Origin: Daphnia pulex
Lineage: Eukaryota; Arthropoda; Branchiopoda; Diplostraca; Daphniidae
Length of the DNA stretch: 64,000 nucleotides
NCBI RefSeq assembly: GCF_021134715.1
Contig: NC_060023.1
Coordinates: 1,984,001 to 2,048,000, forward strand
Direction: 5' to 3'
Made by a program: the position numbers and the translations under genes. How positions within the stretch are numbered: the stretch's first letter is position 1; every line of letters starts with the position of its first letter. This document shows, piece by piece, positions 1-64,000 of the stretch. The notes below the pieces were generated by a model that searched no databases, was not told the DNA's origin, and worked only from the letters and a program-made list of their open reading frames with translations.

Positions 1-651
1 AACTTTGCGGTAAAAAGTAAGTTCCATGTCTACGTGTTGGTTCAGCATGGATTCGCAAGTACGCAAGGTTCGAATAAATATTGCTTTATCTTTTTCTAGG
101 TCTCCTCGGAATAAAACAAAAGCATAATAGTAAAAAGCGGATGGGTAGCAGAAGCAGTCGTTTAATGTCATGAGTGGTTTCAACATGTCAGCTGCTGTTG
201 AGAGATTTGTTTTTTTCTTTTGTGTGGCCAGATATTTGGCCATGGCAACTGAACGGACCGGCGTCATCCAACTAATGTTGGCTGTTTTATTGTCAGGCAA
301 TTTGAATTCGCTTATGAAATCTTTGAATTCTTCCATGTAATAGGAAAAAGATAGTTCCAGCTGGTCAACCGTTTCGTCAAGCCAAAGAGCCCATTTGTCT
401 AGGATGCTATCGCATATGATTTTAATTTCCTGATCTTCGTGTTCTCGATATTTCAACTCATTCGTTGTACTGATGTAATCAACTGAAAAGTCCCCAAAAA
501 ATGTTTCTTCGTGTTCGATGTTTCTGGCATCGTCGTCGAAACGGGACATTCGTTGCGACTCTTGCCATTGACGCTCTATTTTCATACTCACAAATTTACC
601 AGCGCCCCACTTTTGTCCTCCTCTGGATGTTGAGTGTGCCAACTCGTCGCA
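1..651 (-). other. Open continuation of the SecA-like gene beyond its TAG, running off the window
   Basis: The minus-strand frame of the SecA-like gene stays open without another stop for 217 codons after the TAG at 654-652, up to base 1. The translation starts CDELAHSTSRGGQKWGAGKF and is protein-like (SMKIERQWQESQ, ADMLKPLMTLNDCF, FYYYAFVLFRGDLEKDKA). The helicase motif VI (QAMGRSARNG) sits only about 10 codons before the stop, and SecA-type proteins normally continue well beyond it. I infer that this is the original C-terminal part, separated by one nonsense codon. An intron hiding the stop is possible, but no good donor lies close upstream in the frame. Confidence 0.7.
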
Positions 652-3600
652 CTAGATGAATATTCCGCTGCCAGGAGCTCCATTTCTAGCTGAACGTCCC
701 ATTGCTTGCTCCTCAATCCGCTCATTTTTCGGTAAAAAGGTCAGACAAATGTGAAGCCCTCCGTTCTTTCTGAGTTTTTCGCTGATTTTTATGTTAGTCC
801 CTCGTCCGGCCAAATTGGTGGTAACGATGACGTGACCAACCTCCAGTGATTGACTTTCGAAAGCGAATTTCTCGAAGTCACGCGTGTAGCAATGGATGTT
901 ATCGGCATTGATTAATTCAGAACTTTTCAAGCTTTTGTGAATGAGGTTAACGGATTTGATGGAGTGACAAAATATGACGACGGAACGAGCCTCATGGCGA
1001 TCGGTAGTAAGAATTGTCTGCTCAGTTTCCTTGATGATGGTTTTCAACCAGGTTTCTTTTGATTTTAATACCTTCGGTGGTTTAAGATGAAAGCGTTTTT
1101 CGAAAGCTGTCGGAATGACGAAATAAAGGCATTTATAATTTCTCTCCATGAAGGTTCGATCGGTTTTAGTCCCCAGCGTACCGGACACTCCGGCTAGTTT
1201 TTCGTATTTCTTCATGTAGGTCGCGTTGGAAATAAAAATGGTTTTGAGACTTTGAAGTGTCAACTTGCAACCTTCCTTCAGCTGAATAAATTGATGAAGG
1301 GCTTCGTCCCACTGGGTTGAAATTTGGTCAGTCCCCGTGTCCGGATCGATGATAATTACTTGTGGATTAAGATCTGGACTTGTATCAGTTCGATCTTGGT
1401 CGACAACGTAGTCCTTGTCGATTTCTAGTTCCAGAGCATGAAAAGCGTTGTCTATCCAAGAGTTTAGGTGTCGATCGACGAAGGGCATCAAATGGTCGGG
1501 TATTCGGATGTGACGCTCGCGTTCTGCAACTTTGCGGAAATAAAAGGCGATCTTGGGGTTTAGATTTTCTTGATAATTGATTTTCTGGATTCCGTTTTTC
1601 ATTAACAGGTGCCCTTCTGCGTCGATGATTTTGTCTTCGATTAGATAGTTCCATAGTGCGTTCGTTTCTGATGGGTTGTCTTCTAATTGAGCGTGAATTG
1701 ATTTCAAATCTTCCTTGGTTATTGCCCCGTAGAGATCGTAAAGGACGGCCTTTTTAACAGACTCTTTCAGGATTGAATCATCTGTTTCGATGGAAGAAGT
1801 GCAAACTTTTTCCCAAATGAAAACGTAAACTGATTCTAGCGTCTCCATGCCCGGGATATCGTGCGACAGATAGAGAGTATTGTTGCCGCGGTCGAGCAGC
1901 ATGCAGTCTACTTCGTCAATAATAACAAGGTCCATCGTTCGATCACCTCGAATGTTATGATGGTAGAAGTAGTCCATCAGATAATCTCGCTGGAAGTTGG
2001 CCAGCTGTCCGTAGACGACGGTTGCATTGTAGGCTTTGGTTCGGTTGTGAACCGATTGACTGCAATTGTTTGCAACGCTAATATTGAAATATTCGTAGAG
2101 GTTACGCATGCCACCATCGGCCACGGATAAATTGGAATCGCGAAGGGCTAGCATGTCGTTACTGGTGATGACGTCAATTTTTTGGTTTTTGTTTTCTTTA
2201 TTTCGTGAAAGAGCAAATGCAATTGCAACTCCAGTGACGATGAGAGACTTGCCCTCGCCAGTTGATACTTGAGTCAACGTGGTTGTTCTTTTGTGTATTA
2301 GTAAAGTCGTCATAGCCACTCTCTGTGTGTCGCGTAGTTGGAATTTATGTTCATCACCTTTATTCGTACATATCTGCTGTACAGCGTAATCGTAAACGTA
2401 GAGAAACTCGACTACCGATTGGTCATTCAGTTCTAAACCAGTTGTCTGCCACTTGTTTATTAGTTTCTTTATTTTGCGTTCTTCTATATTTTCTGACTGT
2501 AATTTGGATTCTCCAACTTTAATTTTTATATCACTCAGCATTCTGGTGTATTTATTCTGCTTCAGTTGGTTTTCATTTATGATGTCATCCATCATTATTG
2601 ATATGATCTCTTCCACATTTCTTTGTGCAGGTTTTTGGTAGGGGTTGTTCTTGCCCGGATACAGATTATCGTGTAGTTTAGTTACAATTAACTTCAAGTC
2701 TTCCATTTCTTCAATCAATTCGTCACCAAATCCATTTCCTTCTTTAAATTCCAGTTCCAATAACATGTGGATGGCCTCTTTCTTTAGTTTTTTGTGCTCT
2801 TTTTCTTTCGGATCACTCGATAGTTGATCAAATTCCGTATGCCACATTTTGCTTTTCAGCTCGTAAATCCAACCAATTAACGGAAGTTCCTGGAGCTCTA
2901 AAAATTGACGCTTGTCAATAATCTTTGTATCGAATGTCGTTACTAGCAACCTCAACAGCGGCACAAATTTTTCTAGATCCAAAGCCGAATCGCTGTCTGT
3001 TTCCGCAATTTTATTTTTTATTGAAGCCACCCCAATTAACATTCGATCATCTATATCACATAGAAAACTAAGTGGTAACTTGCTTAAGTCTTCATCAATA
3101 CGAACCGTTGCCCGTCGATTGAAAAGTTCCAGCATTAAAAAACAGCATTTCCATTCTTGTGGGTGATATTTTTTGACGATACTTAAATAGAAGATTGGGC
3201 TAATGTTTCGGTTGTTGTATTCCAATACAGCCTCAGCCAAATAGCAAAGATCTTGTGCTAGTGCTATTGAATGATCATCCGTCATCTCTACATCGCCCTC
3301 TTCGTCTTCTTTTTCTGATGCTATTGGATGATCATCCGTCATCTCTACATCACCCTCTTCCTCTTCGTCGTCTTGTTTTGAATATTTCTTTAAACGTTGT
3401 AACAGCAATCGAAATAATTCGTCTGGAGTATCCCCATTTTCCGGGTTCAAGTTCTTGAGAGCGGTGATGACATCCTCGCTCGTGTGGTGTGTTTCTAGCC
3501 ACTCCATCAACATTTGAAAGGAATCTGTTTGGATGGGCTGAGACTCAAATAAATCACGATCAAGTGTTTTGCAGAATTTTTCTAATTTTAAATTAGCTTC

Positions 3601-6600
3601 TAGACGCTGCCATTCGCTAATTCCATCATACAAAATGAAGTGTTGGTTGTGTCTGCCAGAATTTAAAGTTACTTTGAATTTGAATGAATAAATTGATTCC
3701 TCTTCATAGACGTGAATTGTTAGACAGTGAATTTCTGCCAACATTTTCAATTCGGTCAAGTCCAGCGCACTGGAAGGTGACTCAACAAATTTTGCGTATT
3801 CCAGAAATAATTCCTCGGATTCGTCGTCTCCTTGCCAGTTGAATTTATCTTTTTCGTCACTCGTTAGTAAGGTGTAAGCGGCTTTTTTGCGGCAGGCGAC
3901 GGGGAAATCTGATTCATAGCTATTTATCATTCGCAAAACGAAGTGTTCGACGAAAGTCGAGATTTTGGTTTGATTTTCTCTATTCCGGATGAATTTGGCG
4001 AGACGCTGGCGAAGCGTATTCGTATTATTACACACATACAGCCCGTTTGAATTTACTCGTCCGAAAATACAGTGGAGGACGTTATTGACACCGCCAACCG
4101 TCGGCAGAACATCTAAACACCGAACATCGACGGGTGGTTCCGACCGGAAATCAACAGGGCGGCGTCCAATTATTCGTCCATGGGGCAAGGGAGGGGAAGT
4201 GTCAAGAGCATAGTTAACATCGTCGGTTTTCGTTTTCAATGCTGGTTTGACAAATTTTACAGACCCAATCTTTTCTAAACCCTGATGATATTGGGATAAC
4301 AGCTGATGAAGTTGAGCCTCCTTGTATTCCATTTGATCGATCAATTCATCGATGCTACTTGATTTGAATTCCAGCGGGTTGGATAACAACGTCTGGAATG
4401 ATTCCATCATTAGTTTCTTTTCATTTACTTGGGCTAGGTATTGAGTGAGATTTTCGCGAACGTTGGCCTTTTTCTTTACAGCTGCCAAGTGTAATGGCTG
4501 GACTTGGGCGAATTTCCGGTCATCACAAGGAACAATTGACGCATACATAGTCTTATTTAATTTAGCATAAAAATTGATCTTTGGGTCATATTCCTTTCTA
4601 GTAGGTTTCTCTTCAGTACATTCCATTTTCAATCTAACGTCATTATCAAAGCCTATGTAATTGCCTACCAAATTATCCTCTGCCGACTTCAGTGATGTGT
4701 CGAGGTTGTGAATGAATCCGACGTCACCGAACGGTATTCCCATAAAACCGTCGGTACCCGTTGCCTCGTAGACACCCATCCGTACAGCTGTTGCTTCGCG
4801 CTGATCCTTTCCGACGAATGGAACTTGGTGTCCTTTCAAAAACGTTTCTGGACCCCCCGTACATTCGAATTTGATGGTACCACCAAATCCACCTTCACCT
4901 GGCCCATGTTTGCTTCCTATTGGAATAAATGTGGTTAACTTGTAGCCGAAAATAATCATTTTGTAAAATTATAGTGTATGTATTACCTTGACAAAAAATG
5001 AGTGTTTGTCGTTTCGTCATTGAACGATAAAATGAAGCCGTGATCGTACTACCGTCTTTCGCTATGCCTTTGATGAAAAAACTATCAGTGTGATCGGCTT
5101 GGATATCTGTACCTTCTGTACGATTTTGTTTTGGGACGATCTTTTCTAGCGTTTCCAAAACGGCTTTCATTGCGTTCTCGGAATGAGGAATAGTGCCGTG
5201 TTCCTGTTTCTCTCCCTTGGTATCAAACGTCGACATGGAAGGAAAAACTTTTTCAAATTTTTCTTTGGACCATTTCTGAATTTCCCTGTCTGGCCCGATT
5301 TCAACATCGCCGCTGTTCAGCCTGTCACTTCCGTCACCACCGTCACACACTATCGTCCATCGTTCGGCGTTGATGATCTCGTCGTAAATGATGTGCACAT
5401 TTCCGCCGCTCTCACCCGCTTGATCAGTTCCAAGTCCCTCTATTTGAGAAAGCAGCTTCGAATTAACTTTGTTTCATTATTAGAATAATTATTGAAGAGA
5501 TAAACTCACCCGCCACTTTGTCATTGCCATTTTTGCCAGAGACATCCCATAAAACGTTATCGCGGTCGACATACAGATTGTGGGTGACGACGCTGACATT
5601 TATTCCGTGCCAGTCTTTTGATTCCAAATCGCAGTCGACGTGAACGGATGTCAATCCCACAATTTGGATTTCCTGTACACGGTCACTGGAATGATCGTGG
5701 TTAAGTTTCAACATTTCCTGTATAATTTTACTGATAAAAACGGTGGTCCCGTAAATGAAGATGATTTTTCTTCCGTCCTCGTCCTTGAGGTTGATTTCAG
5801 TTTTCATTGGTAACAAGAGTTTCTTGCAGAACTCTTTGGTCAACAACTGCAATCTCGGCGTCCACTCTTTTTCTGATTGCAGAAGATCAAAGCATTGAGG
5901 TAATTCCTTTTCTATGGCATTGCTACTAATTGCAATAATTTCCACCAACTTGTTGACAAAATCTTGCCCAGTTTGGTCCTCATTTTCCCATCCAGAAATG
6001 TTTTCTTCCAAAATTTTTTGTACCCTGATGTCTTCATCAGCGACTCGGAAGAGCTCGTTCAAAGCGAAAATGAAATTGAGGTTTTTCTCTCCGCTGGTTT
6101 CCTCTTTGGCGATGTCGTTCAGGCACCGGGAAAATATTTTCTCTGTGCACAAAGTCTTGAATTGTTTCAAATAGCTCGAAACCAGAATAACGAAACGGGG
6201 CATGGTACTAAACAGATCCCTCTGCTCAAGTATCAACTGAAGATATTGACACTTGAAATGTGGTGACTCATCTAATGGACCTCCGTCGCACCAATACTTC
6301 AGTCTTGATGTCGCTCCGTTGAGTTTCGAACGAATATCTTCGAAGCAGTTAATTGAATTCAATTCGTCCAAAATGACGGACATTTCCGTACTTATATCTG
6401 TTGCTTCATCCTCTAGGTATTGAAAAGCTCTTTTTAAACTCTCTCGCAACCACATTTCCAGTACGATTTTGACGTACTGCCTCTCCACCCAAGTTGCTTC
6501 CAAACAAAACAGGTCACGCTTCACTTTTGATTTAATGTGAGCAACGGCATAGCCGTATAACTTGGCAGAATCGCTAGACTGAATCCAGCTTTTAATCTCG

Positions 6601-6677
6601 TCGAGAACATCTTCAGCGGTGCTGCACGAGCCAGCGCTAGCTGGTGTAGAATTACTGTTTGCGTCTTCGATAGACAT
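652..6677 (-). CDS. SecA-type DEAD motor ATPase (animal SecA-like protein)
   Basis: Three exons by hand: 6677-5510, 5439-4987 and 4916-652, with GTGAGT and GTAATA donors, TAG acceptors and phase-1 junctions throughout, giving 1,961 residues before the TAG. The C-terminal third is a SecA-like ATPase: Walker A STGEGKS (about residues 1425-1431), DEVD box IIDEVDCMLLDRG, then VIVTTNLAGRGTN and QAMGRSARNG (motifs V and VI). This supports ATP-driven motor or helicase activity; in bacteria SecA moves preproteins through SecYEG, but the role of animal homologues is unknown to me. The first 540 residues are mostly helical and unrecognised. Around residues 811-981 there is a weak OTU-protease resemblance (GVNNVLHCIFG early, HNQHFILYDG late) with no cysteine at the expected place. 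Two near-identical acidic repeats (GDVEMTDDH) occur near residues 1062-1092. There is no signal peptide. The start has a TATA-like AATATAAG about 30 bp upstream. Confidence 0.85.
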
Positions 6678-8876
6678 TCTTGATTGTAAAGATTTTCCGG
6701 CTACTTATATTTCACATGTGCATTTCAAGGATCAAGACGAATTGCCTGAAAGAAGGTTAGATAAAATGCGATTTAAAATTGTATTCAGGGCTAGTGTGGA
6801 TATTCCTTTTTTTAAATATATTTCAAAAGAATCACTTGAAAAGTTATAAAAAGTTAAACTAGTCTAGTGGCGATTGACCTTGGTGACGTTTAAACAAAAT
6901 GCCAGACGAGCCGAACCCATAGCTTCCACTCAGCTAGCTATCATATACGGCCATGTCACGCATCAGTTACCAGTCCGGTGAAACCAGTTAGTTAGTATTT
7001 TCAATATTAAACTTACCAAAACTGTTCGTGATGAAATGGATGAATCAGTCTAATCGACAACCCAATCTCGTCAATACCAAAAGTATGACCGACCGTGATC
7101 GTTATTAACTGATAGCTTTTCCCACAAGTTCACAATTTTTTTATTTGTCGCAGTTATTGAGACACACCAGCTTCCTTTCTTGACTGCTGTTGGGACGTCA
7201 CTGTCCGTCTCTCGGGCTAAGCAGCTTTTTCTAATTTTTACGACTGCGATGGTGATGAAACCGACTCTAGCTCGAATTGCGGTTCCAACTGTGTAGAAAT
7301 CGTATCTAGAGACATTTATCCTTTTCTTTCCCCAGGCTTTTTCTACTCGCCATCAATCGCTGCATCAGCTTTTTTTTTCCTTCTCTTGTTTCTTGCTTTA
7401 TCATGGTAATTAAACCTCGCTGACGAAAAAAAAAAAAAAGGTTGTTCTGAGTTCTTTTGTCAATAAATGTTGTGGAAGGAAGATTGAAAGACTGTTCGGC
7501 TAACTGAACAAAGTTTGCCAGGATGGCATCCTTAAGTGGACATTCATAGCTGAAGGACATTTTCAAAATTTCGTCGTCGTAAATTTCAGCCGATTTTAGC
7601 TTTATTGACCGAATAAAGGGCGAAACTGTTAAAGGCCAGCAAGGACCTTGAATGCTAAATCGCTCCCTGATATAAAGCCAACTCAACCAAAAACAACAGA
7701 TTACAGTTGGAGTTCAGCAGTTTGGAAGTGTTTTTAGGCAACAGTCAACAGGAACTTGAACGAATTCTTTTAAAATACCATCGTTTGGTTGGGGTTTTCT
7801 CGTGCATCTTGATAAGGGCGGAGAAAATGAAAAAGTCTTTTACTGAGCTTTACAACCCCAACCAATTGAACTCGAGCTCTGGAGCGAAACCATTATGTTG
7901 TTAAATAAACTCCTAAATAAGTAAATAATTTTTTCTACTAACGACAAGTTTTTTTTATTTATTAAAAAAAAACAACAAAACAAAAATAATTACTTTATTA
8001 CTTTACTAAAAAGAAAATCTTTTTGCATGATAGATGTCGAGTCAGTTGGACAGTTTCGTGTTTCGTCGCGATTTTATCATTGGCCAATAAAGTTGATGGT
8101 AGTAATGCTAGATAGCATAAATCTGGTAAATATTTCCTGAAAAGTCTTAATTGGTTATCCAAGAATAATGCTTACATTTTTTAAAATATCATATTTTCAT
8201 TAGATAATGTGACAGACAATATAGAAATGCAGTCATACTAGGGCAGGCAAGAAATGGTTTCGGTAAACTGACTGAACTCCAATAGGGTTCTCCGGCTGAT
8301 CACGAACTCATTTATGGACGACTACAGATAAAGCCAGACAAGTCAAGCTATCGGATTCCAGATTTTTCCCACAATTACCTCGTTTATTTGGGCCTCACTT
8401 AGTGGTAAAACATTTTAACTTGTTGTTTGTTTAGTGAATTAATTTATTGAACAGGTTGTGCTGCCATTGATTGTCACAGGTGTTTTTCAAGGATCGGCGG
8501 TCGGCCATGAGTGATGTAGACACCGTTCCGGTAAACATGTGGTCATGCAGATGCAGTTTCTTTATATTTTCTGCCAGAAACCAATCTTTAAGCTGTCACT
8601 ACCTATAGGATTGATTCCTCCAAAATGTTTAAGTAAGACTTGTCTAATGTCTAAGAAAAAAGAAATATAATTACTGTTTTATTTTCTTTCTATTTCAGTT
8701 CGGTTTGATATGCTTATGCACAACCTGAAATCAGCCGCCGATGCAACGCTCTTATCATAATTGTTTTTAAAGCCCCAGAACGGAGATCCGGGAATTCATT
8801 TGTTCGTGACAGGAGAGTGACTGCCACTTGGAATCTGCAGCATTAGTATTTTCGCAACGGAGGACAACTACAAGAT
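6678..8876. other. Intergenic, no convincing gene
   Basis: AT-rich sequence with short frames only. A 126-codon minus-strand frame (7686-7306) contains a 13-bp A run and no recognisable domain. The shared upstream region of the SecA-like gene lies at 6678-7000. I see no RNA gene or repeat here. Confidence 0.5.
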
Positions 8877-9965
8877 ATGGAGCAGGTATCAGCACAATAT
8901 CAAACTCTGAAACATTTTGCAATGTGAATTAACAAGAATTTGTACTTTCATAACCAAGTCTACAGCAAACGCATTATAATCACCAAGCTCAAGAAGTGAT
9001 GACGACGAAATTGGAATTAGCAGAGCAAGAGGCCAACGATTTTACGACCATGAATCAACAAGGTAAAAGACGGGCAACGGGGCAAGAGAAATGGAAAATC
9101 AGGTAAGGAATAACGAGAAAGTCGGGAAACTCAGTTAAATGCAACTCAAACTTAATTAGACCTTGTGTCACAGTAGGGATTTATTGGGACTTGAGCTTCC
9201 CAATAACAAACGAATAGTTACCAAAATGTCACATTTGATTCAAATTTTACTGTAGAACCAGGAACCCCACTGATATACGTATAGCGTACACGTAACGTTT
9301 GAACATTACCTAGGGTAGTCCAGAAATGTCTTGAGCATTGATGGACCTCATGGAAATTTTTAATTTGACTCACATCGTGAAAGTCAAATGTCGATTAACT
9401 TTACCACGTATCTTACCATTATACCATCCAGGCATCCACCATGATTATACATTACATGGATTCATGTGTTAAAACGTCAACGTGCATGCGAGATGTATTA
9501 AAAAAAAAAAAAAAAAAAACACGAAAATAACGTATTCAAACCAGCAGGAGAAAATCGTATCATCTTTTTATTAGTGTCATCTTATATACCGCTTTTATTT
9601 TGTTATGAACTACTGACTGTAGATCAGCAATTTCTTTTCCGAAAATAACTCCAGCCTGCGATTTTCGCTAATCACTTTTAATTTTTAAATCAAGGTCGGA
9701 TTAACAATATCTGGGGTTAACGGTGCGGGCAATCAATGATTTATCTGTCTGTTGGTAGTCGAACAATTTTCATGCCACTGCAACATTTACTAATTATTAC
9801 AACTTAAGGGAATTTTTGATAATGCGAATATTTTCTATACTTTGTGTGCTGCTTTATTGATAGGGATTTTGAATATTTTGATTAGGATATGCCGTCATTT
9901 GCTATGAGGATGGAGCAGCCATGAGTTTCGAGACCCCACCGGACGTGAAGTTCATCAGATGGTGA
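8877..9965 (+). CDS. Tentative three-exon small protein of unknown function
   Basis: Exons 8877-8885, 8966-9062 and 9886-9965 join in frame through GT-AG introns (CAG|GTATCA to CTACAG; CAAG|GTAAAA to GATTAG) and give 61 residues starting MEQQTHYNHQAQEVMTTKLE and ending DVKFIRW. The last exon (YAVICYEDGAAMSFETPPDV) reads like genuine protein, and the middle exon is acidic and helical. I do not recognise the family. Another reading frame directly downstream (DEPTMEDDVIN, then stop) suggests the gene may be longer or the piece may be a frame-shifted duplicate. The first exon codes only three residues, so the start is weakly supported. Confidence 0.3.
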
Positions 9966-10516
9966 TGAACCTACGATGGAGGATGACGTAATCAACTAAT
10001 GGAGTTCACTCGAAGGTTAGAATCATTTTCCAGCTCTTTTGCTTTAATAATTTTTGCTGTTGCAAGAATGGACGTGTTGCATCCGTGAATAGTGATTTTG
10101 ACGAAATCTTTTTTTTTGTGGTTCTTATTGCCAATCGATAATACGACGCGCTGTAAGTGAATCACATTTTATTCTTGAGAAATTAACAGTATCTTTTGTA
10201 CGAAGTGTGATGGTAACCAGTGACGTAGTTGTCCATTTAGTCCAGTATTAACATTTTTACAATTTTTGAGAACTTATTGACCCAGATTCAGAAAAGAGGT
10301 TTCTAAAAAGGCTCAACTGTGTGCACATCATTAAATGAATACAGATTAATCATGTGTTTGAAATTTAGCTAAGGTTGCAGAGAAATATTTAAAAAATAGC
10401 CGACTGCTGTCCTTCAAACGGTTCGAAATGGAAGATTTATTCATTCACCGAAGAAACGAGTCAAATGACTCAGATGTCAATTGGTTAAAAAGTGAGTTTT
10501 AAGCCGTAACCATTTG

Positions 10517-10600
10517 GTATTCATTTTGATGTATTCATTTTGATGTATTCATTTTGATGTATTCATTTTGATGTATTCATTTTGATGTATTCATTTTGAT
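10517..10600 (+). repeat. 14-bp tandem array, six units
   Basis: Six perfect head-to-tail copies of GTATTCATTTTGAT. The mirror array in the right arm (22,347-22,388) has only three. The copy difference accounts exactly for the 42-bp shift in palindrome symmetry outside it. Confidence 0.95.
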
Positions 10601-10615
10601 ATTGGTTGTTGTAGA

Positions 10616-11030
10616 CCCATCCCCAGCGCCTTCTACCTGCAGAAGGAAAGGCCAGTTTTCCTTCACGCTCGAAGGTCACGGAGATCATTACGTAAAACGT
10701 TAGTTTTTCAAATTTGGTTATTTTAATGTTTTATCTATATTTTGTGTGCTGTAGAGGTTGGGTGCATGTCCTTCCCGCTCGAAGGTCACGGAGATCATTA
10801 CGTAAAACTTGTCATGCAGTGGTGTAAGAGGTTGGGTGAGAACGAGACGTGTTACATCCATTTTGTTTTGTTTTTAATATTGGTTATTGTAGACCCATCC
10901 CCAACAACGTCAACCTGCAGAAGGAAAGGCCAGTTTTCCTTCAATTGAAGGTCATGGAGATCATTACGTGTCATGCAATGGTGAAGAGGTTGGGTGCGAA
11001 CGACACGTGTTGCACCATTATCAAGCAGGT
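10616..11030 (+). promoter_or_regulatory. Repeated upstream boxes with AGGTCA half-sites
   Basis: Two word blocks recur: GACCCATCCCCA followed by CTGCAGAAGGAAAGGCCAGT (near 10,616 and 10,892), and GAAGGTCA(C/T)GGAGATCATTACGT (10,671, 10,781, 10,947). AGGTTGGGTG recurs as well (10,755; 10,830; 10,987). AAGGTCA is the half-site of monomer-binding nuclear receptors such as FTZ-F1, so molt-linked control of the downstream repeat-protein gene is possible; that is inference. The block lies just upstream of a TATA promoter. The mirror copy is at about 21,917-22,331. Confidence 0.5.
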
Positions 11031-11074
11031 AAAATAGCCGCAAGACTTAGGGGGTGAGGGTGAGAAAAAAATCG

Positions 11075-11109
11075 TATAAAAGGAGAGAGAAAATGCCACA
11101 GAAATCAGT
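11075..11109 (+). promoter_or_regulatory. TATA plus initiator core promoter
   Basis: TATAAAA at 11,075 and the arthropod initiator TCAGT at 11,105, 30 bp apart, followed by a 5' leader and ATGG|GTAAGT at 11,171. It would drive the first, decayed copy of the repeat-protein family. Confidence 0.65.
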
Positions 11110-11170
11110 CGAGTGAGGATCTCCGACACGGCAACAACTGCTCTCTTCGTTTTAATATCAGTTTGCAATC

Positions 11171-11352
11171 ATGGGTAAGTATTCAACTTTATATCGAGCC
11201 GTGAATCAATTCTATATTTTTTTTTAGTTGTATATGACCAGTTATGTTCGAAAACTAATTTACAAATCGTTGATTGTTTAGTTGATAATGGCGTTGGGTT
11301 GCTGTCGGGTGTTGTATCGTTGATGCCGAGCCCGAAAGAGAGAAGGCGATAG
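11171..11352 (+). pseudogene. Decayed copy 1 of the tyrosine-rich repeat-protein gene
   Basis: Mini-exon ATGG (11,171-11,174), GTAAGT donor, acceptor TTTAG at 11,281, then MVDNGVGLLSGVVSLMPS, which matches the signal peptide of the intact gene at 12,502 (MVNYGVLLLYVVSLMAGS). After 23 residues it runs into TAG. The sequence right after the signal peptide is a duplicated 5' leader (GATAGAAATCAATCGAGTG versus CACAGAAATCAGTCGAGTG), so an unequal deletion joined copy 1 to the leader of copy 2. Confidence 0.7.
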
Positions 11353-11699
11353 AAATCAATCGAGTGGGCATCTCTGACACGGCAACTGCACTCTTGGTGT
11401 TATTACCAGTTCTCAATCAGGGGTAAATATTTTGTATTTTTAAATGGAGTTTTATATCAATTTCTATTTCCTTTCTATGCATTAATATGTCCGATTATAT
11501 TGAACATTGTCTGGTAAACTATGCCGTCGTGCTGCACTACACACAACAACTGATGCTGCTCCGAGCTACTAAACCGAAGCCTCGAAGTATTATTCTTCCC
11601 CGAGCTACGCTACCAAAGCGCACAGGTGCTACACCAACGAGTCTCCCAAGTACTACTCTGCTCCCAGCTACTACACCGAGGTATCTGAGTATTAACCTC
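11353..11699 (+). pseudogene. Decayed copy 2 of the tyrosine-rich repeat-protein gene
   Basis: The leader is duplicated, but the mini-exon start ATGGGTAA has become AGGGGTAA and the acceptor CTAG has become CTGG. The repeat part survives in pieces (SPKYYSAPSYYTEVSEY then TAA) with an internal stop (GAGCTACTAAACC, serine-tyrosine-stop). It is a pseudogene of the same family as 12,502-13,097. Confidence 0.7.
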
Positions 11700-11765
11700 G
11701 TGTTGAAGAATCTAGTCAAGTTATTTGACGCAAGTTGCTTAATGGGAAAATTTCTTACATTTAGC

Positions 11766-12420
11766 CAAAAGTAACGGTCTGAAGGTGCTCAAAGTTTTTG
11801 CTGAGGACGGTATTAGGTCGAGTCCTCCCTAAATGAGCGAATGGACAACCGAGAAGTTGAATGCGGAAAGTGTTAATGCGTTGCCCAAAGCTAATGTTGA
11901 GGGTGCAAGCTTGGAAGACAATAAGGTTCCATTGATCTTTAACAATGGTCGAAAGGTAAACAGTTATTTCAATACATGTTTTGTTAGCGATGTAAATTAT
12001 TTCATCAGGTTTAAACTGGCCATGTTGTCGTTGCTGTTGGTTTGAACGCAAACACGGATTTGGCTGTCGCTTCTGATTTGGAAATCGATTCCAATTTTGG
12101 CAGTTATCGAGTCAATGCTGAGCTTGAAGCAGATCAAACGTCTGGTTGGTAAGAATCCTTGAACATTTTTCATTTCATATTAATTTTAATACAGTTTGTG
12201 ATAATCAACATCGACTGCTCTGATATTGCTAGATAGTGTATGAAGTTTTTGTAAAGTAATATTACACCTTTGGTGGTAAATTTAGATTCTAAATTTTGTT
12301 TTTATTAAGCTAGAGATGCTGCCTGCTTTTATGATATGAAATTGCATCGTCGTCGTGTGGAACATCATGACCACGCTGTTGTATCAGGGCGATTGGCTAG
12401 AGAGCATATGATTGGCAATG
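11766..12420 (+). pseudogene. Three-exon fragment of AIFM1 (apoptosis-inducing factor)
   Basis: Three exons of the mitochondrial flavoprotein AIFM1 can be read in order with introns kept. Exon a (about 11,772-11,955) holds MSEWTTEKLNAE and NNGRK. Exon b (about 12,009-12,150) holds [16 protein letters not shown] and [16 protein letters not shown]. Exon c (about 12,309-12,420) holds [11 protein letters not shown] and [17 protein letters not shown]. The flavin-binding AGD motif is ARD here. In-frame stops occur at the SEWTTEK junction (CCC TAA ATG) and at the second codon of exon b (GTT TAA). No N-terminal or C-terminal AIF exons are present, so this is an inert genomic fragment wedged between copies of the repeat-protein gene. 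The family assignment is from remembered motifs and is strong. Confidence 0.85.
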
Positions 12421-12501
12421 CATGCATGCAACATGGGTGAAGGACTGCAGCGCAATATTTGTCACTATCTGCATTCTTAGTCGTATTTTCAGTACGCAAT
12501 C

Positions 12502-13097
12502 ATGGGTAAATATTCTATTATCTAGAGTTTTGTATCAATTTATTTTTTTTCTCAGTTTTAATATGCCAGTTATTGAATGTAAATGTTCTAATAATTTACC
12601 ATCTAGTTAACTATGGCGTCTTGCTGCTGTATGTTGTATCGTTGATGGCTGGGTCAACCATTGGTGTACCGATGTCTCCTGGGTATTGCAGATACCAAGC
12701 CGCAACGCCGCCGCCTTCCTACACAACAACAACATACGCAAAGACCGGTTACCACACCACCAAGGCTGCAGAATATTACACCACAACTTATGATGCCCCG
12801 GGCTACTACATCGAAGCCTTGAAGTATAACTCTGCCCCGAGTTGCCTCAACAAAGAGGCTGAGTACTACACCACCAAGGCACCGGAGTACTACAGCACCA
12901 AGGCGGCGGAGTACTACAGCACCAAGGCAGCGGAGTACTACAGCACCAAGGCAGCGGAGTACTACAGCACCAAGGCAGCGGTGTACTACAGCACCAAGGC
13001 AGCGGAGTACTACAGCACCAAGGCAGCGGAGTACTACACCACCATGTATGCTGTCTCAGCCTTTTACACCGAGGTTTCCAACTACTACTGTGCCTAG
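12502..13097 (+). CDS. Secreted tyrosine-rich repeat protein (YYSTKAAE repeats), left copy
   Basis: Mini-exon ATGG at 12,502-12,505, intron GTAAAT...CTAG, exon 2 from 12,607 to the TAG at 13,095-13,097, phase 1: 164 residues. It starts MVNYGVLLLYVVSLMAGS, a signal peptide, so the product is probably secreted. The body has about seven 8-residue units YYSTKAAE encoded by 24-bp tandem repeats (about 12,850-13,045), flanked by YYTTKAPE and APGYYIEALKYNSAPS units. The composition (Y, T, K, A, P) fits structural proteins of cuticle, egg shell or silk-like matrices; I know such repeat proteins from Daphnia gene lists, but no function. The frame ends early: the following 0.5 kb still encodes the same repeats with stops, so this may itself be a truncated gene. 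Confidence 0.6.
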
Positions 13098-13628
13098 CTA
13101 CTACACCGAAGCTCCAGCTATTACACCACCAAAGCGGTAGAGTACTACACCGAAGCGCCCAAATTCTATCTGCCCGAGCTACGAAACTACATTTGTGGAG
13201 GCCCAGTACTACGTAGTACCTACTTACTACACAGTGAATGATCCTTAATACTACGTTGGACCGAAATACTGCTCTGAGTCTACAGTTTACTACACCACAA
13301 CCTACGCTGCCCCTAGCTACTAAACCAAAGGCGCTAAGTACTACACCGAAAAGGCCGAATATTACCCAATGACGTATGCTGCCCAAGTTTACTACACAGA
13401 GGAACCCAAGTTCAACTCTGATCCAACCAACACCAAACAGAGGATCCGTTTTACTACACCACCAAGGCTCCTGAGTATCACAATGCAACCTACGCTGGTC
13501 CCAGTTACTACTCTGAAGCTCCAAAGTATTACTCTGCCCCGAGTTACTACACCACTAAAGCATTTGGATATTAAACCCCGACAGTCTACGCTTTTTCAGT
13601 TTACGAGAGAAAGTCTCCTAAATACTAG
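13098..13628 (+). pseudogene. Decayed 3' part of the repeat-protein gene
   Basis: Beyond the stop at 13,097 the three frames still show family units (YYTTKAVEYYTEAPKFY, PFYYTTKAPEYHNATYAGPS, SYYSEAPKYYSAPSYYTTKA), broken by several stops and frame changes, ending FSVYERKSPKY then TAG at 13,626. A polyadenylation signal AATAAA lies at 13,716. The ancestral gene therefore probably encoded more than 300 residues. Confidence 0.65.
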
Positions 13629-14085
13629 CCGAAATTTCAGTTTGATTTAATTGTGTTCAGTTTTGTCGGTCATATCATACTAGTCACTGGTATTGTGGTT
13701 GTTCTTAAATGAGAAAATAAATATTTTAATGACGGTAATCTTCAATCATGTAAGACTTCTCTTTACACCTCCAAGCCATTGCGATGGGATTTAATTTCAA
13801 ATGTGGTGGAGTGACTTGCTCTAGTCGCTCTGCATTCGGAAACTTTCTGGTGCTTGGAAAAACTCCATTTTCAGGTTAAATTACGAAAGACTGTTAAGGG
13901 TTTACTCTAAATTAGTGAAGTTTGTATTTTCAACTCAAGTCACTTGACAAAACTTAAAGTAAATGTAAAACTTCAAAGTTGTAAGACAAAACATTAAAAG
14001 GAATTGCTTTGTTATCCCACCTCCACCCACAATTCCACCACATTTTACAATCACATACATACATATATACATACACTTACGTTAA

Positions 14086-14350
14086 CCCGTTGGCTGCCAC
14101 GCCATACAACCCGTAGGTTGCTCTCTACTACTCTACGCGCCACGTCTGAAGGATCCATGACCAAAGGTGGGACTTGCCATTGCTGACAAGTCCGTGCTGA
14201 CAAGGGGGGGACTAAGGTGCATTGCCTTATAACAGGCTTGCCTTGCGGCAAATTTTGGGCTTGGCGACTCTCCGACCCCGCGGCTTGTAAACCACGAGAC
14301 CGAACAGCGCGGCCCGTGCAGGGGAGAACAAAGGCGTGGCAGACAACGGG
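14086..14350. mobile_element. piggyBac-type MITE, left-arm copy
   Basis: The 265-bp element starts CCCGTTGGCTGCCACGCC and ends GGCGTGGCAGACAACGGG, terminal inverted repeats of 18 bp with one mismatch. It is flanked on both sides by TTAA (14,082-14,085 and 14,351-14,354). The TTAA target and CCC...GGG ends are the hallmark of piggyBac elements. It encodes no transposase, so it is non-autonomous. GC content is clearly above its surroundings. Confidence 0.85.
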
Positions 14351-14703
14351 TTAACTAACACTAACACAAACGTAGTAATACCAACAATACGATGATCCAC
14401 GTTGATGACGAGTCTCGGTGTCGGTCGCGATTCCACCGAGTTATGTTCGCACCAGGAGCAGGGGCAACATCCGACGGAGACCGGTGACGACTGTTAAAGA
14501 TGACAATATCCATCTTCTCGACGTCTCCTCTGCATTACCTGAATAAAAACAAAACAATTCTTATTAAGTTACATGCCAATAAAAGTTACATAATAGTCAC
14601 ATAATACATATAAGTTCATTGATATGGTTTTTTTGCTCAAAACTTCAAAGGCGCACTTTAAATTGCTTAAAATCTACCTAACAATGTTGAGAACTGTACA
14701 CAT

Positions 14704-15094
14704 AACAAAGCTCACTTGCTAGTCTTTAAAAAAAATTCCGGAAGTAGACCGGAAGTAACCACAGCGCCTCAACCATTGAGCTGTCATCAAATTAAACCAC
14801 ATTTTCGTGATCCCCATGAAATTTGGGGTCGATTAGGTGTGATATAAACGAAATCCAAAATTTGGCCAAAATCGAGAATTTTCCTGAACTATATATAGTT
14901 CAGGAAAATTTTCAAAACCGGAAGTACGCGTACGTAAAAAACACAACATGAACTTTACCACAAATTTTACGAGGATCACGAATATGTGTTTCTTTTGTGC
15001 GTCAGATCAATATTTACTAAACTACTGAAAGAAATGAGAAAACCGGAAGTAGAAAAAAAACACATTTTTAAAAATCTAACAAGTGAGCTTTGTT
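14704..15094. mobile_element. 391-bp MITE with a central hairpin, left-arm copy
   Basis: The ends AACAAAGCTCACTTG and CAAGTGAGCTTTGTT are exact reverse complements, and similarity continues inward (TAG/TTAG, A-rich, then CCGGAAGTAGA and its complement). The centre has a second hairpin, TTTTCCTGAACTATATATAG and its complement (about 14,879-14,912). Four CCGGAAGT words (ETS-like) occur inside. No coding capacity. Confidence 0.75.
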
Positions 15095-15355
15095 GGGGAA
15101 ATAGTTATCGTTAGTTATCACTAAATATTTCAACAAAATAACTGCCAATAAATGTTTAAAAAGATGTGCAAAGTAACTGAAACTGACTGTTTTGACAGCT
15201 GCAAACTTTTAAAAAGCCATCTAGCGTTACAAAAAAGAAACGTCCAAGTAAAACTTTGTTTGCGCGCAAAAAGGGCCTGATTTTGGAATTATTACACAGA
15301 CACAGAGTTTGACGCAACTAGATAACTAGTAGATAACCTACGAAAATAAGTCAAC

Positions 15356-16543
15356 TTTTCGGGTACCTGGGCATAATCCCGTGGTGAGTGACGGCAGGTG
15401 TGTCACAGCAACTGAAGGATCCAACTCGCCAGTGAAGCAAGAAAAGTTATTTTGCAGCATAAGAAGCACTGAAGCAGTGAAGCTAGATGAGCGTACGTCG
15501 GGAAGATAAGGATGGAGAAGAACGTTGGTGGAAGTCCATCTTCCGTCATGGACAAAGGGCAGCATTGGCTTAAGGATCTCTTACTTGCTCTGTAAAAAAA
15601 ATGTATTACATTAATGAAAATATAACAGTTAATAAAGCATGACAATCTTTACCTTTAGTCCTTTACGAAGAAGCACACTGAAATTTTCATGATAAAAACC
15701 GTAAAAATGGAATCAGAGCAACCAACAGCATTACTACTCCCCATGTTGAGATTTCCTGATGCTAAAGAAAGTGTCATGAAGTGTTGCAGTACCATGGTGA
15801 TAGGTGGTTTATGCTTACCTTTATCATATGGGTGATGAATTTAGTAAGGCATCAAACAGAACTGGAACATGTATGCATACACACGGCATTTTCACGTCAC
15901 ACTCTTCATGTCACTGAAACTCTAAGTAGCAATGGGGCAAGGAAATTCTCTACATTATTTACAATTTTTACAAATAAACCTATGAGAAATATAACTCTAC
16001 CTATCTATCAGCTGGGTTGCCTTCTGAACAGAAGTAGAAACAGCCATAACAACAAACATGCTGTTGCAGGTTACACCACCAAAATTGCGAGATTCAGAAA
16101 AGATCCTATGGTTCATGAGCAAGAACACCTATATGTTACATGAAAATCTGAATTGTAATGGTCTGGTAGCAGTAATGGGAAATACCTTATCTCAGCAGAT
16201 TTGTATTCACATGAGCTTCAAACATTGGTTTTAGGCTTTTGACAGCATGATGGGTCTAATGGATTGATATTTGATAGTGACTGAGCGCTAAGTGAACTTG
16301 TTGGAATGACTGACAGTATCCATCTAAAATTTGAAGAAATTAGTTGGTACAGTATAAAAATAAGGAAATTAGGTCAAGATAAACCTACATATGATATGAA
16401 GTTCAATTTGGTATGTGAAATCACAGGAATATAAGTATTAATTGGCATCCAATTGTTTCGCCCATTTCCCCTCGTTTCACGATGTAAAATAACAACAAGG
16501 CGACACTGGCGACATCTAGTAATGAGTTTTGAAATTGGTTGCA
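15356..16543. repeat. Inner, diverged segment of the left arm
   Basis: From about 15,356 the two arms stop being near-identical and differ at many sites while still aligning end to end (for example CAACGTTCTTCTCCATCC against CAACGTTCTGCTCCATCC on the coding-like strand). It holds a 75-codon frame (15,565-15,338, minus; VLLHPYLPDVRSSSFTA), matched by 17,386-17,601 on the plus strand, that I do not recognise. About 300 bp (15,858-16,157) is absent from the right arm. Confidence 0.75.
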
Positions 16544-16695
16544 CAGTCGCAGCTCAAATTATCGGAGTTCTATTGTCGCGTTTCGAGTTCTACTGTCGAG
16601 CACTGGAGTTCTATTGTCGGGTATTTTAAATTAAAAATTAAATATTGGGGTTCTATTGTCGGTGGAGTTCTATTGTCGGGTATTTTTAATAATAT
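16544..16695. repeat. Palindrome spacer with five direct 12-mer repeats
   Basis: GTTCTATTGTCG occurs at 16,567, 16,608, 16,650 and 16,667, and GTTCTACTGTCG at 16,587, all in the same direction, usually preceded by GGA and followed by GGTATTTT. The arms meet the spacer at TTGGTTGCA (16,535) and TGCAACCAA (16,696). Confidence 0.9.
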
Positions 16696-17857
16696 TGCAA
16701 CCAACTTTGGATTCAAATCTCGTTACTAGATGTCGCCAGTGTCGCCTTTGTTGTTGTTACGTCGTGAAACGAGGCAAAAATGGCGAAACAAATTGTAGCT
16801 AATTAATACTTATATTCCTGAGATTTCATATACCAAATTGAACTTCGTATTATAAGTAGGTTTATCTTGACCTAATTTCCTTATTTTTATACTGTGCCAA
16901 CTTATTTCTTCAAATTTTAGATGCTTAATGTCAGTCATTCCAAAAAGTTGACTTCTAAGCGCTCAGTCACTTTCCATCCAATAGACCCATCATGTTGTCA
17001 AAAGCCTAAAACTCATGTTTGAAGCTCACATATCGTGGAATACAAATGTGTGGAGACAAGGTATTTCTCCATTACTGCTACCACACCAACCATGTCAAAT
17101 GCCTTACTAAATTCACCCACATGATAAAGGTAAGCATCAATATAACCTATCACCACGCTACTGCAATACTTCATAACAATTTCTTTGGCATCAGGAAATT
17201 TACCTCAACCTAAGGAGTAAAGCTGTTGATTGCTGTGATTTCCATTTTTGCAGTTTTTTATCATGAAAATCCTCAGTGTGATTCTTAGTATAGGTAAAGA
17301 TTGAAATGCTTTATTAACTATTATATTTTCAATTCATTAATGCATTAAATTTTTTTTACAGAGTATGTAATAGATCCTTAAGCCAATGCTGACCTTTGTC
17401 CATGAAGGAAGAGGGACATCCAGCAACGTTCTGCTCCATCCTTATCTTCCCGACGTACGCTCATCTAGCTTCACTGCTTTTGCTGCTACAACTTGTCTTA
17501 CTTCACCGACGAGTTGGAACACTTCAGTGGTCGCTACCCTTTGCTGTTACACACCTGCAGTTACTCACCACGGGATTATGCCCAGGTACCCGAACAATTG
17601 ACTTATTTTCGTAGGTTATCTACTAGTTATCTAGTTGCGTTAAACTCTGTGTCTGTGTAATAATTCCAAAATCAGGCCCTTTTTGCGCGCAAACAAAGTT
17701 TTACTTGGACGTTTCTTTTTTGTAACGCTAGATGGCTTTTTAAAAGTTTGCAGCTGTCAAAACAGTCAGTTTCAGTTACTTTGCACATCTTTTTAAACAT
17801 TTATTGGCAGTTATTTTGTTGAAATATTTAGTGATAACTAACGATAACTATTTCCCC

Positions 17858-18243
17858 AACAAAGCTCACTTGTTAGATTTTTAAAAATGTGTTTTTTTTT
17901 CTACTTCCGGTTTTCTCATTTCTTTCAGTAGTTTAGTAAATATTGATCTGACGCACAAAAGAAACACATATTCGTGATCCTCGTAAAATTTGTGGTAAAG
18001 TTCATGTTGTGTTTTTTACGTACGCGTACTTCCGGTTTTGAAAATTTTCCTGAACTAGTTCAGGAAAATTCTCGATTTTGCCCAAATTTTGGATTTCGTT
18101 TATATCACACCTAATCGACCCCAAATTTCATGGGGATCACGAAAATGTGGTTTAATTTGATGACAGCTCAATGGTTGAGGCGCTGTGGTTACTTCCGGTC
18201 TACTTCCGGAATTTTTTTTCAAGACTAGCAAGTGAGCTTTGTT
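17858..18243. mobile_element. Hairpin MITE, right-arm copy
   Basis: Mirror of the 14,704-15,094 element, 386 bp. The central hairpin reads GAACTAGTTC where the left copy has GAACTATATATAGTTC, a 6-bp change exactly at the hairpin tip. Confidence 0.75.
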
Positions 18244-18596
18244 ATGTGTACAGTTCTCAACATTGTTAGGTAGATTTTAAGCAATTTAAAGTGCGCCTTT
18301 GAAGTTTTGAGCAAAAAAACCATATCAATGAACTTATATGTATTATGTGACTATTATGTAACTTTTATTGGCATGTAACTTAATAAGAATTGTTTTGTTT
18401 TTATTCAGGTAATGCAGAGGAGACGTCGAGAAGATGGATATTGTCATCTTTAACAGTCGTCACCGGTCTCCGTCGGATGTTGCCCCTGCTCCTGGTGCGA
18501 ACATAACTCGGTGGAATCGCGACCGACACCGAGACTCGTCATCAACGTGGATCATCGTATTGTTGGTATTACTACGTTTGTGTTAGTGTTAGTTAA

Positions 18597-18861
18597 CCCG
18601 TTGTCTGCCACGCCTTTGTTCTCCCCTGCACGGGCCGCGCTGTTCGGTCTCGTGGTTTACAAGCCGCGGGGTCGGAGAGTCGCCAAGCCCAAAATTTGCC
18701 GCAAGGCAAGCCTGTTATAAGGCAATGCACCTTAGTCCCCCCCTTGTCAGCACGGACTTGTCAGCAATGGCAAGTCCCACCTTTGGTCATGGATCCTTCA
18801 GACGTGGCGCGTAGAGTAGTAGAGAGCAACCTACGGGTTGTATGGCGTGGCAGCCAACGGG
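18597..18861. mobile_element. piggyBac-type MITE, right-arm copy
   Basis: Mirror of 14,086-14,350 with the same terminal repeats and flanking TTAA. It was inserted before the arm was duplicated or converted, because both copies sit at the same relative site. Confidence 0.85.
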
Positions 18862-19318
18862 TTAACGTAAGTGTATGTATATATGTATGTATGTGATTGT
18901 AAAATGTGGTGGAATTGTGGGTGGAGGTGGGATAACAAAGCAATTCCTTTTAATGTTTTGTCTTACAACTTTGAAGTTTTACATTTACTTTAAGTTTTGT
19001 CAAGTGACTTGAGTTGAAAATACAAACTTCACTAATTTAGAGTAAACCCTTAACAGTCTTTCGTAATTTAACCTGAAAATGGAGTTTTTCCAAGCACCAG
19101 AAAGTTTCCGAATGCAGAGCGACTAGAGCAAGTCACTCCACCACATTTGAAATTAAATCCCATCGCAATGGCTTGGAGGTGTAAAGAGAAGTCTTACATG
19201 ATTGAAGATTACCGTCATTAAAATATTTATTTTCTCATTTAAGAACAACCACAATACCAGTGACTAGTATGATATGACCGACAAAACTGAACACAATTAA
19301 ATCAAACTGAAATTTCGG

Positions 19319-19849
19319 CTAGTATTTAGGAGACTTTCTCTCGTAAACTGAAAAAGCGTAGACTGTCGGGGTTTAATATCCAAATGCTTTAGTGGTGTAG
19401 TAACTCGGGGCAGAGTAATACTTTGGAGCTTCAGAGTAGTAACTGGGACCAGCGTAGGTTGCATTGTGATACTCAGGAGCCTTGGTGGTGTAGTAAAACG
19501 GATCCTCTGTTTGGTGTTGGTTGGATCAGAGTTGAACTTGGGTTCCTCTGTGTAGTAAACTTGGGCAGCATACGTCATTGGGTAATATTCGGCCTTTTCG
19601 GTGTAGTACTTAGCGCCTTTGGTTTAGTAGCTAGGGGCAGCGTAGGTTGTGGTGTAGTAAACTGTAGACTCAGAGCAGTATTTCGGTCCAACGTAGTATT
19701 AAGGATCATTCACTGTGTAGTAAGTAGGTACTACGTAGTACTGGGCCTCCACAAATGTAGTTTCGTAGCTCGGGCAGATAGAATTTGGGCGCTTCGGTGT
19801 AGTACTCTACCGCTTTGGTGGTGTAATAGCTGGAGCTTCGGTGTAGTAG
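19319..19849 (-). pseudogene. Decayed 3' part of the repeat-protein gene, right copy
   Basis: Mirror of 13,098-13,628 with the same stops and frame breaks. Confidence 0.65.
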
Positions 19850-20445
19850 CTAGGCACAGTAGTAGTTGGAAACCTCGGTGTAAAAGGCTGAGACAGCATA
19901 CATGGTGGTGTAGTACTCCGCTGCCTTGGTGCTGTAGTACTCCGCTGCCTTGGTGCTGTAGTACACCGCTGCCTTGGTGCTGTAGTACTCCGCTGCCTTG
20001 GTGCTGTAGTACTCCGCTGCCTTGGTGCTGTAGTACTCCGCCGCCTTGGTGCTGTAGTACTCCGGTGCCTTGGTGGTGTAGTACTCAGCCTCTTTGTTGA
20101 GGCAACTCGGGGCAGAGTTATACTTCAAGGCTTCGATGTAGTAGCCCGGGGCATCATAAGTTGTGGTGTAATATTCTGCAGCCTTGGTGGTGTGGTAACC
20201 GGTCTTTGCGTATGTTGTTGTTGTGTAGGAAGGCGGCGGCGTTGCGGCTTGGTATCTGCAATACCCAGGAGACATCGGTACACCAATGGTTGACCCAGCC
20301 ATCAACGATACAACATACAGCAGCAAGACGCCATAGTTAACTAGATGGTAAATTATTAGAACATTTACATTCAATAACTGGCATATTAAAACTGAGAAAA
20401 AAAATAAATTGATACAAAACTCTAGATAATAGAATATTTACCCAT
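19850..20445 (-). CDS. Secreted tyrosine-rich repeat protein, right copy
   Basis: Exons 20,445-20,442 (ATGG) and 20,340-19,850 encode the same 164-residue protein as the left copy, with no residue difference in the 174-codon frame containing exon 2. The two genes point toward each other across the palindrome centre. Such complete identity, next to an inner arm that has diverged, suggests recent copying or gene conversion (inference), or an assembly duplication. Confidence 0.6.
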
Positions 20446-20526
20446 GATTGCGTACTGAAAATACGACTAAGAATGCAGATAGTGACAAATATTGCGCTGC
20501 AGTCCTTCACCCATGTTGCATGCATG

Positions 20527-21181
20527 CATTGCCAATCATATGCTCTCTAGCCAATCGCCCTGATACAACAGCGTGGTCATGATGTTCCACACGACGACGA
20601 TGCAATTTCATATCATAAAAGCAGGCAGCATCTCTAGCTTAATAAAAACAAAATTTAGAATCTAAATTTACCACCAAAGGTGTAATATTACTTTACAAAA
20701 ACTTCATACACTATCTAGCAATATCAGAGCAGTCGATGTTGATTATCACAAACTGTATTAAAATTAATATGAAATGAAAAATGTTCAAGGATTCTTACCA
20801 ACCAGACGTTTGATCTGCTTCAAGCTCAGCATTGACTCGATAACTGCCAAAATTGGAATCGATTTCCAAATCAGAAGCGACAGCCAAATCCGTGTTTGCG
20901 TTCAAACCAACAGCAACGACAACATGGCCAGTTTAAACCTGATGAAATAATTTACATCGCTAACAAAACATGTATTGAAATAACTGTTTACCTTTCGACC
21001 ATTGTTAAAGATCAATGGAACCTTATTGTCTTCCAAGCTTGCACCCTCAACATTAGCTTTGGGCAACGCATTAACACTTTCCGCATTCAACTTCTCGGTT
21101 GTCCATTCGCTCATTTAGGGAGGACTCGACCTAATACCGTCCTCAGCAAAAACTTTGAGCACCTTCAGACCGTTACTTTTG
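20527..21181 (-). pseudogene. AIFM1 fragment, right copy
   Basis: Mirror of 11,766-12,420 with the same three exons and the same in-frame stops, so it decayed before the arms were made identical. Confidence 0.85.
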
Positions 21182-21247
21182 GCTAAATGTAAGAAATTTT
21201 CCCATTAAGCAACTTGCGTCAAATAACTTGACTAGATTCTTCAACAC

Positions 21248-21776
21248 GAGGTTAATACTCAGATACCTCGGTGTAGTAGCTGGGAGCAGAGTAGTACTTG
21301 GGAGACTCGTTGGTGTAGCACCTGTGCGCTTTGGTAGCGTAGCTCGGGGAAGAATAATACTTCGAGGCTTCGGTTTAGTAGCTCGGAGCAGCATCAGTTG
21401 TTGTGTGTAGTGCAGCACGACGGCATAGTTTACCAGACAATGTTCAATATAATCGGACATATTAATGCATAGAAAGGAAATAGAAATTGATATAAAACTC
21501 CATTTAAAAATACAAAATATTTACCCCTGATTGAGAACTGGTAATAACACCAAGAGTGCAGTTGCCGTGTCAGAGATGCCCACTCGATTGATTTCTATCG
21601 CCTTCTCTCTTTCGGGCTCGGCATCAACGATACAACACCCGACAGCAACCCAACGCCATTATCAACTAAACAATCAACGATTTGTAAATTAGTTTTCGAA
21701 CATAACTGGTCATATACAACTAAAAAAAAATATAGAATTGATTCACGGCTCGATATAAAGTTGAATACTTACCCAT
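21248..21776 (-). pseudogene. Decayed copies 1 and 2 of the repeat-protein family, right arm
   Basis: Mirror of 11,171-11,699: copy 1 at 21,776-21,595 (signal peptide, then stop) and copy 2 at 21,594-21,248 (lost start and acceptor). The core promoter mirror (TATAAAA, TCAGT) is at 21,872-21,838. Confidence 0.65.
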
Positions 21777-22741
21777 GATTGCAAACTGATATTAAAACGA
21801 AGAGAGCAGTTGTTGCCGTGTCGGAGATCCTCACTCGACTGATTTCTGTGGCATTTTCTCTCTCCTTTTATACGATTTTTTTCTCACCCTCACCCCCTAA
21901 GTCTTGCGGCTATTTTACCTGCTTGATAATGGTGCAACACGTGTCGTTCGCACCCAACCTCTTCACCATTGCATGACACGTAATGATCTCCATGACCTTC
22001 AATTGAAGGAAAACTGGCCTTTCCTTCTGCAGGTTGACGTTGTTGGGGATGGGTCTACAATAACCAATATTAAAAACAAAACAAAATGGATGTAACACGT
22101 CTCGTTCTCACCCAACCTCTTACACCACTGCATGACAAGTTTTACGTAATGATCTCCGTGACCTTCGAGCGGGAAGGACATGCACCCAACCTCTACAGCA
22201 CACAAAATATAGATAAAACATTAAAATAACCAAATTTGAAAAACTAACGTTTTACGTAATGATCTCCGTGACCTTCGAGCGTGAGGGAAAACTGGCCTTT
22301 CCTTCTGCAGGTAGAAGGCGCTGGGGATGGGTCTACAACAACCAATATCAAAATGAATACATCAAAATGAATACATCAAAATGAATACCAAATGGTTACG
22401 GCTTAAAACTCACTTTTTAACCAATTGACATCTGAGTCATTTGACTCGTTTCTTCGGTGAATGAATAAATCTTCCATTTCGAACCGTTTGAAGGACAGCA
22501 GTCGGCTATTTTTTTAATATTTCTCTGCAACCTTAGCTAAATTTCAAACACATGATTAATCTATATTCATTTAATGATGTGCACACAGTTGAGCCTTGTT
22601 AGAAACCTCTTTTCTGAATCTGGGTCAATAAGTTCTCAAAAGTTGTAAAAATATTAATACTGGACTAAATGGACAACTACGTCACTGGTTACCATCACAC
22701 TTCGTACAAAAGATACTGTTAATTTCTCAAGTAAAAAATGG

Positions 22742-24537
22742 GTTACAAGAAATATTGACAAAAAACAAGTAAGAAAAGTTGAATAAGCGACAAGTAATTC
22801 CTGATTGATGATTCCTGTGGCCACACAGGAATCAGAAAATCTGTCAAACAAGGAATGATGCAGGCACATCTAACTAGAAGAAAAAGTAGGCCTAATAACC
22901 TGAATGGAAACAAGTATCAAAAATTGGACAATCCAAACCACAAGTACTTCATTCAGAAGCCATACCATACCTATATCCAAAGCTAGTGCCCCAATATGGC
23001 CCAATAACTTCTACCAACTTCATACCACCAACTCCATAACCTACATAAAGATAAAAGAACAATCAGTTAGAAATCAACACTAACAAAGATTAAATAACAC
23101 AAGATCACCTAATATGAAACTGAAACGCCAGAAACCGAACTAATCCATAGCAGTCCAGCGGCGTTCCCGTAAATCCTTCATTGCATGCTTTGACATTGAG
23201 ATATGAGTAGATAAGTAATGATAAAGAATATATAGGAACAGATTGCCAGGAATATTACATAGGGTTATAATCATCAAGTGGAGTTAGGAATCTGTTAAGG
23301 TGTCTGTTTAGGGAGCAAGGACTTGTATGATTTATGACGCATGACATTTTCAGCTAATGACTTGGTGTATTGCAACGGCGGAGTGCAAATCGGCCCTGTT
23401 GTACTACATGCCACTGTCCAGTTTCACTAAAAACAAAGACTATTACAAACTGTCAGCGTAATCTTACTCCCTGTATGAAAACGCAGTGCGGAGTCCAGGA
23501 ATAGTTAACACTTCCGTTAAGACCATTTAACAGAACTGTAGGCTGTGACCTAATTTGGTTGAGGAGGATAGCGAAAGTTCTACCAACCGCATTAATCTAA
23601 ATGAGAAAAAAAATAGAAAATTTTAGTTTAAAAAATAATACAAGATTGGAAACGCTGATTTGGAAGTGACTAGGGTCATTGATGGAAGCGTTGTCCGAAT
23701 TCGAGTAAGTCTTGACGAGCGCGAGATAAATTGCTTGTTCCAAAGATCGCTGCGCCGAGTTTAGAGCGGGGTAACATCAGGTGAAGTAGCTTCTCAACAA
23801 TCAATACTTCGATACTCCTACTCGATTCCACCTAGCACATCATCAAAAACATGGACATCAAAATAATTATACAGACTTTCCGTTTCACAAAAAAAATCAT
23901 TAAACTCGACATTTGTTTTCCTAATATCTTTTCTTCACTTGGGGGAAGTAAAATGTCACAAGCACGATTGTGTAAAATATTTTTTTAGTTTTTTCCCGTT
24001 TCCTCATTTATCTTAAATATACTTGTCAGAAAGAGATGATGATTGCAGTTATGACTAAAGTTCTCACCTCCTTTTTTCAATGGTTCTGCTAATTATTTTG
24101 GGTATAGTAAGTGAAGATCAATAATAAATCTGTCGGGATTATTACTTTTTTTTTTCTTTTTCAAATTCTGATTCCGTTTCTTATTGAATAGTTGTAAAAT
24201 CCGAATACAGATGGCGATAAATTCAATTAATGCCAAACGTTATGTAGCCTAAGCAACTAAGAATGCGAGTCATGCTGACGATGGTGCTGACTAGCTGTCA
24301 CTTTTACTAACGTCGTCCGTACCGAAACCCGTAACTTTCTCTCGTTTATGACATTTATCTTCTTTATAGTGAGCGCTGCTAGTCCTATACAAAGTGGGTC
24401 CAAGGTAAAATCACACGGGTAAAAAGAGAAAGCTGTGTTATACAACAGATAGAAAGCAGAGGATCCTTTATAACGACAAAATTTCCCACTAAAGTGCAGT
24501 CAGTGTGTTCGAGTCGGTTAAAACGCGCATAGCAACA
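22742..24537. other. Intergenic, no supported gene
   Basis: AT-rich. One minus-strand stretch near 23,045-22,950 has an acceptor (TTATGTAG), an open piece (GYGVGGMKLVEVIGPYWGTS) and a possible donor, but no partner exons that I could join. The sulfotransferase leader occupies the last part (about 24,400-24,537). Confidence 0.45.
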
Positions 24538-25963
24538 ATGTCGGAAGAGAACTGGAAATTCGAATACCATCAAATACCCAAAACCCTCACCGAATCCTTC
24601 AAGGAATTATTCACTGGTTACGATGAAGGTCTTGTGCGGATGGAACCGGGCGGATTTGTCACATCTCCCACCTATGCCAAACACGCCGAGAAGATTTACC
24701 GAATGAAGCCGAGGAGCGAAGACGTTTGGCTTCTCACTTTTCCCAAATGTGGTGAGTGAAACAATATCTCAATTAAATTAATAAAACAATAAATTCAACA
24801 TCATGCAAAACAGGAACTACATGGACTTGCGAGTTGTTGTGGTTGCTACAAAATAATTGCGATTACGAAACAGCCAGCAAAACGGGACTTACCTTACGAA
24901 CTCCATTCTTAGATTAAGAAGAATCCGTTTTCCTGCATCTTGGAAATGTTCTAATTAACTTGTTTTATCAGGATGCCTTATTTGAGCACCAAGATGCAAA
25001 CGATGAGAGAGATGTTTATGAATGTGGACAAGGTGGAACAACTTCCGTCGCCCAGAGTTATTCGACCGCATATGCCGATGTACCTGCTTCCTCCTACTCT
25101 GCTCGACACCGCCAAGGTATTCCCGATTATCCTCAAAAAAACAAATTTTAAAAGTTAAATTTATTGAAATTGTTGATTGAATTCAGGTTGTTTACGTGGC
25201 CCGCAATCCAAAGGATGTTATTGTGTCTTATTATTTTCACCACAAGTTGATTAAGTTGCATGGATTCACGGGAACTATGGATGAATTCGCCGAATTCTTC
25301 ATGGATGACGAAGGTATTAAAAAACCTCTGCTCTCCTTAACCGACTCGTAATAGAATTTTGTCACTGCTCGTTCCAGTATTCAATGCGCCGTACTTTGCC
25401 CACATTTTGGAAGCCTGGTCGAAACGTGATCATCCCAACATGCATTTCATGTTCTACGAGGATATGAAGAGGGTAAAGTTCTCGCTCATTTATTCTGAAC
25501 AACGAAAATATTAAAATCACGTTATGTGTGTCATGGTAATAGAATTTACGTGGAGAAATCGAGAAGGTGGCCGCTTTCCTTGGAAAAACCCTTGGCGAAG
25601 AAGAGCTAGTCAAATTGACGGAGCATTTGAAATTCGATAATTTTAAGACAAACGAATCTGTCAATAATGAATCGGGGAAAAAGACTGGCGCTTTCAACCA
25701 GGAGGGAAACTTTATCCGTAAAGGTAAGTGAACAGAATATGAATAGAGACTCAAAATACCTTAGTTATGCATAAGCTGCATTAGCTCTTGCATTCTATTT
25801 CGGCTACTTTCAATTTCTGGTATTTTTCATTGGCGCAGGTAAAACGGGAGACTGGAAAAATCACTTTAGCCCAGAGTTGAACAGCCGGATCGATGCTTGG
25901 ATAGAGAAAAATTTAGCCGGAACTGATCTGAAGTTTGTCACTGAATTAGAATATCAAGATTAA
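24538..25963 (+). CDS. Cytosolic sulfotransferase (SULT family) with a mutated donor at intron 2
   Basis: Seven exons: 24538-24751, 24814-24913, 24972-25116, 25187-25313, 25378-25472, 25543-25723, 25839-25963; 328 residues if all are joined. The enzyme moves sulfate from PAPS to hydroxyl or amine acceptors (hormones, xenobiotics). PAPS-binding signatures are all present: FPKCGTTW (5' phosphosulfate loop), YVARNPKDVIVSYY (3' phosphate) and RKGKTGDWKNHF near the end. The ATG at 24,538 has context CAACAATG; no signal peptide. Oddity: exon 2 should end GA|GTAAGAAG but reads GA|TTAAGAAG (24,914 T for G). Unspliced, this gives TAA after about 106 codons. Everything else keeps frame, so the allele is probably a recent null or needs another donor. 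Confidence 0.85.
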
Positions 25964-26148
25964 TTTTTTTTATCATGAAAGTATATGTACAACGATTTAT
26001 TTTTTTCTTTTGGATAACTCATACCATTTTGAAATATAAATAAAATTTAGCATTACGAATGAAGTTATTTTGTTGGTTGAAATAATTGTTAAATGTACAA
26101 ACTGAACAGGAAATGTAGCAGTTAATGGAAATAATGTAAGTACTGAGT

Positions 26149-28260
26149 TTAGGGAGGCGGTAAAAGAGAAAGTACTTTATCGTAAAGCCTTTCTTTGACA
26201 TCTGTTCCCTATATTGAAAGTGAACGATAAATCATGTTGTTAAAATTTACGTTCTTGTTAGCGCTTTACCCATAAGAAATCGGCGTGGTTGTAATCATTT
26301 AACCGTGTAGAGCCTTTCAGATTTCCCAGCTGCTTTAGAAGCCAATCCACGTCCTGAAATATTTGATAGATTTTATTACTTTACTACGCATTACGTAAAA
26401 TGACAATTTCGTTTTTATTACCAGTGGAGTGACAATTCGGTCACTTCCTCCCGAGAAGACGTACACCTGTTTGATGTTGAAAAATATGAGAATCCATATC
26501 AATTTTGTGAAAAACATTGCATAATTTGCTTTGTTTTAGGATACCGGAGCTGTAACTTTTGCTAGGACATATTCCATTGGTTTAAAAGATCGGTACCGCA
26601 TCAAATTGCCTCTCCATCCGTAGTCATATGCCTGAAATCTTTCACCTGTTCGCCAACAAATAACGAAAACAAATATTGATTTTTTTAGCGCGATTTGAGC
26701 CTTATTCTGTTTTAAAACATAATTTACCTGCAAAGTAATTTTGAGAAAATTGAGCCATAACGGGTACCGATGTTCCTTGAAGATAATTGGATCCCACCAG
26801 AGGGATTAACTCCTTTAAAAAAATTTATATTTCTTTACATTTATATGTAATCCTTTTTCTTTTATTAAGTCTTACCAGTTCTATGTTATCCGGATTCGGT
26901 CCAGCAATCGCGTTTAACAGTTTTCTACAAAACCTCGCTTGACTGTATGAATGATCGCATACGATGTTATATAAGAGATCAGGGATCCCTGCACTGTCAA
27001 GCACTCCCCAAGTCCGAGTCATCCTGAGGATACCCTAAAAATACATTTCTTTTTACAGATTGAATAATGTTTGAAATTATTGATTTTTACCTGAATAAGT
27101 TTACTGAGCGGAGTCAAAATTCGAAATAGGGGGGTAGTGAAATGAGCAAACGAAGAAAGTGGTGCAAGGGCTATCTGGTCAATAAATAGAATAGGATTAA
27201 AACATTACGTAATTATAGTTCAATCATTTTTCAATTTTCAAATCCAACCATTATATCGATTTTAGCATTAAGCTCCGGATGCTTGACCATGGCGATGAAG
27301 AATACTCCGCATCCCAACGAATGGCCTATGTAAGACAATTTCGACTGTCCTGTCTCCTTGAGTATATAATTGATGAAGGAAGGAATGTCATAATTTCCTA
27401 TTTCGTCCCAACTGATGAAAAAATAACTTCAATTAAATAATAAATTCACAAAAGTTTAAGCTTTCGTACCTAAATTTCCAAAACTGGGCTTGTTTAGGAC
27501 TCAGTCTGATGTGACTTTTTGAATATCGGTTGCCTCTGAAATTACCGAGCCACACATCGTACGACTGAGCCGCCAATAATATGGCTAAAATTTGGTCCGG
27601 TACAGGTTTTTAAAAAAGTTTCGCCGAAATTAAATCTTGTGGGTTTAATTTTAATGATGTATATAATTACCGAGGGAACGACTAGATGGATTGACGACCC
27701 AAGTACCGGAAGATTCCACGACCCCATGCATAAGAAGCACGACTTTCCTATTAGTACTGGACGATTTAGGTGGTATTCGGTGAAGTTCCAGAATGTACCT
27801 GTAGAGCACCGAACGGTACATAATCGAGTTAAAATCACCACGTCCAGTATAAGGGGGCAATTTTCCTTTCAATCAGACAAAATAAAATGTATGTAAATCA
27901 GACCTACCCGTCGTCTGTTGTCACGTGATGAACCTCAGCAGGGTACCCGCGGTGCTTGATTACTTCCGGCTGTGTATAATAGAGAAATTCCGACTGAAAT
28001 TAGAACACTGCACGCGGGATTCGAGCGAAACTTTTTTTTGGAAGATTTGAAATTGAATATTGTACTGGTGTGTAGGAGGATTCAACGTTTTTGGGTAGAC
28101 GGTCAAACAGTCTGGCGCGTTGTTCTTCCGCCGTCCTTCGCCAATATTTGAGTACCCCACGAGCGTGATGGCCCACTGTAGTGTAGCTGGTCCCACCTAA
28201 AATATTTGCGGTCAACGTTAACAAATAATAGAAACACTCGAGCCTTCGACTCAAAATCAT
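26149..28260 (-). CDS. Acid lipase (lysosomal/gastric triacylglycerol lipase family)
   Basis: Twelve exons on minus: 28260-28066, 27969-27908, 27798-27671, 27584-27470, 27411-27249, 27174-27091, 27034-26876, 26812-26728, 26645-26545, 26466-26422, 26353-26270, 26208-26149; 426 residues, the usual family length. It hydrolyses ester bonds of neutral lipids. The N-terminus MILSRRLECFYYLLTLTANI is a signal peptide. The family entry motif HRGYPAEVHHVTTDDGYIL follows. The catalytic triad is visible: Ser198 in GHSLG, Asp373 in SGGSDRIV, His402 in DYNHADF. The oxyanion region LMHGVVESSGTW is present. All introns are short and in frame; the intron after exon 5 has a weak donor GTTGGA. Skipping the last intron would end the protein at FLWVKR; the spliced ending GTDVKERLYDKVLSLL fits the family better. 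Likely secreted digestive or lysosomal. Confidence 0.92.
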
Positions 28261-29218
28261 GACGACGGCCTTGCAGCAAACACGGTGAGAGACTGACGCG
28301 CAGCAGGTCTCGGCACTCGCACTTCACAATTCTGGAAACGATCATATTTTGGTGGCCCAGTCAAGCAGGGAAAAAAAAGGTAAAACTACACAAAAAGAAA
28401 AAAAAAATTAAAATGAGAATCACCGTACAAGAGCACAGAAATGCCACTGGCAGTTTTACGCACAAACAACAGCGAAACTCGCTTCTTCTATGACACTTAA
28501 AGACGTAGTCTTTCAACCTTTTTCTTCTCCCTCTTCCTCTGAGTCTTTTTCAATCAAAAATGAAATTTTTGCGTCCCTTACCAAAATTAGCTCAAGATAG
28601 CCGGTAGCCTACTTTGGGAAAAAAAGCACAGTTATTCACGGATCATGGAGTTCGGAGATTTGTCCTTATATACGAATGATGGAACTGGTTCGAATATACC
28701 GAAATTACGCACGGAATTTTAAATACTTAGCTGGGTTTCTGCCAATAAAAATTTTTGCATGAAATCGAAATAACCAGCTTATCAACTACACACTGAAAAA
28801 CGGGTAGAATTTAAGTTAACTACCGGTGCGGTAGTTCCCCGTCCGCGTAATAAGGAGCAGAGTGATAACGGTAAATTTAAACAGCTGCCAAGCTGTATAT
28901 GATTTAAAAAAGAATAAATATGTATACCAACTTCCTACACCAAACGGGTGCACCCGGGGCAGCATCGATAATTGAGGAAAATGTGGCCGAATATCAGCTG
29001 ACGTCATCGTGAGTTAACGCTTTATTAATTTCTCTTTTACCAGTTCGATACGTTGTTAGACATGTCATTATTCAATGAACAAATAAGTTTTCATGTTCAC
29101 CTTATAATAAAAAGGAAGTAATTATCAAGTAAATAAAAGACGTACTTTTCGTTACTTGTGAGAAAAATTTTAGGCTAATTAAAGGAAAGATTAGTATTAT
29201 CTATAAGGGATCATTGGC
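28261..29218. other. Intergenic between convergent 3' and 5' ends, no gene
   Basis: Upstream of the lipase and downstream of the Spaetzle-like gene. Only short frames; no repeats or RNA genes recognised. Confidence 0.5.
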
Positions 29219-30089
29219 TCAATGAAGTTTAACGGAAATGTGGCAAGAGCAAGCCGATGGCAGTTTGTAAATGTCAATGAAAATTCCCTTTTTGGCATCG
29301 CAAGGATCGAAGGACAACATGCGCTGGTAGACGTACTTTTGCAAGCATTTGCTGCCATAGCAAGGAGCCAAAGTGCGGCAAGGGGAGCCGGAGAACAAGC
29401 AAGTCTCAACACGTTGGGTCTGCGTGTATCCCGGCCAGGCGATATCTTGAATGATGGCACGCCATTCACCGTCAACGTTCAGAGCGCGCAGAGGGCGGGC
29501 GTAATGGACATTGCTGGGACAAATGTATCCTTCCTCGCCAATCCAGTTGGCCTTCTCGAAAGTCTTGCCCGTGTAGTTGGAGTAGTCGTAATGTTTCTCC
29601 GATAAAGATGTCAGTCCATCGACCAAGTTGTCGGCCGACTGTTTGGCAATATCATAGTACCTCTGCAGCACCAACGGGTCGTACTTGATGGCACTCTGAA
29701 AGCAGGTAATGATTTTAATTAATCATCTGGGAATAATAAGATAAAATTTTTATGGGAAATTGGACTTACCCTGATTTCTTTTTCGGGGTATTCTGCGTCT
29801 GTGAGACAGAAAGTTTCAGTGCTGTTTTCCGAACACTTTGGTGCCTTGCGAGGGTTGCAGTTATCGGACGGAACTGCTGGGTAGGCAGGTTTTGAATAAG
29901 TTTGGGGATCAGCATCCGGTTCCGGCACAGCAACAGCTCCAACCAATACGGCAGCCAAACATAGCTAGAATTTGAATGTGATTCACACTTATTATTAGTA
30001 AAACTGCAACAGATCAAAATTTTGTAAAAATATTAAAGAAGGAATCTTCATTAAAAAGTTTGAAAACTACTTACCAATGAAGTTTTCAT
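29219..30089 (-). CDS. Spaetzle-like cystine-knot secreted protein A
   Basis: Exons 30089-30075, 29964-29770 and 29695-29219 (phase 0): 228 residues. The start MKTSLLCLAAVLVGAVAVPE is a signal peptide. The C-terminal domain (RPLRALNVDGEWRAII, YTQTQRVETC, APCYGSKCLQKYVYQRML, YKLPSACSCHI) has the cysteine pattern and YxQxxRVExC and KLPSxCxC signatures of Spaetzle-type cystine-knot ligands, whose best-known member activates Toll. A pro-region with two cysteines (APKCSENSTETFCLTDAEYP) precedes it. It is divergent to its paralogue at 30,670 with 580 bp between starts. I cannot tell whether it is a Toll ligand or a family member with another role. Confidence 0.85.
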
Positions 30090-30669
30090 TCTTTAATAAA
30101 GGGTGACTAATTTTAAAAGTGTACAAACTGAGTTGATGACTGTCAGCTCTCAACTGATGCAGTTTACTCAGAACAGGCGAGGGTTTTATACATTTGCATC
30201 TATCGGTGATCAACGCCACATCTCCATTGTGGTATTTTCGAGTTTGGGGTTTACAAAATACCAAAATTTCGAATTTGAGTTTCACTAATGAACCTGTCTT
30301 GTTCCCTTTTGAAATACTCACTTTCATTAATGAGTTTGTCCAAATTTGAATTGGTCAAATAATCGAAATTAATTCATCACAGTCCAACTTGTTTCCTGTT
30401 GATCTTAACCACAACCTCACAATGTGATCTGCCCATAGCCACTTACGACTTACCATAGAATTTCGAACTACTTCAGATGACTCGCCATACCTTAATCTCC
30501 CAATTAGTGAAATTAAAATCAGTCAACTGGAAAGTAAAAGCGACTGGAACTTTTTTGCGGTAGTGGCAGGGCACAATATAAAGTGCGCTTGGTTTTTATT
30601 TTGAATTAGTTGTTTTCTAACCATACTGGAGCCTGTATAACCAAAACTTTTCTAGCTGTTTGTCACAAA
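30090..30669. promoter_or_regulatory. Shared divergent promoter region of the Spaetzle-like pair
   Basis: On minus, TATAAAA (30,190-30,184) with TCAGT (30,157-30,153) about 33 bp downstream serves gene A. On plus, TATAAAG at 30,577 lies 93 bp before the ATG of gene B. The 580-bp gap makes co-regulation plausible. Confidence 0.6.
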
Positions 30670-31371
30670 ATGTCTATCAATTCATTAGTAAGTTCTAATT
30701 CACAAAACAAATTCAAACCTAAATTTGTGTGCATAAATAATAATTACTCTTCTATTACTTCCCAATGTTTTTGGACACAGATTTTTACTTCGTTGTTGGT
30801 TGGAGTTTTTAGCTCGCCCGATCCCAGCTACAATAAACCTTCATACGCTCCGCCAAAATACGAGCAAGCAGAGGTTCCGCACTGCGCCAAAAACACTACA
30901 AAGTCTTGGTGCCTGGAAGACTCGGAATATCCCCTTCAAGAGGTCAGAGATGCTCTGGACCAGCATTACCAAAGCGTTCTGGCTTTCTACAAAGATAAAC
31001 TGGCCAACACAGACAATTCCGTCGACGGATTGGATAAACTGAGTGACGAATTTTACCTTTGTCCGAGCTCCACCGAGTACGTCCGTCCTCTACGGGCCAT
31101 TAACGTCGAAGGCAAGTGGCGGACCATCGTCAATGGAGTAGAGTCCTACGGCGTCAAATACACCCAGACGGCTCGAGTTGAGGAATGTGACGTGGTTATT
31201 GGCACTGTTTGCCCACTGGTCCCGTCCTGCTACGATTCCAAATGCATCCAGAAGAACATCTTCCACCGTTTTTTGGTCTTCAATCCCAGCGATTACGCAT
31301 TTCCTTTCACCATCGAAAAATTCAAGTTGCCTGGCTCATGCGGATGTGCAGTTGGGGCTTTTAAACCTTGA
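30670..31371 (+). CDS. Spaetzle-like cystine-knot secreted protein B
   Basis: Exons 30670-30687 and 30781-31371, phase 0: 202 residues. Signal peptide MSINSLIFTSLLVGVFSSPD. The body matches gene A along its length (CAKNTTKSWCLEDSEYPLQE; RPLRAINVEGKWRTIV; YTQTARVEEC; PSCYDSKCIQKNIFHRFLVF; KFKLPGSCGC). It lacks the intron that interrupts gene A before SAIKYDP and about 20 residues in the linker. Gene A and B are probably an inverted tandem duplication. Alternative start within the frame at 30,610 is less likely because it would place the signal peptide internally. Confidence 0.85.
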   Translation: MSINSLVSSNSQNKFKPKFVCINNNYSSITSQCFWTQIFTSLLVGVFSSPDPSYNKPSYAPPKYEQAEVPHCAKNTTKSWCLEDSEYPLQEVRDALDQHYQSVLAFYKDKLANTDNSVDGLDKLSDEFYLCPSSTEYVRPLRAINVEGKWRTIVNGVESYGVKYTQTARVEECDVVIGTVCPLVPSCYDSKCIQKNIFHRFLVFNPSDYAFPFTIEKFKLPGSCGCAVGAFKP

Positions 31372-31542
31372 CGACCACCATAAGCGTTCCTGAACAATTT
31401 TGTTAAAATGAACAGAGAAAATTAGATTTACTGCAGATTGGAACTTCAGATTACATCAGATAACACATTTAGATTAAATTTATGGATGCTGTAATGTGGT
31501 TTTAGTTGTAAAATAATAAATTCGAAATAATAATTGATCTTT

Positions 31543-31804
31543 TTAAAGTGGTACTCGTAAAATATCAAGAACTTGATCGAAAAGCTTTTCTTTGTCATTG
31601 CTTACCGTTCCCTTTAGACCCAACTAAATACAAAAAGAATATTACTGAAAATGTTCTTATTAAATGATAAATAACGATTAAATAAAATAACGATCACAGG
31701 ATTTCAAGTGCAATGTACCCAATTGAAATCAGCGTGATTGTACTCGTACTAATGCGTGTCGGGCCCTTTACATTTTCGAGTTGTCCCAGAAGCCAATCCA
31801 CGTC
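31543..31804 (-). pseudogene. Relic of the last two exons of a second acid lipase
   Basis: The minus strand shows acceptor CTAG then DVDWLLGQLENVKGPTRI (31,804 downward), matching lipase exon 11 (DVDWLLKQLGNLKGSTRL). One base is missing before the conserved EYNHADF, which is readable only in another frame. After an intron, AAAG|GTVSNDKEKLFDQVLDIL (31,611-31,543) matches exon 12. No catalytic serine exon is found upstream, so it is a partial duplication of the gene 5 kb away. Confidence 0.8.
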
Positions 31805-34800
31805 CTAGAAATTAAGGATAAATTTTCAAAATAGTATACCAACAATAGTAATTAAAAAAAATTATGTGTACGTCATCTACATGCAGCACATATCGAAGAA
31901 AAGGATTAAACAAATTCGGTTATCTTTTGGACGAAGTAGCTGAAAATTGTTACGACACGTTAAGTGTTGAACACAGCAAAACTGAAATTCATTGAGTAAA
32001 CAGAGCTTTGGGCGTAAGAAACGTGGGGTGCTTAAAACACCTTCAGAGATCAAACATTGGCAACTTGAGAACAAATTTTTCTAAGTAAGTGGCACAATCT
32101 TGTTCCCACTGGTAAGAAAAGCTACGAATGGGGAACTAAGGATAGGACATGTGTGATGTGTGCAATTTTGCAAATATGTCAAATAAAATCATGTTATATT
32201 CGCAGTATATAAAAAATCAATATTACCACAAATTTTGAAGAAAAAAAACAAGGACCGATATCAAATTTTCTGTCCACTTTACCCACACAATGAATCAAAA
32301 CAAAACTTAACCTTGCAGTGGAAGGGTTAAGGAGCTCTGTTAAGTGTTATGTATAAAAGAAAGCCTATGAAACGACACCATTGCAATTTGCAACTAATAA
32401 AAAAAACACGAACGATGCGAATAACACATAAAGTCATAAACGGGCAAAATCTAACAAGGTAGCTGACACTATGAGAACTATTGGACTAGCCTTGTTGGTT
32501 AATTTCTGTTGCAGTAAACTGATAAACTTAAGTAAACCTTCATTAAATCGAATAACACTTAATTCAATTTCATAACCTGAGAGCAAACACTTGTGGCCAG
32601 GGCCAGACCACCAAGTCGCCAACTGAACGCATGGAGCCATGGAGGAAAATAACAGAACGACGACCTTGAGAAGTTTCTTGCGATGAAATAAATTTTCATT
32701 TAATTCTAGTTTTTTATTAATAGGAGACGTACACAGTACACACACACTTTTCGTTCGGAACTTTTCATTTTGATTCATTTAGATTTACACACGAAATTAT
32801 TCCAACATCAAAACACGACACTTTTTAGTTTCAGACAAAAGTCTAAGATGTTTCGAGGTGCACGCGGACAAAACTAAACACGGCGTGTGTGTGTCACAAA
32901 CCGTATTTATCATGTAGATTAAAGACCAATCAATTTTACTGCTATTATTGTACTTTTAACTCATTTCCATTTATTCCATCTTACACTTCCAACTGCCCAC
33001 GGCTATAGGAATAGGCGGGAATTGGATAGGAAATGAAGCGACTAAAACGCCATTTTGTTTCAAGTTGAGAGGTGGGGTAAGCAAATAATTATGGGGAAGA
33101 ATTCTTGCGTGTCATTTGCATGATAAGCAAATAGTTATGCCTAAAACGCACACCACACACACACGAAATCTGGACTTTGGGGTTCTATCCATGCAGAGAA
33201 AATTTGCATGTGCTAATTAGTTTTATATTCCCCTCAGCACATTCTCATTATCCCTTCCTGCTTCTTCGTTCACAATTAATTGTTGTCATACTTGAGCCAC
33301 TATAATTAGAAACTAAGCAGATTCCATCATTTCAACCAAAATCAATATGCGCATCCTTTTTCTAAATCCCCCCGCAGTTTCAAATCAAACGTCTTGATTG
33401 ACGAAACAGCCGCAAGATGGACATCCCACAGAAGGGGGAATGGCCGGGAATACCAGAGAAAATGCATCAGCAGCGAGTATGTCAATTAATTGCCACATCC
33501 AATCTCCACCAATGTCATTCCAACAAACCTCCCCGAACCGGAATTTCCAGCGTCATTTCGTCCGTCCATGTCACCCTGCGTAGTTACAATCTTGCGGATG
33601 AAATCGCCCAAATCGGCGTGCAGTGTCAGCACACGCACGAGATAATCTGATTTGTTCTGAACGATCCAACCGACTGGAAAGGCAACCGACGCAATTGTCG
33701 GCCTTCATTTGGACGGAAAGATTTTCCTTGTCTGGAACAACGGAACTCGATCCCCCTGGAAATGAAACATTAACGTGTGTTCTCCGGCGGTACCCTGGAA
33801 ATCGGTTCGTGATGCGTCCATCAGTGCAACCAACACTTTTCCGGTAATTTGGATGTGGCCATTTTCGGGACTGAAAGGATTGAAAGGACTTTGGGGGGAA
33901 GTCGGTGCGGACAATTGGTCGACAAGGATTGACGCCTTTGAGCTCCTTTCATCCGATCCTAACAGCTGTCTGGAGAGTAGATATACAAGCACGTCAATGT
34001 CCCGCTGACAAGAGTTTTGCTTACATAAGAGCTCGTTCCCTTTTGGACGCATTTGAAACGTAATCCAACCCGTCAGACTGGAAGCAAAGTCTCCCTCCAC
34101 CATTCGACATAATCTATAACCTTAAAGACTGCTGGCCCAGTTAGTCAATAAGAAATGCACTCGGCGGCAGCCACTCACGCACAACACAATTGACGCATCT
34201 GAGTGTACGAGCTAAAAAGATCTCCGTTGCCGGCCGCACTTTTGGGTGGGTTTCCCGGCGAAAAAATAATCCAAGGACGATATCAAACAAGTCCAGCAGT
34301 TTTGTGTGTATACTGCGTCAATCATTAAGATCAAAAGAGCTTTCTCGCCAAAGTGGGAATACAAATGGGACTTTGATGGGGGGATGCTGTGCAAGTCGTT
34401 GAGTCCCGTGACTGGAAATCCTGAAATTAACGAACTAATAATAACGCCATTGAGGAAGAGAAAGACGTGATTAAATCCGGAAACAAGCCCATCAAATTAT
34501 CTAATATTTGGAGACACAATTCTATCCGCCCCGAAAAAATCATTTCAAACGTCACCCGTAGCTTGAACGAAAAATGATTATTAAAAAAACGTCCCAGATG
34601 TCACGTTGAAGATATGGGGAACTCGACAACTTTCACTTAATCAAATAACTCGGCGGAGAAAGTTTCCTGGAATTCTGCGACGAACACAGCATCAAAACTA
34701 TTTGCAAAATGATCAAAGTTCGTTTCGTTCATTTGAAATTCCCGCCGCCGTCGGCGAGGAACATCAAGAGCAGCAGGCGGAGGATGAAAAACGAGGGGAA

Positions 34801-36289
34801 ATCGATGCCAGACGAAAGTGTCCATCAATTCGACTGTCTGGCTGAGAGGGGCCGTTTCGAGGTTCATCTTTGAAGTTGACGTTTCAGGTGTTACACGGGA
34901 CACATCACGCGGGAGCCAATGGCCTCATCAGAACCGCCAAATAGCCGATCGATGAGACCGGGAGAACATCTGATGCGATTAAATTGACGACTCTCCCAAG
35001 AAATCCCCCGAAAAACGACACAATGGCCAGGACGTGATTTGATTTTCAAAATGAGAACGAGCGAAATGAAAGTCTCTTTTTTTATCGATCACGATCGTTC
35101 GGCTGCTATTATTCAATCCCGTTTGTTTCTTATCAGAAAAAAAGGAGATTGTCGGCGGATATTGTCGACGCGCCCCTCTTGTTGTTTCCCCTCGGTATTT
35201 GATTTGTCTTCCTTTTTTTATTCCCAGGACTCCTCCCCCTCCTGGACGTTTATCTTGCGTGCGGGAATACTTGGGCAGATCGATCAAACGGCAACTGCGA
35301 CATGTGCCGTCTGGATAGTTTCCCTGTTATCCAATTGGCGTTTTGATCGACATTTACATACGAATGTTTTTCTAGTGTCATTTTCCCCCGTTGTTAAACT
35401 TGTGAAAGGCTCAAATTTCGTCGGGTGATTGACGATGTCCAGGGCATTCCTACGAGCTCCATGAAGCCATCAATCGATCCAGGTGGGAGAAAACCGGTTT
35501 GAGCTGCTCTTTTCACAAATGGTAGAAAACACGACACATTGCTCGTGTCTGCCGGAGGAGGAGGGTGAAGAGAGACGATCGATGTCCGCATTGACATTCC
35601 TCCGACAGTCTTGGGTCGGCACTCGCCCAGGGATTACCAGCAAGAATTCTATACAGTGGAATAACGTGGACGACCGGATCGAGAAACTTTTCGCCCCGTC
35701 CCAATCCACGGCGGGGCATACGTTCACGGTTAAAAGAGTCGAGAGTAGTTTTCCTTAATATCGATCCGTTCTTCTCCAACGTTCAATATTCTCTCGTCCG
35801 GCCGAAAAGTTGAGTGCTGCCTCTCGAGTTCAATTTATTTGATGGCCTGGGCGAAAAAATAAAAAGGTCATTTTGGGAAGGAATCAAAAAAGATTGAAGG
35901 ACAACATCACTATGTAATTATGTACATACGATGTATGCATTACAGTTGTCAAATTACACTCGTCAGTTTAGATTGAGGCTGGCAGAGCCGACAAGGGGAG
36001 GGGGGAAATTTAATCCAATCAAGTGTGTGTTGCCCCGTCGATATCAAACATTTGCCAACGAATCAAATTAAAAAAATTCCTATAAACGAAATGTTGTTGT
36101 TGTTTTTTAGTTGTTTATGTTTTGCATCATAATTCTTTTTCCCCAATAAAAGATGGGGGAAAAAGGGAGAGGAAAATTAGGAGGAGGAAAAAAAATCTTT
36201 GGATGGAAGCCGGAAAACCTTGCATGGAACAAGAAATGGATTTTTTTTTTTAAATTCAAAACTTAGGAAAAAAAAAAGTAGTTGTAAAC
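31805..36289. other. Long intergenic stretch, no supported gene
   Basis: About 4.5 kb. At 32,710-32,580 on minus a piece reads HRKKLLKVVVLLFSSMAPCV, like a signal peptide exon with a possible donor, but no second exon could be joined. From 33.4 to 35.8 kb base composition is more balanced and frames overlap on both strands without domain or codon signal. 36.0-36.29 kb is probably the MKK4 3' UTR, with AATAAA on minus not clearly placed. Confidence 0.45.
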
Positions 36290-38168
36290 TTAATCCATTT
36301 GCAAGTCGGCGACCGTCAAACCGAGGGTCTTGATGCGCTGTAGGATGTTGTCGACGTAGGCGCTCACGTCGACTTGCTCGGCCTGGCTGGCCAACAAGAA
36401 CGGATGTTGCAGAAGCTTCGAGTACTTTGGTCGCTGTCGGGCTTCTTTCTGCATGCTGGAAAAAAAACGATTTTGTTATAAATTCTTTCTACTAGCCATA
36501 AAAATAGGGGAATAACTCACCAAGTGTTGACAAGATTGACAAACTCGTCGGAAAATGGACATTCTTGAATCAAGTTTCCATTCTTGGAGCCCGCATTATT
36601 GGTGGGGCTCTTGCTGTAGCTGGATATCAATCTGGGCGGATCTCCGTGCACCACCTTTTATTTTTGACGATGATGTAATACGAGAACGAGTCGGGAATGA
36701 GAAGCACGTCCAAAGAGGGGAGAAAGATCAAAATGTGATACCTGCGTCAGCTGATCAAACACAGAGTTCCAGTGAGGATAGGGGAACTTGCCGGTGGCTA
36801 TTTCGATCAAGGTGATACCCAGTGACCAGACGTCACTGCGTATATCGTAGCCTCGAGCGGAAGATTGGGGATCGATCCTTTCGGGCTGTGTGTGTAACAC
36901 GAGAGAGAACGATCGGAAATTAGTTATAAGGTGGCTGGACTAGTTGGTTTATAAATATAAATTGCTTCATTACAGCCATGTAGGGTCGGCAGCCAGCATC
37001 TCTGGTCTTGGCAATCGAGTCCACCAGCTGTCCCGAAATGCCAAAGTCACACAATTTGATGCTTCCGCGCCTGTCCATTAGAATGTTGGAAGGTTTGACA
37101 TCACGATGAATAATCTCCAAGTTCTCCTTCAAGTAGTTTAGGGCCTGGACAGTCTGGGCACACAAGGACAAAAGCAAACATCATGCATAAATCAATCGCA
37201 CAACAAATAGGTTGAATTGGAGGCTTACTGCAAGGGCCATTTTCCCGAGGATGGATTCAGGAATCTTTTCCTTGAGTCGCTGGTGGGTAAAACGGTAGAA
37301 CTTGTCCAGAGAAATATCCATTAGTTCCATGCAGATCCAACAGTCTCCCTGTAAAACATTCCCCAAAAGTGTTAAACTATTTTTTTGTAAAGAAAGAAAA
37401 AAAACCTTTTAAATGTTTTATACCTCAGTAAAAAGGGCTCCATAAAATAGTACAATAAATGGGCAGTTATTGCTTCTCATAACAACTTCAAGGTCCATCA
37501 GTAATTGTTTCTGTTCTTTTTCATCGACAGTGGAACGGATTCTCTGCAGAGGAAACACATAAAGTTGGCTGTTGAGTACAAGAGCCATGCAACCAATTTC
37601 AATTTGTACCTTGACAGCCATGACGGTATTTGTTTTGATATGGAGCATTTTATTGACACTACCAAAGTTTCCTCTACCAATTTCACCCATGTCTTCCAGG
37701 TCTTCAGCTGTGAAATCATACACCTATGACAATGGGAAAAAACAGTGATTGTTAACACCTACGCTGTCACTCTAAAGTATGAGCATCATCTCGTACCAAT
37801 TCAGGGGATATCTGCAGCTTTCCTGGGGAATTGTTGACATCAGTTATTTTCCACTTTTCCCTGCAAACAAACGTAAAGATTTCACAAATCGGGGAGATGC
37901 TGTCACTGAGCAAAGACTTACATTGGAAAAGAGTGAATGGGAGCGATTGCACTGCTGGGCGAAAGACATTTGGTTGGCAATCCAGAGAATGAGAGGGGCC
38001 TCAGCCTGCTTCGTTTGTCCTCCGCTGTGAATGAGAAAACCAATCCATCATCGTAAGAAACCCACAAAAAAAAGGACCTCAACACACCCCCCACTTACAC
38101 GAGAAAAAAACAGCTAATTAATAATTTCACAAATGCAAATGAATACCTTGCTGCTCTTCTGTCGACAT
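36290..38168 (-). CDS. Mkk4: MAP kinase kinase 4 (MKK4, JNK activator)
   Basis: Ten exons on minus: 38168-38147, 38024-37922, 37860-37797, 37723-37610, 37543-37424, 37348-37229, 37153-36974, 36885-36742, 36654-36521, 36455-36290; 388 residues. It is a dual-specificity kinase that phosphorylates JNK (and in some animals p38). Visible: glycine loop GRGNFGSV (79-86), Lys101 in [12 protein letters not shown] with Asp199, DFG Asp217, activation loop [15 protein letters not shown] with Ser227 and Thr231. [26 protein letters not shown] and [11 protein letters not shown] are signature stretches of MKK4 and not of MKK3/6 or MKK7. The basic stretch [10 protein letters not shown] in exon 2 resembles a MAPK docking site. 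The C-terminal DVD-type region follows. Start MSTEEQQ is supported by a 22-bp coding exon with GTATTC donor; this first exon is the least certain part. Confidence 0.93.
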
Positions 38169-41062
38169 GTTGGCGCCTGATTTGCACTCGGTTGCACTCT
38201 CTGCCTTTGACGGCAGGATTAAACTGGGTGATACACACACACACACAAACAACACACACGAAATAGGAAAGAAAAAAAACTCGGGCTTCGTGAGTGAGGT
38301 AAGTGCGTGTGAAAAATCAAACAAACACACACACACACACATGCACCACACACACACACACCAAAGGGGAGCCCTAAAAACTTTTTGTTACGCGGCGATT
38401 GCTCGAGAGAGGGCTGCGGCAAAAGACGTCATTCATTCGAAAAAATACTAAAAACTAGCTCGGTTTGATTTCTCCTTTTGATGACGGGCGTGCAGCAAAT
38501 AGAAATGCCACTCGTGTGTCCATCGAGTGTCGCCCACACGACCGATAAAAAAGGAAACAAAAATTTACGTTAAGCCGATCTTCCCATCTCTCGTGAAATG
38601 GTGAAGTTGGGAAAAACTTTGTGTCAGTGGGGCCAGAGATTATCGATAGTCAAGTAATCGATTTCTTTCCAACGAATCGGTTACGGCAACCACTCTTTGA
38701 TTTATGCGCGCGCAGGTACGTTACTACTCGTCTATTTGATTTCTCTAAAAAAAACACAGTAGAGAATGTGAGGAGGTTGATCTAATTATCCTTCAGCTCG
38801 GGAATTCTTTTGTTATCTTATTTCATGATAGGAACTAAAGAGCACGTGATATACACCAGCCATTAAAAATATTGGAACTGTCAGACGCTTTTTAGTTTTT
38901 ACCCTGGAAGGCAGACAAGTCCTTGGGGGAGGTTAAAGTAATTTTAGTATTTTATTTTTCTTCATTTTTTGTGGTTGGAATATTTTTTTAACTTTTAAAA
39001 AAGAAAAAAAAAATTGTATTTCGAACTCGATGCGGTTGCGTAAATAGATAAATAAATAATGACGTAAAGTCTTACTTGAGATAAATAAATGAAACTGTGA
39101 CGCCCATGAGATTGAACTATGCGTGACTCGAATGTACACCTTGCGAAACAGGACGCACGAGTCAGACATTTTGTTTCTTTTCAAAAAAATAAATAAGGAT
39201 TCATCCAATAAAGTGTAGGTCGTGTACGTCAGCCGACGGGCGGATCTTATCTAATAATCAAGCCGTCATCCCGACGATATTCATCGACTCGATTCAGTTG
39301 TTACCGTTGGGTTTTTCGATCCAAGAAGTTTATCCCGCGGGAAAGTTTACCGAAAAATACTAATAACAATTATTCGAATCACGCTACATTTGGCGCTCTT
39401 TACTTTTGCCGCCACAGAGTCCAGCGCTAGGCAACGCCCGCAGTCAAACATTGGAAACTCTAATACTCTTCCGGCTGTAATATTATTGATCGTGCGAGAT
39501 TTTTTTTTCAAATAAAAAAAATCTAAAAAAAAAAAATCCGGAAGAGTTCCGGGTGGATGAAAAAAAAATTCCGGAAGAATTCCGGCCGGATGAAAAAATT
39601 TTTTTTTTCAACGTTGGTGAAAATCAACCTGTCGAATAGATTGGGTGTCGTAAATGGTTCTTGTTCAAGTTATCTCTTATAATTGTTTGTTTTTTTTGGT
39701 TTTGTTTTGTATATAACGTATACACCAGCACACGGACAAAAAAATCATTTTTTTTGGGGGTTTTTCTTCTTTGTCTTTCCCGTTTCGCTTTGAAACGGGA
39801 AATCAAAATGTTCATTGTAGAATAACGATCAAATCAAGACAATAGTTGTTCAGCACACACAGAAATAAAGAGGAGAGAGAGAGAGATATAGAGAGAGAAA
39901 TGAATTAAGAGCTAGAGAGAGATAGAGCAGAAGAAACAAGTTTGTTCTTTTTTTGAGAGAGAGATAACCAGGGGAAGGAGGGATTTTTCTTTCTTTTTGT
40001 TTTAAAGACGAATGTAACGTGTTTGTATACAATCAGCGAAGGGATGAAATGAAGTCATCTTTAACGGCTGGGGGGGGGGGGGGGGATATTACAAGGGGGG
40101 ATTGAACAGAAACACAGACATGTACACCCACACGAGAAAAATTGAAAAAAATAATGAAACGAAAATTGAAATCAAATTTTAGTTTTCATTTCTTTTTGCT
40201 TTTTTCTTAGAAAAATTGTTTTCCGGGGTCAATAAAAATTCGAAAAAAAAGATATTAGAGAGCTACTGGTTTGAGACGGTTGACAAATCGACTCCAGAGG
40301 GGGGGGGGCTGCATAATTAATTCAATTTCAAACGAAAGAAAAAATTTCATCACTTTTTTGAGTTTTTCTTCTCTTCACCTTTTTTTAAATTTCCTGCAGT
40401 GTCAACTGAAATGGCGAGAACGGGGAATCGACAGGTTCATTTCACGGACAAAGGGAATTCAAAATTTTATTTTTCAAATCCTGCGCCGAAATGTTTTTAT
40501 AGGGGGGACCTAAAAAATGAAATTCCGAATGAAAATGTTCCAAATAAAAAATTTAGGGAAACAATCAACAAGACAGAAGAATTAGAAACACACCGAGCAC
40601 TCGCACAAAGTTGGAGGGGGGAGAAATCAAATGAAATTGACAAACATTTTCGGGAATGAAGGGGGGTTCTAATTATAACCGTCACGTACGTTGAGAAATT
40701 AACAAATCAACAAATCAAGTGAGAAAGAGAGAGACCTACGATGAACATTTTCTTTTTCTTTTGCAATTCAATTTCATTTAAGAGAATTATGCGCTGTGTG
40801 TGTCCATGTGACATTGTATCCATGTGTGTGAGGTGTGTCCAGTGAATTTTTCTTTTCGTACACTAAAAAGTATAACAGCAACACGAGATGGAGACGGGCA
40901 TGTCCGTCCAAATTTTTTCTATTTCCGGTGGCCGTTCAACAAAAATTTCTTGCGTGTGAATTTGAAAATTAATTTAAAAAAAAATTTAACATTTTTTGTC
41001 CGTTTTGGAGGAGGAGGAGGGGAATGGGTAGAGAGTGAGGAGTGGGGGGAAGGGGGGTTTCC
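38169..41062. other. Intergenic: MKK4 upstream region and iRhom 3' region
   Basis: 38,230-38,361 has (CA)n/(AC)n microsatellite blocks in the presumed MKK4 leader. A TATCGATA word (DREF-type site in insects) is at about 38,640. 39,520-39,610 has two units of TTCCGGAAGA(G/A)TTCCGG with A runs. 39,870-39,965 is GA-rich. 40,070-40,085 is a run of 16 G. None looks coding; the last kilobase is probably the iRhom 3' UTR. Confidence 0.55.
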
Positions 41063-44000
41063 TCAGAGGATGTTGACTTCCCGCTTGCTAAAGTGGATGT
41101 TCTGCTCGGCGCAGAAATCGCGCGTGATGGGCACGCAGTTGAGGTAGCCGAGCGTTTGGATGACGCCGGAATCCTGGATGGGCCACACGTAGAGGAGTAG
41201 GACGAGTGTGGTGAGCAGGATGGCGGCCAGCGTCAGCGTGACGCCAATCAGCACCAACTTGCGCCGGCGGTCGTACACGCCCACCGTGATGAACGGCAGG
41301 AAAGTGTACGAGAGCAGTCCGCCCGAAATGAACCTGTGCCCGGCACCAAAAATTCAATGAAATTTGTTTAAATTTTGAATTCCAAAATGGAAATTTACCC
41401 GAAAATGTGAGCGAAATTGTCGACCCAGGGCAAAAGTCCGGCGACGAAGAGGAAGGCGACCGTCATGAGGAGCCGGCCGAGTGCCCGCCAGGGCGTCCGA
41501 AGTAGCGGCCAGGCGTGCAGCACTTCGACGCAGAGGCAGGCGAGTAAACCAAAATGCGAACCGGACGGACCCACCTAATAATCCCCCCAAAAAATGGTAA
41601 ATGTGTAAATTTTGAATTCATTCATTTCATTCAAAAATGAACGGGCAAGATGGGGACGGACCTCGGCTCTGTATGGCACAAACAAGGCCGAGGCGAGGTT
41701 GCCAACGACACCGGAGCCCAGGTAGATGATGCCGATGCGCAGGGGTCCGGCCAACTTCTCCAGGTCGCGCATGATAATCATCTGGAAGGTGACCGAGACG
41801 GCCAGGTGAAGGATGCCGGCGTGCAGGAACAGCGACGTCCACAGTCTGTAAAATTGGTCGGCAAAGTCGGGCGTGTGGAAAGGCAGCATACCGCAAACGT
41901 CGTTCATGCAAGACACCTGTCAAATTCAATTTTTATTTGAATTAATTTAAAAAACGTCCAGCTGGCAATTAAAACCAAACGGATCTTACCTGAGAGCATA
42001 GGGAGGCTTCCTGATGGAAATAGCCTTTGACAAAGTCGCAATACTCGCGAGTGGCGATCCGGCATTCGCCGTGAATACCTGACGGGATTGGACGGACGGA
42101 AAATTGGAATTTTAAATTCAAATTGGTTGGTATTTTAATTCAGTTTTACCAATGCAGCACGGGTGTCCGATGACTTCGCAGACCATGTGATCGGCCTGTC
42201 CGGTCGTCTTCAACACCTGATTGGCATTCGACTTTGATTCCGACCCGGATCCCCCTAAACCGGGCAGTTTTTTGCGGCATTTCGGCCATTTGGTGATGTC
42301 GTCCGGCCATTCGAACGGCGCCACTGACGCTGGTTCTATACAAAAACTAAAGGGAGGAAAAAAAACAAACAAAAATTTATTAATTTTATTCAAATAATCA
42401 ATTAAAACAAAATATATTACTTTGGATCCTGGCCGCAAACGGAGCCGGATATCCGCCCACCGGGTCCAGACTGAACGACATTCCACTTTTTCCAAGTCGA
42501 AGTCAAATCCTGGATGGTTTTGTCCATGGAGGAAAGAAGAAAACAAAAGAGAACATGGAATAAAATATTGAAAAGTTTTAACAAGAAACGGATTTTAAAA
42601 GAAACAAACAAACAGGAAGGAAATGGATGGAAATAATGAAACCCATAAAAATAAAAATGGATGAAACTGAACAAGATTTTTGTATCAAATCTTTTTTTAA
42701 GACACAGACGACACCAATCAAGCTAAACGGGATGTTTCTCGGTTGAAATAAAATTTTTAAAATAAAAATTGTGTGTGTGTTTTGACGGGAGTAGATATAT
42801 ACAGACGACGGCGATGCGGAAGGAACTAAATAAAATTTTTAAAACGAACGAACTCGGTCGATTGGAGGTTGAAAAACTGAAAAAAATTAAATTCCAAGGA
42901 ATTTCGGTTGGTTTGAATTTAAAATAAACAAAAATGAAATGGTTTTGGGTTCATTTGTTTTGTGTGTGTTTGTGTTGTTGTGGTTGTTGTACCGTGCCAA
43001 TTCCGCGCTCCGTGTTGTGATAAGGCGGCACAGAGGGAAGAGACTGTTTCGTCGGAGACTTGCGATTAGTAACTCACTCGAAAACAACAAATCTTAATAT
43101 CATTAAAATTAATTCCGTCCCATTTTTCAACAAACGAATGGAAATGTTGCCCAGCCCTGCCCCCCGGCCCATTGAACCATTCAATTTGAATGAAAAGTAA
43201 AAATAAGATGACGGATGATAAAATGTTTTGTAACAATTTTGAAAAAGAGCTTTTTAAAATCGGTAATTAAATTCATTTTTACCGAACACTCGGCCCTGGA
43301 TGTCTGAACGCAACCCGAATTATCATTGCGGATGCAGCAGGCCGTCTGTCGTTCACGCATCCGGGTGGCTTCAATGTCCGCCCCGATCCGCGTGTCCGGC
43401 TTCATGCACGGACTGTATTTAGCGCCCAGGTGGATCAGATCCGCCTGGAAAAATTTAAAAAATCAAATCAAATTCCGGATGTAATTGGGGGAAGTAAAAC
43501 AAAAAAGAATAAAAACGTACCGCTCTCGGTCCGATGTAGAAATTGGAAGGCTCGTAATAGTCGACTTCTTGCAGAGATAAACTGGTCACGAGTACCTGGG
43601 AATTTTTTCGTGGAATTAAATTTTAAATTTTCATTTCAGACGGATGAGATGGGGGGAAAACCAACCGATCCGGAGCGTCGGTGCAGATTGAAACCGATAG
43701 GTCCCAATCCATAAGTGATGAGGGCGATGAACATGATGAGCACCTGGACGGTGCAGGTCCAGTAAGTGAAATAGGGACGGTGGTCCTCGAACGAGTCCAA
43801 CTGTCGCTTCAAATGTTTGTTGCTCTCCGTCATCGACTGGCGCAGCGATCGCCTGTTCGTTTTGGACATTTGAATTTTTGTATTTTTAAAATTTTTATTC
43901 CGGTCGATTCCGACAGACAATAATCCAGGAGAACAAAAAAATCAATGAAAAATCACCTCGTCATCCGACCGACGACGCCCATTCCGTACTGCCTCCGATT

Positions 44001-47000
44001 CGAGTTGTCCATCAATCGATCCACCACCGACGGACCGCTGGGTCCGTTGCCGTGAACGGCCCGCCTCCACCTGGACGGCCTGGGAATTTTATTTGTAAAT
44101 CCAATTAATAACAAAATCGATAAAGAAATTGGAGAGGATTTCGTCATCAATTTCAAAATTTTTACCGGGCCTCCGATTCCCGTCGATGGGCTGGCCCGCC
44201 GGACGGCGGTGGGCCCATGTGAGCAGCGTCGACCACGTCCTCGTAGGCGGGCGGCGGCGAGTCGAAAAAGACTTCGTCGTCCAGGGTGACGTCGACGCAG
44301 CCGAGATTGGCCGTCCCGCCCGTGTCCATCGTCACGTCCGGCGGCAGGGGCTGGGCATTGCCCAGGGAGCCGCCGGCCGAGCGCGAGGACGAGTCGGTCC
44401 GGTTGTTGGCTCCTCCTGGACCACCACCACCACCACTTCCACCTGGACCACCGGGCAGCGAGGACGAAGCGGCCGAGGCGGTGACCGCAAAGGCCTCCCG
44501 GGACACGCTGCGTGAGCGGACCGACTCCTCGTCGGGTCCGTTGGGTCTGAGCCGGACGATGGCCGTGGCCAGGTAGGCCAGTCCGTCCCAGGTCATCCTG
44601 GCCACCGACTCGCGCCGCTTGAGCCGCGGATGAATCAGCAAAGTGCTGGTGGATCCGTCGGGGATCGATCCGCCTTCCGGCGAGTCGGCCACTCTCTCCA
44701 ACGGGATGGCAGCACCGGCGCCGTGCCCGTCCACCAGATCGCGCGACTCCAGTCCTTCCTGTTGGATCGAAAAGAAAAATAATCAAAACTAAACAAACAC
44801 ACACAGAGACGGCCTTTGCCATTTGGACTGGCTCCGCCCACTTCTTCAGCACACACACACAGAGTTGAATCATGATTGCTCTCGGCCCGTCCGTCTCTTT
44901 CTCACAAAGTCCCCAGAGTTTCAGCTCGGGACAGAGAGAAAAGGAAATCGATAGCTCCGTTTTCCATCTCTCTCTCTCTTCTTTCCATTCCGTTCCGCCA
45001 GTCTACCACCACACTTGTAGTGTGTGGTGGTAGACTGGATGTATATTTTGCCATCTTATTTCGATCCAGCTCCTCGGCTACGTGCACGGGGAGAGAAGAA
45101 GGAAGGAAGGAGTGGCTAAAGTTAACAAAGCAAACAACAAAAGACGGAAAAAGTGGGCGTGGTTTTCTTCTCTGTGAGTCTTTGACGTCAAAACATTTTT
45201 TTTTTATTATTCCGGGCCGGGTTTTTTTGCGTGGGCAGACAAACTCGACGTGTGTGCATATCGACAGTTGCCCAATTTTTTATTTATTTTTCTATTTTAT
45301 TTAATCAGAAAGAATTGACAGACTTTTGATTTTGTTTCTTTCCCATCGTGACGAAGGATTCCGGTCGATGGATCGATTCTTTTGTCAAAGGAGAAGGAGA
45401 GAGTAGAGAGGGAGGATAGTGGGTGCACTTACGTCGTGTGAGCAGGATTCCCGTAGTGTTCCGCAGCGTCGTTCCGCCAATCTCCTCCGTCTGTCCTCCC
45501 ATCTCTGCCGGAGTTCGCTCTCTTTGCTCTCGTCCAGCCCGAAGAATGTGGCCGCACTCTGTTTGAAATACCTGCAAAAGAAATAAAATAAGGATCATGA
45601 TCAAATGTTTACTCCAATTTTTGTCACAGACGCAACTGGATTGCAACTCTTTTCTTTTGAACAAAACAATCCGGGATAGTTTTTCCCCCCCAGCTGGAAA
45701 TAGAAACAGACGGAATAACCAGTTGGATCGATGACAAAGGGGAAAAAAGAACAGACGGCCTTGTTCCCGATCCACCCCTTGTACAAAGTCGCCACTTCAA
45801 TTACTTTCCAAAACGTTTGGGATCATTTTTCCTTTTTTTCTACTCAACAAAAATTCCTGGTGACATTGGGGGATCGTTTCGAAGGGGTTCAACTCCCGTC
45901 CCAGACACACACAAAAGAGACGGACGGAAAAAATTTGAAAAGGTCGGCGGGGATTTTGTAGGATCGACTCTTTTTGTGACAAAATGTTGTCTTTACTCTT
46001 TGACTGCCTCGGTCCTAGACAAGGATCGGCTGAGCCCGACCCGATGATTGGGGTTGCCAGAGACGGCCAACGGGTCCATCCGGTGAGCTTGCTGCTGCTG
46101 AGATTCAACCGACGGGTTCATCTGCACCGACTGCTGCTGCTGGAGAGCTCCGATCCTGGCCGACGACGACGAGGCCGGGGCCGGTGTAGACACCGAGCGG
46201 TGAAAACCCTGGCCCGGCGAGATCTTGGGCTGATGTTGAGCACCGTTCTGGGCGGCCATGGTGAATCTGCACATTGAATAGAGAAACACAATTAGTTTTA
46301 CGATTCAACAAAGGACCATCAAAGAACTGTGAAGCCCTCGAGATAATAATGAGGGACTGTGATACACGTTTCCAGGATTTGTTCTTCTTCGTGAAAGACA
46401 AAGGAATGTCAGGAATCTGAAACGGGGGGAAACCTTGTGGTGGGGAGGAAGAGATCTCCCTGGGAGTTATTCCACGCCACCAGGAATCATTTCCTCTTTC
46501 TGAGAAAAGAACTGCAATGAAAGGGGAAGCTTCATTCTGGGCTTGGCGCCCACTAGCTGTGTGTCTGCGGTGATGTGGCTTGTGGTCTCTCAGCACTGGC
46601 TGTCGCTACAAAAGAAGCTTTGGCCAACGCTTACACACACAAACACTTTTGAGGCCTCCACAAAAAAAAAACAAGGGGAACATAAAAGATCAGACTCGGA
46701 GGCGTTGTTGGAAGCCTCACTTTTGTTTTTTCAGGAGACGATCGTGTGGATTTAATGGGGCGACATTTTCCCCGCCGACAGGATGTGACTCGAAAGCTCA
46801 AAACGGAAGTTGTGGGTCGCAGCCGGGTGGTGGGGAAGAAAACAAAATAAAAAAAAGAAGCCAATCGAACAATAACACTTTGTCCTTTGTTACCAACTTG
46901 GCGACATTTCTGCTGTTGTCATTATCTTAAAAAAATTCTGACATTGGCATTTTTGGATTATTTCGTCATCTGCTCGAAAAATGGCGGCGTTGCCACATTT

Positions 47001-50000
47001 GATCGAATTTAAACTAATTTTTCATTTTGCAAATTGATTTCATTTTTTAATAAATAAACTCCCCAACCAATTTTCAATTGAAGGGGAGGCTGGGCTACTT
47101 ATTTATTATTCAAATTCTCGTGAGCACACTCTTTTAATCATAATAAAATGGAGAAATGCCTCAGGGGAAGTTGACGGAGGACGGTGGGCGGAGCTTAATC
47201 ACAGCAGTTTCGTCAAATAGTTTGTGTGTGTAGACTAGTACTGTGTAGTTCCAGGTATGTTTGATTTGAACCTAATCGTTTTTTATTCGGGGAGAAAAAA
47301 CACAAAACGTACATTGAATTGACAAACCAAGATGGCCGCCAAAATAAAAATACAACCCCCTCCCCCTTCTCCCCCCCCCCACCAATCCAGCTGTCGATTT
47401 GAAACATTAACGCTCACGCACACGATTCCTTATGTATAAATCGGTCGTACGGGCCGCTACTACTTTTTTTCTCTCTCTGTTTTCCTGGAAATACAATCAC
47501 ATGAAAGAAGTTAAAAGAGAAAAAGTATCTAACTTTAACTTTCTTTTTGGACATGTAGACGACATGCACGCACGAGCTGCCCGGCAAACGACACACACAC
47601 ACAAGATGGCCTTATAGATGGATCGATATTATCGGCTAGAGTTTTTGCCCGGCTATTAAATTATTATTATTTGGGAGATTTTGGTTTGGTTTTTGTCCTT
47701 TTCGAAAATTCCCGCCATTAATTTTTGAAATGAAAAAATGGCGGGGAATTCAAATCGATCGATATGATTGATTGATTTATACCTGATTGGTTCGTTGCTG
47801 GGCAGACTGTGGAGTTCGGTGCGGACGCCAAGCTGCTGGGAATGATTGAGCCCGCCCTTGGCCAGCCCCGGCTGGAGGGACGGGCCGGGCGAAGTGCCGG
47901 AATTGCCGCCGGAAACGGATGACGAGCCGATGGCGGGATATTTCGAATTCAACGATCCGCCGCCGCTGTTGTTGAACGCCGGGTCCATTCCGGCCGACGA
48001 GAAGTGACGGCCCGTCGAGCTGCTGGCGAAGCCGTAGCCGGGCGAGGCCAGCACGGCCGTCGGCTGCTGCTGCTGGATGCTCATCATTTTCGAGGCGGAA
48101 TTGCTTCCGTATGCGGATGAGTAGCTGCTGGTGGTGGCGGCGGCGGCTGCGGCCGCCACGGCCGCCACCGGCCCGGCTGACAGGTGCGGCCCGCCCCCGC
48201 ACAACGAACAAGTGTGATGGATGTGGTGGTGGTGGTGGTGGTGATGTTGTTGCTGTTGTTGCTGCAGTTGCGGATGCGAAGGTGAGCCGCAACACGGGCA
48301 ACATCGGCTGGACGCGCTGCTGGGCAATCCGCCCAGCGGCTGGTACGGCCCAGCACTCTGAGCCACCGAGTAAAGTCCCTCCGGGTTGTTGCTAGTGCTG
48401 CCGGACCCGCCCGTCAAGCGCCCAGGCTGTTGCTGTTGCGGTTGTTGTTGCTGTGGTTGCGCTAATAAGGAATGATCGCCGCTGGCGCTGCTGCTGCCCA
48501 GCGACGAACCCCGGCCCGTCACCACGCTACTCGAGTAGCTGGCCAAACTGCTGCTGTAATAATCGAACGGCGACGAAGGGCCGGGCGAGGGCCGGCTGGT
48601 GCCCGACAGCTGGATCGGCTGCTGCATCCGCATCTGCTGCCCGGCCGAGACGTCCAGTCCGTTGTTGCCGGCCGACAGGCGTCGCTGGTACTGATGCTGC
48701 TGGACCACCAAGGCCGGCGAGGCCGTGTCGTACAGGTTCTCGTTGGAGGCCAGCTGGCCCGAGACGGCCAGGCCGGCCGATTGTTTAGGACCAAATTCAA
48801 ATTCCCTACGCATGTCCGTCCCGCTCTCCGCCGGCGAAATGATTTGCTGTTGTTGTTGTTGTTGTTGTTGGCGGTCGCTGCTGGACTTTGGCTGCCGGAC
48901 ACGAGTCCCGGATTGGTTGAGACTGCTGTTGCCTCCGGCCGCGTGATTGGCCATAATCATCCGCTCCATCCTGGACAGGACCAGATAATCTTCCGGCCGC
49001 AAAGCGCCGGCCCGGAGTAACTTGTCCAGCAAGACGGAAGTCTCCATTTTGGGTTGTTGGAGGAGTCCGGCCGCAGCGGCGGATGAGCCCGAGGAGATCC
49101 CCAGATTTCCGGAATTGACTTGGCCGGCTCCGCTTCCGGCCGGAGAAGATCCCTGCCCAGCTTGCAGCTGGACGTTGTTGCTGCTGCCCGGCAATTGATT
49201 CCGGACTTTGCGTTTGACCGGCCGCCTTAGAGTGGCTATGCCGGCCAGTCCGTCTTCCGAGCGGATGTGACCCCCTCCGCCCATCATGTCCGGATACAGC
49301 GACGACTGTTGTTGTTGTTGTTGTTGCTGCTGGAGTCGCATCTTCTGGCCGCAGGTGCATTTCCGGCTGATTCCGTCCGATCCGATGGCCGTCCGGTGAC
49401 ATCCTCCCCCGCTGCTGGACACGGAAGAATCGTGATCGACATCCATCCAGCCGGAAGAAGCCGGAACTGTCGAGTGGTTGTTGCGGGGCTTCCGGGCGGC
49501 CGTCAGCGAATATCCGTCGCTTCCGTTGCGGGACGGACGGCCCCGGAGCGTGGCGTATTGCGGAGGAATCTGAACCCAATTGACTCCGCCGTCACCACCT
49601 CCGCTCCTCATTCCGTCGTGCTGTTGTTGTTGTTGTTGCTGTTGTTGCGGAATCTGCTGGTCAGAGTTGCCCAGCATGGAGTCGCCGGGCGGAGGCGAGA
49701 GGAAGTGGAGGTCATCCGACGGTGAACTGACGTCAATGCCCAGCGGCGGAAGCAAATTGGCCGTCTCAAAGTCCAGCAGCGGCGGAGGCGGAATAAATGG
49801 CTCCCTGTCCGACTCCATTCCGCCGGCCGGATGCAGGTGGTGGTGGTGGTGCTGGGCGGAGAGCGGGTCGGACGACGTCCAGCGACTTTGCTGCTGGTCC
49901 TTGCCGTTCAGGAGGTTCTCGCTGGACCAGCAATGCGGACTCAACCGCCTGGACGACATGCTGTTGGTCAGCGACTCCTGTTGTTGGTGTTGTTGCTGTT

Positions 50001-50346
50001 GTTGCGACCTCGACCGCGACGGACTGGAGCTGGCCGTCAAGTGTCGCCATCCGGAGGATGAGGAGCTGTTGGACGAGGCCGTGTCGTTCAGCGGCGTCCA
50101 GCAATCGGAGCCGACGGCCGTCGAAAAGTCCGGCTGCTGCTGGCCCAGCAATCTCGACTGTTGTTGTTGGCTGGACGATTTGGAGTGATGGCGGATGGGC
50201 GTGGCCTGGTGGAGACCCACTGACGACAAACTCCCGCAACTGCCGGCCTGCTGCTGCTGCTGCTGGACGGCCAACGGTTGCCAGCTCCTGGCCGACTGCT
50301 GATCCTCGTCCAGCAATTCCTGTTGTTGTTGTTGTTGCTGGTTCAT
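41063..50346 (-). CDS. iRhom: iRhom (rhomboid-5/RHBDF-type pseudoprotease)
   Basis: Fourteen coding exons on minus: 50346-47783, 46266-45997, 45571-45433, 44758-44166, 44079-43957, 43852-43666, 43595-43521, 43444-43283, 42509-42421, 42346-42150, 42078-41990, 41916-41662, 41574-41399, 41333-41063; about 1,729 residues. iRhoms are ER/Golgi multipass proteins that guide trafficking of EGF-family ligands and ADAM17. The first 855 residues are low complexity with many poly-Q runs and a His run. Then follow the conserved cytosolic block ([14 protein letters not shown]), the first membrane span ([20 protein letters not shown]), the cysteine-rich iRhom loop ([45 protein letters not shown]) and the rhomboid core ([53 protein letters not shown]). 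Unusually the former active site reads GPSG: Ser1585 and His1637 are both kept, but the iRhom-type proline is present. A noncoding leader exon probably joins at TTTCAG near 50,396. Confidence 0.9.
44998..45038. repeat. Perfect 17-bp stem hairpin in an iRhom intron
   Basis: CCAGTCTACCACCACAC, a 7-base loop TTGTAGT, then the exact complement GTGTGGTGGTAGACTGG. It lies in the intron between 44,758 and 45,433. At 41 nt it is too short for a typical microRNA precursor. Confidence 0.9.
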
Positions 50347-53300
50347 TCTTCTTGGCGCTTTCTAGCTCTTTGACTAATGGCGGATATCCTCTGAAATACA
50401 TATCAATCGGAAATCAATTAAATATCATAATTTATTCATTTTCTATTATACTATGTGTGTCATTGTTTTATTTATAGGTCATGTCTATTCGATTTGGCAC
50501 GTTGCCAATCTCATTTTATTCGTATATAAAATGATTCAAGAAATGGCTTAAACGAATGCTGGGATTACGTCATTTATCCTGATTATATTATATAGTGCCG
50601 ATTTCATCCAAAATTCTGTACATTATTATGTCAGATATTTATGATGATGATAATAGCAATCGTCTTTTTGTATGCGAAACAATACAACTGCTGATCGTTA
50701 CACATAGAGGCTATGCAGTCCGCCGAAAATTTCAGCACTTGATGAAAAAGGTTTCCAATCGATTTTTGATTGCATCCATTAATGAATAATCAACCATATA
50801 ACTAGACATAAAAGGTTTCGTACTCTCGAAATGAAAACGAATTATATCATAGATAATAGAAGGGCTGCTGATGTGGGGTTTCCTCTGACGCCCGCCTGTG
50901 TAGTACTATACGGCCAGCAATGCATGGTCATTTGATTTGAAAATGGATTACATTTGGAAATGTATATAAATATACACACAAAGTCGTCCGTTGTGTCACA
51001 TCGACGTATAGTAAATTTTCCCTTTTATTCTTTAGGGCCTATAGAGCACAAATGCATGCTGAACGACACTATACTATAGCCTATAATATCTGGGGCAGCC
51101 AATCACCGTGCGTGATTGAACACGCTGGACAGATAGTAATGCGATCTATTATAGATATATAGATCCGCAGATAGACGAGAGATATACACAGCAGCAGCAG
51201 TACGAAGCCAAGAATATATAACGACCGTGGCCATCGATTTCCGATATTATATCACAGCAGCAGCAGCACAGCAGCAAATAATAAAAAAACAAATCGCGAT
51301 ATTAATGTGCTGCTGCTGCTGGACCAACGCTTTTCGAATGGTCGTTATATTTATATATAGAGTAAATACTATATAATATACATACTACAATATAGGCTAC
51401 AATGTATGCTGTCTAACCTATAATATAGGATAGGCCTATATAATACATGTAATGGACAAAGTCTTCTTTTGTCTAACCCTGCCTTTTCGTTATTACTTTA
51501 TTTATCTTTGTTAAAAGGCGAATGTGAGAGGCTCATAATATCTGTGATGTGATGGTGATGACGGGTGATGACGAACCTCATCTCTCAATATCTTTTCTTT
51601 GCAGTCGATTCTATTCATTCAAATTATATAAATAATACAATAACTTGTCAAAGATTTCGTTGCATTTCTTTGACGACGTCATTTCCGACCTTTCCAACAA
51701 CTGAAAAGGGGAATTTTAATTGGTTTTTATTAAAGTCATCAATAATTCTTCTTATATTTAGACTCTACTTCTTTTTATAGTTTGATCATATTACATGAGG
51801 AATTTCATTAGGACCGACGTTGTTATTGATCATAATATAGGCCGGTATATCCCAATACAGCTCTGCATAGGCTGTTTTAATGTCATTCTGCCAACATCGA
51901 GATGGAGGAATAAAAATAAAAAAAGATGTAGCTATTATATAAATTACAATAGCATCTCCAGACCTTATTTTTTCTTTGTTATATTCATCTCAGACAGTCT
52001 GTGATCCCATATCCTATTAGGTTTGTAGGCCTAATAAATATTATATCTCCTTTTCTTTTCTAAAAAAAGGTTTCGACGACAAATTTCTCCTGATGTTTCC
52101 ATCCAGCTGTTCCCTATACATATCTATATCTCTAATGCCAAATAGCTATATACTACACACGCCAGCATCATGCTGCTGTCACAATAGAATCGAATCAATA
52201 TCATCCTGGAATAGTATATAATAATAATACTGAAAAGATGGACATTCATTTCTCCGAGGATGAAAAGATCACAGGCCTATTTATGGCTCTCTCCTATTAG
52301 GATATCAAAATCATATTTCTGATTTGGGTATATAGTATTATAGAGGCTACCAGTCTTTTTGATTCCTTCTCAAAAGAAACTGAATAAATTTGGATTTCTT
52401 ATATATCTTTGACACACAACTGCGCAATTTAATTTCCCAGCATTTCCGTATAGGCCTATGTATAGAATAATAAGAAATCGCAAAGATTTCGATCGATATA
52501 TATTCCAGCACTACTTATAGCCTATATTCCAGTAAAATATTATACATGATATCGTCAATCATTATAACTAAACCTATAAACATTAATTAAATAATTAGCC
52601 TATTATGGTGGCTGACTGATGTGATGAATGCTCATTTTACTGATGAAATATTATATCGCCACAATCGAAAATGAACCCAAAACCTCATTTATACATCACA
52701 TATATAAATAATAGCTCTGTATAATATACGTTTCGACTTAGAAAATTATAAATAAATGATCCCACATGCTGCTGATTCTCAGAATAAATGATTTCCGCAG
52801 TTGCATTTCCATGCAAGGCCGCCCACATCACAACAGCATCATCAAATCAATAACTGCTTCTGTCGAACATATATATACATAGTGCTGTATACCTACACAC
52901 TGACGGCTGCATCACTTATGGAAGCCATTCGAATTTATCCTCGACACAATCATACAAAAAGAAAACTCCAATCGCCGAGAAAGAACTCGACGGTGTGCTG
53001 CTGTGTATATTATACATTAATAATGGAATCTTTTTTTTCCAAAATTTAAAAAAGCTTTTCCTTTTCTCTAATATAACCAACAGCAGCAGCAGCAGCAGCA
53101 GCAAGTGCGAGAAGAATTATTATGATACTGAAAAACAGGGTGTGTTATACAACACTCGGGGTAATATTTGATATTGTTGTTGCTGGCCCTGAATCTTTTC
53201 TATACACTAGTCGGAATATTTATAGAAGTTATGATAAAATTGATTTATAAACTGATGCTGTGCTGACGCATTATAATGTATAAAAGAACCGCAAGTCGCT

Positions 53301-56300
53301 AGCTATAGCCGCTGCTGCTGTGCTGCGCTATGATGCGCTGCTGTGCGAAATGTCGACTTTTCAAAAGGTATTTCCTCGCCGTCATATCGATCGCCAACCC
53401 CAACCATTGTTGCTGTGGATATAATATCCATTTCTACATATATATACACACGTATACATTTAGCCGCCGCAGTATATTTACATGCAAATATGATGCTGCT
53501 CATCACTCGAGAGCAGCAGCAGCTAAATCATATTCCAACAGAAAATAGGCCTACAGCAGAGATGAGCAGTTGCACAGGCTCGTTCCATCATGTGCACAGA
53601 AGAAAATGGAGTCATTATAGAAAGGACGAGAACATCAGCCAGGCACACCCAGACAGTTGCTGGTGCGTGACATAGACTATGTCTGATGATGAGAACGCCG
53701 CATCTAATGATATACGTGCGTCATCTCGACGCTCGAATTACAATCAATCTTATTTATTTTCAAAAAGGTAGGATAGATATAAATATCTAACAGGACGCTG
53801 AATTCTTTGGGTTTTCTCTAGAAACTCGGCGCGGATGAGACACGAATGTCTCTCGATATGTTGGTTCAAGAGGTCGCATCCAAAGGATCTATAGAGAGGA
53901 GGGAGAACATATGGAAGTGTATCAAAGATCAAAAGCTAAAAAGAAAAGTAGATACAGCAGCCCCAGCCACTCTTTTCTTTCTTCACTTGTATAACGCCCT
54001 CTGACGTCGATCCATCCAACTTGAAATTGCTTCAATTGCACTGCACGTCTTCCTTTCTCTCCCTATTTTCCTTTAGCACTTTTTCAGAGATATAGTGTAT
54101 ATAGACTTAAAATTGACGTTCAGAAAGCCTTATTTTAATAGCCAGATATATTATAGCGACGTATATAGCCTATAATGACTTCAATTTATTCGGCGAAAAA
54201 GCGCGAAAAAGACAGATCAGATCGATCTCTGGCTATTATAATGATATCCCCATCATCCTAGAATAACAATGATATTATAAGCTGGAAAAATATTTATATA
54301 ATAAATGAAAGATTTATCAACTGGCAAATTTTATAAACTACAAATTACCGATCTGAATATTATAAAGGACATTTAATGCATGTAATTGAACGACTCAAAG
54401 AGTCTTCAAAATTGGCCTATACACTCTATAGAGTCTGTCTGATGTATAGCCTATAGCCTACGTCCAAGTAGATATATAGGTGTGATGGAGGACGAACATG
54501 TCGTGTGTGTCTGTACTTTGAACACAACCTCGTCGCCTTCACAATATAACTTGCAGCCCAGCAAAAAGTCTAAGGGAGAGCAGCAGCAGCAGACGTTGAA
54601 TGTATATACAGGATCTATATAGGTGCTGTGCTGCTGCCTTCTATAGAGCTTGCGCCGCTAGCGCCACGACGTCGTCTATTGATTATTCTCCTCCCCTCCG
54701 TACATGCACCACCTCGGCACAGCAGCATATATAGAACACGGCCATGTATAGTATAAGAGCCGAATACATAAGATAGAGAGAGACTCTACACATGATATGT
54801 ACTTAACCATTAGAGACATGTAAGAAGAAGAAGATGGAGAATGTCGAGTAGTAGTATTGCCACCCCCACAAGTATTGATTCAATTATAAGGAGCTGCTGG
54901 CCTATTTATATTTTGATTAATTCTAATATAATAATATTATTATACCTGATATATTATATGTGGAATTTGTGTGTTTAGGTTTTATGATCGGCGAAGAGGG
55001 AGAAGAAGAGAAAGGATCGACTGTCGATTTGGTCGTCCTTTTTCTCCTTCTTCGGCTCTGTTGAGGCTGAGGCTGGTCCAAGAGGCGACACGAATCATCG
55101 GCTGGATCCTAACCGACGACGTCATGATCTGTGCTGATGATGGACGTCCAATCAGACGACTCGACGATGACAGACATCAATACAAAATTTCTTTTCGTTG
55201 GGGGGTCTAATTTGATGTGTTTGGTTGCGTTAGAAAGGATTCGGTGTTTGTCGTTAGATCAAATAATATATTTAAATATATATAGATATATATAGATCTA
55301 AGAAAATGAATTAGATTTCCAATCAATCCGACGAGGATGGATATCCATGATTATTCAATTCAAATTTCTTTGTTTTGGTCGTTTATATGTAAATCACAAA
55401 AATGTCGGAATTTCGAATCAATTTTTTGAATTTTTCCCACCCAGCACTTTTTGGCGATTTCTTTTTCGTCGTTTAAAAAAGAAAATCCACACACACACAC
55501 TTTACACACACACACTGTCCACTGCAACACAGCCACACACACGCACACACACTCACACAATTACAAAAATCATTGCTGTGAGACGCAATAATTTCACGAT
55601 GAATAATATCAAATCCAAAAAATGAATTTTCACTTTTGTTGTTTTTTTCTCTTCCGTTCTTTCGTGAAGAATTTGGTCGTCTTCACTGCTGGGTGTGGCG
55701 ATGGCCTTCTGGATGGTCGGGACGAGCGGTGCCAGTAGAAACGGCGGCCATGTTGGATCCCGTTGGCTCCTTGTTCACCCACCCCCTCTTGCTGGCGGAC
55801 GTGCAGCAGTTGTATAGGTGATGCGCGCGTTCGCGTTTGGCGTGAAACGGGGTGGCACCACCCTACCCTACATAGGAGAGCTGTGCTGCTCCTCCTCTTA
55901 TACATGCTGCGTCTTCTACTGCTGCTCCTAGCCCGGCCGAAAAAGTTTCTTTTTCTAAATTTTCAGTATGTAACAGCAGCACAGCACAGAGCTGAATCAA
56001 TTTCCTTTTTGTTGTTGTTTTTGCGGGGGGTTGAAAAGAAAAGGAACTGCCGTATACATACACACACATCCATTTGCTCCTGCTGCTGTATAGCTCCTTG
56101 CGCCGGCGCTTTGGCTCTTGTGTAGGCTGCAAAAGCAGCAGACGACATGCACATTTCAGCTCTTTTATTTTGATATTAGCTAATATTTAGTTAAATATTC
56201 TTAATGATTTCTACAAGCCAATTGGGTGTGTCTATAGCTCTGGAGGTTGGAGCATATATAAGGTAAAGCTCCTTGAGACCAAACATCTGCTGTGTAACGA

Positions 56301-58398
56301 TTTATTTAGAATTATATCCTCTAAGTTATAAATAACATTTGAAGTCATCCCGAGTCTTTCGTAAAAAATATCCAAGTTTGAATTGACTTTGCTGCCCACC
56401 ATCATCTACATATTATAACACGATTGAACGACCTTGTCGTGGCTTATAATAGCCTAAATATTAAATCAAATGGACAAAATCAGAGAAGTAATACATAATC
56501 GGATAGATGTAATCGAATTAATGTTTTCGTTTATATAATACTCGATAAATGATGTCTATATAGAAATAATTGATTGAAGGTGGACTTTTGTGTGTCTATT
56601 ATATTCATTACTATCTATATAAATGTTGGTGGTTGGTCGGATGAATGGATAAACTATAGGCGACATGTATTATCGATTCCAGCAAAGTATAGAAATGTTG
56701 GGATATAATATATGCACGCTCCGGTGGGGGGTCGCATGAATTTTCGATGCCAGGAAAAGACCTTGAGGACCTCCTTTTTTCATTACAAACTGTCAACTGT
56801 ATAGAGAGACGAAGAAAATAAGACCAGGCCAAGGATATATATATGGTTCTACGAAACAGGATGTTATTAGGCATTAAGTTCGTGCAAACTTTTCGATTCC
56901 CGCTTGAATCAATGTCAGTAATTATTAAAAGGCCCCTGTATATTATAAATATTAGCCTACATCATCACATCTAAACGCACTATATATCCAAGTTAAAAAA
57001 TAATAATTTTAAATGAGAGCCAATAAATTCCAATAAGTCGGTTTTAATGAGCTATTATTTTTCAAGAGGCTCCATAAAAAGACTTTGTCTTGTAGCTAAA
57101 ATATACAAACGCGTCAAACCCCTTTGTGATTCCAAAAAGTTTTGACGATGAGTGATGGCCTGTTATATTAATAGGCCCAGCATATATTACGCAATGTGCT
57201 GGTATATTAATACAACAACACAAAGGAAAATCTAATGCCTCTAAAAACGATCTAAAATCCTCATCTCCGCGCGTCAGTCTCAACTTTGGCGTAGAACGAC
57301 CTCATATGCAAATCCTTATAAAGGGTGCGGTCTATGTCGTCGACAAATCGACACAAAGATGAGAGAATCATCTAAAATAAACCTATATTATATAACTTAA
57401 AAAATAACTTTTATCAATAGGCCCTATCCTGCCCAATATATAAATGTGTAGTTATCCTGTATATACATTTTAAGTTATTTTAGATATATATTCTACGGCC
57501 ATCTTCTTTGGCGCTCCCTGTGCAACCCATATAGAGTTTCCCTGTGCGTGTCGTATTGATCGCCCGACATTTCTAGACCATCCTCCTTTCCTTCCTATAT
57601 ATTCCTTTTTGCGCTAGCTCCTTGTGTGCTGAGCAGCAGCAGGAGCAGAGCAGAGAGGGCCCTTATATATATCCGCTGAAAGTTTCACGCAGTCTGACAG
57701 AACCTCGCCGAGTTTCTGTATATTCTTTGGCTCCGGTGCTGGCCCCCTTTTCTCTCGTCTCTCCATAGTCTTTATAGATGTATATAATACATTCTACATG
57801 GCGCTATACAGTATAGCTACTGCTGCTGCTGTGTGGCTCTGTGTGCGGTTGCCCCCCATACAGCGCCGTACAAAGTTTCTTTTGTGCAGTGTGGAATATA
57901 GGAAAAACATTAGGGAAAAGCACAGCACTCCTTATTCAAACATGGCCTAAGTTTTTATTTTTAAATGCGAATAAGGGCCTATATTTCTATACCTGACAGC
58001 AGTCAAATGATTATTTGCAGTTGTATTACAGATATACACATTTATTATTTATATTTTATGCTTCAGATTTTTATCCAGTGTATTGTAATAGACAGGTTTT
58101 GTTTCTATTATTATAGGCCTAACAATGTCTAAGAATGAATAGGGATAAATAGCCAATCTGTTTATCTTTTTAATAACTTTGATTATCAATTGGATACTGC
58201 ATGGACACATGCACATGGGGGGCGAAAAGAGGACATTGTTAGGCCTATAAAGTTCAAGGAAAATGTATGATGTATAACCCAAATATTAGATATAGTTTTG
58301 TGGGAATATAAAAGGGTGAGGTTGATGTACATTCGATTTTCTGGTTATAACAAGTCGTTAACCTACTTATTTAATAGGGATAGATTGACTGTAAACTT
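50347..58398. other. 8-kb gene-poor AT-rich tract with CAG/CTG triplets and TAGGCCTA words
   Basis: I found no protein domain on either strand; frames are under 121 codons and low in complexity. Recurrent features are short CAG/CTG runs (51,191; 51,256; 51,308; 53,081-53,103; 53,315; 53,512; 54,580; 57,630), many TATATA words, octamer TAGGCCTA (51,431; 52,026; 52,451; 53,546; 58,114; 58,240) and a CA microsatellite (about 55,490-55,560). Part is likely the 5' region of the iRhom gene with noncoding exons. Confidence 0.5.
53081..53103 (+). repeat. (CAG)7 triplet run
   Basis: Seven CAG units plus CA. The longest of several CAG/CTG runs scattered in the 51-58 kb tract. Confidence 0.9.
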
Positions 58399-59303
58399 CA
58401 CTCTCGTCCTTTTTGGGCGTACAAAGGGTGTACATACTTGGTGTTAAATGAAAGTGGGTACAAGCTTGTACACCCGGGTGTACATAAGGTGTACATAATT
58501 TTTTTGTACACCTTTTGTATACCCTGGCACGAGGTCATAACGTCTTTGTTTTATCAAATTCGCGCGACCATCGTTTTTCTCACCCATCCCCCTCTTTCAA
58601 GAATGAAAGGAAAAACTTTGTGCTCTCTATTTTATCTCTATTTACTTTTACTTGATTTCATATCATCACATGATGTTTTCCTCCTTCTCATTCTGCAATT
58701 CATAGCTTTCTTAAATTGTTTCACATACTGCGAATAACGTATTTGCTTTTAACGGGAGTCGAACCCGGAACCTCAGATTTACAAGCCAGTATTTATCCGC
58801 TGTGCCACCAGCTATTTATATACAGTTAGGAAGCTTATAATACTAATTAATTCTTAGGGCAGAGAAAGAAACTTCTAATTTCAAGATTGCTATTGATTGC
58901 AATCATTGTTGAATTAAAGAGCTTGCTAACAATATATTAAGCCAACAACTTATCGAGTGTTCATCTAAAAGCACCATTGAATTTCGGTGTTGGGACTTTA
59001 AAACAATTTTCGTTTTTAGCCGCCATTATGGATTTCCATCGCGCGGCTTTTCAAGAAAGAACTTGAGATTAAGGCGGTTAGGGATGGGAGAGAAACGAAG
59101 AAACGAAAAGAGAAAAAAAGGTTTTTTGGTCTCTTCCTTTCGCTAAAAGAGTTAAAACTCGAAAAAACCTAATTTGCATACTTGTAAAGGAGGCGTACAA
59201 ATCGTTTTTTCCTTTACAGTATATACAAAAGGTGTACAAAAGGTGTACAAAGACGAATTTGTACACCAGCTACAAATATGTAGCCCAAAAAAGGACGAGA
59301 GTG
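58399..59303. mobile_element. 0.9-kb terminal-inverted-repeat element rich in GTGTACA
   Basis: The left end CACTCTCGTCCTTTTTGGGC is repeated inverted at the right end as GCCCAAAAAAGGACGAGAGTG (one extra A). Inside both ends GTGTACA or its complement recurs at least eight times, including an 18-bp perfect palindrome TGTACACCCGGGTGTACA at 58,467-58,484. No transposase frame. A tRNA-like block lies in the middle. It looks like a foldback or MITE-type element, class unknown. Confidence 0.65.
58741..58817 (-). pseudogene. tRNA-derived sequence (SINE head or tRNA pseudogene)
   Basis: On minus, an A-box-like TGGCACAGCGGATA, an anticodon-arm-like CTGGCTTGTAAATCTGAGG and a good B box with T arm (CCGGGTTCGACTCCCG) occur at tRNA spacing. 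The acceptor ends do not pair and the anticodon stem is poor, so it is not a functional tRNA. The loop TTGTAAA would read GTA (Tyr) or, shifted, TGT (Thr). Confidence 0.6.
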
Positions 59304-60638
59304 TTGACATATATTTATTACAGATGGACGATGCTGTGGCGGAAATATATCTCAAGAACATTGCAGATGTAACAGGAGAGAATGATTGTGCATATATTTT
59401 TGAGTTTGTTGCTCTATATATCTCAGCCAAACCTCGAGAGAGAGAGATGGAAATTTATATGCACAGCCCCCAATTTTTATATTCGAAAAAATGATACAAG
59501 TTTGTGTCTGGCCGCCGACTGCTGACGTCATAGGAATAAGTCAATACATCACATATATAGTATACCTACAGGAAAGTTTTAAAAAAAGAAAAAAAGAAGA
59601 AATGTAACTGCGCATTATCAGGCAGAAGAGCGACAGAATATATAACTCTTATTTAATATTGATGGATATCTATAGAGTATAGATATACAGCAGTATAGGC
59701 TTATAGCACTATATATGCGCTCCTTTGCTGGTGTTTATTTCAGCAGTACGTGCTGGCTAGCCTACTGGGCTGGCCTACATATGAACTCCCAGCAGGACAC
59801 AAATGGACTGATGTATATAGAGAGAGGAGGAGGAGGACGACGCCCCGGCGTTTCGTCAATTTATTCCACTTGGGTTCATTCACACTGGCGATTTAATCGA
59901 TACAGCATCCTATATATATCTCTCTTCAGAGTTGAACAAGTTTCTATTTATATTTTTGAATTGGAATATTCATTTATTTCTATATAAGAAATTGCGTTTA
60001 TATTATAAAAGAAATATAGAAGGAGATGTATAAATATCATTTGATCTTTCACACAGCAGCACAGCAGCTCTCTTTTGTTTCCTATAACAAAATAAACCAG
60101 TAAAGAAAAGGTCCAGACACAATAAAAAAATCGTGTGTATAGACTTTAGTTTATACGGGATTTCTCTGCTGAACGTGACATAACAATAGGACATATGATA
60201 AATAGACTATATAATAAATATAAAATACTACATACAAGACCTATAATAAACTCCCGAATTTGTTCTTGCGCAATACACATATATTCAAGTTTGCGTTATT
60301 GCGTAACTCGTAAAGGCTTATATACATTTCAAACAAATAGTAGCGGTTTAAACTTTTTCTAAATGGATATATTATAAAGAAATCTAAATAGAGCTAGAGG
60401 GAAGACCTATAATGGCCTCTACCGGACGTTTTATCATATCAGCGTGATTAATGGCTTCACCTTTCCTTTTTTTGAAATTCATGAACAATGTGAACCCTTA
60501 CCAATCATATAACTTGATGCACTTGTATGTAATTAATTTCCTCTTGTGCTGTATTATTTCCATTTGTATTAAAATCCAAATATAGATAATGATAATATCG
60601 ATTAATAGATATTGAATTAAGAATTAATAAGGAATCGA
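59304..60638. other. Intergenic, no gene seen
   Basis: AT-rich DNA with TATATA words and short frames; the last 100 bp is probably the 3' UTR of the C1q gene. Confidence 0.5.
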
Positions 60639-62389
60639 TTAGAAATATTCGAAATCTTCTTCGATGAGGAGACCGCTAAAGTGGGTGTGGTGCCAGTCGG
60701 CGTCGTCGTGAAGGGAAACTCCCGCCGCTCCGGAATGAGCGTGAATTTCCAGCCAAATCCTGTCGGACTCTTGCAATTTCAGCGTCGACTCTAATTGGAT
60801 TTGATTGAATTTCGTTTCCGCCAAAGTCACGCTGAGCCAGCCGCTGGATTTAGTGGCGTAACTCGACCTGACCCGGACGCCGTTCAACATCAGCCGCAGC
60901 TCCAGCATCTCGCCCGACGAATCCGGGTCGAATCGGGCCATCCCGCCGAACGAGAAATGATAAATCCCCGATTTAGGCGTCGTGAAAATTCCAATCTCCA
61001 AGTCCATGGCGTTTCCAGTGTTGACTTTCTCCACCTCGAACGGGACGGCGGTCGCCACTGAAGAGAAGCCAACGTTTTTCTCGACGTAGAAGAAGGTGGG
61101 AGACAATTTGACGTCATTGTAACCGACCCATTGCTGGAAACCTTAGCAAATAAAAATAACCCGCCAAAATTTGAAATTTGATTTTGATTGAAACAAAATT
61201 TAATTTGAAATGAAATATTTTATGATTTTTTAGAAATTTAATTTATTTAATTAATATTTTAATAGTTTTGCCAAATTTGAAATTTTATTTGATTAGGAAA
61301 ACATTTTATTACAAAAAAAAATATTTTTTAATTTTTTAGAAATTTAATTTATTTTATTAATATTAAATAATTGCGAAATTTGAATTTTGTTAAATTTGAT
61401 TTTTAATTTTGCTTAGGGTATAGTAGGCTATACCTGGATGTTCTGGTCGTTTGGAGAAGTCGCAGTAAACAGTTTCGACGCTGCGAGTGCCCATGACGGA
61501 ATACAATCCGCTTTTAATGTGTCCGATTAACTGCAAATCCATGCAGTTGTTGGGCATTTTCCCGATGTCTGTCGTTGCGCTTGTTGACGAGCTAATACTC
61601 GTTGCTGTAAAATTTAAAAAGAAAAATGAGCGGGAAAAAATTTGAATTCAAATAGTGCGGATGTTTTTATTATGTACCGGAAGCAACGAGCTCTTTGACG
61701 TAAATAATTAAATTGACGACCATGTCTTTGGTTTCGCTTAATCTGTTTGAAATGTCTGTCGATTTTTGCGAAGTTTCTGATAATGGAGAAATTGGCAATT
61801 TAATTTTCAAATTATTATTCTTTTAAATTTCGATTGAAATATACCTTCGAATTTCTTGTTCGTCCAGGCCCAACCCTTTACCATTTTCTCGGCCAATCTT
61901 CGAGTGTTCTTTTCTAATGCTGTTAATAATTTACATTAATTTGCGTTTATTTAACATTTAAATTTTGGCGCGAAAATTCAAAAATTATTATATTATACTA
62001 CCGTTCAGCTGGCTCTTTAAATGGCCAATGACTCCGGAAGTTTCCTTCAAACGTTGGGAAGTCACTGAGAGCAGAAAGATGTCAAATGTTAAACCGAATT
62101 ATCATAAATAATATTATTCTGCCTAAAAAGAAAAAAATACCTTTGAGTTCCCTGAGGCACGGGTCCTTTTGCTGGGGACTACTACCGTCCAACAGAGGCA
62201 CATAAGGAGACTGAATAAGCGGATTGTAATAAGTCCAACCTGGCGGTCCTCTGATCAACTGACCGGAGACGACACTCATCACCGCAAGGACCGTTATTAC
62301 CTTTTCTCATTCCAATAAATACATTAGAAACATTTAAATTAATTTTAAATATAACGAAATATAACAAATTCACTTACCGAAATCTTCAT
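60639..62389 (-). CDS. Secreted C1q-domain protein with coiled coil and fibrinogen-like segment
   Basis: Seven exons on minus: 62389-62378, 62300-62141, 62064-62002, 61919-61845, 61776-61678, 61604-61434, 61141-60639; 360 residues, all inner junctions phase 1 after a phase-0 first intron. Signal peptide MKISVITVLAVMSVVSGQ. Residues about 58-138 form helical heptad-like stretches (coiled coil, oligomerisation). Residues about 139-195 have the start of a fibrinogen C-terminal domain (NNCMDLQLIGHIKSGLYSV, ETVYCDF). The last about 155 residues are a C1q/TNF-like beta-sandwich (SPTFFYVEKNVGF, GIYHFSFGGMARF, DADWHHTHFSGLLI). Such proteins act as extracellular binding or recognition molecules. A TATAAAAG lies upstream on minus near 62,450. 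A paralogue follows at 63,800. Confidence 0.85.
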
Positions 62390-63799
62390 GCTGAGCTTTA
62401 CTGAGTTTCAGAATTGAAAATGAACCAACAACCCGAAAGTTCTAGCGTCTTTTATAATATCCGCAGTGGCGAATAAATATAATATTTCCACGCACGTTTT
62501 TATACTTAATATTTAATTTGGCGTGTTTCGCAACCTTTTGCTATTTCAGGAACTATAATATAATAGTAAACGGCATTTGCGCAATCGACGTCCAAACATG
62601 GATTTTATGGTCTTGTATGACATTAGTAATAATTTATTTCAAAAGTCGGTGTATTAGGAAATTGATTCTTTTAGACAAATAAAAAACAAATAGACGCTGT
62701 GCACTCACATATATACGTATACACGTTGGACATACGAGATAAGAGGGAAATGGCTGCTGTAAGTATATAGTATGTGGTCGCATCGCCAGACATCAGACAT
62801 AGGCTCCAGACACATTAGTTGCATTGGATCTACAGCATGCCCTACATATAACATATACTTTTTTTTATTATTTTCACGCTCATCTCTCTTATATTTCTCT
62901 CTCGTTGAATTGTGTGTGTCTGGTAGACATCACAAAAGTCTGGTCACGATCTATTTTCCTATATATGTAATCTTGCTGGCCTGAGGGGGTGTGAATATCG
63001 AGAAAGACAAAGTTCTTTTATAGCCATAAAAGATAATTTCTCATATTATTATTTAACTGGAGAAATAATCAAATGAATCGAGTGAATTTAGTATGTAATA
63101 TATAGTCAAATATTATATGCTGAGATGTATACATAACCACGCAGGTGCACCTTTAAAGTATAGTCATCAAATGCTGTTTTATTAGTGTCTAAACCACAAA
63201 ATTCGTCCTTTCTGCGTTACGTGCTGGGAGGTAGGTACAACCGGTTATACAACATATAATGTGTAATAAAACACGTCACAGGTGGAATATAATAACTTTC
63301 ACGGGAAAAAGTAAAACTGAACTGTTTTTATATCTATACAAATTTTAAATTCGTGTCTATAATAAACAATTTCATTGGATCGTCGGTGTGACGAAGGCAG
63401 ACATTGAATTCACTATATTATATAGGACCCGATGACTTATGTAAAATCGATGTATAATAATATCGACAAATAAATTATTGGGCTTATATCCACGTGTCCC
63501 CAATGACCTGTTCAATTGGAAAATCCAATCTATTATACCAATTTAATTCGTCGAAACATTTCAATGGCTATGTGATGATCTCAATCACCTGGAGAGTATA
63601 ATAGGCCTAATACAGACATAAAAATATTATCCCAGAAAGCAATTTCAGATGGGATTTGTCTACATATGCAATCTTGTTACATGCTGTATTATATAAGAAA
63701 TAAGGCCTATTATTAGCCTACATAATCAAGAAATGATGGAACCATTAAACATTTATATATTTATTCGACACATTTCATATGATAAAATAAACAATACAA
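62390..63799. other. Intergenic, promoter of one C1q gene and 3' flank of the next
   Basis: AT-rich; contains the promoter-like TATAAAAG of the C1q gene near 62,450 and one TAGGCCTA (63,602). No genes seen. Confidence 0.5.
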
Positions 63800-64000
63800 T
63801 CAAGAGAAATCTTCTTCTAAAAGGAATCCGCTGAAATGGGTGTGGTGGATTTCGGGAGCGTCGTAGAGAAAAACTCCGTCCGACATGCCGGTGATTTGCA
63901 ACCAAATGCGATCGCCTTGTCGCAAGACCAGAGTCGATTGCAGAGCCAACTGGTTGAATTGGTACTCGGTGGCGCTCGACTTGGACGAGTGGGCCGTGCC
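63800..64000 (-). CDS. C-terminal end of a second C1q-domain protein (cut by window)
   Basis: The minus strand codes 66 residues up to TGA at 63,802-63,800: QFNQLALQSTLVLRQGDRIW, then IHHTHFSGFLLEEDFS. This is the same end as the complete gene (HHTHFSGLLIEEDF), so it is a tandem paralogue in the same orientation. Residues such as LQSTLVLRQGDRIWLQI match LESTLKLQESDRIWLEI. The rest lies beyond the window. Confidence 0.85.
   Translation of the reverse strand, partial: GTAHSSKSSATEYQFNQLALQSTLVLRQGDRIWLQITGMSDGVFLYDAPEIHHTHFSGFLLEEDFS

Follow-up and report, generated by a model that had tools for sequence, protein, structure and literature searches.

The window (the whole stretch of 64,000 nucleotides that was analysed) holds a 12.6-kb palindrome that our comparisons confirm as real in the sequence. 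This locus is very probably one of a dispersed set of gene-bearing palindromes, which was duplicated as a unit and whose arms were later homogenised by ectopic gene conversion.

Results

Self-BLAST of the window (E = 0.0, far beyond chance) returned three inverted alignments: an outermost one (10165-10558/22347-22740, 394 bp, 98.2%), a main one (10559-15852/17099-22388, 97.9%) and an innermost one (16159-16533/16712-17088, 86.0%). Among self-BLAST matches of at least 60 bp with E <= 1e-5, the other ~51 kb of the window gave no second inverted pair. The arms so delimited agree with the 6.0-6.4 kb of the original prediction, and the spacer that it had put at 152 bp measures 178 bp in the alignments. 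The coordinates of matching frames, which it held to sum to a constant, are not strictly symmetrical: the sums of matching positions run from 32,905 to 33,245 because of indels, namely a 14-bp tandem array with 6 copies in the left arm and 3 in the right (a 42-bp difference) and a 296-bp segment found on the left only. The parts of the palindrome are the following.

10165..16533, + strand: left arm, 6,369 bp (self-BLAST, MAFFT)
16712..22740, - strand: right arm, 6,029 bp (self-BLAST, MAFFT)
16534..16711, no strand: asymmetric spacer, 178 bp, common to other loci
15863..16158, + strand: 296-bp segment, left side only, one-sided at other loci too
10559..15310, + strand: homogenised tract of the left arm; 3 mismatches, one 6-bp and one 1-bp indel against the right copy
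17642..22388, - strand: homogenised tract of the right arm, with an approximate inner limit
15311..16533, + strand: inner left arm, apparently unconverted, left-type lineage
16712..17641, - strand: inner right arm, apparently unconverted, right-type lineage (outer limit approximate)
10165..10558, + strand: outer left edge, 1.8% divergence from its partner
22347..22740, - strand: outer right edge

The identity of the arms is distributed unevenly. Over about 4.75 kb the two arms match almost perfectly, with 3 mismatches, and this near-identity extends over non-genic sequence too; a few last differences could be hidden by consensus or polishing. Over this stretch the palindrome resembles those of the Y type, with inverted arms more than 99% alike around a small spacer; the inner and outer edges do not reach this likeness. 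The inner 1.2 kb of the arms diverges by 7-17% per 300-bp bin, in addition to the one-sided segment, and divergence peaks at the palindrome centre. At the outer right edge, the part from 22500 to 22740 is 99% alike to the locus C7:1904k vs 97% to the left edge of its own locus.

The arms carry genes and small elements in mirrored positions.

12502..13097, + strand: YYTTK-repeat gene copy, left; exons 12502-12505 and 12607-13097 with an intron between, 164 aa (splice sites by eye, frame checked)
19850..20445, - strand: YYTTK-repeat gene copy, right, identical to the left
14081..14355, no strand: left copy of a MITE-like element whose inverted ends measure 23 bp
18592..18866, no strand: MITE-like element with 23-bp inverted ends, right copy, identical to the left
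14689..15109, no strand: left copy of a MITE-like element in which inverted repeats are nested; mirror at ~17843-18258

Mirror open reading frames at 12573-13097 (+) and 19850-20374 (-) give one translation, and together with the MITE-like repeats at matching places they bear out the earlier claim of mirrored genes and transposons. The YYTTK-repeat frame has a signal-like start. The 164-aa two-exon frame is open in both arms here, but motif-bearing sequence continues beyond its stop, and at other loci the open stretches are short. Searches of the window found neither a tRNA nor, at gathering threshold, an Rfam family. Ten reading pieces of the centre and arms showed no transposase domain in Pfam; they gave a low-complexity Cornifin match below threshold (21.5 bits vs a cut-off of 34.8) and two further, weaker matches far under the cut-off. 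A likeness of part of the centre to piggyBac transposase, noticed by eye, was unsupported by Pfam.

Does this palindrome stand alone in the genome? Palindromic loci number at least 28 across 8 contigs; 16 were read from the DNA itself and 12 inferred from match tables. Their arms contain copies and fragments of the YYTTK-repeat gene family. The loci are thus not gathered in one sex-chromosome region. The original prediction is upheld in part; what it missed is the membership of the locus in this dispersed family. The stretch from the left inner arm through the spacer end has counterparts at 19 or more further places (40 of 433 candidates scored). The other family searches scored 28 of 955, 40 of 747 and 40 of 567 candidates, and a partner missing among the matches listed does not mean that it is absent. 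Neighbouring YYTTK-repeat copies were convergent in 20 of 20 distinct pairs among the matches listed, counted in the first 40 of 98 matches of one search and 40 of 117 of another; among the 117, short matches and additional fragments of arms that were already represented were omitted. In the control, cuticle genes (PF00379), 7 of 76 neighbouring pairs were convergent, a set in which the pieces of one gene were left unmerged and may inflate the same-strand count. Not every member has the full structure: three loci read as DNA have a single arm only, and C1:4440k has the gene region in common, with no match seen to the inner module or centre. At C2:898k the arms are alike right up to the centre, where the gap is 20 bp. 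Several loci match ours from near 10079. We rejected this position as a fixed transposon end, since other loci continue outwards and the shared limit is the break-off point of this locus itself; the limit seen with C7:1904k was rejected on the same grounds.

The relationship between the arms depends on the position along them. We compared left and right topologies for four loci (this locus, C7:1904k, 1742k and 1614k). Near the centre, the left arms of the four loci cluster apart from their right arms; in the outer region, each left arm is sister to the right arm of its own locus. The topologies are opposite, and the alternative was rejected in each region (delta lnL 610.7 and 641; AU p 3e-5 and 1e-4). 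Distances follow the same pattern: in the outer region, the arms within a locus differ at 0/1500, 3/1543, 1/1587 and 11/1621 positions and loci differ from each other by 4.92%, and in the inner region the divergence is 5.31% for same-side arms taken from different loci and 15.21% for opposite sides. Both arms agree at all three loci compared in 257 of 296 variable columns. The arms of an older palindrome are therefore more alike within a copy than between copies, as in palindromes of the Y type. The bin 14874-15173 fits this picture less well: at three loci its left and right versions diverge by 7-11%, although one bin further out the likeness is 97-100%. As the trees switch with position, the palindrome is old, and it was duplicated as a unit before its arms were homogenised. 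That the arms are kept alike by arm-to-arm exchange, as had been proposed, is supported by identity maps, distances and trees. Some loci go against this pattern: the left inner arms of C7:1837k, 1319k, C5:6767k and C2:525k cluster with the right type, as do both inner arms of C2:898k, so that the side types do not hold throughout the family. A full left/right split in an 18-arm tree received mixed support (SH-aLRT 99.3, UFBoot 57).

Discussion

From these comparisons we propose the following history. The ancestor would have been two YYTTK-repeat genes in inverted orientation, pointing at one another from either side of a short asymmetric centre. This palindrome was duplicated as a whole unit, as the common left-type and right-type centres show for the C7 set, and at each site the arms would later have exchanged sequence via ectopic gene conversion. 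At this locus the exchange would span ~4.75 kb, ending ~1.2 kb before the centre and ~0.4 kb before the outer end. The trees show that homogenisation came after duplication, and gene conversion as its agent is the simplest account; the molecular route may have been a folding of the arms, or a pairing of sister chromatids, while breaks were repaired. We think that the mechanics of conversion are the main reason why the palindromic state persists. More tentatively, palindromy might be the heritable default architecture of the YYTTK-repeat family, with each copy, at 28 or more places on 8 chromosomes, homogenising its arms independently, perhaps through centre-promoted folding and repair or hairpin transcripts.

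Dispersal over 8 contigs and a common centre would also suit a giant transposon whose inverted ends are very long, which we consider unlikely: the ends of this copy are out of register by ~84 bp, other copies extend outward into a BTB-domain gene and so lack fixed termini, no target-site duplication was seen by eye at this copy, and the ten pieces tested hold no transposase domain, an autonomous copy elsewhere being possible. Flies have hairpin-RNA loci, and by analogy the palindromes might be kept because transcripts crossing the centre form long hairpin RNAs, which would be a source of small RNAs targeting the gene family. The uniformly convergent pairs among the matches listed and the near-perfect arms flanking a short spacer are consistent with this, but the identity includes non-genic sequence, and we hold such maintenance to be distinctly improbable. 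Slightly less probable still is that each palindrome formed independently when one arm was copied in inverted orientation by fold-back, with no conversion. The short centre gap and alike inner arms of C2:898k are what re-formation predicts, but at the four loci of the topology comparison old, separate inner arms accompany young outer arms, and fold-back is disfavoured there because the inner arm would have been copied too. An assembly artefact, to which the nearly identical ~4.75 kb might point, is the least credible, since a hairpin read would give identity up to the centre, where the arms differ most, two haplotypes joined head to head would give even divergence, the centre is no unique join and recurs at 19 or more other places, the inner arms are separate lineages common to several loci, and an old duplicated palindrome with later homogenisation argues strongly against both forms.

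Homogenisation by conversion would place the locus in a known kind, the arm-converting palindrome, whose behaviour has chiefly been described on sex chromosomes. Most knowledge of arm-to-arm conversion comes from a few palindromes there, in which the effects of selection, absent crossing-over and gene content are confounded. The present family offers many related palindromes with differing tract lengths at different places in one genome. Its left-type and right-type centres, which appear to have escaped conversion at several loci, are a natural internal marker, so that tract length, stop distance from the centre and any bias could be directly measurable. If palindromy is indeed the default architecture, a cyclical parthenogen would carry genome-wide replicates of the 'Y-type' palindrome with no sex chromosome involved. 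In the titles and abstract openings of the literature searched, we found no report of a dispersed, replicated palindrome family in Daphnia, and YYTTK was absent from the top-ranked matches for Daphnia and YYTTK.

Foldback or long-TIR DNA transposons are likewise dispersed palindromic units with a common centre; unlike them, the Daphnia family showed, in what was tested, neither shared precise termini nor a target-site duplication or a transposase. On the mammalian Y, gene-bearing palindromes with arm-to-arm conversion were reportedly described by Rozen et al. 2003, a study that PMC7953838 and PMC7023750 both cite. The family shares with these the near-identical inverted arms, the short spacer and a divergence within palindromes far below that between copies, but its arms are much smaller, it occupies 8 contigs instead of one sex chromosome and it has many homologous copies. 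The W chromosome of willow has two palindromes with 20-kb arms in a single sex-determining region, unlike the dispersed loci here, and resembles them in that conversion is confined to part of the arms and homologous arms occur in more than one palindrome (PMC7023750). A survey of parthenogenetic animals counted 19 palindromes in Adineta vaga and 15-16 in Folsomia candida; D. pulex was not among the species screened. They are gene-bearing and lie outside sex chromosomes like the family described here, and unlike it they are defined by collinear gene blocks (PMC7953838).

Results

Self-comparison of the window resolved an inverted repeat whose arms have the originally predicted lengths of 6.0-6.4 kb. 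Its spacer had been taken as too short and measures 178 bp, and the supposedly constant coordinate sum between mirrored arms shifts with indels. No further inverted pairs were found among matches of at least 60 bp in the rest of the window.

Features of the palindrome
10165-16533: left arm
16712-22740: right arm
15863-16158: 296-bp extra segment of the inner arm, left side only
12502-12505 and 12607-13097, + strand: exons of a YYTTK-repeat gene copy, left arm (splice sites by eye)
19850-20445, - strand: mirrored copy, right arm, identical to the left one
14081-14355: MITE-like element, mirrored in the right arm
14689-15109: MITE-like element, mirrored in the right arm

The arms are 98.2% identical over their outermost 394 bp. 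Across the adjoining ~4.75 kb (10559-15310) they differ by only three mismatches (10662, 14727, 14866), one 6-bp indel and one 1-bp indel, and over the inner 1.2 kb identity is 82.6-92.7% per 300-bp bin. The right outer edge (22500-22740) is 99% like the locus C7:1904k (contig 7, near 1,904 kb) and 97% like its own left edge, so the homogenised tract is flanked by older sequence on both sides; the outer edge resembles the inner one in behaviour.

YYTTK-repeat proteins are typical of Daphnia. Each arm's copy has two exons, a 164-aa open frame and a signal-like start, and visual inspection placed gene fragments at about 11.16 and 11.4 kb. Motif-bearing sequence runs on in other frames beyond the stop, and the window copy may therefore be truncated. 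In an intron-free scan of 11 regions for uninterrupted frames, the longest motif-bearing stop-to-stop stretch was 303 codons, and two regions held none of at least 120.

Elsewhere in the window, which is eukaryotic DNA, an open frame of 1,435 aa on the - strand (652-4959) encodes a SecA DEAD-like helicase domain (PF07517, 2.3e-29). A Spaetzle domain lies at 29219-29674 and an AT-rich tandem repeat (106-bp unit, 2.1 copies) at 61167-61389. GC reaches 60-64% at 44001-45000 and 48001-50000 versus 41% for the window; given a long open frame rich in glutamine and serine at 47656-50346 (- strand), this is probably a host gene and not contamination.

We searched the genome (133,188,837 bases, 13 contigs; window at C7:1984001-2048000). 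With the best 40 of 433 candidates scored, the palindrome centre (16100-16711) had at least 70 matches, and at least 19 places besides the window locus matched through the spacer end. Further palindromic loci match the window arm. DNA was read at 19 loci including the window locus, a non-random sample in which some were picked because match tables suggested inverted pairs: 16 were palindromic and three had one arm only in the stretch read.

Loci read as DNA, with main-arm identity
Identities as given above: window locus
97.6-99.96%, barring stretches at C7:1614k (93.1% and 88.9%) and C7:1904k (inner, 82.8-90.4%): C7:1904k, C7:1742k, C7:1614k, C7:12067k, C7:11590k, C11:3011k, C2:898k, C9:1055k, C1:4440k (match to the window locus confined to the gene region)
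95.1-98.8%: C7:1319k, C7:173k, C7:267k
93.1-99.8%: C10:2545k, C5:351k, C2:4661k
One arm only: C7:1837k (14.4 kb read); C5:6767k and C2:525k (~3.5 kb each)

Six of the eight best centre matches by score, window locus included, are palindromic. Twelve more convergent pairs from match tables, without DNA reading, bring the total to 28 palindromic loci on eight contigs (C1, C2, C4, C5, C7, C9, C10, C11), 14 of them on C7. C7:1837k lacks the right arm, yet a stretch flanking C7:1904k is present in reverse orientation at C7:1847341-1847597, as if one arm was lost. Two convergent family arms ~55 kb apart, C7:11319612 (+) and 11376455 (-), are perhaps a palindrome split by insertion.

Neighbours closer than 12 kb were convergent in 10/10 pairs among 40 inner-arm places and 13/13 among 40 gene places, giving 20 distinct pairs after merging (three loci were common to both lists). 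For the control Chitin_bind_4 cuticle family (PF00379; 150 scored places), 76 pairs comprised 64 same-strand, 7 convergent and 5 divergent (Fisher p 4e-15; the 20 YYTTK-family pairs share descent and thus are not independent events). Cuticle genes of this type also lie directly beyond the right arm of two palindromes, C7:1614k (gene at C7:1627945-1628136) and C7:1742k (gene at C7:1755270-1755461).

We aligned the arms of the window locus, C7:1904k, C7:1742k, C7:1614k, C7:1837k and C2:898k. In the outer region (10974-12473), arms within a locus differed at 0/1500 positions (window locus) and at 3/1543, 1/1587 and 11/1621 (other loci), versus 4.92% between loci whichever sides were compared. In the inner region 15474-15862, four loci showed 43/374, 62/367, 61/367 and 61/367 differences between their own arms; between loci, same-side arms differed by 5.31% and opposite sides by 15.21% (5.31% versus 10.47% at 16159-16533). 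C2:898k is the exception, its arms being alike up to the centre (0/399 and 3/374).

The outer tree joins the two arms of each locus as sisters. Among the 18 arms of the inner tree, those of left type from six loci cluster, including the extra-segment-bearing side of C7:267k; the left inner arms of C7:1837k, C7:1319k, C5:6767k and C2:525k and both of C2:898k sit among right-type arms, and the full left/right split has mixed support (SH-aLRT 99.3, UFBoot 57). For eight arms of four loci, the pair tree was rejected in the inner region (delta lnL 610.7, AU p 3e-5) and the left/right tree in the outer region (delta lnL 641, AU p 1e-4). Over 10974-14873, both arms agreed at all three of the window locus, C7:1742k and C7:1614k in 257/296 variable columns. 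The homogenised tract of C7:1904k is shorter: the bin that begins at 12774 has 93.2% identity, down from 99.0%. At C2:898k, C7:1742k and C7:1614k, arm-to-arm differences cluster in 14874-15173, inside and just inward of a self-complementary MITE-like element, and in the adjacent bin on the outer side the arms are almost the same; this clustering counts against a simple single tract.

Discussion

The distances and trees show that the palindrome is older than its copies: an ancestral palindrome was duplicated together with its asymmetric centre, and each locus later homogenised its own arms separately. Judged from this pattern, ectopic gene conversion would be the simplest agent. Re-formation of palindromes by fold-back is disfavoured at the four loci tested, since it would have duplicated the inner arm as well; it may have occurred at C2:898k. 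A hairpin-read or haplotype-join artefact is disfavoured, as it predicts a different identity profile and a unique centre; assembly polishing could conceal a few last arm differences, but could hardly convert several-percent divergence into identity.

The window copy breaks off at ~10074-10079 and 22740-22747, and C7:1904k, C7:1837k and others extend farther outward, at C7:1837k into a BTB-domain gene (E 1.3e-19) that is also present on one side of other loci. Since neither common termini nor a target-site duplication were seen at the window copy, dispersal of the unit looks like segmental duplication, a reading based on this copy and few other ends.

Arm conversion like that proposed here is a feature of mammalian Y palindromes. 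It is also described for willow W-chromosome palindromes (PMC7023750). Compared with these systems, the window palindrome is smaller, dispersed and replicated. D. pulex was not among the species screened in a palindrome survey of parthenogens (PMC7953838).
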